Positions 1 through 64,000 of a stretch of DNA of 64,000 bases are shown here, one piece after another. The translations under genes and the position numbers were made by a program. Below the pieces are notes generated by a model. That model was not told the DNA's origin and made no database searches. It saw only the letters and a list, made by a program, of their open reading frames with translations. Within the stretch, counting starts at the first letter, position 1. Each line of letters starts with the position of its first letter. The DNA is from Dehalococcoidia bacterium (GTDB lineage: Bacteria > Chloroflexota > Dehalococcoidia > Bin125), in NCBI GenBank assembly GCA_022826965.1, contig JAJDTU010000002.1, positions 248,001 to 312,000 of the forward strand, in the 5' to 3' direction.

Positions 1-784
1 CCCGCCCGAACTCCTGCGCCAGGATCCCGGGCAGCAAGGTCTGGAAGCCCCAGCCGCAGGCCACGATCAGCAGGAAGTACACCCAGAGATGTCTCAACCG
101 CGGATTGCCCCGCAGATAGCGGAACCCCTCGAGCAGTTCGACTCGCATCGCGCGCCGTTCGGCGACCGGCTTGGCCGGCCCTTCCGTGCGGATCGAGGCC
201 GTGAGAGGCACCACGATGGCGAAGAACGAAGCGACGACCAGGAAGAGAATCCCCGTGTTGCGTCCCTCGAGCACCATGAAGACCGCAAAGACCGCGATCA
301 GCGTCGGTCCCAGCACTTGCCCCGTGTTCATCGACATCTGCTGCAACGCGACCGCATTGGGCAACAGCCGGCGCGGCACGATGAACCCGGTCCACGCCTG
401 ACGCGCCGGACCCATCAGCGCGAATCCCGCGCCCATCACCAGCGTCGCTACAACCAGTAACGGCACCGAGATCAGATCCGTCACGATCAACGTGCCCAGC
501 GCCCCCAGCAGCACCCCCGGCATCACCTGCCCCGCCATCACTAGCGGCTTCTTCCGATACCGATCCGCGATCACCCCGCCGATCGGCCCCAGCAGCGTCT
601 GCGATATGCCCGAGCCCAGCATCGCGATCCCGGCTGCCGTGTAGCTCCCTGTCAGCTCATACGCGACCGACGGAATCAACGAAAACGACGTCATGAACGC
701 CGTCACCGACAACAAAGATCCGCCCCACATGTAGCGGAAATCGCGCACAACGAACGCCGCGAACGTCTGCCTGAGCTGTCTCAT
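1..784 (-). CDS. MFS transporter (MFS_3/EntS-like), 3' end beyond window
   Basis: This is the N-terminal 261 residues of a major facilitator superfamily permease, read leftward from an ATG at 784-782; the stop lies outside the window. The translation begins MRQLRQTFAAFVVRDFRYMW and shows alternating hydrophobic helices. The cytoplasmic loop GVIADRYRKKPLV fits MFS loop 2-3 and the stretch RQAWTGFIVPRRLLPNAVAL is characteristic of the MFS_3 branch that includes enterobactin exporter EntS and many putative drug or metabolite exporters. Substrate cannot be told. No clear Shine-Dalgarno precedes the ATG. It is divergent from the HTH gene at 988, so the two share a 203-bp upstream region. The family call is firm; direction of transport is family inference. 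Confidence 0.85.
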   Translation of the reverse strand, partial: MRQLRQTFAAFVVRDFRYMWGGSLLSVTAFMTSFSLIPSVAYELTGSYTAAGIAMLGSGISQTLLGPIGGVIADRYRKKPLVMAGQVMPGVLLGALGTLIVTDLISVPLLVVATLVMGAGFALMGPARQAWTGFIVPRRLLPNAVALQQMSMNTGQVLGPTLIAVFAVFMVLEGRNTGILFLVVASFFAIVVPLTASIRTEGPAKPVAERRAMRVELLEGFRYLRGNPRLRHLWVYFLLIVACGWGFQTLLPGILAQEFGR

Positions 785-987
785 ACGTCGTGTCTCGCCG
801 AGCGTCTTGCGAGCAACCGCGTCCTCACTTCGACCTTTGACAGGCTACGCGCCATGAACAGTTCGCGCTACGCGAAATATCTCGGCCGCCGACTCCTGCT
901 CAGTCGCCCACATTGCACATCGCACCCCCACAAATACATAGCACACATATACGATAGTCGGAATCGCCAGATCCGAACCAGGAGCAC
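785..987. promoter_or_regulatory. Divergent intergenic region between MFS gene and HTH gene
   Basis: This 203-bp stretch contains no gene. Its right part (about 913-955) is the most AT-rich part of the neighbourhood and carries promoter-like elements for the HTH gene: TTGCAC at 913-918 and TACATA or TACGAT further right. No spacing is convincing enough to fix one promoter. AGGAG at 980-984 is the ribosome site of the HTH gene. Confidence 0.35.
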
Positions 988-1929
988 ATGACCATGGCCT
1001 TTCCCAACTATCCCAACGTCGCTCGACGTGCGCGAATCCTTGAGGCTCAGCAACTCCGCCAACAGGGACTCACCATGCGCCAGATCGGCCGGCGCATGGA
1101 TTGTTCCGTCTCCACCGTCCACGGCTACCTGCGCGATTTCGAGCTCTTCCGCACCGACCTCATGCGCGAATGCGCCAGCGATCTGATCGTCTCCCACCTC
1201 GTCCATCTCGACGACATCGACGACCCCCATCGCGCCCAGCGAATCAACGAAATGCGCGAACTCCGGCTCCTCCTCTCCTCTGTCGCCAACATCCGCCGGG
1301 ACGACGACGAACGCATCCGCCAGCTCAATCACGGCGGCGTCAAGGTCGACAACTACGGCAACCGCTACCCCGTTCCCGATCGTCTCTACGAACCCACCAC
1401 CGAAGAACAGCAACGCTGCCGGCAACGGCCCGACCACAACGAAGGCGCCGGCCGCCCCCATCCCGACGTCCCCCTCGCCTACATCCCCGAGCCCACCCGA
1501 ACGGAACCGAACAAGACCGAACAGAATTCCAGTGCTCCTTCAGCGGAGGAAGCGCCCCGCGTCCCCTCTCCCCCCGCGGAGCGGGGGGAGGTGCCGCAGC
1601 CTGCCCCGGGCTCCGACCCGGGGGCAGAGGGGGGCTCCCCAAAGCCCCAACTGCACGAACCCAGCCGAACAGAACCGAACAACACCGAACAGGAATCCGT
1701 CCCAGACCCAGCCCACGACGGCAAATCGCCCGATCCCGAACAGAAATCCCTCCCACCCTCAATCCAACAGGATCTTGACCACATTGAGCAGCAACTCAGC
1801 AAAGTCCTCAGATTCCGCGACTGGCTCAACGACTACCCGCCCCATAACCCCGGCCACCCAATGCGCCGACAGGCGCTCAACCTCGTGAAACGCAAGGAAG
1901 CCCTCCTCGCCCGCGCCGCCCATCGATAG
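988..1929 (+). CDS. HTH protein with low-complexity middle containing an inserted palindromic repeat
   Basis: The product is 313 residues. Residues 20-52 (LRQQGLTMRQIGRRMDCSVS and following TVHGYLRDF) form a helix-turn-helix of the resolvase/transposase or terminase-small-subunit type, so DNA binding is likely. Residues about 165-260 are proline/glutamate-rich and include two similar copies of EP(T/S)RTEPN(K/N)TEQ(N/E)S. Between them lies an in-frame copy of the GC-rich repeat seen elsewhere in the window. The C-terminus (about 255-313) looks helical and charged. AGGAG at 980-984 is 3 nt from ATG 988 and 9 nt from ATG 994, so the second ATG (MAFPNYPN) may be the real start. No wider family is recognised; a regulator or a remnant of a mobile-element protein are both possible. 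Confidence 0.7.
   Translation: MTMAFPNYPNVARRARILEAQQLRQQGLTMRQIGRRMDCSVSTVHGYLRDFELFRTDLMRECASDLIVSHLVHLDDIDDPHRAQRINEMRELRLLLSSVANIRRDDDERIRQLNHGGVKVDNYGNRYPVPDRLYEPTTEEQQRCRQRPDHNEGAGRPHPDVPLAYIPEPTRTEPNKTEQNSSAPSAEEAPRVPSPPAERGEVPQPAPGSDPGAEGGSPKPQLHEPSRTEPNNTEQESVPDPAHDGKSPDPEQKSLPPSIQQDLDHIEQQLSKVLRFRDWLNDYPPHNPGHPMRRQALNLVKRKEALLARAAHR
1486..1698 (+). repeat. Two 45-bp direct repeats flanking an in-frame REP-like element
   Basis: Copies lie at 1486-1530 and 1654-1698 and agree at about 37 of 45 positions by eye. The 123 bp between them equal 41 codons and hold the GC-rich palindromic element at 1562-1640. The whole arrangement keeps the reading frame of the HTH gene. Confidence 0.8.
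1562..1640 (+). repeat. GC-rich palindromic repeat, copy A (inside a coding region)
   Basis: The element contains a hairpin TCCCCCCG-CGGAG-CGGGGGGA, an internal second hairpin CCCCGGG/CCCGGGG, and outer arms CCCCTCT and AGAGGGG. The same modules recur near 4214, 5788, 13858 and 35555. Here it is translated as part of the HTH protein. Confidence 0.8.
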
Positions 1930-1949
1930 CGCGCAAAGCACCGATTCGT

Positions 1950-1987
1950 TACCCTGTCAACGGTTTCGCGCGAACCGGATCGGTTCG
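1950..1987. promoter_or_regulatory. Operator-like half-sites and possible -10 box upstream of the AOR gene
   Basis: TACCCT at 1950-1955 could be a -10 box. It is followed by three related half-sites: CGGTTTCG (1961-1968), CGAACCG (1971-1977) and CGGTTCG (1981-1987). The last two form a perfect 7-bp inverted repeat with a 3-nt centre, while the first two form an imperfect one. This could be a repressor site or alternative mRNA stem-loops controlling the downstream gene; no matching regulator is identified. Confidence 0.4.
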
Positions 1988-2024
1988 TGCGCGTTGTGAG
2001 CACGCATCAAGAAGGAGACAATCC

Positions 2025-4139
2025 ATGGCTAACGTTCCTGGCGCGGAAAACGGCGAAGCGGCGGAAGCGGCCGATCCGTTCGCCGATCGCGAATGGAGCC
2101 CCGACGAAGTCGCCTATAACGGCAAGATCGTCAACGTCCACCTGGGCGACGGCACCGTCGAGCGCGAAGACATCCCCGAGCAGATGTACAAGGACTACCT
2201 CGGTGGCTACGGCATCGGCGCGCGACTGCTGTTCGACCGCATCCCGGCCGGCGCCGACGCGCTTGGCCCGGACAACGTCCTCGGCCTGATGCCCGGTCTG
2301 CTCACCGGTACGCCGATCTTCGGCAACCGCTTCCAGGCCGTCTGCAAGTCGCCCTCGACCGGCGGCTGGGGCGACGCCAACTGCGGCGGCGACTTCGGTC
2401 CGTACCTCAAGTTCGCCGGCTGGGACGGCATCCTCTTCTACGGCCAGGCCGACAACCCCGTCTACATCCTGATCGACGGCGACGACGTCTCGATCGAGGA
2501 CGCCTCGGAGTACTGGGGCCAGGGCGCGATTGAGGTCGAGAACGCCTTCAAAGAGAAGTACGGCAAGAAGACCTCGGTCGCCTGCATCGGCCCCTCCGGC
2601 GAGCAGCTCTCCTACCTCGCCGGCATCTGCAACGAGCACGGCCGACTCGCCGCTCGCTCGGGCGTCGGTGCGGTGATGGGCTCCAAGAAGGTCAAGGCCG
2701 TCGTCGTCCGCGCCGGCGGTACCCCGCGCGAGAACATGCTCGGCCGCGACACCGATGTGCGCGAGCTCGCCCGCCAGTCGCGCAACGAGTTCATCGCGCC
2801 GCTGCGCGACTTCTTCGCCGGCTTCGGCACGACCGGGATCAGCACCGGTTCCGCCCACAGCGGCGACTCCCCCGTCCGCAACTGGGGCGGCGTCGGCGTC
2901 GACGTCCTGCCCGAGGTCGAGGAAATGTCGGGCATGATGTTCAACGCGAACCGCATGACCCACGCCGAACTCGAAATCGACCCCGAGACCGGCATGCCGC
3001 CGATCGACCCCAACCACTCGCCCGCACCGCGCGCGGTTGACGTCAACGGCAAGGCCGTCCGCCACAAGAGCTACGGCTGCTGGCGCTGCCCGATGGCCTG
3101 TGGCGCCGAGTCAATCGAATCGCCCTACGGCACCGTCGCACCGGGCTTCGCCGATGCCGAGCACGAGAAGGGCGTCTTCAAGTACCCGGTCGACACCCAC
3201 CGCGCCGAGTACGAGACTGTCGCCTCCTTCGGCACCATGAACCTGACCTGCAACATCGACATGCTGCAGGCCGCCAACCACTGGTGCAACGAGTACGGCC
3301 TCGACACCATCGGCGCCGGCACCACCATCTCCTTCGCCATCGAGTGCTTCGAGAACGGCCTGATCGACCTCGAGGACACCGGCGGCGTCGAGCTCACCTG
3401 GAGCAACGACGACGGCATCATGGAGATGCTGCACCTGCTCGGCAAGCGCGAAGGCTTCGGCGACCTGCTCGCCGACGGCATGCAGGTCGCGGCTGCCAAG
3501 ATCGACGAGAAGAACGGCGACAGCCGCGCCCAGGAGTTCCGCACCGACGTCGGTGGCCAGGAACTGCCGATGCACGACTCCAAGCTGCAGCCGGAGTACT
3601 GGACGACCTACAAGCTCGACCCGACCCCGGCGCGTCACACCCAGTACGAGGGCAACTCCCGCTTCGGCGGCCCCGAGTACCCGGCCGCGCCGCGCGACTT
3701 CAAGGACTACGAGAACCGCGGCGAGCACCACAAGGGCGCCTCGGAGTACATGCACATCACGAACTCCACCGGCATGTGCCAGTTCATCATGATGGCCGCT
3801 CCGACCGACCGCTTCCCGCAGTGGATCAACGCCGTCACCGGCTGGGACCTCAGTGGCGAAGACCTGCAGCTCGCCGGCGAGCGCATCTCCAACCTGCGCA
3901 TGGCCTTCACCGTCCGCGAGGGCGACAACCCGCGCGAGCGCTTCGCGCCGCCGCGCCTCTGGGGCGGCGAGGGCACCGTGCAGAAGACCGGTCCCCTGGC
4001 CGATGTCATCCTCGACATCGAGACCCTCGAGACCGACTTCCTCAACGCCTGCGACTGGGACACCGAGACCTGTCTCCCCAGCCGCGAAAAGCTGGAGTCG
4101 ATCGGCCTCGCCGACGTCGCCGACGCGCTCTCCGTCTAG
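2025..4139 (+). CDS. Aldehyde:ferredoxin oxidoreductase family protein (tungstopterin enzyme)
   Basis: The 704-residue product belongs to the AOR family, which uses a bis-pterin tungsten (or molybdenum) centre and one [4Fe-4S] cluster to oxidise aldehydes, or reduce acids, with ferredoxin. The N-terminal domain has GGYGIGARLLFD and the substrate/pterin segment GWDGILFYG. The cluster cysteines are visible as C352-x2-C355-x3-C359 (YGCWRCPMACG), with the distal ligand C676 or C683 in CDWDTETC. YGLDTIGAG near residue 425 is also typical. It is longer than the about 605-residue archaeal AOR, with about 30 extra N-terminal residues. AAGGAG lies 6 nt before the ATG. A strong hairpin follows the stop, so it is probably monocistronic. 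Substrate is unknown; the family is certain. Confidence 0.92.
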   Translation: MANVPGAENGEAAEAADPFADREWSPDEVAYNGKIVNVHLGDGTVEREDIPEQMYKDYLGGYGIGARLLFDRIPAGADALGPDNVLGLMPGLLTGTPIFGNRFQAVCKSPSTGGWGDANCGGDFGPYLKFAGWDGILFYGQADNPVYILIDGDDVSIEDASEYWGQGAIEVENAFKEKYGKKTSVACIGPSGEQLSYLAGICNEHGRLAARSGVGAVMGSKKVKAVVVRAGGTPRENMLGRDTDVRELARQSRNEFIAPLRDFFAGFGTTGISTGSAHSGDSPVRNWGGVGVDVLPEVEEMSGMMFNANRMTHAELEIDPETGMPPIDPNHSPAPRAVDVNGKAVRHKSYGCWRCPMACGAESIESPYGTVAPGFADAEHEKGVFKYPVDTHRAEYETVASFGTMNLTCNIDMLQAANHWCNEYGLDTIGAGTTISFAIECFENGLIDLEDTGGVELTWSNDDGIMEMLHLLGKREGFGDLLADGMQVAAAKIDEKNGDSRAQEFRTDVGGQELPMHDSKLQPEYWTTYKLDPTPARHTQYEGNSRFGGPEYPAAPRDFKDYENRGEHHKGASEYMHITNSTGMCQFIMMAAPTDRFPQWINAVTGWDLSGEDLQLAGERISNLRMAFTVREGDNPRERFAPPRLWGGEGTVQKTGPLADVILDIETLETDFLNACDWDTETCLPSREKLESIGLADVADALSV

Positions 4140-4160
4140 CGACGAAGTCCGCGAACCAAC

Positions 4161-4192
4161 CAGAGAGGGCGGACTCCGGTCCGCCCTCTCTG
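4161..4192 (+). terminator. Stem-loop terminator after the AOR gene
   Basis: A perfect 14-bp stem (left arm CAGAGAGGGCGGAC, loop TCCG) starts 21 nt after the AOR stop codon. There is no T-run, so it would be a hairpin-only or Rho-assisted terminator. Confidence 0.65.
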
Positions 4193-4213
4193 CGTCAAAG
4201 GCCTCTCCCACTC

Positions 4214-4305
4214 TCCCCTCTCCCCCCGCGGAGCGGGGGGAGATGCCGAAGGCAGAGGGGGGGCTCCGGAAACCCCCTCTCCCTCTGGGAGAGGGCTGGG
4301 GTGAG
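4214..4305 (+). repeat. GC-rich palindromic repeat, copy B, plus a second hairpin module
   Basis: Positions 4214-4266 carry the short form of the repeat (TCCCCCCG-CGGAG-CGGGGGGA, then GCCGAAGGCAGAGGGG). Positions 4275-4295 add a perfect 9-bp hairpin CCCTCTCCC-TCT-GGGAGAGGG followed by GCTGGGGTGAGGG. The end of this module sits just upstream of the GTG start at 4317. Confidence 0.75.
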
Positions 4306-4316
4306 GGCCACCACCC

Positions 4317-4772
4317 GTGCGCAACCGACTCAGCGGCTACGCCTCACGCCTCCTGATCATCCCCCTCGCCGCAATCGTCTTCGGCGCCGCCCTCGGCGCG
4401 GGCTTCCAATGGGGCGGACCCGGCAAGCAGGACGTCGTGCGCGTCTTCGAGACCTCGCAGCAGGGTCGAATCAAGAGCGACGGCTCGCCCGCCGGCGACC
4501 TGAACGGATTCGTCACCGAACGGTCCGGAGACAACTGGATCGTCAGGGTCGGCGACTCCATGCACACCATCCGCTTCCGCGACGACTCGGTCATCGAAGC
4601 GATGATCCCAATCTGGACGGACGGTGTTCAACCCGGTGACTACGTGATCGTCGGCGGCACCGACGACAACGTCAACACGTTCATCACCACCGGCATCGTG
4701 ATCATCCCCGCCGCTCAGGCGATCGCCGGCGACGCTGTCGCCGACGCAATCCTCTCGGACGTGGCCGAATGA
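4317..4772 (+). CDS. Membrane-anchored small protein with DUF5666-like beta domain
   Basis: The 151-residue product has one N-terminal membrane helix (about 11-29, LLIIPLAAIVFGAALGAGF). The extracytoplasmic part, NGFVTERSGDNWIVRVGDSM and following, ends in a GDYVIVGG segment. The pattern of turn, strand, hydrophobic TIRF, then DGVQPGDYVIV resembles the small DUF5666-like beta-barrel seen in many exported actinobacterial and Chloroflexota proteins; this is a pattern match, not a proven homology. The start is GTG; the preceding repeat provides GGTGAGGG as a possible ribosome site. It overlaps the next gene by 4 nt (ATGA), so the two are translationally coupled and likely partners. Function unknown. 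Confidence 0.7.
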   Translation: MRNRLSGYASRLLIIPLAAIVFGAALGAGFQWGGPGKQDVVRVFETSQQGRIKSDGSPAGDLNGFVTERSGDNWIVRVGDSMHTIRFRDDSVIEAMIPIWTDGVQPGDYVIVGGTDDNVNTFITTGIVIIPAAQAIAGDAVADAILSDVAE

Positions 4773-5284
4773 GGCGCACCGTCGTCGGTTGGCTGCTCGT
4801 ACTCGGAGCATTGGCCGGAGCCGGCGTCGGCGGCTGGTTCGTCGGCACGGACATCGTGGCGCCTCAGCCCTCCGAAGAGGACATCGTTGTCGCCGAAAGC
4901 GTCGTCGCCGGCCGGCTCCAGATCGACATCGACGAATCGGCCCATCCCAACACAGGACTGGTCCTCGGCGCCAGCGGGCTCAGCCCGTTCGGCAATCAGG
5001 AAGGACTGCAGGGACGCCAGGTGCTAACCGGCCGCGTTATCTCCGTCTCGGGAGGCAAGCTGATCATCGACTCGCCCACCGGCCGCGCAGAAATCCGCCT
5101 GACCGACGAGACGAGCTTCCTCCTGCGCATGGAGCTGGTTGACCCGTCAGTCATCGGCTCCGGCGCAGCGGTGACCATCGTGCTTGACGAGGACGGCGAG
5201 ACCGCCCTCTCGGCGCTCGCGCTGCCTGCACAATCCCGGCCGACCCTGAACACACCTGATCCCCCCGCACGCCCGGGAGGCTAG
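4769..5284 (+). CDS. Second membrane-anchored protein, coupled partner
   Basis: This 171-residue protein also has one N-terminal membrane helix (about 6-27, VGWLLVLGALAGAGVGGWFV) and an external beta-rich domain: LTGRVISVSGGKLIIDSPTG, then IRLTDETSFLL and a GSGAAVTIVLDEDG segment. That order (V-x-G-x-L-x-I, hydrophilic turn, T-D-E-T, valine-rich strand) again matches DUF5666-like domains. Its ATG overlaps the preceding stop. It ends 4 bp before the convergent gene at 5289. The pair may be a cell-envelope module; no enzymatic residues are evident. Confidence 0.7.
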   Translation: MRRTVVGWLLVLGALAGAGVGGWFVGTDIVAPQPSEEDIVVAESVVAGRLQIDIDESAHPNTGLVLGASGLSPFGNQEGLQGRQVLTGRVISVSGGKLIIDSPTGRAEIRLTDETSFLLRMELVDPSVIGSGAAVTIVLDEDGETALSALALPAQSRPTLNTPDPPARPGG

Positions 5285-5288
5285 CCGC

Positions 5289-5780
5289 TCAACCGCCGCG
5301 CCGTTCAACCTCGGCTCGAGCTGCGTCCAGCAGCGCTTCGCGTTCCGCGATCTCGCCCTCGATCACGATGTGATCCCCACCCGATCCATCCAGGTACCAG
5401 CGCACATTGCCCATCGTCTCAACCCGCCGAACACCGCGCAGCGCATCCCACTCGATCGTCTGCTGTTCATACCCCGAATGCAGCGCAGTGACGCCCGCTT
5501 CGTGAACGACGATCGCCGTCGTCTGACGCTGCCACGTAATGAACACGACGGGCATCATCGCGCCCGTCACGACGAGGAAGAAGATCGCCGCGCCGCCCGC
5601 TTCACCGCTGCCCGTCGCCAGCCAGACGATCCCGGCGACAATCACCGCCAGCAGCGGGAAGACAAAGGTCGCATTGTTGTACCACGACGCCTGATACGTG
5701 TGAGCACTACGCACCCCGGGATAGCGCAACAGCGCCTCCGCGTCCTTCCGACGCAAGCCCTCCATCGCGGACTGTCCCAC
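5289..5780 (-). CDS. Two-helix membrane protein with PH-like C-terminal domain
   Basis: The 163-residue product starts with a short soluble segment. It then has two membrane helices at about 36-56 (NATFVFPLLAVIVAGIVWLA) and 63-84 (GAAIFFLVVTGAMMPVVFIT), followed by a cytoplasmic beta-rich domain with VVHEAGVTALHSGYEQQTIE and WDALRGVRRVE. This topology, including the phrase IEWDALRGV, is what one sees in bacterial PH-like (bPH) membrane proteins. Function is unknown. The GC-rich repeat copy C lies directly upstream on the same strand, separating it from the peroxiredoxin gene. Confidence 0.6.
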   Translation of the reverse strand: MGQSAMEGLRRKDAEALLRYPGVRSAHTYQASWYNNATFVFPLLAVIVAGIVWLATGSGEAGGAAIFFLVVTGAMMPVVFITWQRQTTAIVVHEAGVTALHSGYEQQTIEWDALRGVRRVETMGNVRWYLDGSGGDHIVIEGEIAEREALLDAARAEVERRGG

Positions 5781-5787
5781 GAAGAAT

Positions 5788-5867
5788 TCCCCTCTCCCCC
5801 CGCTCCGCGGTGGGAGATGTCCCGTAGGGCCTGCCCCGCACTTGATGCGGGGTCAGAGGGGGGCTCC
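5788..5867 (+). repeat. GC-rich palindromic repeat, copy C (long form)
   Basis: The segment has CCCCTCTCCCCCCGCTCCG with a degenerate partner GCGGTGGGAGATG, then the internal hairpin CCCCGCA-CTTGA-TGCGGGG (5834-5852), then AGAGGGGGGCTCCC. It shares the long-form architecture of copy A, in which the internal hairpin is present. It separates two minus-strand genes. Confidence 0.75.
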
Positions 5868-5881
5868 CGCCCCCACTCCCC

Positions 5882-6364
5882 CTAGGCGTGCTCGAGGATC
5901 GCCGCCGCCGAAGTCATCGCGCAGGTCCCGGGATTCTCCTCGGTCTGGAACGCCTTGACCACGCCGCCCTCGACCAGCATCGCGAAGCGAGTGCAGCGGA
6001 AGCCAAGGCCAAGGCCAGACAGGTCCAACCCGATGTCCATCGCCCGGGTGATATCGCCCGAACCGTCGGCCAGCATTGTGATGTGATCGGCCCCGTGCGC
6101 CGCGTTCCAGGCCTGCAGCACGAAGATGTCGTTCGTCGACATGCAGATCGTCTGCTCAATGCCCGCCGCCGAAAGCTGGTCGGCCGAGGCGGCAAAGGTC
6201 GGCAAGTGGTCATTCGTGCAGGTCGGCGTGAACGCCCCCGGCACGCCGAAGATCACAGTCTTCTTGTCGCCCACCAACTCGCGCACGTTGACCGGTCCCG
6301 GCCGCCCGTCGGTCATCGCAGTCCCGTTGACGTCGGGCAAAGAATCTCCAGCAGCAATCGGCAT
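5882..6364 (-). CDS. Peroxiredoxin of the PRX5/AhpE-like redoxin group
   Basis: The 160-residue product reduces peroxides with a thiol. The signature VPGAFTPTC gives the peroxidatic Cys49 and is followed by THLPxF-like NDHLPTF, the hallmark of PRX5-type enzymes (HyPrx5, human PRDX5). Cys74 and two C-terminal cysteines (in FRCTRF and GTCAMT) are candidates for resolving cysteine. Length is typical. GAGGAG precedes the ATG on the minus strand. It is divergent from the SDR at 6490. The role is oxidative-stress defence in the cytoplasm; the electron donor is not shown here. Confidence 0.93.
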   Translation of the reverse strand: MPIAAGDSLPDVNGTAMTDGRPGPVNVRELVGDKKTVIFGVPGAFTPTCTNDHLPTFAASADQLSAAGIEQTICMSTNDIFVLQAWNAAHGADHITMLADGSGDITRAMDIGLDLSGLGLGFRCTRFAMLVEGGVVKAFQTEENPGTCAMTSAAAILEHA

Positions 6365-6489
6365 GTTGCTCTCCTCAGAGTGGAATAGTCAGGGTCACAC
6401 TGCGCAGCCTAACGGCAGGTTGCCCCACGACTCGGGACGCAGACCTAGACTGCCCGCACACGACAGGTTGATTTCAAGGAGCATCAGCG

Positions 6490-7269
6490 ATGGCAATGGA
6501 TCGACTTGAGGGACGCGTTGCGTTGATCACTGGCGCCGGCTCGGGCATTGGGCAGGCGTCGGCGCTGCGCATGGCGTCCGAGGGCGCCGCAGTGATGTGC
6601 GCCGACATCAACGCCGAAGGCGCACAGACGACCGCCGCGCAAATCGCCGAGCACGGCGGCCGCTCGTCGACGATGGAGCTGGACGTCACCTCCGAGGACG
6701 CGGTCAAGGACGCGCTCTCACAGACCGTCCAGGTGCTCGGCGGCCTCGATGTGCTCTTCAACAACGCCGGCATCGGCGGCAGCCAGTACGGCTGGGACCG
6801 CACCATCGACGTCAACCTCAGCGGCGTCTACTACGGCACCTTCCACGGCGCGGCAATGCTCTCCGAACGCGGTGGCGGCTCGATCATCAACACCGCCTCG
6901 ATCGCCGGCCTCAACGGACTCCTGAGCGGTGCCTCGACGCAAGACATCGACCTCGAAGTCGAGGAGGGCGCCGGCGCATACGTCGCCGCCAAGCACGGCG
7001 TGGTCGGAATCACGCGACAGTTCGCCGTCACCTACGGCCCGCGCGGCGTGCGCGTCAACGCGATCTGTCCCGGCTACATCCACACGCCCATGACCGCCCA
7101 GATCCGCGAAATGGAGGGCGCAGAGGAGTTCCTGACATCCCTGCATCCCCTGGGCCGCCTCGGTCAGCCCGAGGAGATCGCCGCCGCCGCCGCCTTCCTC
7201 GCCTCCGACGACGCCAGCTTCGTCAACGGCATCGCGTTGCCAGTCGACGGCGGCTACACGGCTCGCTGA
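6490..7269 (+). CDS. Short-chain dehydrogenase/reductase with active-site insertion
   Basis: A 259-residue NAD(P)-dependent SDR. It has the cofactor motif TGAGSGIG (14-21), NNAG (91-94), catalytic S137, Y164 and K168, and a PG motif in NAICPGYIHTPM. The usual S-to-Y distance in classical SDRs is about 13 residues; here it is 27, with an insertion rich in acidic residues (STQDIDLEVEEGAGA) just before Tyr. AAGGAG lies upstream at a normal distance. Substrate unknown. It is followed closely by the small gene pair at 7291. Confidence 0.92.
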   Translation: MAMDRLEGRVALITGAGSGIGQASALRMASEGAAVMCADINAEGAQTTAAQIAEHGGRSSTMELDVTSEDAVKDALSQTVQVLGGLDVLFNNAGIGGSQYGWDRTIDVNLSGVYYGTFHGAAMLSERGGGSIINTASIAGLNGLLSGASTQDIDLEVEEGAGAYVAAKHGVVGITRQFAVTYGPRGVRVNAICPGYIHTPMTAQIREMEGAEEFLTSLHPLGRLGQPEEIAAAAAFLASDDASFVNGIALPVDGGYTAR

Positions 7270-7290
7270 TGTGATCTCTCCGACACGTCA

Positions 7291-7569
7291 ATGAGTCTTC
7301 GCTTCTACCTCGACCCAGCGACCGGGTTGCCGCACATACTCGGGCACGGGGCTGAGGAGCACGAAGTCGAGGAGGTGCTTCGCTCGCGGCCGGAGGATAC
7401 GCCTGGCCGAGACGGTTCGCGCATCGTCATTGGCCAAACACTTGGCGGACGATATCTGCGAGTCATGTACTCGAAGCTTCGGTCGGGAGAAGGACTGGTT
7501 AGCATTCCGGCATACCCGCTCAGTGGCACCCAACTCCGGGCCTTCTGGAGGCGGCGGCGGAGAAAATGA
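7291..7569 (+). CDS. Small basic protein, toxin-like member of a two-gene module
   Basis: A 92-residue protein with HGAEEHEVEEVLRSRPED, GQTLGGRYLRVMYS and a strongly basic end RRRRRK. The layout (H-G-V/A-x-E-x-E-V-E-E-V-L, then GRYLRV) resembles BrnT/DUF4258-type RelE-fold toxins. It overlaps the following acidic gene by 4 nt (ATGA), the usual toxin-antitoxin coupling. From memory, similar two-gene modules are widespread in Chloroflexota and cyanobacteria with no assigned function. Toxicity is inferred, not shown. Confidence 0.6.
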   Translation: MSLRFYLDPATGLPHILGHGAEEHEVEEVLRSRPEDTPGRDGSRIVIGQTLGGRYLRVMYSKLRSGEGLVSIPAYPLSGTQLRAFWRRRRRK

Positions 7570-7799
7570 CCATGGCTGAGAACGAGCGAACATCCATCTC
7601 CGAGTTGCCGGACGGCTGGACGGAGTCGAGGATTCGCGAGATCATCGACTACTACGACTCGCAGACCGATGAGGAAGCCATTGCTGAGGCAGAAGCGGCG
7701 TACGAGGACGACGGCTATTCGGTGATGCTGGTCCCCTGCGATCTGGTCCCCCAGGTGCAGGCGCTAATCTCCGCCTCTGCGAGCCCCGGCAGCGAATAG
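7566..7799 (+). CDS. Small acidic protein, antitoxin-like partner
   Basis: A 77-residue acidic protein: LPDGWTESRIREIIDYYDSQ, TDEEAIAEAEAAYED, then MLVPCDLVPQVQALIS. The pattern of a helix ending in HYESQ-like YYDSQ-T-(D/E)EEA followed by a V-P-x-x-L-V-P segment looks like an antitoxin or small partner protein paired with a BrnT-like product. ATG 7566 overlaps the upstream stop; ATG 7572 is an in-frame alternative. The charge is opposite to its basic partner, which fits complex formation. Confidence 0.6.
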   Translation: MTMAENERTSISELPDGWTESRIREIIDYYDSQTDEEAIAEAEAAYEDDGYSVMLVPCDLVPQVQALISASASPGSE

Positions 7800-7885
7800 C
7801 GACGATACGACCGCCGTCGACGGCGCTAGCGGGGGTGACGCGGAGTAGCCTGCTCTCTACGTGAGACAAGAACGGAGGGGGCACC

Positions 7886-8707
7886 ATGGCCATCGCAAAC
7901 ATCAACGGCGTCGACCTCTACTACGAGGACACCGGCATCGGCGACCCGATCATCTTCCAACACGGCTACACCGCCTCCCACGACGGATGGGCGCCGGTGA
8001 TCGAGCGGATGAGCGCCAGCTACCGCTGCATCGCGATGGATTGCCGCGGCGCCGGCGACTCAGCCCATCCCGCCGACGGCTACACGATCGAACAGCTCGC
8101 AACCGATGTCGTCGGCATGGCCGACTACCACGGCTTCGACCGCTTCCACTACGCCGGCCAGAGCATGGGCGGGCTGATTGGCTTTGAGCTGGGACTGTCC
8201 TATCCCGACCGCTTGCTCAGCCTGTCCCTCTCCGCGCCCGCTCCCGCCGACGGAATCCAGATGCCGCAATCGGCTCGCGACACGATGCGCGAGCGCTGGG
8301 CCAACAAGGAACGCGACCTGCTCATCCGCACGACGCTCGCAGGTGTCCCGCGCGCGTCCGCCCACGGCGCCGTTGAAGCACAGGTCGACCGAATGCTCTC
8401 CGTCTCAAAGGGTCACTACGACGGCTGCTGGGACGCAATGGTCAACTACCACAAGGGCGACCGGCTCGGCGAGATCCAGACCCCAACCCTGATCCTCGCC
8501 GGCGCCGCCGACTCACTTCTGGCGCCCAACCTCAAGGACTTCGCCCGTCTGGCTAATGGCACACTCCACGTCTTCAGTCGGGTCGGACACGGCGTCCCGC
8601 GCGAAGTGCCGTCGGCCTACTCAAGGGTCGTGACCGACTTCCTCGAGCATGGCGTCGTCAATGCGCAGACCGTCGCGCAGGCAGTCGCGGAGGCTGCTCA
8701 GGGATAG
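7886..8707 (+). CDS. Alpha/beta hydrolase
   Basis: The 273-residue protein has the alpha/beta-hydrolase core: QHGYTAS oxyanion loop (25-31), CRGAGDS, nucleophile elbow GQSMGG with Ser93, an acid in the late LILAGAADSLL strand, and catalytic His in VGHGVP. Length and motifs fit esterases, epoxide-hydrolase-like or C-C-hydrolase enzymes; substrate cannot be assigned. GGAGGGGG 5 nt before ATG is a strong ribosome site. It lies just upstream of the halogenase-family gene, separated by 7 nt, so the two are probably co-transcribed. Confidence 0.9.
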   Translation: MAIANINGVDLYYEDTGIGDPIIFQHGYTASHDGWAPVIERMSASYRCIAMDCRGAGDSAHPADGYTIEQLATDVVGMADYHGFDRFHYAGQSMGGLIGFELGLSYPDRLLSLSLSAPAPADGIQMPQSARDTMRERWANKERDLLIRTTLAGVPRASAHGAVEAQVDRMLSVSKGHYDGCWDAMVNYHKGDRLGEIQTPTLILAGAADSLLAPNLKDFARLANGTLHVFSRVGHGVPREVPSAYSRVVTDFLEHGVVNAQTVAQAVAEAAQG

Positions 8708-8714
8708 CGTCGAC

Positions 8715-10211
8715 ATGCCAGAGCCGATTCGCAGTGCAGTAATCGTCGGCGGTGGAAGCGCCGGCTTCCTCGCCTCCCTGACGTTTCGGCGAATGCTGCC
8801 GCAGGTCAAACTGACCGTCGTCCACTCACCCGACATCCCGATCATCGGCGTCGGCGAGTCAACCACGCCTGCGGTACCGGTCCACCTGCACGAGCACCTC
8901 GGCATTGACCGCAACGAGTTCCACAAGGAGGTCCGCCCAAGCTGGAAGCTGGGCCTGCGCTTCGAGTGGGGCGCCAGGGACGTACCGCACTTCAACTACA
9001 CCTTCGACAAGTACCTCGACCAGCGGATCGAGGGCCTGTCCAGGTGGAACGCCTTCTACTGCCTGCATGACATGCGCGATGCCAGCACCTTCAACGCGAT
9101 CATGGATCGCGATCGCTCGCCGGCGAACATCCGCAACGGCCGGCTCTCGCTCGATCCGCGCGCGACGTATCACATCCCCAATGCCTCATTCATCGACTAC
9201 CTGGAACGCAAATCGGTGGCCTCAGGTGCGGAGCTGATCGCCGACCAGGTGGTGAGCGTCGAACGAAACGAGTCGGGCGGCGTCAAATCGCTGAAGCTGG
9301 CCGGCGGTCGCGAACTCGAGGCGGATCTGTTCGTCGACTGCTCCGGCTTCGGCTCGCTGCTGCTGGGGCAAACCCTGGAGGAGCCCTACATCTCCTACCG
9401 CGACGTGCTCTATTGCGACCGCGCCGTGGTCGGCTCTTGGTCGCGCGCCGACTTCCCCGAGGACGACACGATCCGGGCCTACACGACGATGACGACGATG
9501 AAGCACGGTTGGTGCTGGCGCATTGATTTCGAAGATCAGGTCACGCGCGGTTACGTCTATTCGTCGCAGTTTTGCTCGGAGGAGGAAGCGGAGTTCGAGC
9601 TGCGCGCGCTGCAGCCGCAGCTCGCGGGCGCTGAACTGCGTCTGCTCAAGTTCCCCTCTGGGCGGCGCGAGCGCTACGTCGTCGAGAACGTCGTCGCGGT
9701 CGGCAACGCGTCGGGCTTCGTCGAGCCCCTCGAAGCGACCTCGCTGCACCTGATCATCGAGCAAATCTACAACCTGGCCTGGGCGCTGACCGACTCCGAC
9801 CGCATCCTCACCGATTCGCTGCGTTACCTGCTGAACGAACGCTTCGCCTCAACCTGGGACGATGTGCGCGACTTCCTCGCCTTGCATTACAAGTTCAATC
9901 ATCACCAGGACACGCCGTTCTGGCGTCACTGCCGCGCCGAGTCTCCGCTCGGTCAGATCCAGGAGATGGTCGATTGCTACGCCGAGGTCGGCCCCTCGCG
10001 AATGCTGGCCCGCCTGACCTCGAACGCAACCATCTTCGGCTATAGCGGGTACGCATCGATGCTGCTCGGCCTCAGGGTGCCCACATCCCTCAAGCCCAAA
10101 CTGACTCGACGCGAGCGAGAACGCTGGGACCAGTACCGCAAAGCGAACGCCGTGGCCGCCTCTCAGACCCTGCAGATGCGGCAGGCGCTGAATCGCGCGT
10201 ACCGGGGCTAG
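8715..10211 (+). CDS. Flavin-dependent (tryptophan) halogenase family protein
   Basis: The 498-residue protein starts at ATG 8715, 7 nt after the preceding stop; an in-frame upstream ATG at 8649 would overlap the hydrolase and give a non-homologous basic extension. It shows the FAD motif VIVGGGSAGFLA (9-20), VGESTTP, the conserved Lys78 in WKLGLRF that corresponds to the halogenating Lys79 of PrnA/RebH, and W266-C-W268-R-I matching the halogenase motif W-x-W-x-I. These points favour true halogenase chemistry (hypohalite delivered through Lys) over a simple monooxygenase. No flavin reductase partner lies nearby. The substrate could be an indole, a phenol or another compound. Confidence 0.85.
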   Translation: MPEPIRSAVIVGGGSAGFLASLTFRRMLPQVKLTVVHSPDIPIIGVGESTTPAVPVHLHEHLGIDRNEFHKEVRPSWKLGLRFEWGARDVPHFNYTFDKYLDQRIEGLSRWNAFYCLHDMRDASTFNAIMDRDRSPANIRNGRLSLDPRATYHIPNASFIDYLERKSVASGAELIADQVVSVERNESGGVKSLKLAGGRELEADLFVDCSGFGSLLLGQTLEEPYISYRDVLYCDRAVVGSWSRADFPEDDTIRAYTTMTTMKHGWCWRIDFEDQVTRGYVYSSQFCSEEEAEFELRALQPQLAGAELRLLKFPSGRRERYVVENVVAVGNASGFVEPLEATSLHLIIEQIYNLAWALTDSDRILTDSLRYLLNERFASTWDDVRDFLALHYKFNHHQDTPFWRHCRAESPLGQIQEMVDCYAEVGPSRMLARLTSNATIFGYSGYASMLLGLRVPTSLKPKLTRRERERWDQYRKANAVAASQTLQMRQALNRAYRG

Positions 10212-10217
10212 GCTCGC

Positions 10218-10499
10218 TCACTTCAGAACGCGCGTGTCGCGCACGCGTGAAGCGCGATCCGCCTGCCGGTCGGCATCGCTATTCAGAAACGCCGCGATAT
10301 TGGCCAACAGCCATGCCGATGCGGCGCACAGCTGCAACCAATCCCCGCCCGATTCGAGCCCGTACGTCAGCATGCTGCCAATCCAGCAAATGCTGGCAGC
10401 CGTTTGACCGAGCCAACTGACACTCCGCGCCTTCGCCAGTCGGCCTCGAACTACGCCGGATGCAGCGACCCCTGCATCGCGTCCCGTCAACATGCGCAC
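10218..10499 (-). CDS. Small membrane protein
   Basis: A 93-residue protein with two hydrophobic stretches at about 29-48 (WLGQTAASICWIGSMLTYGL) and 55-73 (LQLCAASAWLLANIAAFLN), so a two-helix membrane protein. Its start overlaps the end of the flavoprotein gene by 13 nt on the same strand, suggesting co-transcription. No family is recognised, and it is convergent with the halogenase gene, ending 6 nt from it. It could also be a chance frame; the clear double-helix pattern argues for reality. Confidence 0.5.
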   Translation of the reverse strand: MRMLTGRDAGVAASGVVRGRLAKARSVSWLGQTAASICWIGSMLTYGLESGGDWLQLCAASAWLLANIAAFLNSDADRQADRASRVRDTRVLK

Positions 10500-11614
10500 T
10501 GCTGACCACAGCAGGAGAGGTCATCGAGATACATGCCCCACTTGCGGTACTCTTCGAGCTCTTCCGCGGGCAGCCCCAACGACGTCGCAATCGCTTTGGC
10601 GACAACGGCGAACCGTTGTCGAAACTTGAAGATGAAGCAGAAGACATGATTGTTATGCCGAACCGCAGGGCCGCAGAGGAACATCCCCGGCACAATCGTC
10701 GATTCATCGTCTTCGCTCAGCAGCAAGGAGCCGTCCTCGCGTTGCTCGAACAGGTCAGCCACTAACTTGTGGCTTCCCTCGAATCCGCCCGCCAACAGCG
10801 GCGGCACGGACGTTTGATATCGCTGCCCGTCCTGCGTGGTGACCTCATACGTCGCGTCCGCGAGGGTGACGCATTCGATGGTTGTGTTCGGAATCAACTC
10901 CACTTGCTCAACAAACGGACGTTCATGCATCCGTTCGAGCGTGAAGGGGGAAAGCGCGACACTCGGATCGGAACTCTCGCTCTCCCACGGGCAGTTGGTG
11001 TCGAACAGCTTCACTCGTTTGTCGCCGTACGCCAGGTGGTACGCCGCGTCCACCCCGCTTTCGTAGCCTCCGACGATGATGAAGTCCTCACCGTCAAGCT
11101 CGTCATAGCTGGGGATGGTCGCGGTGTGCCGGCACAGATGGCTGCCGGCAAACCCGCTGATGCGTGGATACTGGAACTCGCCGCCGGCCCATATCACGTG
11201 TTTGGCGTGCACAGGCTCGTCCGCGGTATCGATGCGGAATCCTTCGCCAGCCTGTGCGATCTGCAGCACGTCGGTGTTCTGGCGGACCGGTACCTCGAAG
11301 AAGTGCGCAACGCCGCGCAGATACCGAGCGTAGTCTTGTCCCGTGGGATGCTCGACCTCCAGGCTGTACGCCGGCGACGTGCCCATCGCAATCGAGTTGA
11401 TGTCCAGCATGCCGATCGAGTTGGTCGTGTACGAGGGTGTAATGAAGCGAGTCTCGGCCGGCCATGAGGCAAATGATGCACCGACGGTGTGACGCTCAAG
11501 AACCGCGAAGTTCTCGATGCCGGCATGAATGAGAGTGACAGCCACGCCCACGCCTGCGGCGCCGCCGCCGACGACGACAACGTCGTAGACGTTCTCACTG
11601 CTCGTGCGGATCAT
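10487..11614 (-). CDS. FAD/NAD(P)-dependent oxidoreductase with C-terminal Cys cluster
   Basis: The 375-residue protein has two Rossmann motifs. FAD binding is VVVVGGGAAGVGVAV near residue 13, and NAD(P) binding is FIIVGGYESGVDAAYHLA near 180. This order resembles YpdA/TrxR-like or flavin-monooxygenase-like enzymes, but there is no TrxR CxxC. The last residues are SCCGQQCAC, giving Cys368, Cys369, Cys373 and Cys375. Such a tail can bind a metal or act as a redox-active disulfide, comparable in idea to the C-terminal redox tails of mercuric or thioredoxin reductases. Substrate unknown; perhaps a low-molecular-weight disulfide. It is divergent from SBP1. Confidence 0.85.
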   Translation of the reverse strand: MIRTSSENVYDVVVVGGGAAGVGVAVTLIHAGIENFAVLERHTVGASFASWPAETRFITPSYTTNSIGMLDINSIAMGTSPAYSLEVEHPTGQDYARYLRGVAHFFEVPVRQNTDVLQIAQAGEGFRIDTADEPVHAKHVIWAGGEFQYPRISGFAGSHLCRHTATIPSYDELDGEDFIIVGGYESGVDAAYHLAYGDKRVKLFDTNCPWESESSDPSVALSPFTLERMHERPFVEQVELIPNTTIECVTLADATYEVTTQDGQRYQTSVPPLLAGGFEGSHKLVADLFEQREDGSLLLSEDDESTIVPGMFLCGPAVRHNNHVFCFIFKFRQRFAVVAKAIATSLGLPAEELEEYRKWGMYLDDLSCCGQQCAC

Positions 11615-11944
11615 GGAGAAATCGATCTAGGCGGACTGTGGGTGCTCCGGGCGGCCCGTCCGCAAGGCCTTCGCGCCGCACGCTTGTAATCGGCGGCCTT
11701 CGCGCGCTCTTGGACCTTGGTCGGCCTCCCGCCCAGTCGGATCGAACACTAGCCCGGGGCACGCCGAAGCGCTGTCGCCCGCGAGACAGTTTCTGCCCCC
11801 AACGCAAACATGCGGAGTGTGCGGGGGTGGTACTGGGCTGAGGCTGCTCGCGCCGGCAGTCATTGCAACCCCGATGTGCAATCGCGATACTGCTTTGAAC
11901 AAGCGGTCGACCCTCTCTGGTCGCCGCAGAGAGCGAGCGTACCG
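11615..11944. promoter_or_regulatory. 330-bp divergent intergenic region before SBP1
   Basis: No gene is apparent. The right part holds the SBP1 promoter (11863-11891). The rest is GC-rich and unstructured as far as I can see by eye. No confident promoter for the leftward flavoprotein gene was found; CTAGAT on the minus strand at 11630-11625 is a weak -10 candidate. Confidence 0.4.
11863..11891 (+). promoter_or_regulatory. Promoter of SBP1 (TTGCAA-17-GATACT)
   Basis: TTGCAA at 11863-11868 and GATACT at 11886-11891 are separated by exactly 17 bp. The same pattern precedes five other binding-protein genes. The -10 lies 53 nt before the ATG. Confidence 0.65.
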
Positions 11945-13831
11945 ATGAGTGAACGAAACTACTGGCAGAGGATGAAGCGTCGCTCGATGAGCCGGCGGTC
12001 GCTGTTGAAGGCATCGGCGCGGGCCGGCGTTGGCGCGGCCGGACTGGCACTGGTCGGTTGCGGCGGCGACGATGACGACGACGATCAGCCCGCGGCGGCT
12101 CAGGCTCAGCAGCAGCAAGACCAACAACAGCAGGCCATGCAGCAGGAGCAGGCCGAGCAGCAGGCCGAACAACAGGCCATGCAGCAAGAGCAACAGCAGC
12201 AAGCCGCCGTCGCCCAGGCCGAACAGCAGGAACAGCAACAGCAGGCCGCCCAGGCGACCGGCGGTCCGCGACGCGGCGGCACGCTGCAACACAGCTGGTT
12301 CGAGGACCCGCAGGGCGGCTTCGACCCGCACATCGGCATCACCGGCGGCGACGCGTTGGGCTACTGGGTTCACATCTACGACCGCCTGCTCGGTTTCGAC
12401 GACCAGGCGCGCGTGATTCCGATGCTGGCCTCGAACATCGAGATCCCCGACGACGTGACCTATCTGTTCACGATGCGTCCGGGTGCGATCTTCCAGGATG
12501 GCGCGCCAGTCGACGCCAACGCAGTGCAGCTCAACATGGAGCGCATTCGCGACGTCAAGGACCTCGCCGGCGGCACCCGCAACCGCGGCGGCATCCAGTA
12601 CGCCGACTTCTTCGAGGCCACCGACGACGCCACCTGGAAGCTGGTCAACGGCGAGCCCTTTGGTCCGACCCTGGCCTTCTTCCAGCAGTTCCCCGGCACG
12701 GGGCTGCTGATCTCGCCCGAGCACTTCGACACCGCCGTGACCAACCCGGTCGGTGCCGGCCACCTCAAGCATGTGGTCCACGAGCCCGGCGAGCGCTGGG
12801 TCGGCGAGCGTTGGGACGGCTACTGGGACAACGACAACGTCCACCTCGACGGCTTCGTCCAGAACATCATTCCCGACCAGAACACGGCCTGGAACGCCTT
12901 CCTCAACGGCGACATCGACATCGATGCGCCGACCGGCGGCGTCAACTCGGACCTTCAGGCCGATCTCGAGGCCGACGGAATGAAGGTCATCCGCGGAACG
13001 GCTCAGACCTGGACGCAGACCTGGTTCAACCTGAACCCGAACGCTCCCTCGGACGGTCTGCCCTTCAACGCCTTCCGCGACCCGCGTCTGCGCCACGCCT
13101 ACAACCGAGCCCTGGACCGGCAGGCGATCAACGAGGTCGCCTGGGAAGGTCTGGGAGCGCCCTCGCGTGCGCCGGTCTCGGTCGAGAGCTGGGCTCTGCC
13201 CAAGGACAAGAACTACTACCCCGACCACGACCTCCAGGTGGCCCATGAACTGATGGACGCCGCCGGTTACGGCGACGGCATCGAGGGCATCCACCTCAGC
13301 TACATCGCTGAGTTCCAGACGGTCGTCACCGAGCCGGTCAACTCGCAGATGCGCAACGCCGGTATGGAGATGGAGTACATCAAGGGCACCGAGGCCGAGA
13401 TCATCCCGCGTCTCCTGGCCACCCAGGACTGGACAATCGGGACGCTGTCCTGGGAGTCGCCGTTCGATCCTGACCCGGTCCTGCGTCCCTCCTTTGAAGG
13501 TCTGCAGAACTGGATGTACGGATCGCCCGAGGGCGGCCCGCGCACCGGCCGAGCCAGCACAGCGGACTATCCCAACGACCAGGTGCTGGCCAACCTCAAC
13601 GCGACCGAGCAGTTGGTCTGGGATGCCGCGGTCCCGGCCAGCCAGGATGACCGCGTGCCACTCTACGCCAAGGTCTGGGAGGCCGAAGAGGAGCACATGT
13701 GGTTCCCCTATATCGCCCAATGGCCGGCCAACTGGGTGGCCCAACCGCATGTCGAGAACTTCGAGATTATCCCCTTCTTCGGCTTCCCCAAGGGAATGAG
13801 CTTCAAAGGCATCTGGTTCAACAACGTCTGA
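11945..13831 (+). CDS. SBP1: Tat-lipoprotein peptide/organics-binding protein (SBP family 5)
   Basis: The 628-residue product is the solute receptor of a Dpp/Opp-type ABC importer. Residues 1-39 are a Tat lipoprotein signal: MSERNYWQRMKR, then SRRSLLK (twin Arg 17-18) and lipobox LVGC with Cys39. A run of Asp (42-47) and a Gln/Ala/Glu-rich linker to about residue 107 tether the protein to the membrane. The mature domain starts RRGGTLQHSW and contains family-5 landmarks such as YLFTMRPGAIFQDG and the hinge segment AYNRALDRQAINE. The start is the ATG used by all paralogs, giving the constant Cys39; longer upstream frames lack homology. It is followed by a permease pair after an intercistronic hairpin. 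The ligand is unknown. Confidence 0.93.
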   Translation: MSERNYWQRMKRRSMSRRSLLKASARAGVGAAGLALVGCGGDDDDDDQPAAAQAQQQQDQQQQAMQQEQAEQQAEQQAMQQEQQQQAAVAQAEQQEQQQQAAQATGGPRRGGTLQHSWFEDPQGGFDPHIGITGGDALGYWVHIYDRLLGFDDQARVIPMLASNIEIPDDVTYLFTMRPGAIFQDGAPVDANAVQLNMERIRDVKDLAGGTRNRGGIQYADFFEATDDATWKLVNGEPFGPTLAFFQQFPGTGLLISPEHFDTAVTNPVGAGHLKHVVHEPGERWVGERWDGYWDNDNVHLDGFVQNIIPDQNTAWNAFLNGDIDIDAPTGGVNSDLQADLEADGMKVIRGTAQTWTQTWFNLNPNAPSDGLPFNAFRDPRLRHAYNRALDRQAINEVAWEGLGAPSRAPVSVESWALPKDKNYYPDHDLQVAHELMDAAGYGDGIEGIHLSYIAEFQTVVTEPVNSQMRNAGMEMEYIKGTEAEIIPRLLATQDWTIGTLSWESPFDPDPVLRPSFEGLQNWMYGSPEGGPRTGRASTADYPNDQVLANLNATEQLVWDAAVPASQDDRVPLYAKVWEAEEEHMWFPYIAQWPANWVAQPHVENFEIIPFFGFPKGMSFKGIWFNNV

Positions 13832-14035
13832 CCGGAGGCAACGGCGCGTCTGGACATCTTTCTCCCCCCGCTCTGCGGGGGGAGATGCCGAAGGCAGAGG
13901 GGGGTCTGCCAGGATGCAAGGACGTGGCGTGATCGGCCCTGTGCAGCCGAACTCCGCTCTGTCCCCGCGGGACTTCTCCTCCCGCCCTGCGGAGGCAGAG
14001 CAGATCCCAGTCGGCGGAGAGACAGCGGTTCGCCG
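13832..14035 (+). repeat. Intercistronic region with GC-rich palindromic repeat, copy D
   Basis: The 204-bp gap between SBP1 and its permease contains the short-form repeat at about 13858-13909. It has a perfect 10-bp hairpin TCTCCCCCCG-CTCTG-CGGGGGGAGA followed by GCCGAAGGCAGAGGGGGG. Further GC-rich sequence with weaker symmetry fills 13940-14020. No gene is seen. As with REP elements between malE and malF of E. coli, it may stabilise the upstream SBP message relative to the permease message (inference). Confidence 0.65.
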
Positions 14036-14998
14036 ATGCTGAGATACGTCACCACGAGGATCGTCTCCTCGCTGTTCGTCCTCTGGGTGATCAGCGTTTT
14101 GGTCTTCGCGCTGATGAACATCCTGCCCGGCGACCCCGCAGCCGGCATCCTCGGCGTGGAAGCGACGCCGGAGCTGATCGAAGCAACCAAACGTCGGCTC
14201 GGACTCGATAAACCACTGCCCGAACGCTACGGACGCTGGATCTGGAACGCGCTGCAAGGTGATCTGGGCACTTCGCTGATCGGCGAGGTCTCGATCAACC
14301 AGTACTTCGAGCGCCGCGTCCCGGCGACAATGCAGTTAGGCATCCTCAGCCTGATTGTCGTGATCGCGATCGCGATTCCGGTGGGCGTGTTGTCCGCGCT
14401 GCGGCCCGGCTCGAAGAAGGAGGTCGGCGCCAGCACGCTGATGATTGTCGGCAACTCGATCCCTGAATTCCTGACCGGGATTGCGCTGGTGATCGTGCTC
14501 GGTCTTGAGTTTGGCTGGTTCCCGATCTTCGGCTATGTGCCGTTCTGGGAGGACCCGGCCGAGAACATGAAACACATGGCGCTGCCCGTGATCGCCGTCT
14601 CGCTCACCGCGACGACGCTGCTGATGCGCCAGACGCGCTCGGCGATGATCAACGTCCTGACCGACGACTACATCCGCACGGCGAGAGCCAAGGGCCTGCG
14701 CGAACGAATTGTGATCGTCCGACACGGACTGCGCAACGCACTGATTCCGATCGTCACGGTGTTCGGCTTCCAGGCCGGCCTGATCTTCTCCGGCGCGGTG
14801 ATCACCGAAACGGTCTTCTCAATCCCCGGGATGGGCCGCTTGTTCGTCGAAGCCGTCGTCCAGGAGCGCGACTACGCCGTCACTCAGAACGTGACCATGT
14901 TCTTCGCCGTCTCCGTGATCCTGGTCAACCTGCTGGTTGATCTCTCCTATCCGCTGTTCGACCCGCGCATCCGCATGGGAGCGGAGGCGAGCGAATGA
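14036..14998 (+). CDS. ABC permease, DppB/OppB type (with SBP1)
   Basis: A 320-residue integral membrane permease of the peptide/nickel ABC importer family. It starts with the typical first helix (YVTTRIVSSLFVLWVISVLV), then DPAAGILG and GLDKPLPERYGRWI of the large first loop, and further helices. The EAA loop that contacts the ATPase is DDYIRTARAKGLRE, and the C-terminus is LVDLSYPLFDPRIRMG, standard for DppB. It overlaps its DppC partner by 4 nt. No ATPase gene follows. It forms the inner-membrane channel with the next gene product and takes substrate from SBP1. Confidence 0.95.
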   Translation: MLRYVTTRIVSSLFVLWVISVLVFALMNILPGDPAAGILGVEATPELIEATKRRLGLDKPLPERYGRWIWNALQGDLGTSLIGEVSINQYFERRVPATMQLGILSLIVVIAIAIPVGVLSALRPGSKKEVGASTLMIVGNSIPEFLTGIALVIVLGLEFGWFPIFGYVPFWEDPAENMKHMALPVIAVSLTATTLLMRQTRSAMINVLTDDYIRTARAKGLRERIVIVRHGLRNALIPIVTVFGFQAGLIFSGAVITETVFSIPGMGRLFVEAVVQERDYAVTQNVTMFFAVSVILVNLLVDLSYPLFDPRIRMGAEASE

Positions 14999-15921
14999 GC
15001 ACGCTCGTCGACACTCCTGGCGCCCCGCAAGGGCTACGGCAACGCTTCGGCAGCCTCGGCTTCTTCCAGGAGGCGGCGCCGATCCTCCGGGTCTTCGTGC
15101 GCAACCGGCCCGCCGTCGTCGGCGCATTCCTGCTGTTCGGCTTCGGCATCTGCGCCGCCTTCGCCCCGCTGATCGCCCCCGCCGATCCGCTGACCACAAA
15201 CCTCCGCCTGGAAGCGGTCTTCCAACCGCCGAGCTGGGATCACATCTTCGGCACCGACGCGCAGGGCCGCGACGTGCTCAGCCGCACCTTGTACGGAGCA
15301 CGAATCGCCTGGCAGATCGTGCTCGCCGCGATCGGCGTGGCCATCGTCCTGGGCGTGCCGCTGGGTCTGATCTCCGGCTACATCGGCGGCAAGCTTGACG
15401 AGCTGATCATCATGCGCATCGTCGACGCCCTCATGGCGATGCCCGGACTGATCCTGATTCTCGCCGTGACCGGCGCGCTGGGGCCGTCGATCACCAACTC
15501 GATGATCGTGATCGGCATCGTCTGGTCGCCCGGCTATGCCCGCCTGACCCGTGGGATCGTCGTGACGATCCGCAACGATGTGTATGTAGATGCGGCGCGC
15601 GCGCTCGGCGCAACACCGTGGCGAATCATGTGGCGCCACCTGTTGCCCAACGCGGTCGCCCCGATCATGGTGCTCGCCTCCCTCTCGGCAGCCGGCATCA
15701 TCCTCGTAGAGGCCGGGCTGAGCTTCATCGGAGCCGGCGTCCAGCCGCCGACCCCCGCCTGGGGCGGCATGGTCTCCGAGGCCTACAAGACCCTGATCCG
15801 CCGCAACGGCTGGCCGATGATCGGCCCCGCCGCCGCCATCATCCTGATGGTGATCGCCTTCAACTTCGTCGGGGACGGCATCCGCGACGCCTTCGATCCA
15901 CGCTTGCGCAACGTCCGCTGA
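14995..15921 (+). CDS. ABC permease, DppC/OppC type (with SBP1)
   Basis: A 308-residue DppC-family permease. It has an N-terminal cytoplasmic segment, first helix AVVGAFLLFGFGICAAFAPL, then the DppC signature HIFGTDAQGRDVLSRTLYGA. The EAA-type loop is VYVDAARALGATPWRIMWRH and the end is GDGIRDAFDPRLRNV. The ATG overlaps the DppB stop (ATGA), indicating translational coupling and equal stoichiometry. A small inverted repeat and the SBP2 promoter follow immediately. Confidence 0.95.
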   Translation: MSTLVDTPGAPQGLRQRFGSLGFFQEAAPILRVFVRNRPAVVGAFLLFGFGICAAFAPLIAPADPLTTNLRLEAVFQPPSWDHIFGTDAQGRDVLSRTLYGARIAWQIVLAAIGVAIVLGVPLGLISGYIGGKLDELIIMRIVDALMAMPGLILILAVTGALGPSITNSMIVIGIVWSPGYARLTRGIVVTIRNDVYVDAARALGATPWRIMWRHLLPNAVAPIMVLASLSAAGIILVEAGLSFIGAGVQPPTPAWGGMVSEAYKTLIRRNGWPMIGPAAAIILMVIAFNFVGDGIRDAFDPRLRNVR

Positions 15922-15924
15922 CCA

Positions 15925-15956
15925 GAGTTGCATACGCAACTCCAGCTAGGCATACT
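15925..15956 (+). promoter_or_regulatory. Promoter of SBP2 with overlapping inverted repeat
   Basis: TTGCAT (15928-15933) and CATACT (15951-15956) are 17 bp apart. A perfect 7-bp inverted repeat GAGTTGC-ATAC-GCAACTC (15925-15942) overlaps the -35, so it could be an operator, or the end signal of the preceding permease gene. The -10 is 47 nt from the ATG. Confidence 0.65.
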
Positions 15957-16003
15957 CCCTGCAATCGCTGGGCATTCCGAGCGGTTGGAAGGAACGGGTT
16001 CAA

Positions 16004-17770
16004 ATGAGCGACCGAAACTACTGGCAACGGATCAAGAAGCGACAGTTCAGCAGGCGGTCCCTGCTACGAGCCTCAACGCGTGCGGGCATTGGTGCGGCTG
16101 GACTGATGCTCATCGGTTGCGGCGACGACGACGATGACGGCCAACAGCAAGCGGCGCCGGCCGCGGCTCAGGCGCAGCAACAGCAGCAACAACAGCAGCA
16201 GGCGATGCAGCAGGCTCAGGAGCAGCCTGAGCAGCAGGCAATGCAGCAGGAGCAACAGCAGCAGGCCGCCGTCGCCCAGGCCCAGCAGGCTGATGATGGT
16301 CCGAGGAAGGGTGGCAGGCTGATCGCTGGCGACACAACCAACTTCGAGGATGACGTGACGCTGCCCTATGCGATCGCAGAGGGTCGGTTCACTCAACCCC
16401 CCGACGCCTCGATCTGGGACTGGCTGGCGCAGCGCGGCGACACGCTCGAGCCCGAGCCTCGGCTGGCCGAGTCGTGGGAGCAGAACGCCGATGCGACGAG
16501 TACGATCTTCAAGCTCCGTCCCGGCCTCGAGTTCCACAACGGGAAGCCGATCAACGCCGAGGCCGTCAAGCTCAGCTACGAAGCAATGAACTGGGAGGAT
16601 ACGCCGAACAGCCAGGTGCGCGGGTTGGCCGGTGTTTACCTGGAGTCGATCGAGGTGATCGACGACATCACCGTGCAGTTCAACCACTCGAACTGGCCGG
16701 GCCCCGTGATCTACGACCTGGTCACGTTCGCGCCAATCGCAGACGCCGACAGCATCGCGGGCCTGGCTGCCATGGAAGAGATCAACGGCAGCGGGGCATT
16801 CAAGTTCGATTTCAGTCAATGGGAGCCGGGCGCGAAGTGGGTGTCCGTGCCGCACGAGAATCACTACGTACAGCCGCATCTTGACGCGATCGAGTACCGC
16901 AAGATCGCCGATGAGGACACGATTGTGCTGGCCCTCGAGAGCGGGGAACTCGACATGGCGGTCATTCCGCTCCCGCAGTACAACCGCATGAGCGAGTTGG
17001 AGCACCTGACCACCTTCGTGGGCGCGGTCGGCGGTTACTGGGTCGTTGGCCCCACACAGACGGCACTCGGCGGCGGTCACCCAGCGAACGACGATCCTCG
17101 CTTCCGCCGTGCCCTGCAGAAGGCGATTGACCGGGAGCGCATCCATGAGGATGTCTTCTATGGCGTGATGCCGATCGTGAACCAGATGTGGCCGCCCCAC
17201 TCGAGTGCGTATGACTCGCAATACGACGACATTGCGTATGACCCTGAGGGCGCTCGGGCGCTGTTGGAGGAAGCGGGTCTGGTGGGCACGGAACTGGACA
17301 TGCACATCTTCGAGGGCTGGCTCCCTGCTGGCGCCCCGGAGATTATCCAGGCGAACTTCAACGCGATCGGGCTGGACGTCACGATCAAAGTGATCGATCG
17401 GGCGGAATGGATCGAGCTCTTCCTGGCCGGCCAGATGCCCGGTCTGTACATGGCGAGCACGGGCTTCTTCTGGATGGAGCCAGAGACCCTGCCGAACATG
17501 AACTACCAATTCCGGCAGCCGGTCAACGCCGTGGCCGAGATCTCGGACGCCTATGTGTCGATCCTTGAGGGCTTTGCCTCTCGGCCCACGCCCGCTCAGC
17601 GCCAGGAGTTGTTCAACGACTGGAACGAGCTATATGCGGAGTCGCCCTGGTTGCTGCCCTATGCCGGTGCGGCCAATGTGGGCGCATACAACCACGACCG
17701 CGTAGGTGGGTTCTATTCCCAGATCGTGTCGGGCAAGGTCTATAAGGAAGACCTCTGGCTCAAGGCATAG
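16004..17770 (+). CDS. SBP2: Tat-lipoprotein substrate-binding protein (SBP family 5)
   Basis: A 588-residue receptor with the shared leader: SDRNYWQRIKK, SRRSLLR (Arg17-18) and lipobox IGC at Cys39, then GDDDDD and a Gln-rich linker to about residue 100. The mature part begins RKGGRLIAGDTTNFEDDVTL and carries SIWDWLAQRGDTLEPEPRLA and ESWEQNADATSTIFKLRPGL, the usual family-5 opening. The conserved mid-domain AIDRERIHEDVFYG and the hinge are present. Its nearest relatives in the window by eye are SBP3 and SBP4 (shared LAESWE, RPGLEFHNGKP). It is followed by a hairpin and a permease pair. Ligand unknown; dipeptides, amino-acid conjugates or other organics fit the family. Confidence 0.93.
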   Translation: MSDRNYWQRIKKRQFSRRSLLRASTRAGIGAAGLMLIGCGDDDDDGQQQAAPAAAQAQQQQQQQQQAMQQAQEQPEQQAMQQEQQQQAAVAQAQQADDGPRKGGRLIAGDTTNFEDDVTLPYAIAEGRFTQPPDASIWDWLAQRGDTLEPEPRLAESWEQNADATSTIFKLRPGLEFHNGKPINAEAVKLSYEAMNWEDTPNSQVRGLAGVYLESIEVIDDITVQFNHSNWPGPVIYDLVTFAPIADADSIAGLAAMEEINGSGAFKFDFSQWEPGAKWVSVPHENHYVQPHLDAIEYRKIADEDTIVLALESGELDMAVIPLPQYNRMSELEHLTTFVGAVGGYWVVGPTQTALGGGHPANDDPRFRRALQKAIDRERIHEDVFYGVMPIVNQMWPPHSSAYDSQYDDIAYDPEGARALLEEAGLVGTELDMHIFEGWLPAGAPEIIQANFNAIGLDVTIKVIDRAEWIELFLAGQMPGLYMASTGFFWMEPETLPNMNYQFRQPVNAVAEISDAYVSILEGFASRPTPAQRQELFNDWNELYAESPWLLPYAGAANVGAYNHDRVGGFYSQIVSGKVYKEDLWLKA

Positions 17771-17800
17771 CCCGGTGTTCGGATAGGTCCAGTCGTTCGA

Positions 17801-17859
17801 GCAACGCCGCCGGCCGCCCGTTCTCCATCTCCTAGTGGATCACGGGCGGCCGGCGTTGC
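17801..17859. promoter_or_regulatory. Long intercistronic stem-loop between SBP2 and its permease
   Basis: The arms GCAACGCCGCCGGCCGCCCG (17801-17820) and CGGGCGGCCGGCGTTGC (17843-17859) pair over 17 bp with a 3-nt bulge and a 22-nt loop. It lies 30 nt after the SBP2 stop. It could terminate or stabilise the SBP2 message. It is not related in sequence to the dispersed GC-rich repeat. Confidence 0.65.
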
Positions 17860-17928
17860 CACTCGCCGAGCGAATGGAGTTGCGTTCCTCGCGATTCGCT
17901 ATGGTCAGGCTTCAAAGGAGCGTGGTCC

Positions 17929-18873
17929 GTGGGTTCGTTCCTGATCCGCCGCCTCGTTCAGGGCATCGTGACGGTGGTGCTGGCCAGCATTCTGGTCTTC
18001 TTCGTCATGCGCTTGATTCCGGGCGATCCTGCCTTGCTGCTAGTCGGAACCGATGCGAGCGCCGAAGACGTTGAGCGGGTGCGGGAGCAGCTGGGGCTCA
18101 ACGAGCCACTGGTTCAGCAGTACTTCGACTGGCTGGCCGGGGCTGTGCGGGGCGATTTCGGTCCTTCGTTTACGAAGGGGGCCGAGGTCGGCAACCTGAT
18201 GAGGGTCGCACTGATCCCGAGCGCGGAACTCGCCGTGGCCGGCTACGTGTTTGCGCTGGCCTTCGGCATTCCGCTGGGGATCGTGGCCGGTCTGAAACCG
18301 GGCGGACCTGGCGACTACGCCGCGACCGGCTTCACGATGTTCACGCTCGGGATCCCGAACTTTGTGCTCGGGATCATCCTGATCTGGGTGCTCGCCGTGC
18401 TGCTGGGCTGGCTGCCAATCACCGGACGGGTTGGGATCGATGAGGATCCTGGCGAGGCGCTCAAGTTCCTGGTCATGCCAATGATTGCGGTGGGCGCCGG
18501 CACGGCGGCCGTCCTCGCGCGATTCGTACGGGCCTCCATTATGGAGACACTGAACCAGGACTACGTCCGAACGGCACGCGCGAAAGGCTTGCGGGAGCGG
18601 TCAGTCGTCATGCGACACGCGATGCGCAACGCGCTGATCCCTGTGATCACCGTCGCCGCGCTGCAGATTGGCTTCCTGATCTCGGGCGCAGTGATTGTCG
18701 AGGTGGTGTTTGCGCGCCCAGGATTCGGGTCGCTGCTCATCGGTGGCGTCGTCGGCCGGGACTATCAACTCATCCAGGGCATGCTCGTCGTGCTGGTCAC
18801 GGTCTTCGTCGTGGTCAACACGCTTGCCGATGTCGCCTATGGACTTGCTGATCCGCGAATCAGGGTGAGCTGA
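17929..18873 (+). CDS. ABC permease, DppB/OppB type (with SBP2)
   Basis: A 314-residue DppB-family permease starting at GTG, with AAAGGAG 8 nt upstream. It shows FLIRRLVQGIVTVVLASILV as first helix, then PGDPALLLVG and LGLNEPLVQQYFDWLAG in the first loop. The EAA loop is QDYVRTARAKGLRERSV and the C-terminus is VAYGLADPRIRVS. It overlaps the next gene by one base (TGATG). It closely resembles the permease at 22833, so the SBP2 and SBP3 systems look like paralogs arising from duplication. Confidence 0.95.
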   Translation: MGSFLIRRLVQGIVTVVLASILVFFVMRLIPGDPALLLVGTDASAEDVERVREQLGLNEPLVQQYFDWLAGAVRGDFGPSFTKGAEVGNLMRVALIPSAELAVAGYVFALAFGIPLGIVAGLKPGGPGDYAATGFTMFTLGIPNFVLGIILIWVLAVLLGWLPITGRVGIDEDPGEALKFLVMPMIAVGAGTAAVLARFVRASIMETLNQDYVRTARAKGLRERSVVMRHAMRNALIPVITVAALQIGFLISGAVIVEVVFARPGFGSLLIGGVVGRDYQLIQGMLVVLVTVFVVVNTLADVAYGLADPRIRVS

Positions 18874-19793
18874 TGGCCGACGCACCGGGGCGAGTGCCCC
18901 TCTTCCGCGCTCAGAGCTTTCGCGCACAGGTTCTCGCTTGGCGCCAGCAGTCGCAGTGGTTCGATGTCGCTTACCGTGTTGCTCGCGAACGGCGCGGCCA
19001 GATCGCGCTGGTGATTCTGGGCGTCTTCCTCGTCTGCGCCCTGTTCGCCAATCAGATCGCTCCGTACGGCTACGACGAGCAACTGCGCGGCGCCAAGCTG
19101 TTGTCGCCCTCCTGGGCTCACCCCTTCGGCACCGACGAAATCAGCCGCGATCTGCTCAGCCGCATCATTCACGGCATCCGCGTCTCGCTCTTCGTAGGCG
19201 CAGGATCGATTGCCATCGGGATGCCGATCGGCGTCGCCGTCGGCTACACCGCAGGCTACTTCGGGCGTTGGACCGACGCGATCGCGATGCGGTTGATCGA
19301 CACCATGTTGGCGTTCCCCGGCATTCTCACGGCGCTGGTCGTGTTGGCCGTTCTGGGTACCGGCACACGAGAGGTCGCGATTACTCTGGGAATCGGGGCG
19401 GTCCCGGTCTTCGCGCGACTCGCGCGCGGGCAGATGCTGCAAGAGAAAGAGCGCGACTATGTGATGGCGGCGCGGACTCTGGGGGCCGGCCCGATCAGAA
19501 TCATCATGCGCCATGTGTCAATCAATACGCTGCCGCCGCTAATGATCCAGGCGGCGCTCTACATGGCGTTCGCGGTCATCGCAGAGGCATCATTGAGTTT
19601 CCTCGGTCTGGGTGCATCTCGTCCGACGGCGACGATCGGGTTGATCCTCAATGCGGCCAGGCCGTTCCTTACCCTGGGCGCGTGGTGGTTCATCCTGACG
19701 CCGATCGCGGCGCTCGCGCTGATGTTGATCGCACTGAACTTCCTCGCCGACGCAATCCTCGAAGCGACGAGCCCCTACGTCCGCAACAAGTAG
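18873..19793 (+). CDS. ABC permease, DppC/OppC type (with SBP2)
   Basis: A 306-residue DppC-type permease. It has a longer N-terminal cytoplasmic tail than its SBP1 counterpart, then IALVILGVFLVCALFANQIA and the signature HPFGTDEISRDLLSRIIHGI. The EAA-type loop is YVMAARTLGAGPIRIIMRHV and the end is LADAILEATSPYVRNK. Coupled to the DppB gene by overlapping stop/start. It ends 6 bp before the convergent oxidoreductase gene, with no visible terminator between them. Confidence 0.95.
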   Translation: MADAPGRVPLFRAQSFRAQVLAWRQQSQWFDVAYRVARERRGQIALVILGVFLVCALFANQIAPYGYDEQLRGAKLLSPSWAHPFGTDEISRDLLSRIIHGIRVSLFVGAGSIAIGMPIGVAVGYTAGYFGRWTDAIAMRLIDTMLAFPGILTALVVLAVLGTGTREVAITLGIGAVPVFARLARGQMLQEKERDYVMAARTLGAGPIRIIMRHVSINTLPPLMIQAALYMAFAVIAEASLSFLGLGASRPTATIGLILNAARPFLTLGAWWFILTPIAALALMLIALNFLADAILEATSPYVRNK

Positions 19794-19799
19794 CCGCCG

Positions 19800-20744
19800 C
19801 TAGTCGAACGTGATCACGAAGCGGCCTCGGTGACCTCCCTGTTTGAACAGGCGATGCGTCTCTGAGGCTTGTTCGGCCGGGTACGTGGAGTTCACCCGCA
19901 GCGTGACCTGACCGTCCTCGACCTGCTGGCGCAGCGTATCGAGCAGGTCGGCCCGGCGGTCGTAGCTGAAGACCATCGTCACGTGGAACGTGATGTCCCG
20001 CTCGGGCTCGCCGCGCCAGCCGCGGACGCTGGCGTATTGGCCGCCGTCCTTAATCGCGCCAACCGCGAGCTCGTTCTGGACGGCGCCATCGGCGAGTCCG
20101 TCGACGCCCTCAGGCAACACCTTGCGGATCTGCTCGGAAATGTCGTCGCCCCGCGGGACGATGATGTCCGCGCCCAGATCCTTGACCAGTTGCACGTCCT
20201 TCTCGGCCGCGTCGCCGATCACGGTGAGGCCGTCCGATTTGCCCAGCTCCACCATGTACCCGCCGTAGCAACCCGCCGCGCCGGTCACGGCGAGCGTCTG
20301 ACCGGGCTGGAGGTTCATCTGGTCGAGTGACTGTCGTGCCGTGAGCGCGTTCATCGGAAGCGTCGAGGCTTCGGCGTGGCTCGAACCGGCTGGGGATCGG
20401 GTAACGGCGTCAGCCTTGAGCACGATGCTCTCTCGGTATGCGCCGTGGCTGCCTCGCGGGATCACCATGGCCATCACGGCGTCGCCCACCTGGAGGTCGG
20501 TCTCGGTGTCCGGCCCGACCTCGTCGATCACGCCCGCGGCATCCATGCCGGGGATGTAGGGCGGCGGTCCCTGCTCGCGCAAGGCGTCGGCGCGTGCGCC
20601 GCCGCGGACGAAGGTGTCGGTCGGATTGACGGTTGCCGCATAAACCCGCAGCCGAACCTCTCCTGCTCCGGCATGGACCTCCGGCAAGTCGACAACCTGC
20701 AACGCCTCCGGACCGCCGAATTCAATCACTCCTACGCCGCGCAT
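19800..20744 (-). CDS. Quinone-oxidoreductase-like medium-chain dehydrogenase (MDR)
   Basis: A 314-residue NADPH-dependent MDR enzyme without the structural or catalytic zinc cysteines. The N-terminus MRGVGVIEFGGPEALQVVDL and the segment VNPTDTFVRGG are those of quinone oxidoreductase (QOR) or zeta-crystallin types, and the nucleotide motif is AVTGAAGCYGGYMVELGK. The start is set at 20744, where AAGGAGAG precedes the ATG; a longer in-frame extension upstream runs antisense to the SBP3 leader and is not credible. The enzyme reduces quinones or alpha,beta-unsaturated carbonyls. It is divergent from SBP3. Confidence 0.88.
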   Translation of the reverse strand: MRGVGVIEFGGPEALQVVDLPEVHAGAGEVRLRVYAATVNPTDTFVRGGARADALREQGPPPYIPGMDAAGVIDEVGPDTETDLQVGDAVMAMVIPRGSHGAYRESIVLKADAVTRSPAGSSHAEASTLPMNALTARQSLDQMNLQPGQTLAVTGAAGCYGGYMVELGKSDGLTVIGDAAEKDVQLVKDLGADIIVPRGDDISEQIRKVLPEGVDGLADGAVQNELAVGAIKDGGQYASVRGWRGEPERDITFHVTMVFSYDRRADLLDTLRQQVEDGQVTLRVNSTYPAEQASETHRLFKQGGHRGRFVITFD

Positions 20745-20815
20745 CGGGCTCTCCTTCGTTCTTGAGATATCAGTTGAGGCCAGACTACCCGAGCCAGGGA
20801 GGCGGTCCGAGACGG

Positions 20816-20844
20816 TTGCCGCTGGCGACAGCGGACGCCATACT
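20816..20844 (+). promoter_or_regulatory. Promoter of SBP3 (TTGCCG-17-CATACT)
   Basis: TTGCCG at 20816-20821 and CATACT at 20839-20844 are spaced by 17 bp in the divergent region between the MDR gene and SBP3. The -10 is 49 nt from the SBP3 ATG. Confidence 0.6.
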
Positions 20845-20893
20845 GTCGCAATATGCGTTCCGCAGAGGTCGGTCGCCACGGAAGCGAGACACG

Positions 20894-22687
20894 ATGAACG
20901 AGAAGACCTACTGGCAGCGACTTCGCAAGCAACAACTGAGCCGGCGCCGACTGTTGAGGGCCGGCGGGCGAGCCGGGCTTGGCGCGGCCGGACTGGCGCT
21001 GATCGGCTGCGGCGACGACGACGACCGCCAGCAGGCGGTCGCCCAGCAACAGCAGCAACAGCAGCAACAGGCGATGGCCCAACAGCAGGACCAGCAACAG
21101 CAGGACCAGCCGCAGGCCGCCCAACAGGATCAGGCTGACCAGCAGCAGCACGACCACGATCAGCAGCAGCAAGACGATCACCAACACCAGGATCAGCAGC
21201 AACAGCAGACGGTCGCGGCGCCAGCCGACGATGCCCGGCGCGGCGGCGTCCTGCGGATTGGCTCGGACATTGGGCTCTCGACCTACCGAGCTCCCTATCT
21301 GTCGTCATCGGCGCATATCCCGCTCTACATCCCGTTCTGGGACACGCTGACCAAGTACTCGCCCGACGGTCTCGACCCGCAGCCCCACTTGGCCGAGAGC
21401 TGGGAGCTGAACGACGACCAGACCATGCTGCAAATCAAGCTGCGCCCGGGTCTCGAGTTCCACAACGGCAAACCGCTCAACGCGACCGAGGTCAAGCGCA
21501 GCCTGGAAGCGATGGACGACGAAGGCGTCGCCAACAACCAGGTCAAGGGCATCATGACCAAGTACGTCTCGGCGGTCGACGTCATCGACGATGTGACGTT
21601 GCAGCTGCAACTGGCCTGGGGCGGCACGCTGGTCTACGACGTGCTCAACTACGCCCAGATTCACGATGTCGACGACATCCCCAATCTGGACGGCTACACC
21701 TCGCTCAACGGCTCCGGTCCGTTCAAGTTCGACCCGTCCTCTTACCAGGTCGACCAGTACGCGGCCGGCGAGCGATTCGAGAACTTCTACGACCCGGCGC
21801 TGCTCGACGGTATTGAGCTGTACCAGTTCCCCGACGCGACGGCGATGTCGCTCGCGCTTGGTGCAGGCGAGATCGACCTGACCAACCGTCTGCCCAAGCC
21901 GGACTACGAGCGCTTCAACTCGGACCCGGACTTCACCGTCGTGGTCGCCCCGCCAACCCTCGCGATCTGGGTGCTCGGCATGGTCATTCCCAACGAGAAT
22001 GGCGGTCACCCAGCATTCGCCGATCCCAAGGTGCGGCAGGCGCTGTACCGCTGCATCGATCGCGAGCGCGTCGCCAACGAGACCTTCGAGGGTCTGGCGC
22101 TACCCAAGAACATCCTTTGGCCACCCTTCTCACCCGGCTACGACGACGCGCGCGACCGCGACTACTTCAATCCGGAGGAAGCCGCGCGGCTGCTTGAAGA
22201 GGCCGGCTACGGACCGGGTGAGCTCACGATCGAGCTCGGCCACGCCGGCGGCGAGGCCAACGAGATCGCGCAGGTGATTCAGGCCGGCGCGGCCGAAGCG
22301 GGCATCAACCTCAACATCCAGCTCTACGAGCCGGCCGTCGCGCGCGACCGCTTCCTCAATGCGAAGCACGAGTCCTACCTCTCGTCCTACGCGTTCTTCG
22401 CGCTGCATCCGCAAACGTTGCCGGTGATGAACTTCCAGATGCGGATCCCCAACTCCTGCGCCTACGAGCCCGACTACTACCAGGCGTTGATCGACAGCTT
22501 CGGCACGGCCGACTCGGACGCGCGCCGCAACGAGCTCCTGGAGGAGTTCAACCAGCTGCTCGATGACGAGCCTTGGATCGCGCCGATCGTGACCCGCAGC
22601 GACATCTGGGCCTGGTCGAGCAACTTCACCGGCATCGAGTTCGACGTGCTCAGCATTCCCTCGATGCAACGGATTCACCAGGTCTAA
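20894..22687 (+). CDS. SBP3: Tat-lipoprotein substrate-binding protein with His-bearing Gln-rich linker
   Basis: A 597-residue family-5 binding protein. The leader reads NEKTYWQRLRKQQ, SRRRLLR (Arg17-18) and lipobox LIGC with Cys39. The linker (40 to about 113) is mostly Gln and Asp and uniquely contains His86, His88, His96 and His98 in HDHD and DDHQHQD contexts, a possible metal site. The mature domain begins RRGGVLRIGSDIGLSTYRAP and includes HLAESWELNDDQTMLQIKLR and CIDRERVANETFEGLALPKN. It ends with the segment MNFQMRIPNSCAYEPDYYQA that is nearly repeated in SBP4. The ATG at 20894 gives the constant 39-residue leader. Permeases follow after a palindrome. Confidence 0.93.
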   Translation: MNEKTYWQRLRKQQLSRRRLLRAGGRAGLGAAGLALIGCGDDDDRQQAVAQQQQQQQQQAMAQQQDQQQQDQPQAAQQDQADQQQHDHDQQQQDDHQHQDQQQQQTVAAPADDARRGGVLRIGSDIGLSTYRAPYLSSSAHIPLYIPFWDTLTKYSPDGLDPQPHLAESWELNDDQTMLQIKLRPGLEFHNGKPLNATEVKRSLEAMDDEGVANNQVKGIMTKYVSAVDVIDDVTLQLQLAWGGTLVYDVLNYAQIHDVDDIPNLDGYTSLNGSGPFKFDPSSYQVDQYAAGERFENFYDPALLDGIELYQFPDATAMSLALGAGEIDLTNRLPKPDYERFNSDPDFTVVVAPPTLAIWVLGMVIPNENGGHPAFADPKVRQALYRCIDRERVANETFEGLALPKNILWPPFSPGYDDARDRDYFNPEEAARLLEEAGYGPGELTIELGHAGGEANEIAQVIQAGAAEAGINLNIQLYEPAVARDRFLNAKHESYLSSYAFFALHPQTLPVMNFQMRIPNSCAYEPDYYQALIDSFGTADSDARRNELLEEFNQLLDDEPWIAPIVTRSDIWAWSSNFTGIEFDVLSIPSMQRIHQV

Positions 22688-22716
22688 CGAGCGCAGGCAG
22701 ACCGTCGGACATCCGC

Positions 22717-22745
22717 TTGCAGGGCCGATCCGAGATCGGCATACT
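22717..22745 (+). promoter_or_regulatory. Promoter for the permease pair after SBP3 (TTGCAG-17-CATACT)
   Basis: TTGCAG at 22717-22722 and CATACT at 22740-22745 have the same 17-bp spacing as the SBP promoters. This would drive the permeases, and perhaps SBP4, independently of SBP3. The predicted start of transcription (about 22752) falls inside the palindrome that begins one base after the -10. Confidence 0.55.
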
Positions 22746-22783
22746 CTCACCAATCTGCCGTCAGGCGACGGCAGATTGGTGAG
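22746..22783. promoter_or_regulatory. 38-bp perfect palindrome between SBP3 and its permease
   Basis: The arms CTCACCAATCTGCCGTC and GACGGCAGATTGGTGAG are perfectly complementary (17 bp) around AGGC. The position directly downstream of a -10 box suggests a repressor operator. The position between SBP and permease genes equally suits an mRNA stem-loop that ends or protects the SBP3 message. Confidence 0.8.
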
Positions 22784-22832
22784 GGCAAGCGTCTGAGTGG
22801 CCGAGCGGAACTGACCCGGGAGGCGGTTGACC

Positions 22833-23789
22833 GTGGGACGGTACCTGGTTCGCCGCTTCCTTGAGGGTTTGCTGGTCGTCTTCCTCGCCAGCATCGTCAT
22901 CTTCCTGATCATCCGCCTGATTCCCGGCGATCCGGCGCAGCAACTCGCCGGAGAAGATGCGACTCTGGAGGACATCGAGCGGATCCGCGAGCAACTAGGC
23001 CTCAACGACCCAATCCTGAACCAATACGGCAACTGGATCAGCGGCGTCGTCCAGCTCGATTTCGGCAAGTCGTTTACCAAACGCGTACCGGTCCGAGACC
23101 TGATCGCCCAGTCGTTCCCGCCGACCATCGAGCTGGCGGTCGCGGCCTACATATTCGCGCTAGGGATCGGCGTGCCATTGGGGGTAGCGGCGGCCGTGTG
23201 GGCCAAGAAACCGCCGGACTATGGCGCCAGCGTGTTCAATCTGTTCACGCTCGGCATCCCCAACTTCGTGCTGGGCATCCTCTTGCTCTGGATTTTCGCG
23301 GTGGAGCTCGATCTCTTCCCGGTCTCGGGACGGGTCAGCGTGTTCGAGGACTTCGTCGCCGGCGTGCATCGGCTGGTCTTGCCGACAATTGCGGCGGGTT
23401 CGGTGATCGCCGCTGTGCTGGCGAGATTCGTGCGCACGTCAGTGGCTGAGGCGCTCGCGCAGGACTATGTCCGCACCGCGCACGCGAAGGGACTCGAAGG
23501 CCGCAAGGTGGTGATCAATCACGCGTTGCGCAACGCGCTGATCCCGATCGTGACCATCGCAGCGCTGCAGATCGGCAACCTGCTCGCAGGCGCCATCGTG
23601 GTCGAGATCGTGTTCACGCGTCCCGGATTCGGATTCCTGATCATCGACGGGATTAACGGACGCGACTACCTGCTCATTCAGGCGATGCTGGCGATCCTCG
23701 TGTTCCTCTTTGTCGCCGCCAACACGATCGCCGACATCACCTACGGCTATCTCGATCCGCGTATTCGCGTCTCCGGATTGGCTGGCTGA
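22833..23789 (+). CDS. ABC permease, DppB/OppB type (with SBP3/SBP4)
   Basis: A 318-residue DppB-family permease. GTG 22833 is chosen because GGGAGG lies 9 nt upstream and the resulting MGRYLVRRFLEG matches the paralog at 17929; an in-frame TTG at 22827 is too close to the ribosome site. Features: first helix LVVFLASIVIFLIIRLIPGD, first-loop LGLNDPILNQYGNWISG, EAA loop AQDYVRTAHAKGLEGRKV and C-terminus YLDPRIRVSG. Three bases separate it from the DppC gene. Confidence 0.94.
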   Translation: MGRYLVRRFLEGLLVVFLASIVIFLIIRLIPGDPAQQLAGEDATLEDIERIREQLGLNDPILNQYGNWISGVVQLDFGKSFTKRVPVRDLIAQSFPPTIELAVAAYIFALGIGVPLGVAAAVWAKKPPDYGASVFNLFTLGIPNFVLGILLLWIFAVELDLFPVSGRVSVFEDFVAGVHRLVLPTIAAGSVIAAVLARFVRTSVAEALAQDYVRTAHAKGLEGRKVVINHALRNALIPIVTIAALQIGNLLAGAIVVEIVFTRPGFGFLIIDGINGRDYLLIQAMLAILVFLFVAANTIADITYGYLDPRIRVSGLAG

Positions 23790-23792
23790 GCC

Positions 23793-24707
23793 GTGGCCCA
23801 AACGCGGACCGAGTCGCAATACGCGCCGATCGAGCAGACCTGGCTGCGACGTATGCGCGACCAGTCGCTGACCGTCGACGCGTTCTATCGCACCGTGACG
23901 AATCCGCAAGGCGCGATCGGCGCGGCTGTCTTTGGCCTGTTGATTTTCGTGGCGATCTTCGCCGACCTGTTGGCCCCATTCGGCGAGGCGGAGCAGATTC
24001 GCGGCGCACGATTGCTCGCGCCGTCGGGCGCGTACTGGTTCGGTACCGACGATTTGTCTCGCGACATCTTCAGCCGAATCCTGTTTGGCCTCAGGATTTC
24101 GCTGTACGTGTCGGTCGCGGGAGTGGTCGGCGGTGGCCTGGTCGGCACTGTCGTCGGATTCGTCTCCGGCTACGCCGGTGGTTGGCTCGAAGCGGTCCTC
24201 ATGCGGATCGTCGACACCTTGCTCGCCTTCCCATTCCTGCTGCTGGGCATCGCGGTCCTGGCGATTCTCGGGACCGGCACCTCTCAGGTCGCACTGGCGT
24301 TGGGAATCGCGAACATCCCGGTCTTCGCGAGGATTGCGCGGGCGCAGCTCCTGACCGAGAAGGAACGGGACTATGTACTGGCCGCCCGTTGCCTGGGGGC
24401 GTCGCCGCCGCGAATCATCATGCGGCACATTGCCACCAACGCCTTGCCTCCCTTGCTGGTCCAGGCTGCCCTGGCGATGGCCTTTGCCGTAATCGCCGAG
24501 GCGACGCTCAGCTTCCTCGGGCTCGGCGCCTCCCCGCCGACGCCGACGCTGGGCATCATCCTCAGCGACGGTCGCCGCTGGCTGTTCGCGGGCAACTGGT
24601 GGTTCGTCCTCTTCCCGACTCTGGGCCTCTCCTTGATCTTGCTCTCGCTCAACTTCCTCGCCGACTCCGTCGTCGAAGCGATCGACCCGCACCGCCGCCA
24701 CCGCTGA
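23793..24707 (+). CDS. ABC permease, DppC/OppC type (with SBP3/SBP4)
   Basis: A 304-residue DppC permease starting at GTG. It has a cytoplasmic N-terminus, helix GAIGAAVFGLLIFVAIFADL, signature WFGTDDLSRDIFSRILFGL, EAA-type loop YVLAARCLGASPPRIIMRHI and C-terminus DSVVEAIDPHRRHR. It is most similar by eye to the DppC at 18873 (shared AEATLSFLGLGAS and RPFL/RRWLF-type tail). SBP4 follows 115 bp downstream. Confidence 0.94.
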   Translation: MAQTRTESQYAPIEQTWLRRMRDQSLTVDAFYRTVTNPQGAIGAAVFGLLIFVAIFADLLAPFGEAEQIRGARLLAPSGAYWFGTDDLSRDIFSRILFGLRISLYVSVAGVVGGGLVGTVVGFVSGYAGGWLEAVLMRIVDTLLAFPFLLLGIAVLAILGTGTSQVALALGIANIPVFARIARAQLLTEKERDYVLAARCLGASPPRIIMRHIATNALPPLLVQAALAMAFAVIAEATLSFLGLGASPPTPTLGIILSDGRRWLFAGNWWFVLFPTLGLSLILLSLNFLADSVVEAIDPHRRHR

Positions 24708-24754
24708 CCCTTCTCCTTCGTTCACGGCTTGTCTCTGCGAGACCGATCACAGAT

Positions 24755-24773
24755 CGTTAGCTTCGAGCTAACG
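24755..24773. promoter_or_regulatory. Small stem-loop in the leader before SBP4
   Basis: CGTTAGC-TTCGA-GCTAACG forms a perfect 7-bp stem between the DppC gene and SBP4. SBP4 lacks the CATACT-type promoter, so this may be a weak terminator or processing site for a transcript running through from the permeases. Confidence 0.5.
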
Positions 24774-24822
24774 GACGGAAGGGTTCGCGCGCGCGGGCCC
24801 ACGGTCCGAACGGGAATTGAAC

Positions 24823-26667
24823 ATGACCAACAATCACTGGAGCCGAGTCCGCAAGCAACGGCTGAGCCGTCGCAGCGTCCTCCGCGCGAGCGCCCGCGCC
24901 GGCGTCGGCGCAGCCGGCCTGGCCTTGGTCGGCTGCGGCGGAGACGATGACGACGATGCGCAGCCGCAAGCAGTTGCTCAACAGGAGCAGCAACAAGAGC
25001 AGCCGATGCAACAGGAGCAGCAGCAGCAAGCTCAGCAACAGGCGCAGCCCGAGGCGCAGCAACAGCAGGCTGTGCAGGAGGAGCAACAACAACAGGCCGT
25101 CGCGCAGCAAGAACAACAACAGCAGCAGGAGCAACCGGCTGTCCAGCAGCAGCAACAGGAGCAACAACAAGAGCAACAAGTCGCTGCCGAGGCAGAGCCT
25201 GCCGGTCCGCCGCAGGGCGGGACGTTGCGTCTGGGAATCGTCTACTCGCCGGCGAACTACGCCGCTCCCTACTCGGGTGATATCGCCTTCGGCCCGGCGA
25301 TCTGGGAAACCCTCACCAAGTACGGCGCCGACGGTCTGATTCCTGAGCCCCATCTAGCGGAGAGCTGGGAGTTCAATGACGACCAGACCGTCCTGACCAT
25401 GACCCTGCGCCCAGGATTGACGTTCCACGACGGCAAGCCACTTACGGCGGAAGAGGTGAAGAAGAGCCTCGAACGGATGGACGACGAGGATGTGGCCAAC
25501 AGCCAGGTCAAGAGCATCTTCAACAAGTATGTGAGCGCCGTGACGGCAGTTGACGAGACCACGCTTCGGATCGACCTGGCTTGGCCGGGCGAGGCGATCT
25601 TCGACGCGCTGCACTTTGCCAACATCCATGACGCGGATGCGATCTCCAGTCTCGAGGGCTACACCCAGGTCAACGCCAGCGGCGCCTTCAAGTTCGATAC
25701 CGAGTCATACGAGGTGGACGTATACGCCCGCGGCGACCGCTTCGAGGACTCCTATGACCCGGCCGCGCTAGACGCCGTAGAGTGGCGCACGTTCCAGGAC
25801 GCAGAATCGATGGCCCTGGCGCTGCAGGCCGGTGAGCTCGATATGGTCTATGACTTGCCCAAGTCGTGGCACGCGAGCTTCGCTGAAGACGACGGTTTTC
25901 AGGTCGAGTTGGCGCCGCCGACCAGCCTGCAATGGGTATTGGGCATGGTCGGGACGGGCCGCGGCGGCGGCCACGAGATCATGGACGACCCGAAGGTGCG
26001 TCGCGCGCTGTACAGGGTCATCGACCGCCAGCGGATCGCGGCCGAGATCTTCGAGGGCCTGTCCGAAGAGAAGAACGTGCTCTGGCCGAAGTTCTCGCCG
26101 GGCTACGACCCGTCGCTGGACCGGGACTACTTCGACGTTGACGAGGCGAGAGAACTGATCACCGAGGCAGGCTATGGGGACGGAACGCCTCCCCTCAAGA
26201 TCGCCTGCATCGGGTTTCAGCAAGAAGCGTTGCAAATGGCGCAGATCATCCAGCAGGACGCAGCGGACGCCGGAATCAATGTCGAGCCGGAGGCGATGGA
26301 GTTCTCAACCTGGTTGGACCGATTTCTGGCCGGCACGCACGAGGGGCTCTACATGGCCCTCTTCTCCTTCTATGCTATGCACCCGCAGACGCTGCCAGTG
26401 ATGAACTACCAGATGCGAATCCCGAACTCCTGCGCTTACGACTCTCCCGAGTACCAGGCGATGATCGACGGTTGGCCGTCTGCGGACAGCGAGGACAAGC
26501 GCCAGGCCCTGCTCGACGAGTTCAACAGAATCCTCGATGAAGAGCCCTGGGTCGCGCCAATATGCACAACCGTTTCGATCTGGGCCTCACAGGCGAATGT
26601 CAAGGGGTTCTGGCAGGACGTCGTCGGCCGCCCGCGACTACAGGATGTCTACTTTGACGATGCCTAG
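24823..26667 (+). CDS. SBP4: Tat-lipoprotein substrate-binding protein without own permease
   Basis: A 614-residue family-5 receptor. The leader is TNNHWSRVRKQR, SRRSVLR, lipobox LVGC with Cys38. A long Gln/Glu-rich linker runs to about residue 128 with the last runs of Gln near 118. The mature domain begins PQGGTLRLGIVYSPANYAAP and contains HLAESWEFNDDQTVLTMTLR, VIDRQRIAAEIFEGLSEEKN and MNYQMRIPNSCAYDSPEYQA, closely parallel to SBP3. ATG 24823 is preferred over TTG 24817 because it matches the leader length. It has no permease downstream; it presumably shares the permeases of SBP3. Confidence 0.92.
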   Translation: MTNNHWSRVRKQRLSRRSVLRASARAGVGAAGLALVGCGGDDDDDAQPQAVAQQEQQQEQPMQQEQQQQAQQQAQPEAQQQQAVQEEQQQQAVAQQEQQQQQEQPAVQQQQQEQQQEQQVAAEAEPAGPPQGGTLRLGIVYSPANYAAPYSGDIAFGPAIWETLTKYGADGLIPEPHLAESWEFNDDQTVLTMTLRPGLTFHDGKPLTAEEVKKSLERMDDEDVANSQVKSIFNKYVSAVTAVDETTLRIDLAWPGEAIFDALHFANIHDADAISSLEGYTQVNASGAFKFDTESYEVDVYARGDRFEDSYDPAALDAVEWRTFQDAESMALALQAGELDMVYDLPKSWHASFAEDDGFQVELAPPTSLQWVLGMVGTGRGGGHEIMDDPKVRRALYRVIDRQRIAAEIFEGLSEEKNVLWPKFSPGYDPSLDRDYFDVDEARELITEAGYGDGTPPLKIACIGFQQEALQMAQIIQQDAADAGINVEPEAMEFSTWLDRFLAGTHEGLYMALFSFYAMHPQTLPVMNYQMRIPNSCAYDSPEYQAMIDGWPSADSEDKRQALLDEFNRILDEEPWVAPICTTVSIWASQANVKGFWQDVVGRPRLQDVYFDDA

Positions 26668-26700
26668 CGCCTGACAAGCCTCCGACAGGCGACTCGAGAG
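26668..26700. terminator. Weak hairpin between convergent SBP4 and sulfatase genes
   Basis: CGCCTG (26668-26673) and CAGGCG (26686-26691) can pair around a 12-nt loop in the 33-bp gap between two convergent stop codons. This is a possible bidirectional terminator with a short stem and no T-run. Confidence 0.3.
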
Positions 26701-28974
26701 CTACTGGCTCGCCATCTCCCGGCGCGCGCGTTCGCGGGCGACCCACTCGGCGGCCGGGCCGTCGAACGGGGTGACGACTACGTCCACCTGTCGGATGTTG
26801 CCCTCGAACTCGAACGGCGGATCGTAGCGGTCGCCGACGGGCGAGCGGCGGTCGGCGCCGATGTCGAACTCGCCGTGACCGAACAGGTTCTGGCGTTGCA
26901 GAGTGGTGATCTGCCCTGAGGCGACGGTGCTGCCGTTGATCGTGAGGGTCAACGTTGCCGGGCCGCGCGGGCCGTCGCTTTGCAGAGCAACGCCGATCTC
27001 CAACTCGCCGTCGGGGACGGGCCCATCGCTGCGGAAGCGGAACCAGTCCTCGTAGGCGTGGTAGTCGAAGTGGAGATGGTTGTCCTGGATGTAGAGCGTG
27101 CAGCCGCTGTGGATCGAGCCGCGATTGAAGATCACGCCCTGCTGCTCGGTTGAGACGCGGGCGCATTGCGCGGTGACTGTCCAGCTGCCGACATCGAGCG
27201 CGGGCGAAACGTCGCGCTGGAGGTGGGTGATCGGCGGCGCGTAGCGGTAGTGGAAGTCGTAGTGCGGGCTTCCGGGCGCCTGCGAAGGCTGATTGATTTC
27301 CAGGGTGCGGTCGTCGAGCGGTAACACGCCGTGCTTGCCGGCTTCGATCCACCAGCGGTCGATCAGGGCACGCAAACGCTCGGGTTCCTCCGCGGCGAGG
27401 TTGTTGGTTTCAGAGAAGTCCTCGTCGACGTGGTACAGCTCCCACTCGTCATCGGACCATTCGTTGCCCATGCGGTGCCAGGTGACGGCCTTCCAGCCGT
27501 TATCCCAGAGTCCGCGATGACCGAGCATTTCGAAGTACTGTGTGTCTTTCGTGGTGGCGGCGTCGGGGTCGTTAAACGTGTAGCAGAAGCTGGTGCCGGC
27601 GATCGGGAGTTGGCTGCGGCCCTGGTAGGTGTCGGGCGCTTCCGTGTTCAGCGTGTCCAGGACTGTGGGCAGCACATCGGAGACGTGGTGGAACTGGCCT
27701 CGGATGCCGCCGCGCTCGCCGATGCCCTGCGGCCAGTGAGCGATCAGGGGCACCCGAACGCCGCCGCCGTGCGTGTTCTGCTTGTACCAGCGCAGGGGTG
27801 TGTTGCCCGCCTGGGCCCAGCCCCACGGATAGTTCGAGGCCGAGCGCGGCCCGCCGATCTCGTGCAGGCGCGACTGCACCTCTTCCAGGTCGTCGCGCGG
27901 ACCGAACAGGCGCGGTTCGTCGGAGACGCCGGTCGGTCCGCCTTCCTGCGATGCGCCGTTGTCGGCCATCACCAGGATCAGCGTGCTGTCGAGCTGGCCG
28001 GACTCTTCGAGGTGGTCGAAGAGGCGTCCGAGCTGTGCGTCGGTGTGCTCGAGGAAGCCGGCGAAGGCATCCTGCAACGCAACCGCGAAGCGCTGCGTGT
28101 TCGATTCCATCTGGTCCCAGGCCTCGACGCCGCGGTTGCGCGGCGCGAGCTGCGTGCCTTCGGGCACAATGCCCAGCTCGATCTGACGCGCGAAGACCTG
28201 CTCGCGGACGGCGTCCCAACCGATGTCCCAGCGTCCGCGCTGACGCTCGATGTACTCCTGCGGCGCCTGGTGCGGCGCGTGCGTCGCGCCCAGCGCGAAG
28301 TACATGAAGAATGGCTGGTCGGGATAGATCGAATGGTGGTCGCGCAGGAACTGTTGCGCCTGGTCGACCAGATCCTCGGTCAGGTGGTAGCCGTCCTCGG
28401 GCGAGCGGGGTGGCTCGACCAGCGTGTTGTCGCGGGTCAGTTCGGGGTAGAACTGGTCGGTCTCGCCGGGCAGGAAGCCGTAGTAGCGGTCGAATCCGCG
28501 CTGCAACGGCCAGTCGTGGTACGGGCCGGCCTGGCTCAGTTCCTCGCCCGGGCAGAGGTGCCACTTGCCCAGCGCGAAGGTGGCGTACCGCTCGTCGCGC
28601 AGCAGTTCCGCCATCGTCGCGGCGTGCTGCGAGATGCGTCCGCGTGTGTTGGGGTAGCCGTTGTTGAAGTTGGTCACCGAGCGCATTCCCACCGTGTGGT
28701 GGTTGCGTCCCGTGAGCAGCGCAGCGCGCGTCGGCGAGCAGAGCGGCGTCACATGGAAGTTGGTGTAGCGCAGCCCGTTCTGCGCCAGGCGATCGATGTT
28801 TGGCGTCGGCGTCAGGCCGCCGTAGCAGTTGAGGTGCGCGAACCCGAGATCGTCGAACAACACGATCAGCACGTTGGGCCGATCCTGCGGCGCGGTGGTC
28901 ATCGGCGGCCACCACGGCTCCGATTCTCGAAACGTGCGGCCAATCTTGCCCTGAAACTGGTCGTCGCTGGTCAT
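26701..28974 (-). CDS. Cys-type arylsulfatase with C-terminal jelly-roll-like domain
   Basis: A 757-residue sulfatase that hydrolyses sulfate esters after conversion of its active-site Cys to formylglycine. The consensus C79-S-P-T-R-A-A-L-L-T-G-R is intact, metal-binding Asp pair FDD (about 41-42) and MADNGAS near 350 are present, as is GKWHL. After about residue 580 a beta-rich region with GVIFNRGSIHSG and LYIQDNHLHFDYHAY resembles the C-terminal module of long arylsulfatases such as mycobacterial AtsA. There is no signal peptide, so it acts in the cytoplasm. ATG 28974 is chosen over an in-frame upstream ATG because it aligns with the sister gene, also 757 residues. Third gene of the sulfatase operon. 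Confidence 0.94.
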   Translation of the reverse strand: MTSDDQFQGKIGRTFRESEPWWPPMTTAPQDRPNVLIVLFDDLGFAHLNCYGGLTPTPNIDRLAQNGLRYTNFHVTPLCSPTRAALLTGRNHHTVGMRSVTNFNNGYPNTRGRISQHAATMAELLRDERYATFALGKWHLCPGEELSQAGPYHDWPLQRGFDRYYGFLPGETDQFYPELTRDNTLVEPPRSPEDGYHLTEDLVDQAQQFLRDHHSIYPDQPFFMYFALGATHAPHQAPQEYIERQRGRWDIGWDAVREQVFARQIELGIVPEGTQLAPRNRGVEAWDQMESNTQRFAVALQDAFAGFLEHTDAQLGRLFDHLEESGQLDSTLILVMADNGASQEGGPTGVSDEPRLFGPRDDLEEVQSRLHEIGGPRSASNYPWGWAQAGNTPLRWYKQNTHGGGVRVPLIAHWPQGIGERGGIRGQFHHVSDVLPTVLDTLNTEAPDTYQGRSQLPIAGTSFCYTFNDPDAATTKDTQYFEMLGHRGLWDNGWKAVTWHRMGNEWSDDEWELYHVDEDFSETNNLAAEEPERLRALIDRWWIEAGKHGVLPLDDRTLEINQPSQAPGSPHYDFHYRYAPPITHLQRDVSPALDVGSWTVTAQCARVSTEQQGVIFNRGSIHSGCTLYIQDNHLHFDYHAYEDWFRFRSDGPVPDGELEIGVALQSDGPRGPATLTLTINGSTVASGQITTLQRQNLFGHGEFDIGADRRSPVGDRYDPPFEFEGNIRQVDVVVTPFDGPAAEWVARERARREMASQ

Positions 28975-29026
28975 GTGCAGACTCCGCTCGTGGTCGGTGC
29001 ATCCGGACACTGAACGAAGGCTACCG

Positions 29027-29863
29027 TCACAGGGTGCGTACGCAGCGGAATCCGGTGTTGCTGGTCGCGCTGTCCGGCGTCAAGGCCATTCGCGCGGCGG
29101 TCCGATAGCGCAGACAGTAGCTCTCATGGCAAAGAAAACTGCCGCCCTTGAGCACTTTCAGGTCGCCATCCGGCGGCCCGGCCGGATTGACCGGCGGCGC
29201 AGGATCGTGAAAGACATCGAACCAGTCGCTGCACCACTCCCAGACGTTGCCGGTCGTGTTGTAGAGACCTAGCCCATTTGCTTCGTATTCATCGACCGGA
29301 CAGGTCGCGTACCAACCGTCCTCGTTGCCGTTCTCGGTCGGAAACACGCCCTGCCAGACATTCATCCGGTGCTCGCCGCCCGGTCTCAGCTCGTCGCCCC
29401 AGGGATACGGCTGCGACTCGAGTCCACCTCGAGCGGCGCGCTCCCACTGAGCCTCGCTCGGCAGTGACTTGCCGGCCCACTCGGAGTAGGCGATCGCATC
29501 GTTCCAACTGACATGGACAACCGGATGATCGAGTCGCCCATCGATGTTGCTCCGCGGTCCCTCGGGATGCCGCCAGGCAGCCCCCTCAACTGCCCGCCAC
29601 CAGGGAGCATCGGCCGCGCCCTGGGTCGGTGGAAAGTCATCGGGCAGCAACCCGGCGAAGACGAACGACCAACCAATCAGCTCAGACTCCGTCCGGTATC
29701 CGGTCGAATCGACGAAGTCGGCGAACTCGGCATTGGAGACAGCACAGGTGTCGATCTCGTAAGCCGTGAGTTCGATCTCACGAAGCGGACCCTCGCCGTC
29801 TCCCGGGTAGGACAGCTGGTCGACGGACCCCATAACAAACGTTCCTGCTGGGATGTCGGCCAT
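29027..29863 (-). CDS. Formylglycine-generating enzyme (sulfatase activator)
   Basis: A 278-residue FGE/SUMF1-family protein that oxidises the Cys of the sulfatase C-x-P-x-R motif to formylglycine with O2 and copper. It shows IPAGTFVMGS at the N-terminus, HPVVHVSWNDAIAYSEWAGK, LPSEAQWERAARGG and GNVWEWCSDWF. The copper-binding cysteines Cys245 and Cys250 are in GGSFLCHESYCLRYR, the signature of true FGE rather than of generic SUMF1-like proteins. GGAGGAGG precedes ATG 29863; the open frame extends further upstream without homology. It lies between two sulfatases on the same strand, which it most likely activates in the cytoplasm. Confidence 0.95.
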   Translation of the reverse strand: MADIPAGTFVMGSVDQLSYPGDGEGPLREIELTAYEIDTCAVSNAEFADFVDSTGYRTESELIGWSFVFAGLLPDDFPPTQGAADAPWWRAVEGAAWRHPEGPRSNIDGRLDHPVVHVSWNDAIAYSEWAGKSLPSEAQWERAARGGLESQPYPWGDELRPGGEHRMNVWQGVFPTENGNEDGWYATCPVDEYEANGLGLYNTTGNVWEWCSDWFDVFHDPAPPVNPAGPPDGDLKVLKGGSFLCHESYCLRYRTAARMALTPDSATSNTGFRCVRTL

Positions 29864-30017
29864 CCAGCTCAGCCTCCTCCCCCTTCCATGGAGGGGTGTG
29901 CGGACGGGCTCCCGCGCATGCGCTCCACCGCCGTTGGATTCTCCTCTCTCGGGTGAGACAGAAGAACGCCGCGAAGCTCCACAGCAATCAGTCATGGCGT
30001 TGATCGTGCCAACCGTC
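29864..30017. other. Intergenic gap in the sulfatase operon with GC-rich inverted sequence
   Basis: The 154 bp between the second sulfatase and the FGE gene contain TCCCCCTTCCATGGAGGGG (29877-29895), a short palindromic module related in style to the dispersed repeats, and the FGE ribosome site. No gene is supported. Confidence 0.35.
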
Positions 30018-32291
30018 CTACTGCTGAGCCATCAACAGTTTGAAGGCGTTCCTGGCTGCTTCGTAGGCTGCGCCGGACTTCGGGTACGGCGTTACTTCCA
30101 GCGTCAACTCGTGGATAGTCCCGTCAAACTCAAACGGGGCCTCGTACGAGTCAGACACCGGCGATTTGCGATCGGAGCCGATGTCAGCGCCGCCTCGACC
30201 GCCAAAGCCGCCACGTACGAGGAACGGGACATCGCCTTCCCCCACCCGTTCACTGTTCAGACGGATCGTGACGTGTCCCGGCGCCGAGGGTGCCTCGCCA
30301 TCCATGCTCATGCCGATCGTGCAGCGGCCGTCTGGCACCTCGATCTCGGACGCAACTTGCGTCACCTCGGTGAAGGCGTTGTAGTCGACTCGTAGTCGGT
30401 TGTCCTTGATGTAGAAGCTGATCCCGCCCATGACCGATCCACGGGCAAAGATCACACCGTCGCCGAGTCCGTCACGCTCAATGTCCGCCTCAAGCACCCA
30501 TGAGCCCATACCAACCGCGGGCGCGATCTCGCCGGGGAGATGCGAAACCGGCGGCGTGTAGCGGTACTTCAGACCGTTGTGCGGGCCGCCGGGACGTTGC
30601 GTGGGCCCGCCGAGCTGGAAACTGCGGTCGTCGAGTGGGAGCACGCCGTGGCGCCCCGCCTCGACCCACCAACGGTCGATCAGTTCGCGCAGCTTCTCAG
30701 GATCCTCCGCGGCCAGGTTGTTGGACTCCGAGAAGTCCTCAGCGACGTGGTAGAGCTCCCACTCGTCATCGCCCCAGGGATCGTTCTTCTGGTGCCGCGT
30801 GACCGCCTTCCAGCCGTCGACCCAGATCCCGCGATGGCCCAGCATCTCAAAGTACTGCGCCTCCTTGGCGGTGTCGGCGTTGGGGTCGTCAAAGGCGTAG
30901 GCGAAGCTGGTACCGCTGACCGGCAACTGTCGATGCCCGGCGTACTCCTCGGGCGCGGTCGCCTGGACAGACTCGAGCACCGTCGGCAGCACGTCGCTGA
31001 CGTGGTGGAACTGTCGACGGAAGCTCCCGGTGTCCTTGATCCGGTCGGGCCAATGCACAATCAGCGGGACCCGTACCCCGCCGCCGTGCGTGTTTTGCTT
31101 GTACCACTTGAGCGGCGTGTTGCCGGCTTGCGACCAGCCCCATGGATAGTTGGGCGAGCTCCGCGGACCGCCAATCTCGTGCAACCGCGTCTGTGCCTCA
31201 TCGACGTCGTCCAGTAACGGCTGACCGTAGCGCGCCGTGTCGGAGACGCCCTGCGGTCCACCCTCCTGGCTGGCGCCGTTATCGGCCATCAGCATCAGGA
31301 TCGTGTTATCGAGCTGGCCTGAGTCGTCCAGATACGAAATCAGGCGTCCTATCTGTTCGTCGGTGTGGGTCAGGAATCCGGCGAACGCCTCCTGAAATGC
31401 GGCGAGGAAGCGCTTCATGTTGGGCGAGAAGTCGTCCCAGGGCTTGACGCCGGCGTTGCGCGGCGCCAGTTCGGTGCCCTCCGGGATCACGCCCAGCTCG
31501 AGCTGTCGCGCGAACCACTCCTTGCGCACCTCGTCCCAGCCCTGGTCGAACTTGCCCCGGTAGCGCTCGATGTACTCGGCCGGCGCCTGGTGCGGCGAGT
31601 GCGTCGCGCCCAGCGCGAAGTACAGGAAGAACGGTTGGCCGGGGTACACCGACTGATGATCGCGCAGGAAGCCCGTCGCGTGATCGACGATGTCCTCGGT
31701 GAAGTGGTAGCCCTCCTCGGGCGTGCGAGGCGGATCGATCAGATGGTTGTCGTAGCAGAGATCGGGGTAGAACTGGTCGGTCTCGCCCGAGAGGAAGCCG
31801 TAATAGCGATCGAAGCCGCGCTGCAGCGGCCAGTCGTGGAATGGTCCGGCCTGCGAACAGGTTTCAGACGGATTCAGGTGCCACTTGCCGACGGCAAACG
31901 TCGCATAGTTCTCGTCTCGCAGCATCTCCGCCATCGTCGCCGCGTTGCGACTGACGGCGCCGCGCATGTTCGGGTAGCCGGGGTCATAGCTCGAGATCGA
32001 GCGCATCCCGACAGCGTGGTGGTTACGGCCTGTCAGCAACGAGGCTCGCGTCGGCGAGCAGAGCGCCGTGACATGGAAGTTGGTGAACCGCAGGCCGCCC
32101 GCCGCCAGACTGTCGATGTTCGGCGTTGCGATCGTCGAGCCGTAACAGCCGAGGTGCGAAAACCCCGTGTCATCGAACAGGATGATCACCACATTCGGCC
32201 GCTCCTGCGGCGCTGTCGGTAGCGGCGGCCACCAGGGCTCCGACTCCCGGAACGTGCGGCCAATCACTCCACCGAAATCTTCCTGATTCAT
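30018..32291 (-). CDS. Cys-type arylsulfatase, paralog of the 26701 gene
   Basis: A 757-residue sulfatase with the modification motif C78-S-P-T-R-A-S-L-L-T-G-R, metal ligands in FDDTGFSHLG and MADNGAS, and GKWHL. The beta-rich C-terminus has GVIFARGSVMGGISFYIKDN and ends ARNAFKLLMAQQ. It is collinear with the sister gene over its full length, including the N-terminal IGRTFRESEPWWPP. AGGAG lies 6 nt before ATG 32291; the ATG at 32297 touches the ribosome site and is less likely. No signal peptide. First gene of the operon with FGE and the second sulfatase. Natural substrates are unknown; sulfated polysaccharide fragments, sterol sulfates or aryl sulfates are possible. Confidence 0.94.
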   Translation of the reverse strand: MNQEDFGGVIGRTFRESEPWWPPLPTAPQERPNVVIILFDDTGFSHLGCYGSTIATPNIDSLAAGGLRFTNFHVTALCSPTRASLLTGRNHHAVGMRSISSYDPGYPNMRGAVSRNAATMAEMLRDENYATFAVGKWHLNPSETCSQAGPFHDWPLQRGFDRYYGFLSGETDQFYPDLCYDNHLIDPPRTPEEGYHFTEDIVDHATGFLRDHQSVYPGQPFFLYFALGATHSPHQAPAEYIERYRGKFDQGWDEVRKEWFARQLELGVIPEGTELAPRNAGVKPWDDFSPNMKRFLAAFQEAFAGFLTHTDEQIGRLISYLDDSGQLDNTILMLMADNGASQEGGPQGVSDTARYGQPLLDDVDEAQTRLHEIGGPRSSPNYPWGWSQAGNTPLKWYKQNTHGGGVRVPLIVHWPDRIKDTGSFRRQFHHVSDVLPTVLESVQATAPEEYAGHRQLPVSGTSFAYAFDDPNADTAKEAQYFEMLGHRGIWVDGWKAVTRHQKNDPWGDDEWELYHVAEDFSESNNLAAEDPEKLRELIDRWWVEAGRHGVLPLDDRSFQLGGPTQRPGGPHNGLKYRYTPPVSHLPGEIAPAVGMGSWVLEADIERDGLGDGVIFARGSVMGGISFYIKDNRLRVDYNAFTEVTQVASEIEVPDGRCTIGMSMDGEAPSAPGHVTIRLNSERVGEGDVPFLVRGGFGGRGGADIGSDRKSPVSDSYEAPFEFDGTIHELTLEVTPYPKSGAAYEAARNAFKLLMAQQ

Positions 32292-32436
32292 CGCCATCTC
32301 CTGGTGTGCAACCTGTGTTGATGCTCGCCGCTCAAGATAGTGAAGGATCCGCTTCTGTTGAGGCGCTGAACGGTTGGAACGGTAGGCTTCGCGTAGCAGC
32401 ACCAACGGGTGACGGTATCCGTCGAAGGGAGCGGCT

Positions 32437-33702
32437 ATGGACGACCGATCGGACGGCATCTTCACCGGGGTGCGGGTGCTTGAGTTCGGCCTGTTCGTCG
32501 CCGGTCCGTACGCCGGCGAACTGCTCGCACACGGCGGCGCCGACGTGATCAAGATCGAACCGGTCACCGGCGATGCCACGCGATGGAACAGCACGATCGT
32601 GCACGGCGAAGGCCGCCACTACATCATCAAGGCGCGCGGTAAGCGTGGTGTGCCAATCAACCTGCGCCATCCGGATGGCCTCGCCATCGTGCGTGAGCTG
32701 GCGATGAAGAGCGATGTCATCATCTCGAATATGCGACCCGGCGCCCTGAAGCGCTTGGGGCTGGACTACGAAACGCTGAGCGCCGAGAACGAGCGAATCA
32801 TCGTGGGCGAGATTTCGGCGATGGGCGAAGCAGGTCCGTACGGGATGCACTTGGGCGCCGATTTCCAGGCTGCCGCCGCGTCCGGCCTGGCCATGTCGAC
32901 CGCCAACTTTGACGGCGACGAGCCACGCGTTCTCGACGCGTACCTGTGCGACTTCCATGCCGGCACGCTGCTCTCCTTCGGCATTGCCGGCGCGCTGTAT
33001 CGGCGCGAGTTCACGGGCAAAGGGCAGCATGTCCGCACGTCGCTGTATCAGGCTGGGCTGTCGCTGCAGACCGCCACGGCCAACCTGTTTGACGCTGTCG
33101 ACAGTTGGAAGCGGGACTTCGCAGACTGGATGAGGGAAGAGCGTCCCCACCCCAGGCTCGCGTCACGGAGTCGACGCGAACAGACCGCGCTGATCGTCGG
33201 CGGCCTGTACGAGACACGCGATGGGCACTGGATCACGCTTGGCGCCGGACAGCAGGCGTTCAAGCGACTGCTTGACGTGCTCGGTATCGAAGACCCGAGC
33301 GCACACGATCCGGACTGGGAGATGCCCGATGACCCTCGGGAGCACTTCACGTCATTGAGGCAGCGGATCCGCGACATTGCGCTCCAGCATGACGGAGAAG
33401 AGATGCGTGAACGAATGCAAGCCGCGGGCGTCCCCTGCGCACTGCTGAGTTCGCTCGAGGAGGCGTTGCTCAGCGAGCATGCTCGCGCCAACGACTACGT
33501 ACACAGCTTCGACCATCCGGCCGTCGGCCCGGTCACAATGCCGCAGGCCCCGATCAGATTCAGCCGAGACCGCTACCGAGCCGCCGAGCGAACGCCAGCC
33601 TTCGGCGAGCATTTGCGCGATGTGATGGGCGAGCTTGGCTACAACGACGCAGCGATTGAGAAGCTGATCGAGAGCGGCGCGATCGCGGAAGAGCTGACTT
33701 AG
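32437..33702 (+). CDS. CaiB/BaiF family III CoA-transferase
   Basis: A 421-residue class III CoA-transferase that moves CoA between carboxylic acids through an aspartyl-CoA intermediate. It has the N-terminal VRVLEFGLFVAGPYAGELLA, ADVIKIEP, the region INLRHPDGLAIVRELAMKSD, and the catalytic Asp172 in LCDFHAGTLL, which aligns with Asp169 of formyl-CoA transferase. Length is normal. AAGGGAGC precedes the ATG. It is divergent from the sulfatase operon and convergent with the permease block; its stop overlaps that of the DppC gene by three bases (33700-33701 shared). Donor and acceptor acids are unknown. Confidence 0.93.
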   Translation: MDDRSDGIFTGVRVLEFGLFVAGPYAGELLAHGGADVIKIEPVTGDATRWNSTIVHGEGRHYIIKARGKRGVPINLRHPDGLAIVRELAMKSDVIISNMRPGALKRLGLDYETLSAENERIIVGEISAMGEAGPYGMHLGADFQAAAASGLAMSTANFDGDEPRVLDAYLCDFHAGTLLSFGIAGALYRREFTGKGQHVRTSLYQAGLSLQTATANLFDAVDSWKRDFADWMREERPHPRLASRSRREQTALIVGGLYETRDGHWITLGAGQQAFKRLLDVLGIEDPSAHDPDWEMPDDPREHFTSLRQRIRDIALQHDGEEMRERMQAAGVPCALLSSLEEALLSEHARANDYVHSFDHPAVGPVTMPQAPIRFSRDRYRAAERTPAFGEHLRDVMGELGYNDAAIEKLIESGAIAEELT

Positions 33703-34589
33703 GCGCCGCGAAGACGCGGGTCGAAAATGTCGCGGACCGAGTCGCCGACAAGGTTGAAACCGAGCACGGCAATCGTCATGGCGACGCCTGGGAAGATACT
33801 CAGGTGAGGGTGTTTCCAGTTCGTTCGCGCCTCGGTCAACATGCGTCCCCAGGACGGGTCGGGCGGCGGCACGCCGAGGCCGAGGAATGAGAGCGCTCCC
33901 TCAAACAAGATCGCGCCGCCGAGGATGGCGGTCACGTAAATCAGCAGAGGCGGGCCCATGTTGGGTAGCACGTGCCGCCAGAGGATGCGGTAGGGAGATG
34001 CCCCGATGAGCTGGGCAGCCTCGACATACTGCTCGGCCAACGTTGCCAGCGTGCTAGCTCGCACGATGCGGACCATGCTCACGGCGAAGAGGATTCCCAT
34101 GCCCAGCGCCACCGATTGCCAGCCGCGGCCGATCACCTGAGACAATAGGAGCAGCAGCACGAGCCCGGGGAAGGCGAGCAGCATGTCGATGATTCGCTGC
34201 AGGAAGAGATCGACGGCGCCCTTGGCGTAGGCCGAGACCATGCCCAGCACCAGGGCAGCGCCGACGCCGATTGCCATTGCTCCAAGGGCCAGCGACATCG
34301 AGAGGCGGGCGCCCGCGATGACGCGGGCCAGGTAGTCACGGCCGAGCCTATCCGTGCCAAACCAGTGTTCCCCACTGGGGCCAACCAGGATGTCGGCGGA
34401 AATCGTCTCAGCATCACCGGCGATCAGTGGTCCGACCGCGGCGAGGAAGATTACGACGAGGACGATCACCAGCCCAAACGCGCCGAGCGGATGTTGCCGC
34501 AGGAGCCGGCGCGCACGGACGCGGAACGGGGGCTGCTCGGGAATCCCGTACGCATCAAAGACAACTGCGCCAGGTTCTGCAGTGCTCAC
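33699..34589 (-). CDS. ABC permease, DppC/OppC type (with SBP5-7)
   Basis: A 296-residue DppC permease: helix GAFGLVIVLVVIFLAAVGPL, signature HWFGTDRLGRDYLARVIAGA, EAA-type loop YVEAAQLIGASPYRILWRHV and C-terminus GDSVRDIFDPRLRGA. Its start overlaps the DppB stop by 4 nt. It is the last gene of the minus-strand block that starts at the amidase. Relative to the other DppC proteins here it has the divergent FPGVAMTIAVLGFNLV ending. Confidence 0.95.
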   Translation of the reverse strand: MSTAEPGAVVFDAYGIPEQPPFRVRARRLLRQHPLGAFGLVIVLVVIFLAAVGPLIAGDAETISADILVGPSGEHWFGTDRLGRDYLARVIAGARLSMSLALGAMAIGVGAALVLGMVSAYAKGAVDLFLQRIIDMLLAFPGLVLLLLLSQVIGRGWQSVALGMGILFAVSMVRIVRASTLATLAEQYVEAAQLIGASPYRILWRHVLPNMGPPLLIYVTAILGGAILFEGALSFLGLGVPPPDPSWGRMLTEARTNWKHPHLSIFPGVAMTIAVLGFNLVGDSVRDIFDPRLRGA

Positions 34590-35542
34590 TGGAAACGAAT
34601 CCTTGGATCAAACATGCCGTAACTCAGGTCGACGAGCAGGTTGACCATGATGAACGCCGCTCCGAAGATCAGCATCCATACCTGGACCACCGGAAGGTCG
34701 TTGTTTAGCAGCGATTGAACGAGATAGCGACCCATACCCGGGATGGCGAAGATCTGCTCCACGATCACCGCCCCGGCGACACCGTTGGCGAAGACGAGAC
34801 CGATCAACGTGATCAGCGGAATCATCGCGTTGCGCAGCGCATGGCGCAGGACCACGACATACCCGGTGAGTCCCTTGGCGTACGCGGTGCGTACGTAGTC
34901 CTGCCGCAAGACTTCGAGCATCTCGGAGCGCGCGACGCGGCCGAGGACTGCCGCTCCGGCCAGCGCCGCAATCGCGGCGGGCACGATCATCTGGATGAGG
35001 TTCGTGCCGGGTTCCTCCCATAGCTGCACATAGGGAACAGGCGGCGCATACCCCCAGAGCACGAGAGGAACGACGATCACCAATGTCGCGAGCCAGAAAT
35101 TGGGAATCGCGAGGAAGAGGATCGTGACAAAGCGAATGCTGTAATCGTCGGTCCTGTTTTGGCGCACGGCCGACCAGACCCCCGTTCCAATCCCAAGGGG
35201 GATGTAGATCAGCAGCGTCAGGACGAGCAGCTCGACCGTGACCGGCATGCGGCGACGGAAGTTGTCGAGAATGTCCTCCTTGGTCAGCCAGGATGTGCCG
35301 AAGTCGCCGCCAAATACCTGCCCGATCCAGGTGACATATTGAACGTGGACCGGCTTGTCGAGGCCGAAGTGCGCTTCCAGTTTGGCCCGATCGTCTGCAT
35401 TCGCGGTCCCAGGGAACCCGGCGGCCAAGCGGGCATCGATCACCGAGCCCGGCACCAGCCGAATCAAGCCGAAGACGAAGATCGACAGCAGGATCACCGT
35501 GATCGGCAAGAGCATCAGGCGCCGGAAGATGTAGTTGCGCAT
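34586..35542 (-). CDS. ABC permease, DppB/OppB type (with SBP5-7)
   Basis: A 318-residue DppB permease: first helix RRLMLLPITVILLSIFVFGL, large first loop with FGLDKPVHVQYVTWIG, EAA loop QDYVRTAYAKGLTGYVVVLR and C-terminus LSYGMFDPRIRFQ. It has a less common extension in the middle, YAPPVPYVQLWEEPGTN, between helices. GC-rich repeat copy E lies immediately upstream, between it and SBP5. Confidence 0.95.
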   Translation of the reverse strand: MRNYIFRRLMLLPITVILLSIFVFGLIRLVPGSVIDARLAAGFPGTANADDRAKLEAHFGLDKPVHVQYVTWIGQVFGGDFGTSWLTKEDILDNFRRRMPVTVELLVLTLLIYIPLGIGTGVWSAVRQNRTDDYSIRFVTILFLAIPNFWLATLVIVVPLVLWGYAPPVPYVQLWEEPGTNLIQMIVPAAIAALAGAAVLGRVARSEMLEVLRQDYVRTAYAKGLTGYVVVLRHALRNAMIPLITLIGLVFANGVAGAVIVEQIFAIPGMGRYLVQSLLNNDLPVVQVWMLIFGAAFIMVNLLVDLSYGMFDPRIRFQ

Positions 35543-35552
35543 CGCTCTCTAT

Positions 35553-35622
35553 GTTCCGGGGGTCGCCCCCCTCTGCCCCTTCAGGACATCTCCCCCCGCT
35601 GCGCAGGGAGAGAGTTGGAGAG
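35553..35622 (-). repeat. GC-rich palindromic repeat, copy E (reverse orientation)
   Basis: Read on the minus strand it has GCGGGGGGAGATGTCC then AGAGGGGGGC, the same order as copies A-D. It sits in the 84-bp gap between SBP5 and the DppB gene, mirroring copy D between SBP1 and its permease. Confidence 0.7.
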
Positions 35623-35626
35623 TGGT

Positions 35627-37477
35627 TTAGGCCTCGGCACCCTCGGGGATTTCGTCGAACCACATGCCCCAGAGGATTGCATTGGACGCGGTCGGTCCTG
35701 GCGTCGGGCGGAATCCTCTCATGTAGGAGCGGAACGCGACAGTGACCGTACTCCACGACCAGTACAGCCTCGGGTTCCACTCCTCCAGCAGGCGGTCCTG
35801 CGCTTCGTCGTAGATCTCCTTGCGCTCTTCGACGTCGAAGACGGAACGTCCCTTTTCGACCAGCGCGTCGAACTCCGGGTTGGAGAAGTTGCCATAGTTC
35901 TGTCCACCGGTGGTGTGCAGGTCGTTGTAGAGCAGGTCCGGGTCGGAGGCGCCCTGCTGACCAAGCATGATCATCGAGAACTCACGGTTCTGGCGCGCAG
36001 CCAGAGCGTCCGTGGTGGTCAGTTCGTTGATGCCGGTGTTGATGCCAACCTCAGCTAGATTCTGCTGCAAGACAACGGCATAGTCCGTCGCATTGGGCGC
36101 CCAGATGTCCAGCGGCGGGAACCCGTTGAGGTCGACACCCGACGCGTCGAGGAGCTGGCGTGCTTCGGCCAGGTCCTCCTGGCGTAGGTCGCCGGAGCGG
36201 TAGCCGGGCAACTGGCGCAACTCATCCTCGGTGCGGCCGTAAGGCTGGATTGCGACCGCGATCGGTCCACCGATCACGAGACCGCCGAGCGACAGCGCGA
36301 TCAGCTGCTCGCGGTCGGCGGCCAGGTGGACGGCGTTGCGTACTCTCGGGTCGGTGTACGGCTCGACCTCGCAATGGATGTGCGTAGCCATGCCGAAGGT
36401 GACCGGGTTGGGCACGCCGGTTACTTCCTCCTCACCCATCTCGTCGATCGCCGCCTGGAAGTCAGTGAAAGCGCCGGTCCATTGGTAGCTGAGGAAGTCG
36501 GTCTGGCCGTCAACGAACGCCGCAATGCGCAGCGCATCGTCGGGCAGGGCGATGCCGCGGTAACCGTCGAAATACGGCTGGCCTTCCTTGTAGTAGTTGG
36601 GATGCCGCACGAGATTCAGTTCGACCTCAGGTTCGCGCGATTCGCCCATGAAGGCGCCGGTGCCGATCTGGGCTTCGAAGTCGGTCGACAGCCCCTCGTC
36701 GCCGAACGCATCGACGGCGTCACGCGAGACCATCAGCATGTTGTCTTCGGCGATCGCTTTGAGGATCGGCGAGAACACCTGTCCGGCCTGCACATGCATC
36801 GTCAACTCGTCCGTCGCCTCGAATTTGTCGACCAGAGCGAAGCGGTCTTTGAAGACGAACTCGGGGTTGTCGAAGCCAAACCGCTCGAGTCCGAAGACAG
36901 CGTCTTCGGCGGTGAACTGGCGTCCGTCCAGCGGCGGCTTGGGATGCCAGTACACGTTGGGCTTAATCGAGTAGATGAAGTTGAGCTCGTCCACGACCTC
37001 AGGCAAGTCCGCCATGCCCTCATGGATGACAAAGCCCTCGTCGAGGTAGTTGATCCAGTCGTAGATCTGGTGGACGCCGGCGTAGGTGCCGCCGTGGATC
37101 ACGATCGCCGGGTCGAAAATGCCGCCGTCAGACATCACGATGCGGACGATGCCGCCCTGCTTGGGCCCATCGGCGGCAGCCTGGGCTTGCGCCTGAGCGG
37201 CCGCCTGCTGTTGCTGTTGTTCTTGCGCGGTCTGGGTCTGGGCCTGTTGCTGCGCGGCCTGTTGGTCCGCCTGTTGCTCGACCTGCGCCGCCTCTTGCTG
37301 TTGCTGCTGCTGTTGTTGCACAGCTGCGGAAGCGGGCTGATCGTCATCGTCATCATCGCCGCAGCCGACGAGCGTCAATCCTGCCGCGCCGACACCCGCA
37401 CGCGCACTCGCCTTCAGTAGTCCACGCCGCGACATTCGGGTTCGGCGCATTCGGGTCCAGTAGTTTCGCTCAGCCAT
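35627..37477 (-). CDS. SBP5: Tat-lipoprotein substrate-binding protein, tandem paralog
   Basis: A 616-residue family-5 receptor with leader AERNYWTRMRRTR, SRRGLLK (Arg17-18), lipobox LVGC with Cys39, Asp run and Gln/Ala-rich linker to about residue 103. The mature domain begins KQGGIVRIVMSDGGIFDPAI and includes VHQIYDWINYLDEGFVIHEG and a C-terminal YWSWSTVTVAFRSYMRGFRP. It is the closest relative of SBP6, almost collinear along its full length, and both resemble SBP7 more distantly. It lies nearest the permease pair and lacks a recognisable CATACT-type promoter, so it probably depends on read-through from SBP6. A TAGAAT (minus strand, 37514-37509) is a weak -10 candidate. Confidence 0.93.
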   Translation of the reverse strand: MAERNYWTRMRRTRMSRRGLLKASARAGVGAAGLTLVGCGDDDDDDQPASAAVQQQQQQQQEAAQVEQQADQQAAQQQAQTQTAQEQQQQQAAAQAQAQAAADGPKQGGIVRIVMSDGGIFDPAIVIHGGTYAGVHQIYDWINYLDEGFVIHEGMADLPEVVDELNFIYSIKPNVYWHPKPPLDGRQFTAEDAVFGLERFGFDNPEFVFKDRFALVDKFEATDELTMHVQAGQVFSPILKAIAEDNMLMVSRDAVDAFGDEGLSTDFEAQIGTGAFMGESREPEVELNLVRHPNYYKEGQPYFDGYRGIALPDDALRIAAFVDGQTDFLSYQWTGAFTDFQAAIDEMGEEEVTGVPNPVTFGMATHIHCEVEPYTDPRVRNAVHLAADREQLIALSLGGLVIGGPIAVAIQPYGRTEDELRQLPGYRSGDLRQEDLAEARQLLDASGVDLNGFPPLDIWAPNATDYAVVLQQNLAEVGINTGINELTTTDALAARQNREFSMIMLGQQGASDPDLLYNDLHTTGGQNYGNFSNPEFDALVEKGRSVFDVEERKEIYDEAQDRLLEEWNPRLYWSWSTVTVAFRSYMRGFRPTPGPTASNAILWGMWFDEIPEGAEA

Positions 37478-37515
37478 GGTGCTCCCTTTCCCGCAACTCT
37501 TGCCTCGGATTCTAG

Positions 37516-37568
37516 CCGCGCTGCGGGGAGACCCCCCTCAGCGTTCGTCAACTCCCCCAGAGGGGGGA
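37516..37568 (-). repeat. GC-rich repeat-like element, copy F, between SBP6 and SBP5
   Basis: On the minus strand the element reads CCCCCCTCTGGGGGAG, a spacer with TTGACGAACG, then GAGGGGGGTCTCCCC. It belongs to a related but distinct palindromic type. It occupies the position where other SBP genes have their -35 box. Confidence 0.6.
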
Positions 37569-37594
37569 CACAGAAGCAGATCAGATTTCTTTCG

Positions 37595-39448
37595 TTAGGA
37601 CTGAGCTCCTTCTGGGATCTCGTCGAACCACATGCCCCAGAGGATCGCATTGGACGCGGTCGGTCCCGGCGTCGGGCGGAAGCCCTTCAGATAGGACCGC
37701 ATCGCGACGGTGACCGTGCTCCAGGACCAGTACAGTCTGGGATTCCATTCGTTGAGCAAGCGATCCTGCGCTTCGTCGTAAATCGCCTTGCGCTCTTCCA
37801 CCTCGAAGACTGAGCGGCCCTTCTCAACAAGCGCGTCGAACTCGGGCTCGGAGAAGTTGCCGTAGTTCTGACCGCCGGTGGTGTGCAGGTCGTTGTAAAG
37901 CAGATCTGGATCGGACGCACCCTGTTGGCCGAGCATGATCATCGAGAACTCTCTGTTCTGGCGCGCGGCCAAGGCGTCGGTGGTGGTCAACTCATTGATC
38001 CCGACGTTGATGCCGACCTCAGCCAGATTCTGCTGCAAGACCACGGCGTAGTCCGTAGCGCTGGGCGCCCAGATGTCGAGCGGCGGGAAGCCGTTGAGGT
38101 CGACACCCGCGGCGTCAAGCAGCTGGCGCGACTCGGCCAAGTCTTCCTGGCGGAGGTCGCCGGAGCGATAGCCCGGAAGCTGTCGCAACTGATCCTCGGT
38201 CCGGCCGTAGGGCTGAATCGCGACCGCGATCGGCCCGCCGATCACGAGTCCGCCAAGTGAGAGCGCGATCAGCTGCTCGCGGTCGGCGGCCAGGTGGACG
38301 GCGGTGCGCACCCGCGGGTCGGTGTAGGGCTCGACCTCGCAGTGGATGTGGGTGGCCATGCCGAAGGTGACCGGGTTGGGCACGCCGACCACTTCGTCCT
38401 CGCCTAGCTCGTCGCGGGCCGCCTCCAGGTCGACCAATGAGCCAGTCCACTGGCGATCGAGGAAGTCAATCTGGCCATCAACGAACGCGGCAACGCGCAG
38501 CGCGGCATCGGGGAGAGCGATGCCCTTGTAGCCGTCGAAGCAGGGTTGGCCCTCCTTGTAGTAGTTGGGGTGTCCGGCCAGGACCAACTCGACCTCCGGT
38601 TCGCGCGACACGCCCATCATCCCACCCGTACCGATCTGCGCTTCGAAGTCAGTGGAGATGCGTTCATCGCCGAAGGCGTCGACGGCGTCGCGCGAGACCA
38701 TCAGCATGTTGTCTTCGGCGATCGCTGTGAGAATCGGCGAGAACACCTGTCCCGCCTGCACATGCATGGTCAGCTTGTCGGTCGCTTCGAACTTGTCGAC
38801 GATCGAGAACCGGTCCTTGAAGACGAATTCCGGGTTGTCGAAGCCGAAGCGCTCGAGCCCGAAGGCGGCATCCTCGGCGGTGAACTGGCGTCCGTCCAGC
38901 GGCGGCTTGGGATGCCAGTAGACGTTGGGCTTGATCGTGTAGACGAAGTTGAGTTCATCGATCACCTCCGGGAGCTCGGCCATGGCGGAGGTGAGGACAA
39001 AGCCCTCGTCGAGGTAGTTGACCCAGTCGTAGATCTGGTGGACGCCGGCGTAGGTACCACCGTGGATGGCGATCGCCGGGTCGAAGATGCCGCCGTCGGA
39101 CATGGAGATGCGAACGGTGCCGCCTTGCTTCGGTCCGTCCGCCGCCTGAGCCTGGGCCTGAGCGGCAGCCTGCTGTTGTTCCTGCTGTTCCGCCGCAGCC
39201 TGGGTCTGGGCCTCTTGCTGCATCGCTTGCTGCTCGGCCTGCTGTTCGACCTGTGCCGCCTGTTGGTCCTGTTGCTGCTGCTGTTGCACCTCGGCGGCGG
39301 CGGACTGCGCATCGTCGTCGTCATCGTCGCCACAGCCAACGAGCGCGAGCCCCGCTGCGCCAACGCCGGCGCGCGCACTCGCCTTCAGTAGCCCGCGCCG
39401 CGACATCCGACCGCGCCCCATTCGAGTCCAGTAGTTCCGCTCGGGCAT
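37595..39448 (-). CDS. SBP6: Tat-lipoprotein substrate-binding protein, tandem paralog
   Basis: A 617-residue receptor. The leader is PERNYWTRMGRGR, SRRGLLK, lipobox LVGC with Cys39, then Asp run and Gln/Ala/Glu-rich linker to about 102. The mature domain KQGGTVRISMSDGGIFDPAI and the rest match SBP5 almost residue for residue, for example PLDGRQFTAEDA and VGINELTTTDALAARQNREF-like segments. Differences concentrate in surface segments such as LDRQWTGSLVDLEAARDELG. It is a recent duplication of SBP5 by eye. It has its own promoter at 39511-39539. Retention of two near-copies suggests dosage or subtle ligand differences. Confidence 0.93.
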   Translation of the reverse strand: MPERNYWTRMGRGRMSRRGLLKASARAGVGAAGLALVGCGDDDDDDAQSAAAEVQQQQQQDQQAAQVEQQAEQQAMQQEAQTQAAAEQQEQQQAAAQAQAQAADGPKQGGTVRISMSDGGIFDPAIAIHGGTYAGVHQIYDWVNYLDEGFVLTSAMAELPEVIDELNFVYTIKPNVYWHPKPPLDGRQFTAEDAAFGLERFGFDNPEFVFKDRFSIVDKFEATDKLTMHVQAGQVFSPILTAIAEDNMLMVSRDAVDAFGDERISTDFEAQIGTGGMMGVSREPEVELVLAGHPNYYKEGQPCFDGYKGIALPDAALRVAAFVDGQIDFLDRQWTGSLVDLEAARDELGEDEVVGVPNPVTFGMATHIHCEVEPYTDPRVRTAVHLAADREQLIALSLGGLVIGGPIAVAIQPYGRTEDQLRQLPGYRSGDLRQEDLAESRQLLDAAGVDLNGFPPLDIWAPSATDYAVVLQQNLAEVGINVGINELTTTDALAARQNREFSMIMLGQQGASDPDLLYNDLHTTGGQNYGNFSEPEFDALVEKGRSVFEVEERKAIYDEAQDRLLNEWNPRLYWSWSTVTVAMRSYLKGFRPTPGPTASNAILWGMWFDEIPEGAQS

Positions 39449-39510
39449 GTTCTGCCCTCTCCAAACGACTCCGCCCTACGGGCTGCGGAGCCTGCTCAAC
39501 AAGTGCGCGT

Positions 39511-39539
39511 AGTATGCCGATCCCCACGCGGGCTTTCAA
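39511..39539 (-). promoter_or_regulatory. Promoter of SBP6 (TTGAAA-17-CATACT, minus strand)
   Basis: On the minus strand TTGAAA (39539-39534) and CATACT (39516-39511) are 17 bp apart. The -10 is 62 nt from the ATG. Confidence 0.65.
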
Positions 39540-39559
39540 CAAGCGCCATGGATCGCCGC

Positions 39560-41401
39560 CTAGGTAGGCCGGGTCTCGTCGAACCAACAGGCGTTCATGA
39601 CCTGGTTCGTAGGCGTGATGCCAGGCGTCGGCCGGTAACCCTGGAGCCAGGGGCGGTGTCCAATCGTGGGCAGACTCCAGTGCCACCAGAGACGCGGTGC
39701 GTGCTCTTCGAGCAACTTGGTCTGGATGTCGTCGTAGATTGCCTTGCGGTTCTCGGTACCGAACGTCGTGCGACCCTTGACGAGCATCGCATCGATCTCG
39801 GGATCGGAGAACTCGCCGTAGTTCTGCCCGGCTCCGGTGTGGAGGTCGTTGTAGAGCAGGTCGGGATCGGCGGCGGCTTGCTGGCCGAGCGTGATCATCG
39901 AGAATTCGTGGTTCTGGCGGGCGGCCAGGCAGTCGTTCGTGGTCTGCTCGAGAATCTCAACCTCGTAGCCGATCTCGCGGAAGTTCTGCTGCAGCACCTG
40001 GCCCTGGTCGGAGGCCCAGTCCCACACCTCCATCGGAGGAACCGTCGACGGATCGTAGCCGCTGGCTTCGAGCAGCTTGCGGCCTTCCTCGAGATCCGCC
40101 TCCCGCTCGGCGCCTTCGCGGTAGCCGGCGTTCTGCGAGAGTTGTTCGATGCCCCAGCCGTAGGGAGCGATCGTCTCGGCGACCGGTCCGCCGATCGTGC
40201 CTGCTCCCAGTGTGGTGGCGATGATCCCTGGCCGGTTGACCGCGTGGTGCAACGCGAGCCGCACGCGGGGGTCGGTGTACGGCTCACGGTTGACGTGAAT
40301 ATGGGTGGCCAGACCGAATGCGACCGGATTGGGTACCGCCACAATTGAATCTTCACCGGCTTCGGCTCGGACAGTTTCAATCTCGGACAGTTCGCCGTAC
40401 CACTGCAACCACAGGAATTCGAGGTTGCCGGCGATGTACTGCGCGATCCGGTTGGCGTTGTCGAGGCCCCAGATGACGTTGTAGCCGTCGAAGTAGGGCA
40501 ATTTGCCGCCGTCAGGGGCGGCACGGTAGTAGTTGGGATTCCGCTTCAGCACCGTCTCGACATCGGGCTCGCGTGAATCCAGCATCATTGAACCGGTGCC
40601 AACCACGAGGTCGGGGTTGCTGGAGACTTCCGCGTCGCCAAACTGGTCCACAATGTCGCGCGCGACCATGAGCGCGCCGGTTTCCGACATCGCCACGAGC
40701 AACGGGGCAAACGGCTCTGAGGCCTTGACGGTCATCGTGAGTTCGTCAACCGCTTCGAACTTCTCAACCAACGCGTAGCGGTCCTTGTAGACGAACTCGG
40801 GATTGTCCTGGCCGAATCGCTCGTAGCCAAAGACTGCGTCGTCGGCCGTGAACTGGCGGCCGTTCAGCGGGGGCAGGTCCTGCCAGTAGACGTCCGGTTT
40901 GATCTGGTAGATGAAGTTAAGCTCGTCGACGATCTCCGGCAGTTCCGCCATCGCGTCGGTGATCTCGTTGCCTTCATCCATGTAGTTGATGAAGTCGAAG
41001 CACTGGAAGATCGAGGCGTCGGTGCCGCCGTGGATAGTCACGGCGGGGTCGAACAGGCCGCCGTCCTCGCCCCAGACCTGAACCATGCCGCCGCGACGCG
41101 GCCCGCCGGCCTGCTGCTGGGCTTGCGCCTGCGCGACGGCCTCCTGCTGTTCCTGCTGCTCGTCGGCTGTGGCGGCTTGCTGCTGTTCCTGCATCGCCTG
41201 CTGCTCGGCCTGCGCCACCTGCTGCTCTTGTTGCTGCTGTTGCGCCTCGGCTGCGGCGGGTTGAGCGTCGTCGTCATCATCGCCGCAGCCGACCAGGGCG
41301 AGACCGGCCGCGCCAACGCCCGCGCGAGCGCTCGCCTTCAGCAGTCCACGTCGCGACATCCGACTTCGGCGCATCCTGGTCCAGTAGTTTCGCTCTGCCA
41401 T
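39560..41401 (-). CDS. SBP7: Tat-lipoprotein substrate-binding protein
   Basis: A 613-residue family-5 receptor with leader AERNYWTRMRRSR, SRRGLLK, lipobox LVGC with Cys39. Its linker to about residue 97 is shorter in Gln runs and richer in EQQ repeats. The mature domain begins RRGGMVQVWGEDGGLFDPAV and includes FQCFDFINYMDEGNEITDAM and LLYNDLHTGAGQNYGEFSDP. The last segment is shared with SBP5/6 (LLYNDLHTTGGQNYGNFS), so the three form one subfamily with SBP7 the most diverged. First SBP after the enolase-family gene of the minus-strand block, with its own promoter. Confidence 0.93.
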   Translation of the reverse strand: MAERNYWTRMRRSRMSRRGLLKASARAGVGAAGLALVGCGDDDDDAQPAAAEAQQQQQEQQVAQAEQQAMQEQQQAATADEQQEQQEAVAQAQAQQQAGGPRRGGMVQVWGEDGGLFDPAVTIHGGTDASIFQCFDFINYMDEGNEITDAMAELPEIVDELNFIYQIKPDVYWQDLPPLNGRQFTADDAVFGYERFGQDNPEFVYKDRYALVEKFEAVDELTMTVKASEPFAPLLVAMSETGALMVARDIVDQFGDAEVSSNPDLVVGTGSMMLDSREPDVETVLKRNPNYYRAAPDGGKLPYFDGYNVIWGLDNANRIAQYIAGNLEFLWLQWYGELSEIETVRAEAGEDSIVAVPNPVAFGLATHIHVNREPYTDPRVRLALHHAVNRPGIIATTLGAGTIGGPVAETIAPYGWGIEQLSQNAGYREGAEREADLEEGRKLLEASGYDPSTVPPMEVWDWASDQGQVLQQNFREIGYEVEILEQTTNDCLAARQNHEFSMITLGQQAAADPDLLYNDLHTGAGQNYGEFSDPEIDAMLVKGRTTFGTENRKAIYDDIQTKLLEEHAPRLWWHWSLPTIGHRPWLQGYRPTPGITPTNQVMNACWFDETRPT

Positions 41402-41460
41402 GGGAGTTCCCTTCCGTCCGAGCCGAGCACTTGATAGGGCACGGCGTTTTGCATGCGCGC

Positions 41461-41489
41461 AGTATGGCGACTCCCCTATCGAATTTCAA
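41461..41489 (-). promoter_or_regulatory. Promoter of SBP7 (TTGAAA-17-CATACT, minus strand)
   Basis: On the minus strand TTGAAA (41489-41484) and CATACT (41466-41461) have 17-bp spacing. The -10 is 59 nt before the ATG. Its sequence is the closest to that of SBP6. Confidence 0.65.
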
Positions 41490-41493
41490 CGAT

Positions 41494-42666
41494 TCAGGGC
41501 GAGGCGACCTTGCTGAACTGCTTCGACGGCATCGTCCCCAGCAACGGCGCCCAGCCGGGCTCGGGATGGGGCGGATGCGCCGCAAGCCAGTCCTCGTCGA
41601 TCGACGCGCCGAGCCCAGGAGCCTCCGGTACCGAGTAGAAACCGTCCTTGTGGGTCGGGAGTTCGCCGATGCAGGCGTCCCGGAACCAACCCCGCATGCC
41701 GCCCTCGTGAATCTTGAAATTGGGGATTGAGGCATCGACGTGCAGGGCGGCCAGGACTTCCATCGGTCCGTGGATCGCGTGTGGTTGGACTCCGACGTAC
41801 TGCGCCTCGGCCAGCGCGGCGATGCGCTTCATCTGCCCGATCCCGCCGGTCTGGATCATGTCAGGCTGAATCATGGCGACGATTTGCCGCTGCAAGAGGT
41901 CGAAGTACGTGAAGGGGCTGTAGATCCGCTCCCCCGTGGCGATTGGGATGTTGGTCCCGCGAGCGACCTGCTCCATGGCGTCGATGTTCTCGAAGGGGAC
42001 GGGCTCCTCGTAGACGAAGGGTCGATACTGCTCCATCTCGTTGCCGATCCGAATGGCTTCCGCCGGCGTCAGGCGACCATGGACCTCGACCAGCAACTCG
42101 ACCTCGAAACCGACCGCATCGCGCACCGCGGCGAGCGTGTCGATGGCCTTCTTCTCCGCCTCATAGGAAATGAACAACCCGCGATGATCGAACGGGTCGC
42201 CCTTCAGTGCGGTGAAGCCGCGCTCCAACTGACTCAGGGCGAACTCGGCCGCGCTCTCAGGCGACGGACCATCCCAGCGTCCGTAGGTCCAGATCTGGTC
42301 GCGCATCTTCCCGCCCAGCAGTTCGTAGACCGGCACACCCAGCGCTTTGCCCTTGATGTCGTAGAGCGCCATCTCGATTCCGGCCTGGGCGCTGTTCTGG
42401 ATCGGACCGCCGCGCGTGAAGTAACGGTGATGGATGGTCTGCCACAACTCTTCAATCCGGAAGGGATCCTCACCAGTGATCATGCCGCCGTATTCCTCGA
42501 CCAACGACGCCACGGCCGTCGGCCCGCAAGTCGCGTCGCCCCAGCCGGTGATGCCCTCGTCGGTCTCGACCTTGACGAAGACGTAGTTCCAGGGAGGGAA
42601 GTTGAACATGGGGTGGGCGGTAGTACCCGGTGAAGCGGGGATGGCGCTGATCTTGGTGATTTTCAC
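41494..42666 (-). CDS. Enolase-superfamily sugar-acid dehydratase-like protein (GalD/ManD-like)
   Basis: A 390-residue mandelate racemase/muconate lactonizing family enzyme. The capping domain has EGITGWGDAT, and the barrel carries metal ligands Glu194 (in LLVEVHGR), Glu220 or 221 (VYEEPVP) and Glu246 (ATGERIY). Asp269 (QPDMIQTGGIG) and His296 (QPHAIHGP) form the base dyad. His196, two residues after the first metal ligand, is the arrangement of D-galactonate and D-mannonate dehydratases, so dehydration of a sugar acid is the likeliest reaction. The first ligand is Glu rather than the usual Asp. It sits between a tandem CoA-transferase and SBP7. The exact substrate is unknown. Confidence 0.88.
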   Translation of the reverse strand: MKITKISAIPASPGTTAHPMFNFPPWNYVFVKVETDEGITGWGDATCGPTAVASLVEEYGGMITGEDPFRIEELWQTIHHRYFTRGGPIQNSAQAGIEMALYDIKGKALGVPVYELLGGKMRDQIWTYGRWDGPSPESAAEFALSQLERGFTALKGDPFDHRGLFISYEAEKKAIDTLAAVRDAVGFEVELLVEVHGRLTPAEAIRIGNEMEQYRPFVYEEPVPFENIDAMEQVARGTNIPIATGERIYSPFTYFDLLQRQIVAMIQPDMIQTGGIGQMKRIAALAEAQYVGVQPHAIHGPMEVLAALHVDASIPNFKIHEGGMRGWFRDACIGELPTHKDGFYSVPEAPGLGASIDEDWLAAHPPHPEPGWAPLLGTMPSKQFSKVASP

Positions 42667-42698
42667 GGAACGGTCCCTTGCGATTAGCTGTTTGGGCG

Positions 42699-42727
42699 AG
42701 GCTAGCGGTCGACCGATCCGGTGTCAG
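42699..42727 (-). promoter_or_regulatory. Possible promoter of the enolase-family gene (CTGACA-17-TAGCCT)
   Basis: On the minus strand CTGACA (42727-42722) and TAGCCT (42704-42699) are 17 bp apart, located at the end of the upstream CoA-transferase gene and just before the enolase-family start. It may allow separate expression within the block. Confidence 0.45.
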
Positions 42728-42729
42728 CG

Positions 42730-45195
42730 CTACTTGAGCGCTTCAGCCAGGGCGAATCGCTCGATCTCCGCCTCGCTGTAGCCGAGCGCTTCGCTCAACA
42801 CCTCGTAGGTGTCCTCGCCGAGGAGCCGTGCGCGCTGTAACTGGCAGGGAGCATCCGACAGTCGGAACGATGCCTGCGGGGCTCGGTATGAGCCGAGGGC
42901 CGGGTGATCGAGCCGCTGGTAGAAATTGCGGTGGCGGAGCTGTGGGTCATGCTCAAGGATGTCCTCGCCGGTCTGGACGACTCCGGCGGGGACGCCGCTG
43001 CGTTGCAGGAGGTGCATGATCTCGTAGGCGTCGTGCCGCCGGGTCCAGTCTTCGACGAGGGCGTCGAGTTGGTCTTCGTTCGCTTTGCGATCCTGAAGCG
43101 TGGCGAAACGGAGGTCGTCGATCAGCTGCGGCGCCTGGATGGCCTGACACAGCGCGCGCCACTGGTTCTGGCTTGCGACGGCGATGGCGATCCAACGATC
43201 GGCTTGCTGGTCGGGCTTGCAGCGGTATGCGCCGTGCGGAGCGGCGTCGGGCTGGCGGTTGGCGCTACGATTCGCGACGCGATTGTTGACGGTGTATTCG
43301 AGGATGGACGGCGTGAGCCAGTGAACTCCGGCTTCGAACTGGGAGACGTCGAAGTAATGGCCCTCGCCTGTGCGGCGGCGGTGGTCGAGCGCAGCGAGCA
43401 GGAGCGGGACGTTGAAGCGGGGGGCGATGAAGTCGGTGTAGGCGCTGAGGTATCCGGGCTCGCCGTCGGGCCAGCCGGTCAGTTCGTTGAATCCCGCGAG
43501 GGCGGCGTAGTGTCCGCCGCCGCCTTTGCCGCTGGCATGGGGGCCGTGCTGTCCCTGTCCGCTGCTGCTGAGCACGATCAGGCCGGGATTCAACTCGCGC
43601 AGGACTTCGTGACCGAGGCCCATGCGCTTCATGGCGCCGGCGGAGAAGTTGTCGAAGACAATGTCTGCCCACTTGACGAGTCTGCAGGCGATGGCCATTC
43701 CTTCCTCGGTCCCGAGGTCGACGTTGAGCGCCCGAGCTCCGGTGCGCACCTGAGCGAACTCGCCACTGCGTTCGGGATCGGGCACGTCGTCCTGAAATGG
43801 GCCAACCAGGCGTAGGGCGTCGAGGCGCGCCGTGCTTTCGACGCGGATGACGTCCGCGCCAAAATCGGAGAACGGCTTGATGGTCTGGGGTCCGACCATA
43901 TACCAGCCGAAATCGGCCACTTTGATGCCGGCCAGCGGCTGCGCGCCGGACTGAGCAGGAACAGCGCCATTGGTCGATGCGGCGATGGGGTCGAGCACGC
44001 CGTCGAGTGAGGCGAGCACCTCGCTATTGTGCTGTCCCAGCATCGGCGCGGGGCGGGTCTCGGCCGGCACCGGGCGATCTCCAGCAGTGATCGGTCCGGG
44101 GAAGCGGATGCTGCGGCCGAGCTGTGGATGGTCAACGTCGCGCCAGAAATGGCGGGCCTTCAGCTGTTCGTTGGCCAGCGTGTCTGCGGAGTTTGCGGAC
44201 GGGTAGAGCAGGAACCCGTGTCGGGTTGCCGCTTCGTACAGCTCGTGTTTGGTTCGATTGGCAAACAGGTCCGCGAAGATGCGGCCCAGACGTTCCCAGT
44301 CTTCGGCTGTCATCTGATCGAGCGGCAGATTCTCCCAGTCGACCGACTTCAGGTCGTGGCCTTCGCCGATTTCGTCAAGCCAGTCGAAGAGTCCGCTGAG
44401 TCGCTGATTGGCGCCGGGTCCAGCGGCGCAGAGCCAGATCACGTAGCCGTCGCGACAGCGCCAGGTCCAGGGCAACTCTGTTCCGCCCACGTTGGGGCGT
44501 TCGTCGCGCGGGAGATTGCGGCCCGTCATGTCCCAGCTGCCGGTGATCTGATAGAGGCCTCGAGACGTCGCTTCCTGAATGGAGAGATCGACGTGCTGCC
44601 CACGGCCGGTGCGGGCTCGTTGCGTCAGTGCGATCAAGGCGCCGATTGCCGCGTCGCCGCCGGCGTGGAGGTAAGACTGGCAGTTGTCGCTGACGTGCGC
44701 GGGCGGTCCCGTGGCCTCGCCGGTGATGGACATGTTGCCGCTCATTGCCCAGAGGACGATGTCGGTGGCCTGGTAGTCGCGATATGGCCCGGTCTGGCCG
44801 AAGGGGGAGATGGAGACGAGGATCAGTCCGGGATTCGCTGCGCACAGCGTCTCGTATCCAAGTTCCAGATCGTCGAGGTGTCCGGGGGCGTAGGATTCCA
44901 GGACGACGTCGGCTGATTGGGCCAACCGGCGGAATTGCTCTTGCCCTGTCGGGTCGGATAGATCGATCGTGACGCTGCGCTTGTTGGTGTTCCAGGCGAG
45001 CCAGCGGAGGCTTCGTTCGGGGCCGGGGATGTCGTCGACGAATGGGCCTCGGCGGCGTGCGGGATCGCCGTTGGGTGGTTCGACCTTGATCACATCGGCG
45101 CCGAGGTCAGCGAGGAGACGTCCGGCAAAGTGTCCTCGGTGGGTTGTGAGGTCGAGGACTCGGTAGGGGGCGAGGAGTTCTGGTTGGTCGGTCAC
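42730..45195 (-). CDS. Tandem two-domain CaiB/BaiF CoA-transferase
   Basis: An 821-residue fusion of two class III CoA-transferase domains (about 1-400 and 418-821). Domain 1 has RVLDLTTHRGHFAGRLLADL and ADVIKVEP. At the position of the catalytic Asp, counted from the conserved following helix, it has Tyr175 (SYLHAGGDAAIGALIAL). Domain 2 has VADFGWYMVGPQ, ADVIRVES and Asp588 in AYTDFIAPRF at the exact catalytic position. So probably only the C-terminal half forms the aspartyl-CoA intermediate while the N-terminal half completes the interlocked fold, as in other tandem family members such as the DMSP enzyme DddD. It follows the amidase in the minus-strand block. Confidence 0.9.
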   Translation of the reverse strand: MTDQPELLAPYRVLDLTTHRGHFAGRLLADLGADVIKVEPPNGDPARRRGPFVDDIPGPERSLRWLAWNTNKRSVTIDLSDPTGQEQFRRLAQSADVVLESYAPGHLDDLELGYETLCAANPGLILVSISPFGQTGPYRDYQATDIVLWAMSGNMSITGEATGPPAHVSDNCQSYLHAGGDAAIGALIALTQRARTGRGQHVDLSIQEATSRGLYQITGSWDMTGRNLPRDERPNVGGTELPWTWRCRDGYVIWLCAAGPGANQRLSGLFDWLDEIGEGHDLKSVDWENLPLDQMTAEDWERLGRIFADLFANRTKHELYEAATRHGFLLYPSANSADTLANEQLKARHFWRDVDHPQLGRSIRFPGPITAGDRPVPAETRPAPMLGQHNSEVLASLDGVLDPIAASTNGAVPAQSGAQPLAGIKVADFGWYMVGPQTIKPFSDFGADVIRVESTARLDALRLVGPFQDDVPDPERSGEFAQVRTGARALNVDLGTEEGMAIACRLVKWADIVFDNFSAGAMKRMGLGHEVLRELNPGLIVLSSSGQGQHGPHASGKGGGGHYAALAGFNELTGWPDGEPGYLSAYTDFIAPRFNVPLLLAALDHRRRTGEGHYFDVSQFEAGVHWLTPSILEYTVNNRVANRSANRQPDAAPHGAYRCKPDQQADRWIAIAVASQNQWRALCQAIQAPQLIDDLRFATLQDRKANEDQLDALVEDWTRRHDAYEIMHLLQRSGVPAGVVQTGEDILEHDPQLRHRNFYQRLDHPALGSYRAPQASFRLSDAPCQLQRARLLGEDTYEVLSEALGYSEAEIERFALAEALK

Positions 45196-45237
45196 GGGTC
45201 CGCCTCAGGGACAAATCTAGCAACGGCGGAATGGCGT

Positions 45238-45282
45238 GGGGGAACCCTCACCCTAACCCTCCCCCAGAGGGAGAGGGGATTG
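45238..45282. repeat. GC-rich repeat-like element, copy G, between amidase and CoA-transferase
   Basis: CCCTCACCCTAACCCTCCCC followed by CAGAGGGAGAGGGGAT corresponds to the second hairpin module of copy B read in reverse orientation. It is in the 120-bp gap within the minus-strand block. Confidence 0.6.
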
Positions 45283-45315
45283 TCGATGTAGAGGCGGTGG
45301 TGTCCTGGATGTGCG

Positions 45316-46713
45316 TCAGTCGCTCGGCGGTACGGGGTCGATCGGGGTTGGCATTGGACTCTTGGCTTCAATCTGTTCGGCGGCGGCGAGGCAGAGGTCT
45401 TCACGCCAGCGATCGGCGTAGATCTGCACACCGGTTGGGAGACCGTCGGCGACGCCGGTAGGCAGCGCGACAGAGGGCAGGCCCAGCACGTTGGCCGGGC
45501 TGATGAAGTGCGCGGTACCAAGGGTCGTGTCAATGCCGGTTTCGGGATCCAGATCCGAGTCGATCGGCCACGGCAGACATGTCCAGGTGGGCCCAATGGC
45601 GACCGGGTAGGCGCCGAAGAAGTCGGACCAGACGCGGCTCAATCGGGAACGCTCGGCGTGCACGACGGAGTTGGGCAGCGGAGCGGATGCGAGGCGCTCA
45701 CCGATCTGCCGATGGAGGGCCGCGAGCTGCGGTGTGACGATCGCTTCCTGCTCCTGGAGTGCCTGCTCGTCCATGTCAGCGACCATGACGTAGGACCAGA
45801 TCTCATTGACCCGATCCAACTCGGGCGGCTGGACCTCTTCTACGGTCCAGCCAGCGGCGGCGAGCACTTTTCCCGCACGGCGGATCTCGGCGACCGTCAC
45901 GGCAGGGAGATCGAAACCGGGGATCTCTGTGACCAGCGCCGCCTGTCTCACGGCCGGTTGGGGACCTTCGAGCGGGGCGTCAACGGAGCGCGGATCGCGA
46001 ATGTCGCGGCCGGCGAGCACCGAGAGGCCAATCCGCAAGTCGGCGACGGAGCGCGCCATCGGTCCTTCGACCAGCATCGCCTGGACGGCCATCCCGGCGT
46101 CGACGCCCATCGAGAGCACACAAGGGATGCGCCCCGCCGAGGGCTTGAGTGAGGTGATGCCGCAGCAGTAGGCCGGGTTGCGGAGCGAGCCGAGGATGTC
46201 GTTGCCGAGGCCGATCGGCGACATACCGGTGGCGAGCGCCGCGGCCTCGCCACCGCTCGAGCCGCCCGGAGTCAGCGCGGGATTCCAGGGATTGAAGGTG
46301 CGGCCGCGGAGCGGATTATCAGTGTCGAGACGACCGCCAAGTTCAGGGAGGTTCGTGCGCGCGAGGGGGATCGCGCCGGCGCCCTTCATCCGTTCGACGA
46401 CGGGCGCGTCGCTCGGTGGCATTGCCTCGGCGAGGGCGGGAATGCCCTGCGTAGTCGGCGAGCCGACGCAGTCGAGGTTCTCCTTGATCGTGAATGGGAC
46501 GCCGTGCAACGGACCCGAACTCTCGCTGCGGTCGGCGGCGTCGGCGGCGGCCAATGCCGTTTCTTCGAGCACGAGTGTGACCGCGTTGACTTCGCCGTTG
46601 ACCTCGGCGATGCGGTCGAGGTGCGCCTCGACTACGTCGCGGCTGGAGACCTCACGGTCGCGAATCAGCCCGGCCAGCTCGACAGCGGTACGTTTCCAGA
46701 GCGCATTAGTCAT
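45316..46713 (-). CDS. Amidase signature family hydrolase
   Basis: A 465-residue amidase with the Ser-cisSer-Lys triad: Lys77 in TIKENLD, the cis-Ser at 152/153 in PGGSSGGEAAAL and the nucleophile Ser176 in DILGSLRNPAYCCG. Length and motifs fit aliphatic or aryl-acyl amidases; a GatA role is unlikely because no GatB/C is nearby. GAGGAGATTCCC precedes the ATG on the minus strand. It is the first gene of the long minus-strand block with a CoA-transferase, an enolase-family enzyme and three binding proteins. Hydrolysing imported amides would yield acids for those enzymes (inference). Confidence 0.92.
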   Translation of the reverse strand: MTNALWKRTAVELAGLIRDREVSSRDVVEAHLDRIAEVNGEVNAVTLVLEETALAAADAADRSESSGPLHGVPFTIKENLDCVGSPTTQGIPALAEAMPPSDAPVVERMKGAGAIPLARTNLPELGGRLDTDNPLRGRTFNPWNPALTPGGSSGGEAAALATGMSPIGLGNDILGSLRNPAYCCGITSLKPSAGRIPCVLSMGVDAGMAVQAMLVEGPMARSVADLRIGLSVLAGRDIRDPRSVDAPLEGPQPAVRQAALVTEIPGFDLPAVTVAEIRRAGKVLAAAGWTVEEVQPPELDRVNEIWSYVMVADMDEQALQEQEAIVTPQLAALHRQIGERLASAPLPNSVVHAERSRLSRVWSDFFGAYPVAIGPTWTCLPWPIDSDLDPETGIDTTLGTAHFISPANVLGLPSVALPTGVADGLPTGVQIYADRWREDLCLAAAEQIEAKSPMPTPIDPVPPSD

Positions 46714-46861
46714 GGGAATCTCCTCGTGGCCGGGCTGCTAGTTCTAGCGCGAGTTTAGACTCGCGCGTGGCGACCAGCGGCTTGCGCGGCCCTTCGCAGG
46801 AGCGTGGGTGGTCGTGGAGCCGCCACCGCTACCTTGCCGCCACCGAAACGGAGGCCGACCA

Positions 46862-48094
46862 ATGACAAAGATCACTGAGATTGAGACGTTTGTCGTCGAT
46901 GCAGGCTGGCGGCCTTGGCAGTTCGTCGCCGTCCGCACCGACGAAGGCTTGACAGGGTACGGCGAGATATCGGACGGGCGCACGCCCTACGGGATCGTGG
47001 GGACGATCAACGACCTGGAGCCGGTCCTCGTCGGCAGCGACCCACTCGCAGTCGAGGCTCGCTACTGGGACATGTACCGGCTGGCGCGGCAGTCGCCGGG
47101 CGGTGTCGTGGCCAAGGCGATCGCGGGAATCGAGTTGGCGCTCTGGGATATCAAGGGCAAAGCGCTGGGCGTGCCGGTCTACTCACTCTTCGGTGGTCCC
47201 ACGCGCGACCGGCAGTTGATCTACTGGTCACACTGCGGCAGCTCGCGGGCGAGCAACTTCCACCGAATCAAATGGCACAACGGAGGGGAATGGGTCGTCG
47301 GCGCGCCCCCGGTGCGCACGATGGACGATGTCGCGGCGCTCGGCGCGGAGGTTCGGGAGAAGGGCTTTCACGCGCTCAAGACCAACATCCTCTTCCCGGG
47401 AGATCCAACTCGCACGTTCGGCCTGCAGCAGGATGTCGAGAACATCGACAGCAATACGACGCCGGCCATCCTGCGGCATGTTCCCGAGTACATCGGTGCG
47501 CTCAAGGCGGGCGCCGGGCCCGATGTCCAGATCGCGCTGGACATCAACTTCAACTGCACGCCGCTGGCCGCGCGGCAGATCTGCCAGTCGCTTGAAGATC
47601 TGGAGATGATGTGGGTCGAGATCGACATGTACGACGCGGAGGCGCTGGCCGACGTGCGCAGTCAAACGAGCGTGCCGATCACCTCAGGCGAGAATCTCTA
47701 CACCGTCCGTGACTATCTGCCCTTCTTCCAGCACCGTTCGATGGACAACGTGATGATCGACGTCTGCTGGCAGGGCTTCTCCCGCTCGCGCGACGTGGCG
47801 CTGCTGGCTGAGAGCTACGAGCTCAACGTGGCGCCGCACAACTACTACTCACACCTCGGCAGCATGCACTCTGTTCATCTGTGCGCGACCGTGCCCAACG
47901 TGCGGATCATGGAGATCGACATCGACGACGTGCCTTGGAAGGACGACATGACCGGGGGCCCTATCGAAATCGTCGATGGTCACCTGCCGCTGCCGACCAG
48001 GCCGGGTTGGGGAGTCGATTTGAACGAGGACCTGGCCCGCCAGAAGGTCTGGGAGAAGGGCCGTGGACCGGGATTCTCCTCTGGACGCAACTAG
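46862..48094 (+). CDS. Enolase-superfamily (mandelate racemase/MLE type) enzyme, tandem copy 1
   Basis: A 410-residue enolase-superfamily enzyme. The capping domain has WRPWQFVAVRTDEGLTGYGE. Barrel residues are Lys173 in ALKTNIL, metal ligands Asp227 (ALDINFNC), Glu253 (WVEIDMY) and Glu277 (TSGENLY), Asp300 (VMIDVCWQG) and His326 (APHNYYSH). The K-x-N and D-x-N pattern differs from classical mandelate racemase (K-x-K, D-x-N) and from galactonate dehydratase, so the reaction, a proton abstraction alpha to a carboxylate, cannot be named further. GGAGG precedes ATG 46862; the longer frame upstream is not homologous. Followed after 27 bp by a paralog of identical length. Confidence 0.9.
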   Translation: MTKITEIETFVVDAGWRPWQFVAVRTDEGLTGYGEISDGRTPYGIVGTINDLEPVLVGSDPLAVEARYWDMYRLARQSPGGVVAKAIAGIELALWDIKGKALGVPVYSLFGGPTRDRQLIYWSHCGSSRASNFHRIKWHNGGEWVVGAPPVRTMDDVAALGAEVREKGFHALKTNILFPGDPTRTFGLQQDVENIDSNTTPAILRHVPEYIGALKAGAGPDVQIALDINFNCTPLAARQICQSLEDLEMMWVEIDMYDAEALADVRSQTSVPITSGENLYTVRDYLPFFQHRSMDNVMIDVCWQGFSRSRDVALLAESYELNVAPHNYYSHLGSMHSVHLCATVPNVRIMEIDIDDVPWKDDMTGGPIEIVDGHLPLPTRPGWGVDLNEDLARQKVWEKGRGPGFSSGRN

Positions 48095-48121
48095 CAGGAA
48101 CGAGCTGGGAGGAAACATGTC

Positions 48122-49354
48122 ATGAACATCACTGAAATCGAAACGTTCGTCGTCGATGCCGGCTGGCGACCGTGGCAGTTTGTCGCCGTGCGGACGTCCG
48201 AGGGCATCACCGGCTACGGCGAGATGTCGGACGGGCGTAATCCATACGGCATCGTCGGTGCGATCACGGACATGGAACCGATCCTGATTGGCAGCGATCC
48301 GCTGGCGGTCGAGGCCCGCTACTGGGACATGTACCGGCTGGCGCGCCAGTCGCCGGGCGGCATCGCGGCCAAGGCGATCGCGGGCGTCGAGCTGGCCCTC
48401 TGGGACATCAAGGGCAAGGCGCTGGGCGTGCCCGTCTATTCGCTGTTCGGCGGCCCGACCCGCGAACGGCAAATGATCTACTGGTCCCACTGCGGATCCT
48501 CGCGTGCGCGTAGCTACGACCAGATCCTTTGGGACAACGGCTCCGAATGGGTCGTTGGCGCGCCGCCGCTGCGCACGATGGACGACGTGACGGCACTGGG
48601 CCAGGAGGTGCGGGGCAAGGGGTTCCACGCGCTCAAGACGAACATCGTCTTTCCCGGCGAACCGACCGGTGTCTACGGACCGGGCTGGGGCGGCGTCGGC
48701 AACATCGACCGCAACGCGGTCCCGTCTCTGTTGCGGCATGTTCCCGAGTACATCGGCGCGCTCAAGAAAGGCGCAGGTCCTGATGTTCAGATCGCGCTTG
48801 ACCTGAACTTCAACTGCACGCCTCTGGTGGCGCGACAGATCTGCCAGGCGCTCGAACACCTTGAGATGATGTGGGTCGAAATCGACATGTACGAACCCGA
48901 GGCGCTGGCCGACGTCCGCCGGCAGACCTCCGTGCCGATCACCTCGGGCGAGAATCTCTACACGATCCGCGACTACCGGCCGTATTTCGATCACCGCTCG
49001 ATGGACAACGTGATGATCGATGTGCCCTGGCAGGGGTTTGCGCGCTCGCGGGATGTGGCGCTGTTGGCCGAGAGCTATGAGCTGAATTGCGCGCCTCACA
49101 ACTACTACTCGCACCTCGCCACGATGCACGCGCTGCATCTCTGCGCGACGGTACCCAACGTCCGCATCATGGAAATCGACATCGACGACGTCCCCTGGAA
49201 GGACGATCTCGGCGGCGGTCCGCTGAACATCGTTGACGGTCACCTGGAACTGCCGACCGCGCCTGGCTGGGGCATCGACTTCAACGAGGATGTCGCGCGC
49301 AAGAGAGTCTGGGAGAAAGGCCGCGGCCCGGGCTTCACGGCGAATCGGCGGTAA
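48122..49354 (+). CDS. Enolase-superfamily enzyme, tandem copy 2
   Basis: A 410-residue paralog of the preceding gene, with the same active-site set at the same numbers (Lys173, Asp227, Glu253, Glu277, Asp300, His326). It is nearly identical in sequence through NITEIETFVVDAGWRPWQFV and most of the barrel. The main visible differences are in the loop after ALKTNIVFPGEPTG, where copy 2 has VYGPGWGGVGNIDRN and copy 1 has TFGLQQDVENIDSN. That loop lies near the active-site mouth in this fold, so the copies may differ in substrate. GGAGGA lies 8 nt before the ATG. Probably one transcript with copy 1. Confidence 0.9.
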   Translation: MNITEIETFVVDAGWRPWQFVAVRTSEGITGYGEMSDGRNPYGIVGAITDMEPILIGSDPLAVEARYWDMYRLARQSPGGIAAKAIAGVELALWDIKGKALGVPVYSLFGGPTRERQMIYWSHCGSSRARSYDQILWDNGSEWVVGAPPLRTMDDVTALGQEVRGKGFHALKTNIVFPGEPTGVYGPGWGGVGNIDRNAVPSLLRHVPEYIGALKKGAGPDVQIALDLNFNCTPLVARQICQALEHLEMMWVEIDMYEPEALADVRRQTSVPITSGENLYTIRDYRPYFDHRSMDNVMIDVPWQGFARSRDVALLAESYELNCAPHNYYSHLATMHALHLCATVPNVRIMEIDIDDVPWKDDLGGGPLNIVDGHLELPTAPGWGIDFNEDVARKRVWEKGRGPGFTANRR

Positions 49355-49431
49355 CGAATGCGTTTATCCTCAGGCGGTGACCATATAGCCGTGCGAACCA
49401 GGGCGCGGCGACCAGAGCGTGGAGACGACAA

Positions 49432-51219
49432 ATGCACGACATCGTGATTCGCAATGGGCGCATCGTTGACGGAACGGGGGCGCCCGAGTTTGTCGGTGAT
49501 GTCGCCATCGACGGCGACCGCATCTCGGCGGTGATGAGAGCGGGTGAAGGCGTCGTCGGCGAAGGGCGCCACGAGATTGATGCGTCGGGCAAACTCGTGA
49601 CGCCTGGTTGGATCGACATCCACACCCACATGGACGCGCAGGTCTCCTGGGACCCCTACATGACCCCGTCCTGCTACAACGGCGTCACGACGGTAGTGAT
49701 GGGCAACTGCGGCGTCGGCTTTGCGCCGGTGCGCGAAGACGACCGCGAGTGGTTGATGGATCTGATGGATGCCGTGGAGGACATTCCCGCGACCGCCATG
49801 GCGGCCGGGATTACCTGGGAATGGGAGTCGTTCCCCGAGTACCTCGACGCGATAGACGACAAGCCTCGCGTCATGGACATCGCGGCGCAGTTCCCGCACT
49901 GCGCCCTGCGCACCTACGTGATGGGGCCGCGTGGGGCCGATGACGTTCAGCCCAGCGACGACGAACTGGCGCACATGCGGCGTCTCGTGCGCGAAGGCAT
50001 CGAGGCCGGCGCGGTTGGCTTCTCGTCGAACCGACTGCTCGCTCACCGGACCAAGGAAGGCGAGCTGATTCCTGGCACGCTGGCGCAGTATCCCGAGCTT
50101 GAGGCAGTGGCGGAAGGCATTCAACAGGGTGGCGGCGGCGTGTTCCAGCTCGTTGGCCCGTTCGAACGCGAGTGGGTTGAGGACATGGCTCTGACCCACG
50201 GCTTGACCATCACCTATCTGTCCGGCGAAGGCTCGGTCACCAATGGAGCCGGCTGGAAGGAAGGCCTCGAGAGCGTCGAAGAGGCGACCGAGCGCGGCGT
50301 GCGAATCTTCCCGCAGATCCGCGGTCGTGGAACGACGTTGCTGATGAACCTCGAGGGCTCAATCCACCCCTACACCCTCAACTTCGCCTACCGCGACCTG
50401 GTTGAGCATCTGCCGCTGGCGGAGCGACTGGAGAAGATGCGCGATCCCGAGATCAAGGCGCAAATCCTGGCCAGCGACTGGGACCTGACCAACGACGTAC
50501 GCAACAACGCAGATAACGCTGAGGACCACCCGTTCCTGGTCGACACGACGCCGGGCAACCTGTTGCCCGGGCTGTTGGAGCTGGTGCTTGGTTCTCCGGA
50601 AACGGTGTACGTGCTGGGTGATCCGCCGGTCTATGAGCCCGAATATGACCGCTCGGTCGCCGCGCACGCCGAGCGAGAGGGCCTGACGGCCGATGAGGCT
50701 TTCTACGACCTGATGACCACGGGCGACGGCTCAACCCTGTTGCTGGTGTACCTCGAGGGCTACTCGCAGGGCAACTTCGACTATCAGCGCGACCTGATGA
50801 TGCACCCCCTGACCCGCAACGGCCTTTCCGACGCCGGCGCGCACGTGGCGGCCGTCTCGGACGCGCACATGGTCTCCTGGAATCTGGCCTACTGGGGACG
50901 CGACCGAACCCGCGGCGAGCGGGTGCCGCTGGAGACGATCGTGCACAAGCAGTCGGGCGCCAACGCCGACCTGTACCGCTTGCGCGACCGCGGCGAGCTG
51001 GTCGCGGGCAAGCGGGCCGACGTCAATGTGATCGACCTTGAACGGCTCGACACCGACGCGCCGCAGATGGTCTACGACCTGCCCGAGAACGCGAAACGCT
51101 TCATGCAGCGTCCAACGGGCTACGTCGCGACGATTTGCGCCGGGGAGGTCGTGCTCGAGGACGACGAGCTGACCGGCGCCCTGCCGGGCAAGCTGGTTCG
51201 CGGTCCTCAGACGGTCTGA
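49432..51219 (+). CDS. N-acyl-D-amino-acid deacylase-like amidohydrolase
   Basis: A 595-residue amidohydrolase of the D-aminoacylase group, a metal enzyme cleaving N-acyl (amide) bonds. The metal site shows His64 and His66 in DIHTHMD, Cys93 in GNCGVGFAP (the cysteine ligand typical of D-aminoacylase), and SDAGAH in the C-terminal half. The N-terminal beta domain is DIVIRNGRIVDGTGAP and the C-terminal strand returns with GKRADVNVID. It is longer than Alcaligenes D-aminoacylase (about 480), matching the larger subgroup in Chloroflexota and actinobacteria. It lies after two enolase-family genes and before SBP8, which suggests a pathway for imported N-acyl compounds. Confidence 0.88.
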   Translation: MHDIVIRNGRIVDGTGAPEFVGDVAIDGDRISAVMRAGEGVVGEGRHEIDASGKLVTPGWIDIHTHMDAQVSWDPYMTPSCYNGVTTVVMGNCGVGFAPVREDDREWLMDLMDAVEDIPATAMAAGITWEWESFPEYLDAIDDKPRVMDIAAQFPHCALRTYVMGPRGADDVQPSDDELAHMRRLVREGIEAGAVGFSSNRLLAHRTKEGELIPGTLAQYPELEAVAEGIQQGGGGVFQLVGPFEREWVEDMALTHGLTITYLSGEGSVTNGAGWKEGLESVEEATERGVRIFPQIRGRGTTLLMNLEGSIHPYTLNFAYRDLVEHLPLAERLEKMRDPEIKAQILASDWDLTNDVRNNADNAEDHPFLVDTTPGNLLPGLLELVLGSPETVYVLGDPPVYEPEYDRSVAAHAEREGLTADEAFYDLMTTGDGSTLLLVYLEGYSQGNFDYQRDLMMHPLTRNGLSDAGAHVAAVSDAHMVSWNLAYWGRDRTRGERVPLETIVHKQSGANADLYRLRDRGELVAGKRADVNVIDLERLDTDAPQMVYDLPENAKRFMQRPTGYVATICAGEVVLEDDELTGALPGKLVRGPQTV

Positions 51220-51248
51220 CCGCCGCTCAACTCTTCGATCTTCTTACC

Positions 51249-51284
51249 CAAGGGGTTCCTTCCGACTTCGGAAGGAACCCCTTG
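51249..51284 (+). terminator. Perfect stem-loop between amidohydrolase and SBP8
   Basis: A 16-bp perfect stem (core AAGGGGTTCCTTCCG, loop ACTT) lies 29 nt after the amidohydrolase stop and just before the SBP8 promoter. It probably terminates the upstream transcript; there is only a weak T-rich tail. Confidence 0.7.
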
Positions 51285-51288
51285 ATCG

Positions 51289-51317
51289 TTGCAATCGCTG
51301 TTTGTAGTAGGCATACT
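51289..51317 (+). promoter_or_regulatory. Promoter of SBP8 (TTGCAA-17-CATACT)
   Basis: TTGCAA (51289-51294) and CATACT (51312-51317) are 17 bp apart. The flanking TAGGCATACTCCC is identical to the SBP2 promoter over 13 bases apart from preceding context. The -10 is 147 nt before the ATG, giving an unusually long leader of GC-rich sequence with no visible gene. Confidence 0.65.
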
Positions 51318-51464
51318 CCCAGAAATTCGCGGCGAGCGAATTTGGTGGCGCATGTCTGAGAGACGCCGCCGCGCAGGCAGGTTGGAGTGGAAAGGTTGGA
51401 TTGAGCGAGTGCCGACCGCTGCCACTGCACGAGAGACCCAGCACCAAGCTAGAGAGACGGACTG

Positions 51465-53360
51465 ATGACCGAACGAAACTACTGGCAGCGAATGCGCCGT
51501 TCACGGATGAGCCGGCGCGCGCTCCTGCGCGCCTCGGGACGGGCGGGCGTCGGCGCCGCAGGACTCGCCCTGGTGGGCTGCGGTGACGACGACGATGATG
51601 ACGACGCCGTCGCGCAGGTCCAGCAACAACAACAGCAGCAGGACCAGCCCGCAGCTCAGGCGCAGCAACAACAACAGCAGCAACAGGCCGCGCCCGCTGA
51701 GCAGCAACAACAGCAGCAAGAGCAGCAGGCGGTGGCGCAGGCGCAGCAGGCCGAGCAACAAGAGCAACAGGCCATGCAGCAGCAACAGCAGCAGCAGCAG
51801 GAAGCCGTCGACCTGTCCCGCGAAGGCGAGACCGACTGGGAGCGCACCGTCACGGTGGCCGTCCCGAACGCGGTCGGCGGTCTCGACGTGCAGGCGCCTG
51901 GCAACTACACCCTCAAGTGGAACGGTCCGCTGCACTTCGATCAGTTGTTGCAGTACGACCTCGTCACCCGCGAGATCGTGCCGCACGTGGGCAACTTCGA
52001 GTGGATCGAGGATTTCACGGCGCTGATCTGGCATGTCAATCCGGGACACGCGTGGCACGACGGCACCCCGCTGACGGCCGAGGACATCAAGTTCTCGATT
52101 GAGCGGGCTGGCGGCGAGGCCGCGTACAACGACAGCGGGACCTACGAGACCGGAATCGCCTACATCATCTCCGCGGTCAACGGCACTGCCGAAGTGATTG
52201 ACGACTCGACTCTGCGCCTGCCCGTCAATACCGATGTCACCGCTCCAGGCAGCGTCGGCACGACGATGCCGCTGGTGCCGAAGCACCGGATCGAAGAACT
52301 GGGCGACGAGGGCTACAACCGAGACGGTTTGGCCAGCGGACCATTCCAGCTCACCAACTTCGAGCCGGACATCGAAGTCCGCAGCGCGCGCAACGACAAC
52401 TATCCGATCGGCTACGAGAACCTGAACCGCAAGCATCGAGCCTGGGCGAAGGAGATCGTGCAGTCTGTGCGACCCGAGCCCGTAGCGCGCCTCGCTGCGC
52501 TCCAGGCGGGCGAGGCCGACGTGACCCCGTCGCTCGAGTGGGAGCTTGTGCAGGACTTCGTCGACGAGCCCGGTTTCGAAGTGCTGTTCGACCCCGGCTG
52601 CTGCCCGCACACGATCTTCCCGAACACCCTGGTTCCGATGTTCGAGGACGGCTCGAACGCCTACCGCGACATCCGCGTCCGCCAGGCGATGAACCACGCC
52701 GTCGACGTCGAGACGATCTACACGACGCTGGCGACCGGCCGTGAGCAGCGGGCGTACGGCATCGGCACGCGGCAGCTCGGCGGCATGCAGCCCGAGCAAT
52801 CAGGTCCGCTGACGATGGAGTACGACCCCGAGAAGGCAATGGCGCTCCTGGACGCCGCCGGTTACCCGGAGGGCTTCGAGTCCGACTTCTACGGTACGGC
52901 CGGCTTCTTCGCCTGGACCGACCAGATCGCGCTCTCGGTGCAGCAGTACCTTGATGTGGTTGGAATTCGCACCAACCTGCAGCTCGACCCGCTGCCCGAC
53001 TTCCGCGCACGCATGGCCCAGCGCGACGTGCCGGGTCTCCATTACTACTTCACGAACCAGTCGCCGGATCCGTTCCAGGTGATCAACGCCGAGGTGGCGG
53101 AAGGCGGCACGCTTTCGGTCGCTGAGTACCCGGGCTCAGGCATCCAGGAGTTGGTCGAAGCCCAGCGCTCCGAGTTCGACCCGGAGAAGCGAAAGCAGTA
53201 TCTCAACGAGCTGGCTCAGCTGATCTACACCAATGCGTCGTGGCTCTTCCTCTTCGAGACCGTCGGCACCGGCCTGATGACGGACACGCTCGAGTGGGAT
53301 ATGAAAGGCAACTCACGAGACTACGGCGGTCTCTGGGGCATTCGTCCCCTCGTGACCTAA
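51465..53360 (+). CDS. SBP8: Tat-lipoprotein substrate-binding protein with longest Gln-rich linker
   Basis: A 631-residue family-5 receptor. The leader is TERNYWQRMRRSR, SRRALLR (Arg17-18), lipobox LVGC with Cys39, then a run of seven Asp and a Gln-rich linker to about residue 117. The linker has several runs of 7-9 Gln and is the longest of the eight. The mature domain starts WERTVTVAVPNAVGGLDVQA and is divergent from the others, with an early FHxQ-like LHFDQLLQYDLVTREIVPHV, NHAVDVETIYTTLATG and a C-terminal GLWGIRPLVT. It is followed after 30 bp by its permease pair. The ligand is unknown; the genes around suggest N-acyl or carboxylated compounds. Confidence 0.93.
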   Translation: MTERNYWQRMRRSRMSRRALLRASGRAGVGAAGLALVGCGDDDDDDDAVAQVQQQQQQQDQPAAQAQQQQQQQQAAPAEQQQQQQEQQAVAQAQQAEQQEQQAMQQQQQQQQEAVDLSREGETDWERTVTVAVPNAVGGLDVQAPGNYTLKWNGPLHFDQLLQYDLVTREIVPHVGNFEWIEDFTALIWHVNPGHAWHDGTPLTAEDIKFSIERAGGEAAYNDSGTYETGIAYIISAVNGTAEVIDDSTLRLPVNTDVTAPGSVGTTMPLVPKHRIEELGDEGYNRDGLASGPFQLTNFEPDIEVRSARNDNYPIGYENLNRKHRAWAKEIVQSVRPEPVARLAALQAGEADVTPSLEWELVQDFVDEPGFEVLFDPGCCPHTIFPNTLVPMFEDGSNAYRDIRVRQAMNHAVDVETIYTTLATGREQRAYGIGTRQLGGMQPEQSGPLTMEYDPEKAMALLDAAGYPEGFESDFYGTAGFFAWTDQIALSVQQYLDVVGIRTNLQLDPLPDFRARMAQRDVPGLHYYFTNQSPDPFQVINAEVAEGGTLSVAEYPGSGIQELVEAQRSEFDPEKRKQYLNELAQLIYTNASWLFLFETVGTGLMTDTLEWDMKGNSRDYGGLWGIRPLVT

Positions 53361-53390
53361 CGTCGACCTCCCCCTGCAGGAAGGCCGGAC

Positions 53391-54329
53391 ATGGGTGCGC
53401 AGAGCATCTCGGCGATCCTCGTTTCGCGCCTCCTGCAGGGGATCCTGGTCGTGTTCCTGGTCGTCTCGATCGTGTTCCTGGTTTCGCGGCTGGCGCGCAA
53501 CCCGGTCGAGTACCTGACCACCGATGAAACGACCGCGGAGGAGAAGGAGCTACTCAAGGAGCAACTCGGTCTCAGCGGTCCGATCGGCATTCAGTACGTC
53601 AACTTCCTGATCGACGCGGTGCAGCTCGATCTGGGCAATTCGTTCATCAGCGCGCGGCCGGCCTTGAGCGAGGTCGGCAGCCGCGCATCCAAGACCTTGC
53701 AACTCGGCGCCGCGGCGCTGATCTTTTCGATGGTCCTGGGCATCCCATTGGGGATCATCGCCGCACTGAGACGAGCGACGCCCACAGATTGGCTCGCGCG
53801 TCTGCTGGCAGTGCTCGGACAAGCCACGCCCAACTTCTGGTTGGGCTTGATGCTGATCTTCTTCTTCTCGGTCCAACTCGACCTGATGCCGACGGGGGGT
53901 AGCGGCGGGATTGAACACCTCGTCTTGCCCACGATCACGCTGGGCCTGCTGTCCTCGGCCATTTCAATGCGGCTGACGCGCTCCGGCATGATTGACGTGA
54001 TGAACACCGATTTCGTCCGCACCGCGCGGGCGAAAGGACTGCGCGAGTCGACGATCATCTGGCGTCACGCCCTGCGGCATGCACTCTTGCCGGTCGCAAC
54101 CATCCTCGGTATCCAGGTCGGATACCTGATCGCGGGCACGATCATCGTGGAGCAAGTCTTCGCCTGGCCCGGCATCGGGCGGCTGATGCTGCACACGATC
54201 ACGGTGGGCGACTTCCCGGTTCTGATTGCCGCCATCCTTGTGATCTCGACCAGCATCGTCGCCGCCAACATCCTGGTCGACCTGTCCTATCCAATCATTG
54301 ACCCGCGCATCCGGGCGGGGGCTCGGTAA
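53391..54329 (+). CDS. ABC permease, DppB/OppB type (with SBP8)
   Basis: A 312-residue DppB permease: first helix LLQGILVVFLVVSIVFLVSR, then LGLSGPIGIQYVNFLID, EAA loop NTDFVRTARAKGLRESTIIW and C-terminus LVDLSYPIIDPRIRAG. It lacks the usual PGDP after helix 1, having NPVEYLTTDE instead. The start ATG is 30 bp after SBP8, the shortest SBP-permease junction in the window and the only one without a strong hairpin. Its stop overlaps the next start (TAATG). Confidence 0.95.
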   Translation: MGAQSISAILVSRLLQGILVVFLVVSIVFLVSRLARNPVEYLTTDETTAEEKELLKEQLGLSGPIGIQYVNFLIDAVQLDLGNSFISARPALSEVGSRASKTLQLGAAALIFSMVLGIPLGIIAALRRATPTDWLARLLAVLGQATPNFWLGLMLIFFFSVQLDLMPTGGSGGIEHLVLPTITLGLLSSAISMRLTRSGMIDVMNTDFVRTARAKGLRESTIIWRHALRHALLPVATILGIQVGYLIAGTIIVEQVFAWPGIGRLMLHTITVGDFPVLIAAILVISTSIVAANILVDLSYPIIDPRIRAGAR

Positions 54330-55228
54330 TGTCGATCGAGGCGGCCGCGCCGGCGGCCGACACCATCCGCCGCGGCTTCCGTATCGGCGTGTCATGGCAG
54401 CGCCTGCTGTTACTCACACCGGCGCTGATCATCCTCGGCGTCTTCCTGATCGCCGGGATCTTTGCCGACCTGTTGTCGGCGTACGACCCGGAAGAGATCG
54501 TCCTGATCCGGCGCCTCATGCCGCCCGTGCTTCAGGAAGGCGGCAGCTGGGCGCACCCGCTCGGTACCGACAACCTGGGCCGCGACATCCTCTCGCGAGT
54601 CATGCATGGCGCTCGGGTATCTCTGCTGGTCGTCGTGACGTGTATCCCCGCTTCGGCATTGATCGGGACGCTGATCGGTCTGCTCGCCGGATGGCGCGTT
54701 GGCTGGTGGGACCGACTGCTGATGCGCCTCGTGGACATGCAGCTCGCACTGCCGGCGCTCCTGTTCGCCTTGCTGATTTCCGTGGTCTTCGGCCGCAGCC
54801 TGCTCAACGTGATCGTGATCATCATCATCTTCAGTTGGTCCGGTTACGCCCGACTGGTCAGGGCCGACGTGCTCTCGCTGCGCGAGCAAGAGTTTGTCGT
54901 CGCCGCCCGGGCCAGCGGGGCCAGCGACCGGCGCATCCTCTTCCGCCACGTGTTGCCGAACATCGTCAATACGATCGTCATCATGGCCACGCTCGACGTA
55001 CCTGCGGTGATCCTGATCGAGGCCGCGCTCAGCTTCCTCAACATCGGCGTCGCGCCGGGCACTCCATCCTGGGGCGCGATGATCTCCGAAGGCCGCAACT
55101 TCATGACGATCGCCTGGTGGCCGATCTGGATGCCGGGTATCGCCATCCTGTTGGTCTCACTGACCGGCAACCTGATGGGCGACTGGTTACGTGACACGCT
55201 CGATCCACGCTTACGCAACGTTCGCTGA
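54329..55228 (+). CDS. ABC permease, DppC/OppC type (with SBP8)
   Basis: A 299-residue DppC permease: helix LLLLTPALIILGVFLIAGIF, signature HPLGTDNLGRDILSRVMHGA, EAA-type loop FVVAARASGASDRRILFRHV and C-terminus GDWLRDTLDPRLRNV. It is translationally coupled to DppB. The MLE-like enolase-family gene follows after 64 bp, on the same strand and likely in the same transcript. Confidence 0.95.
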   Translation: MSIEAAAPAADTIRRGFRIGVSWQRLLLLTPALIILGVFLIAGIFADLLSAYDPEEIVLIRRLMPPVLQEGGSWAHPLGTDNLGRDILSRVMHGARVSLLVVVTCIPASALIGTLIGLLAGWRVGWWDRLLMRLVDMQLALPALLFALLISVVFGRSLLNVIVIIIIFSWSGYARLVRADVLSLREQEFVVAARASGASDRRILFRHVLPNIVNTIVIMATLDVPAVILIEAALSFLNIGVAPGTPSWGAMISEGRNFMTIAWWPIWMPGIAILLVSLTGNLMGDWLRDTLDPRLRNVR

Positions 55229-55292
55229 CCGGCGGAAGCGCAAGCCGCGATAGCATCGAAGCGCCGCCTCGATTTGTTCAAGGAGCGCATTG

Positions 55293-56408
55293 ATGACCAG
55301 GATCACCGCCATCCGTTCGCGCATGCTGCGCATTCCGCTCGACAATCCGACCTCGTTCTCCAACCGCACCGTCTACCACCGCGACCATCCTGTGGTTGAG
55401 GTGGAGTGCGACGACGGACATGCCGGAATCGGGTTTTGCTATGCGGGCAACTCCAACGGGCAGCTCGTCACCTCGGCCATCGACAACCTGTTCGCTCCAC
55501 TGCTGATCGGCCAGGACCCCTTCCGGGTCGAGGGACTCTGGGCGGCGATGTACCAGGAATCGTTGCTGCACGGACGCGCCGGATCGACGATCCGAGCGCT
55601 GTCGATGCTGGACATCGCGCTCTGGGATCACAACGCGAAAGCGGCGGGACTGCCGCTCTACAAGCTGCTGGGCGGTTACTACGAGGACACCGTGCCGGCG
55701 TACGCATCTGGCGGCTACTACCTCGACGGCAAAGGGCACGAAGGGCTGCAGCAGGAGTTGCTGGGCTATGTCGAAATGGGTTTCGACGCGGTCAAGATCA
55801 AGGTCGGACGACTCTCGGTGCGCGAGGAAGCCTCGCGGATGCAGGCCGCCCGTGAGGCGGTCGGACCCGACGTGCACATCATGCTCGACGCCAACAATGC
55901 CTGGTCCAATCTTGAGGACGCGCTGCGCTACATGGCGGCCTACGAGCCCTCCAACCCGTACTGGATGGAAGAGCCGTTCTCGCCCGACGCGATCGGTCTG
56001 CACGCAAAGCTCGCCCAACGCACGGGCGTGCCGCTGGCAACGGGCGAGATCGAGGTCGGTCGCTGGCGCTTCAAAGACCTCATAGACCAGGACGCTGCGA
56101 TGATCCTCCAGCCCGACGCAGCTGTGCTTGGCGGAGTCACCGAATTTCGCCGGATCGCCAACACCGCCGCGTCCTACGGCGTTTCCATCTGCCCGCACTG
56201 GTTCCACGATCTCCATCGGCATCTCGTCGCGTCGTCGCCGAATGCCACCTACGTCGAGTTCTTCCCCGACGACCAGGTGCACAACTTCCGCAACGTGATC
56301 GATCGACAGACAGAGGTACGCGACGGTCGATTGGTGCTGCCCGAGACGCCAGGGCTCGGCTTCGAGTTCCTGCCCGAAGCCCTGGAGCGTTACACCGTCA
56401 GCGAATGA
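55293..56408 (+). CDS. Enolase-superfamily mandelate racemase-like enzyme
   Basis: A 371-residue enzyme of the mandelate racemase subgroup. It keeps the classical set: Lys168 and Lys170 in VKIKVG, metal ligands Asp199 (MLDANNAW), Glu226 or 227 (WMEEPF) and Glu252 (ATGEIE), and the base dyad Asp275 (QPDAAVLGG) with His302 (CPHWFHDLH). The double-Lys plus His-Asp arrangement supports racemisation or dehydration of an alpha-hydroxy acid. AGGAG lies 7 nt before ATG 55293, better than the TTG immediately upstream. It closes the SBP8 locus. It ends 4 bp from the convergent MaoC-like gene. Confidence 0.92.
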   Translation: MTRITAIRSRMLRIPLDNPTSFSNRTVYHRDHPVVEVECDDGHAGIGFCYAGNSNGQLVTSAIDNLFAPLLIGQDPFRVEGLWAAMYQESLLHGRAGSTIRALSMLDIALWDHNAKAAGLPLYKLLGGYYEDTVPAYASGGYYLDGKGHEGLQQELLGYVEMGFDAVKIKVGRLSVREEASRMQAAREAVGPDVHIMLDANNAWSNLEDALRYMAAYEPSNPYWMEEPFSPDAIGLHAKLAQRTGVPLATGEIEVGRWRFKDLIDQDAAMILQPDAAVLGGVTEFRRIANTAASYGVSICPHWFHDLHRHLVASSPNATYVEFFPDDQVHNFRNVIDRQTEVRDGRLVLPETPGLGFEFLPEALERYTVSE

Positions 56409-56412
56409 GGTC

Positions 56413-57300
56413 TCAGGACGCGACGACCACTCCATTGGCGATGGCCGATTCACCCAGGTGATTGCGCATCTCGTAGAAGACGATCTCTCGGTCGCCCTCG
56501 TCCCGAGCTTCGAGCGCGTTGACGGTGACGTCGGTACCGGGAATAATCATGCCGCGGAACTGGCCGGCGAAGCGGCGTACCCGCGTTGGGTCGCCGTCCA
56601 GACTGCGGTTGATCACCTCGCGCAGGGCGATGAGGATGTTGGCAGAGCCGTGCAGGATGATGTCGGGCAGGCCGGCCGCCAGCGCGACCTTGCGCTCGGT
56701 GTGAATCGGATTCCAGATGTCGGCGCACTCGGTGTAGACGTGGGGGGCCTGAGGGTCGATCGGGAAGGTCGTTGACCAGACGGGCTCACCGCTCTCGGTC
56801 GAGCGTTGCGGCAGCGGAGGCGCGGACGCGATCTCCGCTTCATCGCCGTCCAACTCGGCACCGCGCGTGATGCCACCGGTGTCCATGATCGCGATTGTCT
56901 CGCCCTGGCTGTCGCGGAAGGTGAAATGCTGCGCGCTGAGCACGCCGGGCTTGACCTGCTTGACCGCGACGCTCTGGCCCTGGCTGGAAATCACGTCGCC
57001 CTCGCGAGCATGGCGCTCGAACTGGACATCAACCCAGGCGTGTACGCCCCTTCTGACCAGCTCCAACGGATACTCGACATCCGGTGTGAAGCGACTGTTC
57101 CACTGCCAACTGAAGACCATGCCGGGGTGCGCGATCAGCCCCCCGGGCCGGTCGTCCTCGAAGTAGACAGGATTGAAGTCGCTGACACCACCGGCGAACG
57201 CCGTGATTGAGCGGGCGGTGACCTCAAAGGATCTGGCGATCGTGTAGCGCCCCACATCCGAGGTCATGCGCAGGTCGGGTGGCGCGGTCTCGGTGGTCAT
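56413..57300 (-). CDS. MaoC-like double hot-dog acyl dehydratase
   Basis: A 295-residue protein with two hot-dog halves. The first has GGVSDFNPVYFED (Asp41, Tyr46) like MaoC_dehydrat_N or FAS1-like dehydratases. The second has DIWNPIHTERKVALAAGLPD and ILHGSANI (His200), the hydratase-2 motif. The canonical G-D-x-N-P-x-H Asp is shifted here: Asp194 lies one residue early and Ile195 occupies the usual place. The likely reaction is reversible hydration of an enoyl-CoA or related thioester, or of a mesaconyl-type acid. Its stop end faces the enolase gene, and its ATG overlaps the nitroreductase stop (ATGA), so they are co-transcribed. Confidence 0.85.
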   Translation of the reverse strand: MTTETAPPDLRMTSDVGRYTIARSFEVTARSITAFAGGVSDFNPVYFEDDRPGGLIAHPGMVFSWQWNSRFTPDVEYPLELVRRGVHAWVDVQFERHAREGDVISSQGQSVAVKQVKPGVLSAQHFTFRDSQGETIAIMDTGGITRGAELDGDEAEIASAPPLPQRSTESGEPVWSTTFPIDPQAPHVYTECADIWNPIHTERKVALAAGLPDIILHGSANILIALREVINRSLDGDPTRVRRFAGQFRGMIIPGTDVTVNALEARDEGDREIVFYEMRNHLGESAIANGVVVAS

Positions 57301-57956
57301 ACTTTTGGCCTCTCCGGCGAATCTGACTTGTGCTCGTAGCGATCCCAGTGCAGGACCTCGTCCAGCGGGCGGCGGCGGATCGGACCGAAATTGCCGGTCG
57401 GCCAGCCGAGTGGGACCAGGACCATCGGCAGGATGTGATCGGGGAGGTTGAGCACTCTGGCTGCTTCATCGCGCTGGTCGCCGATGAACGCGAGCGTGGT
57501 CGGCACGGAGCCGACGCCGAGCGCTCTCGCGGCCAGGAGCAGGTTTTGCACCGCGCCCCAGACCTCTGTCGCCGCGCTCGAGCCGACCGCGAAGGTATCC
57601 GTCGGCTTGACCACCGTGTCGGCACAGGCGATCACGATGGCCGGCACCTCGTGCATGTGGTTCATCTGGTGCTCGACCGCGGCGAGGAACCGCTCGCGAC
57701 GACCCTGGTCGACGTGCGGGTTGGCGGCCTCGCGGTTGTTCTGGAGGTACATCGAGACGCCGCGGCGGTTGAGGTCGGCGAGTTGCTGTTTGACCTCGGG
57801 ATCACGCACCACGACCCAGTGTCGCGCCTGACGATTCGATCCGCTCGGACCCAGATGTGCCGCCTCGATCAGCTGGACCAGGACATCCTCAGGTATCGGG
57901 TCGGGCTTGTAGCGCCGCATGGCGCGGGCGCTCTGGATGACGTCAAAGAATTCCAT
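57297..57956 (-). CDS. Nitroreductase family FMN protein
   Basis: A 219-residue nitroreductase-fold flavoenzyme. The N-terminal RAMRRYKPDPIPEDVLVQLI and LGPSGSNRQARHWVVVRD form the FMN site (Arg, Ser and Asn contacts). The C-terminal GWPTGNFGPIRRRPLDEV is typical of the family. It would use NAD(P)H to reduce nitro groups, enones or quinones; some relatives dehalogenate iodotyrosine, and the substrate here is unknown. GGAGG precedes the ATG. It is the first gene of a two-gene operon with the MaoC-like dehydratase. Confidence 0.88.
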   Translation of the reverse strand: MEFFDVIQSARAMRRYKPDPIPEDVLVQLIEAAHLGPSGSNRQARHWVVVRDPEVKQQLADLNRRGVSMYLQNNREAANPHVDQGRRERFLAAVEHQMNHMHEVPAIVIACADTVVKPTDTFAVGSSAATEVWGAVQNLLLAARALGVGSVPTTLAFIGDQRDEAARVLNLPDHILPMVLVPLGWPTGNFGPIRRRPLDEVLHWDRYEHKSDSPERPKV

Positions 57957-58358
57957 CGCTGCCTCCGTTGGGCTCTCGGGCTTGTCGATCCGACTGCCGA
58001 CAATGTATGCGTCGCGGGCTTTCAGGTTTCAGCGAAAATTTTTTTCGCGGTTCGCAGACGCCGATCTCCAGCAATAGCCTGGGGATCGCGCGATTTGGCT
58101 TTCAGGTTTTTTCAGCTTTCTTCGGTTGAGTTGGTTCGGTCTCGTGCGGTCCTGCACGAACGCGGACGAATCCGCGAGACGCATGGAGGGCGCGTTGGAG
58201 GGCGGTCGGCCAGTTCTGAGCGCTGGTTCCCGGGCGATCACCTCGAGCCGGTCGACCATCGGGCTGTCCTCTCGATGCGGAACAATCTGTTGCATCGCCA
58301 TCTTACATGAACATGAGTTCTTATCAAGTCTCCGAGCACGAGATCTGTTGTGTGGGCG
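57957..58358. other. 402-bp gene-free region with A/T-rich repeats
   Basis: No credible gene is present; two short overlapping frames on opposite strands have no recognisable features. It contains a GGCTTTCAGGTTT-type direct repeat at about 58017-58033 and 58097-58116. Next to the first copy is the A/T hairpin GCGAAAA-TTT-TTTTCGC (58032-58048). The nitroreductase promoter candidate lies at its left end. It may be a regulatory region or contain a small RNA; nothing more can be said. Confidence 0.45.
58004..58032 (-). promoter_or_regulatory. Possible promoter of the nitroreductase/MaoC operon (CTGAAA-17-CATACA)
   Basis: On the minus strand CTGAAA (58032-58027) and CATACA (58009-58004) are separated by 17 bp, one mismatch per box from the SBP6/SBP7 promoters. 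The -10 is 47 nt from the ATG at 57956. Confidence 0.5.
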
Positions 58359-58781
58359 CTAGTCGCCGTATGAGATCAGTTCAACCAGGTTGCCGTCGGG
58401 ATCACGGGTGTAGACGCTGATTCCCTCAGCTGTGCCGGTGGCCCTCCCGCCAATGCGCGAACCGGGACCTTCGATCACGTCGCATCCGGCGGCCTCAATC
58501 GCGGCCGCCGCTGACTCGGGCGTGCCGTCCCAGACGAAGCAGAAGTCGCCGCAGCCCGGCTCGGCCGTTGGTCCGCGCAAGGCGAACTCGGGATTCTGCC
58601 AGAGCTTCGGGTCATGGACATTGATCTTCTGGTCGCCGCAAGCGATGGCGAAGGCTGGGAAGTCTCCGGCGCGCCACTCCGCTTCGTGCAGGATGGTGAA
58701 TCCCAGCGCGCGATAGAACTGCATCAGCGCCTCGGGATCACCAGCCGGGATTGCGACGTGGTCCATTCCTGTCACTGCCAT
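58359..58781 (-). CDS. VOC (glyoxalase/dioxygenase fold) protein
   Basis: A 140-residue vicinal-oxygen-chelate protein. The first beta-alpha-beta-beta-beta module begins GMDHVAIPAGDPEALMQFYR with His8 as first metal ligand, and the second carries DFCFVWDGTPESAAAAIEAAG. The C-terminal VYTRDPDGNLVELISYGD supplies the Glu ligand, as in glyoxalase I and ring-cleavage dioxygenases. The start at 58781 follows GGGAAGGG and matches the fold; an in-frame extension upstream lacks homology. The specific reaction is unknown. Confidence 0.88.
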   Translation of the reverse strand: MAVTGMDHVAIPAGDPEALMQFYRALGFTILHEAEWRAGDFPAFAIACGDQKINVHDPKLWQNPEFALRGPTAEPGCGDFCFVWDGTPESAAAAIEAAGCDVIEGPGSRIGGRATGTAEGISVYTRDPDGNLVELISYGD

Positions 58782-58902
58782 CGTGGACCCTTCCCAACGA
58801 CGCTCGTGTTGCTCCGCTGAGCGAAGACTAACCGCATCCGCTGTTATCCTTTCGTCGCCTGCAGGCTGTTTCCCAACCACTTGAGCAATCTCAGGAGCAA
58901 CC

Positions 58903-59793
58903 ATGCCCGACATCTCCGCAGAGGACACGTTCCCGCGCAAGCGTCTGACCATCGGCGAGACCACGATGGCCTATGTCGACGAGGGCGATCCCGACGGTGA
59001 CCCGATTATCTTCCTGCACGGCAACCCGACTTCGTCGTACCTGTGGCGCAACATCATGCCGCACGTGTTCGAGTCGGGACGTTGCCTGGCGCCGGACCTG
59101 ATCGGCATGGGCGTCTCGGGCTCGTCGCCGTCGGGCTCTTACCGTTTCGTGGACCACGCGGGATGGCTTGACGCCTGGATCGACGGGATGGACCTCGGCG
59201 ACAACCTGACATTCGTGATCCACGACTGGGGCTCGGCACTCGGCTTCCATTGGGCCAACCGCCATCGCGACCGCGTTAAGGGACTGGTTTACATGGAGGC
59301 GATCGTCCGTCCTGTCACCTGGGATGAGTGGCCCGAGGCGGCGGCCCGGATTTTCCAGGGCATGCGCTCGGAAGCGGGCGAGTCGATGGTGCTGGAGAAG
59401 AACGTCTTCGTCGAGCGGATTCTGCCGGGCAGCGTCCTTCGCGGTCTGACCGAGGCAGAGATGGAGGTCTATCGGCTGCCGTACCGCGAGGAAGGTGAGT
59501 CACGCCGACCCACACTGACGTGGCCGCGCGAGATCCCGATCAGTGGCGAACCGGCTGACGTGGTAGAGATCGTGCAGGGCTACGCCGATTTCCTCGCGTC
59601 TCACGATTCGGCGCATATCTCCAAACTGCTGATCAACGCCGAACCGGGCGCGATCCTCAACGGCGCTCAGCTCGAGTTCTGCCGCAGCTGGCCCAACCAG
59701 TCCGAGGTCACGGTCGCAGGAAACCATTTCGTCCAGGAAGACTCACCGCACGAGATTGGTGCAGCGATCCGGGACTGGTACGCCGCCATCTGA
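58903..59793 (+). CDS. Haloalkane dehalogenase (LinB/DhaA-like, HLD-II type)
   Basis: A 296-residue alpha/beta hydrolase that replaces a carbon-bound halogen with hydroxyl. The residues match LinB at the same or nearly the same numbers: nucleophile Asp108 with Trp109 ([11 protein letters not shown]), halide-binding Asn41 in [12 protein letters not shown], catalytic acid Glu132 (YMEAIVRP) and base His275 ([11 protein letters not shown]). This set of nucleophile, Trp-Asn halide site and Glu after strand 6 defines HLD subfamily II. AGGAG precedes the ATG. It follows a 121-bp divergent region with the VOC gene. Activity is confidently predicted; natural substrates are unknown. Confidence 0.93.
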
Positions 59794-59822
59794 TACCGAG
59801 CAGGTAGCTAGGACACGAGCCG

Positions 59823-60299
59823 ATGGCCGAGATCACGAACGCCGAAGAGGCGCACGCCGAGTTGGACCAGGCGCGCGAGGAGTTCCTGGAGCTTGTACAG
59901 GGACTGTCTAGCGAGGAATGGAACCGCAAGAGCAACAACGCCGCCTGGACCAACGGCCAGCTCTGCTGGCACGTCGCCTTCACCGCGAGCGGCGGCGCGC
60001 CGAGGGTGTCACGGTTGCGCCAGAACAAAGGCATGAATCCGCCCGGTCCGCTGATGGCGGTTCTCAACGTGCTCAGCATGTGGTTGGTGCGCATCCGCTC
60101 CCGCGGCGCGACCCCCGATTCGGTGCTGGCCTTCTTCGAGGAGCGCCTGGCGATGACGCGCGGGATGATCGATACCGTTGCCGACGACGAGTGGGGCAAC
60201 GGCGGCGTATTCCTGGGCGAGCCGATGACCGTCGGCAACTCGTTCGGATTCCTGCGCGGACACGTCAGCGAGCACGCTGCGGAGATGCGGCGCGACTAG
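59823..60299 (+). CDS. DinB-like (DinB_2/MDMPI-type) four-helix protein, tandem copy 1
   Basis: A 158-residue protein of the DinB/YfiT four-helix metal-binding superfamily. The possible metal ligands are His50 (LCWHVAF), His147 and His151 (GHVSEHAAEM). The sequence LSSEEWNRKSNNAAWTNGQL is the usual helix-2 start of the family. Related proteins are thiol-dependent transferases (bacillithiol/mycothiol-linked) or damage-inducible proteins of unknown role. The next gene is a collinear paralog of identical length, 83 bp downstream. Confidence 0.8.
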   Translation: MAEITNAEEAHAELDQAREEFLELVQGLSSEEWNRKSNNAAWTNGQLCWHVAFTASGGAPRVSRLRQNKGMNPPGPLMAVLNVLSMWLVRIRSRGATPDSVLAFFEERLAMTRGMIDTVADDEWGNGGVFLGEPMTVGNSFGFLRGHVSEHAAEMRRD

Positions 60300-60382
60300 G
60301 CCGCCGGCGCAGCGATTGCGCCAGGTTCGACGGGGCGCTTCGAGAGCGATCCGTCGATACGGATAACGAACAGGACTGAACC

Positions 60383-60859
60383 ATGTCAGGGATCACCAAC
60401 GCCGACGAGGCGCGCGCCGCGCTCGAGCAAGCGCGCACGGAGTATCGAGAACTCGTACTGGGGCTTTCCGAAGACGAGTGGAATCGACAGAGCAACAACG
60501 CCGGTTGGAACAACGGCCAGCTCTGCTGGCACATCGCCTTCGGGGTCGGAGCGGGGGGACAGTCCCTCTCCCGGCTGCGCAAGAACAAAGGCATGAACCC
60601 ACCCGCGCCGCTGATGGCCGTCATCAACTTCGCCAGCCTGTGGTTCGTTCGCATCCGTTCACGCGGCGCCAGCCCGGAGTCGGTCCTCGCCTTCTTCGAC
60701 GAGGGCCACGCCAAGATGCTCGATCTGGCCGCCGGCATCGGCGACGACGAGTGGGGCAACGGCGGCGTGGTGCTGGGCGAGGAGACGACGGTCGGCGGGG
60801 TCTTCGCCTTCCCGAGCGAGCACATCAGTGAACATGCATCGGAGATGCGGCGCGACTAG
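60383..60859 (+). CDS. DinB-like four-helix protein, tandem copy 2
   Basis: A 158-residue paralog of the preceding gene, with the same His50 (LCWHIAF), His147 and His151 (EHISEHASEM) and the same RIRSRGA(T/S)P segment. Most differences are in the segment between about 52 and 62 and near 110-125. The pair looks like a local duplication retained as two genes, possibly as a heterodimer. A thioesterase gene follows after 15 bp, so the three may form one operon. Confidence 0.8.
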   Translation: MSGITNADEARAALEQARTEYRELVLGLSEDEWNRQSNNAGWNNGQLCWHIAFGVGAGGQSLSRLRKNKGMNPPAPLMAVINFASLWFVRIRSRGASPESVLAFFDEGHAKMLDLAAGIGDDEWGNGGVVLGEETTVGGVFAFPSEHISEHASEMRRD

Positions 60860-60874
60860 GCCGCACGCACGCTG

Positions 60875-61303
60875 ATGCCGCTCAGTTCGGACGAGATCTT
60901 CGAGCGCTATCCGCCGCTGGGTGAGATGGAGGCGGTCGCGCTCTTCCAGGAGCTCGGCTACCGCTTCACCGACGCCGGCGAAGGCTGGTGCGAGATCACG
61001 CTGACCGCCTCGCCCAAGACGCACAACCTCTACGGCATCGTCCACGGCGGCGTCTGGCTGCTCGTCGCCGACTCGGCAATGGGCGGCGCGCTGGGCACAA
61101 TCCAGGGGGAGGGTGAGCGTGTGATCACGGCCCAATCGGAGTTTCGCTGGCTGCGCGGACTGGATGGCGACGTCATCCGCGCCCGAGCCGAAGTGATCCG
61201 CCGCGGCCGGACGTTGAGTCACTGCTCGGTGGACCTGTACGACGACCAGGACCGCCACATCGGTCACGGCAACGGCACCTATGTGATGCTTCCGCCGGAG
61301 TAA
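60875..61303 (+). CDS. PaaI-like hot-dog thioesterase
   Basis: A 142-residue hot-dog fold thioesterase. The motif HNLYGIVHGGVWLLVADSAMGGA contains Asn51, His57-Gly-Gly and Asp66, the PaaI/YbgC-type active-site arrangement for hydrolysing acyl-CoA, often aromatic or hydroxylated. The strand segment VITAQSEFRWLRG and the terminal HIGHGNGTYVML are typical. Closely spaced after the DinB-like genes, with a weak ribosome site. Substrate unknown. Confidence 0.87.
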   Translation: MPLSSDEIFERYPPLGEMEAVALFQELGYRFTDAGEGWCEITLTASPKTHNLYGIVHGGVWLLVADSAMGGALGTIQGEGERVITAQSEFRWLRGLDGDVIRARAEVIRRGRTLSHCSVDLYDDQDRHIGHGNGTYVMLPPE

Positions 61304-61326
61304 TGTTGGCGGAACTGGCGAAGTCC

Positions 61327-61339
61327 TACCCTGAGGCTC
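61327..61339 (+). repeat. Duplicated upstream block, copy 1 (before SDR 61375)
   Basis: TACCCTGAGGCTCC-like sequence and a following ATCGAT-type stretch recur at 62234-62246 before the second SDR. TACCCT may serve as a -10 box, but no good -35 was found. Confidence 0.45.
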
Positions 61340-61374
61340 CAATCGATAGATGAGCCGGTGAGAGGCGTGCCCGG

Positions 61375-62124
61375 ATGGCTGGACGACTTGAGGGCAAGGT
61401 CGCATTGATCACGGGCGGAGCGCGAGGTCAGGGCGCGGCCGAGGCGACATTGTTTGCCGAAGAGGGCGCGGTGGTCGTCATCACCGACGTGCTGGATGGG
61501 GACGGCGAAGCGATGGCATCCTCGAACGACCGTGTTCGCTACCTGCATCACGACGTGACCAACGAGGACGAATGGGCCGCAGTGGTTGAGGAGATGCTCG
61601 AGGACTTCGGCAAGATTGATGTACTGATCAACAACGCAGGCATCTTTCGCTACGGCTCGATCGCCGAGACCACGCTGGCGGAGTACCGCCAGGTGATCGA
61701 CGTGAACCAGGTCGGAGTCTTCCTCGGCCTCAAGCACGTCGGTCCCGTGATGGCGGCGGCAGGATCTGGTTCGATCGTCAACATCTCATCTGTGGCGGGA
61801 ATGCGCGGCCCGGCAACGATGGTCGCCTACACGGCGAGCAAGTGGGCGGTCCGCGGGATGACCAAAGTGGCGATGAACGAGTTCGCTCCGTCCGGCGTCC
61901 GCGTCAACTCGGTCCACCCCGGACTGATCGAAACGCCCATGCTGGAGCACCATCCGATGATCGAGGGTGGTCAGGCGGACGCGCTGATCCGCCGTGTACC
62001 GTACGGCCGGCTTGCGGAGGCGGAGGAGGTTGCGCGTCTGGCCTTGTTCCTCGCCTCGGACGACTCCGAGTACATGAATGGCGTCGAATTCGTCATCGAC
62101 GGCGGCATGACCCAGGGGTTCTGA
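61375..62124 (+). CDS. Short-chain dehydrogenase (3alpha,20beta-HSD-like), tandem copy 1
   Basis: A 249-residue classical SDR with TGGARGQG (13-20), HHDVT, NNAG (86-89), catalytic Ser139, Tyr152 and Lys156, and PG motif VHPGLIETPM. The GARGQG cofactor loop and residue numbers match 3alpha,20beta-hydroxysteroid dehydrogenase and related cyclic-alcohol dehydrogenases, usually NAD-linked. Its paralog follows 157 bp downstream. Substrate unknown, though hydroxylated cyclic compounds or bile-acid-like or sterol-like alcohols fit. Confidence 0.93.
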   Translation: MAGRLEGKVALITGGARGQGAAEATLFAEEGAVVVITDVLDGDGEAMASSNDRVRYLHHDVTNEDEWAAVVEEMLEDFGKIDVLINNAGIFRYGSIAETTLAEYRQVIDVNQVGVFLGLKHVGPVMAAAGSGSIVNISSVAGMRGPATMVAYTASKWAVRGMTKVAMNEFAPSGVRVNSVHPGLIETPMLEHHPMIEGGQADALIRRVPYGRLAEAEEVARLALFLASDDSEYMNGVEFVIDGGMTQGF

Positions 62125-62180
62125 TTTCGGGACCGAGCCCCGGCTACGGTGCCCGCGTGACCTTTCTCCCGGAATGGCCG

Positions 62181-62281
62181 GCTCTACCCTCGGCGTCTCC
62201 TCGGGGGGGACGGAGGAGTAAGGTTTGAAGCTCTACCCTAAGGCTCCGACGAATCGATGAACCGCGGAAGGACGTGTCTGC
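62181..62281 (+). repeat. Intergenic region with GCTCTACCCT repeated and duplicated leader
   Basis: GCTCTACCCT occurs at about 62180-62189 and again at 62230-62239, and the second copy with AGGCTCC (62240-62246) corresponds to the leader of the first SDR. Between them is GC-rich GTCTCCTCGGGGGGGACGGAGG. The duplication that made the two SDR genes therefore included their upstream DNA. Confidence 0.5.
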
Positions 62282-63031
62282 ATGGCCGGGAGACTCGAAG
62301 GCAAGACGGCATTGATCACCGGAGGCGCGCGCGGTCAGGGAGCGGCTGAGGCGCAACTGTTCGCGGAAGAGGGCGCGATGGTCGTGATCACCGACGTGCT
62401 GGACTCGGACGGCGAAGCGACGGCGGCGACCAGCGACAGCATCCGCTACCTACATCACGATGTCACCAGCGAAGACGAGTGGACCGCGGTGGTCCAGGAT
62501 GTGCTCGAGGATTACGGCAAGATTGACACGTTGATTAACAACGCCGGGATCTACCGCCAGGCGCCGATCGCCAGTCTGTCGGTCGAGATGTACATGGAAG
62601 TGATCAACATCAACCAGGTCGGGGTGTTTCTTGGCCTGAAGCATGTTGGGCCCGCCATGTGCGAGGCCGGTTCCGGTTCGATCATTAACATCTCCTCAAT
62701 CGCCGGCATGCGCGGCGGGGCCGGTTCGCTGGCCTATTCCGCGTCGAAGTGGGCGGTGCGCGGCATGACCAAGGTCGCCATGAGCGAGTTCGCGCCCTCG
62801 GGGGTGCGCGTCAACTCGATCCATCCCGGCCTGATCGAGACGCCGATGCTGCACCAACTCCCGGCTATCGAGCAGGGTCTCACCGACCAACTCGTGCGCA
62901 GGATTCCCTACGGTCGGATCGCTGAGGCTGTGGAAGTTGCCAAGCTCGCGCTGTTCCTTGCTTCGGACGACTCCGAGTACATGAACGGTGTCGAGTTCAT
63001 CATCGACGGTGGCATGACCCAGGGGATCTGA
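62282..63031 (+). CDS. Short-chain dehydrogenase (3alpha,20beta-HSD-like), tandem copy 2
   Basis: A 249-residue paralog of the preceding SDR, collinear throughout, with TGGARGQG, NNAG, Ser139, Tyr152, Lys156 and HPGLIETPML. Differences between the copies cluster at about 92-106 (IYRQAPIASLSVEMY against IFRYGSIAETTLAEY) and at 195-208, both near the substrate pocket in SDRs, which hints at different substrates. The hydrolase/cyclase gene follows after 21 bp. Confidence 0.93.
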   Translation: MAGRLEGKTALITGGARGQGAAEAQLFAEEGAMVVITDVLDSDGEATAATSDSIRYLHHDVTSEDEWTAVVQDVLEDYGKIDTLINNAGIYRQAPIASLSVEMYMEVININQVGVFLGLKHVGPAMCEAGSGSIINISSIAGMRGGAGSLAYSASKWAVRGMTKVAMSEFAPSGVRVNSIHPGLIETPMLHQLPAIEQGLTDQLVRRIPYGRIAEAVEVAKLALFLASDDSEYMNGVEFIIDGGMTQGI

Positions 63032-63052
63032 TCCAGCAAGACTGGAAAGAGT

Positions 63053-64000
63053 ATGAGCGCGCCTTCGGTCCAATACACCCTCACCGACGACGATGTCGCC
63101 ATCGCCTGGGTCGAACGCGGCGTAGGCAAGCCGTTAGTCGTTTCGACGGGACCGATGCTCCCGCTCAACGTCGGTTGGGAGCCTGGCGGACTCTGGGATC
63201 GGCTCTCCCAGTCATTCCGTGTGATTCGTTTCGATCCGCGCGGTTGCGGACTCTCGGAACGGGACGGTGTGTTCGGTTCGTTTCACGACGAAGCGATGGA
63301 CCTGGCTGCCGTCGTCAATGAGCTGGGCGAGCCACGAGTCGCGTTGATGGGCTACTACATTGGCACGCCCGCTGCCGTGATTGCCATGCTCAACGAACCG
63401 GAACGCTTCACCCACATGGTGTTGCACCTGCCGATTCCTATGGTCGGAAATCAGACTTTCGCGCGCGACGCTGCTGTTTCACCCCAGGATGAGTACAGCG
63501 AACTCATGGACGGCACCATCGGAAACCTCCTCCGGCTCGGTTGGCAGTATCACGAGGAGTCCGCCCGGCGGGCGTTGCTGACGATCATTGCGCCAACAGC
63601 CGACGAAGCCACGCTGCGGAGCCTCTCGGAACTGATGCATCACTACCCCTCGATGAATCGGCTGTTCGGGCTGATACCGGAGATGCGCAGCCTCAATCTT
63701 CGTGACGAATTGCGAAGCGTTGAGATACCAACCCTCATCTCGATCCCGCCGGAGGGCGACGGATTTGAGGATTCAAACGCTTCGTTCGGACGTGACTGGG
63801 CCCGACGCATCCGTGGCGCGCGGCTCCTGGTTGGACGCGACGACACGTCAGTGCTCGTCAACGGGGCCCTGACTATCAACCAGTTGGCTGAGGAGATGGA
63901 GAAGTTCATCGGCATCGATCTCCAGTCGCAGACCTCCGGCCAGGCGACGCGAACCGTGCTGTTTACCGACATTGAAGGATCGACATCAATGGTCGATCGA
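63053..64000 (+). CDS. Alpha/beta-hydrolase-class III nucleotide cyclase fusion, 3' end beyond window
   Basis: The visible 316 residues start MSAPSVQYTLTDDDVAIAWV and form an alpha/beta-hydrolase domain to about 285, with RFDPRGCGLSE. At the nucleophile elbow it has G100-Y-Y-I-G104, so the usual Ser of GxSxG is Tyr102 and hydrolase activity is unlikely. From 302 the frame reads VLFTDIEGSTSM, the start of a class III adenylate/guanylate cyclase domain, whose Asp306 is the first metal ligand. Hydrolase-cyclase fusions of this kind occur in actinobacteria and Chloroflexota; the first domain probably senses a small molecule and controls cyclic nucleotide synthesis. The frame is open at the right edge. 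Confidence 0.85.
   Translation, partial: MSAPSVQYTLTDDDVAIAWVERGVGKPLVVSTGPMLPLNVGWEPGGLWDRLSQSFRVIRFDPRGCGLSERDGVFGSFHDEAMDLAAVVNELGEPRVALMGYYIGTPAAVIAMLNEPERFTHMVLHLPIPMVGNQTFARDAAVSPQDEYSELMDGTIGNLLRLGWQYHEESARRALLTIIAPTADEATLRSLSELMHHYPSMNRLFGLIPEMRSLNLRDELRSVEIPTLISIPPEGDGFEDSNASFGRDWARRIRGARLLVGRDDTSVLVNGALTINQLAEEMEKFIGIDLQSQTSGQATRTVLFTDIEGSTSMVDR

Follow-up and report, generated by a model that had tools for sequence, protein, structure and literature searches.

The gap between a gene for the solute-binding protein (SBP) of a peptide-type transporter and the permease genes that follow it in a Dehalococcoidia genome (assembly of 3.0 Mb in 14 contigs) contains a long perfect palindrome next to a promoter-like sequence. 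The question is whether this palindrome acts as a protein-binding site in DNA or as a stem-loop in the mRNA. It is found in the window, i.e. the whole stretch of 64,000 nt that was analyzed. The upstream cistron, SBP3 (gene call at positions 20894–22687, + strand), belongs to the SBP_bac_5 family (PF00496, E-value = 2.7e-61) and shows a lipoprotein-type N-terminus. The first downstream cistron (22833–23789, +) encodes an OppB-type permease (Pfam BPD_transp_1) with a GTG start at 22833 that agrees with orthologue starts, and a Shine-Dalgarno-like GGGAGG is present at 22818–22823 (+), outside of the hairpin. Orthologous loci of the permease, with 88%–97% identity, come from MAGs named Chloroflexi, Chloroflexota or Dehalococcoidia. 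The palindrome lies on the same strand as both genes, with 58 nt between it and the stop codon of the SBP gene and 49 nt between it and the permease GTG.

The genome has a total of 36 SBP_bac_5 genes. SBP paralogues in the window are at positions 16106–17770, 20894–22687, 24823–26667, 35627–41359 and 51507–53360, and they share an N-terminal sequence, NYWxRM..SRRxLLxAS.RAG.GAAG..L.GCG, followed by an acidic, glutamine-rich linker. This N-terminus resembles a twin-arginine signal combined with a lipobox. The transporter cluster is adjoined by two genes for sulfatases whose C-termini are of the SGSH_C type (26701–28974 and 30018–32291, −).

The left arm (CTCACCAATCTGCCGTC, positions 22746–22762, +) and the right arm (GACGGCAGATTGGTGAG, positions 22767–22783, +) form a perfect 17-bp stem around the loop AGGC (22763–22766, +), the tip of which varies among orthologues. 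A repeat finder gives the same arms in extended form, and as RNA the stem reaches 19 pairs by a T-G wobble (22745/22784) and the pair C22744/G22785. The preliminary description of this DNA had reported a 17-bp perfect inverted repeat with a 4-nt centre directly after CATACT, situated between SBP3 and its permeases; the letters at 22740–22783 and the Pfam assignments on both sides agree with this. Folding of the entire gap (22688–22832) yields −75.5 kcal/mol (z = −4.8). In a 444-kb sample, which was taken as stretches and represents about 15% of the genome, the palindrome is the joint longest among perfect and near-perfect hairpins, and a Markov control for the 444 kb has no stem with an effective length greater than 13. 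The stem is far beyond chance expectation, and chance is excluded as its origin. There is no U-run directly 3′ of the stem, where GGCAAGCGTC has one T in 10 positions, and thus classic intrinsic termination is not predicted. A search of the window in Rfam gave no match.

Orthologues of SBP3 were found in six relatives with 88%–94% identity. Five of the six display TTGCRN-N17-(C/G)ATACT followed directly by a hairpin that starts with CTC and ends with GAG; the other relative (G006) has a shorter gap with neither promoter nor hairpin. The window and the five relatives thus give a set of six sequences. At these junctions the stem, at most 19 pairs long, persists with altered letters, and 90.3% of the alignment cells pair. 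Covariation is 0.379 compared with 0.155 ± 0.034 in shuffles uncorrected for relatedness (0/500), and it is also above every slid version of the alignment. There are 16 double-change cells versus 6.2, and seven stem pairs are altered on both sides. Because the shuffles ignore relatedness and the sequences number only six, the weight of the argument falls on the slid versions and on the changes that are mirrored in the two arms. The outer CTC and GAG ends are invariant in the six orthologues, and the hairpin tips differ greatly between close relatives. As judged from this alignment, the hairpin is conserved as pairing and not as sequence, and together with the folding z-score of −4.8 the covariation points to a stable RNA stem kept as a structure. 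A point against an SBP-permease element is that in two of the six orthologues (L033 and L035, from G002 and G001) the promoter and hairpin are located between SBP3 and another SBP gene instead of a permease gene. This arrangement suggests that genes were gained or lost around a junction that was itself retained.

The sequence that abuts the hairpin consists of a −35 box, TTGCAG (positions 22717–22722, +), and, after a 17-nt spacer, a −10 box, CATACT (positions 22740–22745, +); TTGC and ATACT are invariant in the six orthologues. A generic sigma-70 scan detected no promoter here, a result superseded by a family-specific motif. Several SBP genes in the window are preceded by TTG-N20-CATACT sites with the 17-nt spacer, and the pattern TTGMA-N16-GGCATACT has 33 matches in 20 family genomes versus 2 for the reversed pattern, all of them in this Chloroflexota genus. 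A variant with an 18-nt spacer, which served as a negative control, gave near-control numbers. Among 34 unique sites inspected, 29 lead to SBP genes whose products begin with MxERNYW, xSDRNYW or close variants, four are SBP3-permease junctions, and one (L140) resembles a chance match. An A is found at the seventh base past the −10 box in 26 of the 34 sites, which puts the predicted transcription start at A22752 (+), inside the left arm. With conserved −35 and −10 boxes at sigma-70 type spacing and a predicted initiating purine, TTGCAG-N17-CATACT is probably a real internal promoter. The −10 box of the preliminary description is made credible by the family motif and the invariant ATACT, and its placement of the start within the palindrome is supported by the position of the A.

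The preliminary description had interpreted the palindrome as a repressor operator. A dimeric repressor that binds the 38 bp over the internal start would shut off transcription of the permease, and in favor of this, the inverted repeat adjoins a conserved −10 box and spans the predicted start; the CTC and GAG ends are invariant, and these best-conserved outer pairs abut the −10 box, which is also the place expected for a protein bound to the DNA. However, the search of the genome for other copies of the arm, which had been proposed as a check, reveals no second copy at 0–1 mismatches, and at 2–3 mismatches there are 14 matches (both arms included) compared with 9 in the reversed control, a slight excess. 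Nor does the palindrome recur as a site at promoters that would be regulated together. The spacing from the innermost invariant G/C of one arm to that of the other is 12, 10, 10, 11, 12 and 12 nt, unlike a fixed dimer site, and the variable positions stay complementary, which would not be required of operator positions that are not read. In addition, the 46 nt after the −10 box have a mean z of −4.6 at the six SBP3 junctions versus −1.0 at another 28 sites that carry this type of promoter, most of which are without a palindrome; the comparison indicates that the hairpin tracks the junction and not the promoter. An operator function is thus disfavored and appears improbable. The alternative given in the same description, an mRNA stem-loop between the SBP and permease genes, is better supported.

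A stem-loop in RNA may also act from the 5′ end. The mRNA of ompA has a 5′-terminal stem-loop that is a stabilizer, and a transcript from A22752 would likewise open with a stem, since RNA from the predicted start has AATCTGCCGTC/GACGGCAGATT, a stem of 11 bp, right at its 5′ terminus. The hairpin would then chiefly shield the leading end of permease mRNA that originates at the internal promoter, and a weak stem is seen at the same place in some other SBP leaders. Against this, folding from the predicted start is strong in only four of the six orthologues (z = −2.2 to −3.4) and about 0 in the other two, and the promoter family folds weakly from that point (mean −0.7). Unlike the ompA structure, the conserved stem reaches upstream of A22752. 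Two covarying pairs are upstream of the predicted start and outside of the internal transcript, and this argues that selection acts either on the RNA of read-through transcripts or on the DNA duplex. Protection of the permease leader as the chief role is considered unlikely, though less so than the operator. A general 5′-leader hairpin for the whole promoter family was rejected on the basis of the weak folding.

Hairpins recur at other SBP junctions of this organism. Of the SBP-permease gaps that are at least 50 nt long, 21 of 30 fold with z < −2, mostly with unrelated sequences; the 30 gaps are from the same genome, its genus and a few outside loci, and as some are related they are not 30 independent cases. 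Many of the 21 show strong stems without such a promoter, e.g. L106 (stem ACAACATCCCAAACC) and L103 in the same genome, L061 in bin125, and the hairpin at window positions 17808–17855 (+). The latter is unrelated in sequence, is found at the neighboring SBP-permease junction (17770/17929) and has drifted versions in its relatives L049 and L036. Permease-permease gaps have a median length of 0. Of the SBP-SBP gaps, 7 of 12 also fold well, consistent with a role at gene ends.

The distribution of perfect stems in the 444-kb sample bears on whether the palindrome has a function at all. Template-switch (quasi-palindrome) mutation can maintain perfect palindromes without selection, and the greatly divergent stem tips of close relatives are what such a process would give. 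However, perfect stems of at least 9 bp cluster at gene ends and SBP junctions: of 127 tandem gaps, 17 have such a stem (2.2 expected), as do 3 of 13 convergent gaps and none of 49 divergent gaps, with the reservation that about half of the longest stems are copies of one dispersed repeat, so that independent stems are fewer than those counted. A neutral palindrome is very improbable on this evidence. The gene-end stems of at least 9 bp are T-poor downstream.

Other palindromes were found in the same search. Perfect gene-end stems of 14 and 16 bp are at window positions 4161–4192 and at L024 positions 6646–6681, 21–32 nt past stop codons and without T-runs. A second 17-bp perfect inverted repeat, at 51249–51284, lies 30 nt past an amidohydrolase gene and directly precedes an SBP gene's promoter, TTGCAA-N17-CATACT; here a gene-end hairpin is on the other side of a promoter of this type. 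The dispersed palindrome is REP-like, TCTCCCCCCGC-nnn-GCGGGGGGAGATGCCGAAGGCAGAGGGGG, and has 76 genome matches (with 3 mismatches or fewer) versus 0 for the reversed control. Its copies in the sample are all intergenic; those in the window are at 4217–4245 and 13861–13885, and the latter forms a hairpin (+) at a third SBP-permease junction (13831/14036).

The likely function of the element, which we hold with good though not full confidence, is that of an intercistronic RNA stem-loop that raises SBP over permease expression, together with an internal promoter that restarts permease transcription. Transcripts from the SBP gene would fold into the 17–19 bp hairpin past the stop codon, and this would partly terminate transcription and/or shield the SBP message from 3′-to-5′ exonucleases such as PNPase. 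The genome encodes both PNPase and Rho, thus protection and termination are both possible; a combination of protection with leaky termination is favored. SBP mRNA would then exceed permease mRNA. The abutting SBP-type promoter would restart transcription at about A22752, and the restarted permease transcripts would retain just the 11 inner base pairs of the hairpin. Most likely the cell would thereby make much more solute-binding protein than membrane channel. More tentatively, the promoter and hairpin may form one fused module that cuts off SBP messages and also sets an independent permease level. Because the outer arm lies downstream of the −10 box but upstream of the start, only read-through RNA would then have the full hairpin, and transcripts restarted at the internal promoter would escape it.

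The protective structure at the E. coli malE-malF junction consists of REP elements, a dispersed repeat. In malEFG and four other ABC operons of E. coli the SBP segment of the mRNA is stable, and hairpins are found at most stable 3′ ends (PMC5927463). The present locus is similar in having a stable hairpin past the SBP gene, with accumulation of the SBP message as the same predicted result, but unlike the malE-malF REP its stem is unique in the genome, where a dispersed repeat is found at another junction (13861–13885). Another parallel is Ruminiclostridium cellulolyticum, in which stem-loops after SBP genes stop transcription early with measurable efficiency, and the class of these terminators with the least U has the most stable stems (PMC9045158). 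These internal terminators of Clostridia share with the present element the SBP-translocator position, a long stem and a low U content (their Type IV), and an excess of SBP transcript over translocator transcript is their outcome, as is predicted here. The locus differs from the cellulolytic Clostridia in phylum, in a GC-rich stem without any U-tract and in the abutting SBP-type promoter, and termination here is a prediction. Terminators without a U-run have been reported in other bacteria, in a survey without Chloroflexi data (PMC8355165). The present analysis would extend this device for SBP-over-permease stoichiometry to a genus of Chloroflexota that is uncultured and has many peptide-type transporters. 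Metatranscriptomes offer a means of checking both the promoter motif and the hairpins at the junctions. A hairpin at an SBP junction is an already known arrangement; the sole, modest twist is the abutting promoter, which suggests a compact setting of two expression levels at one junction.
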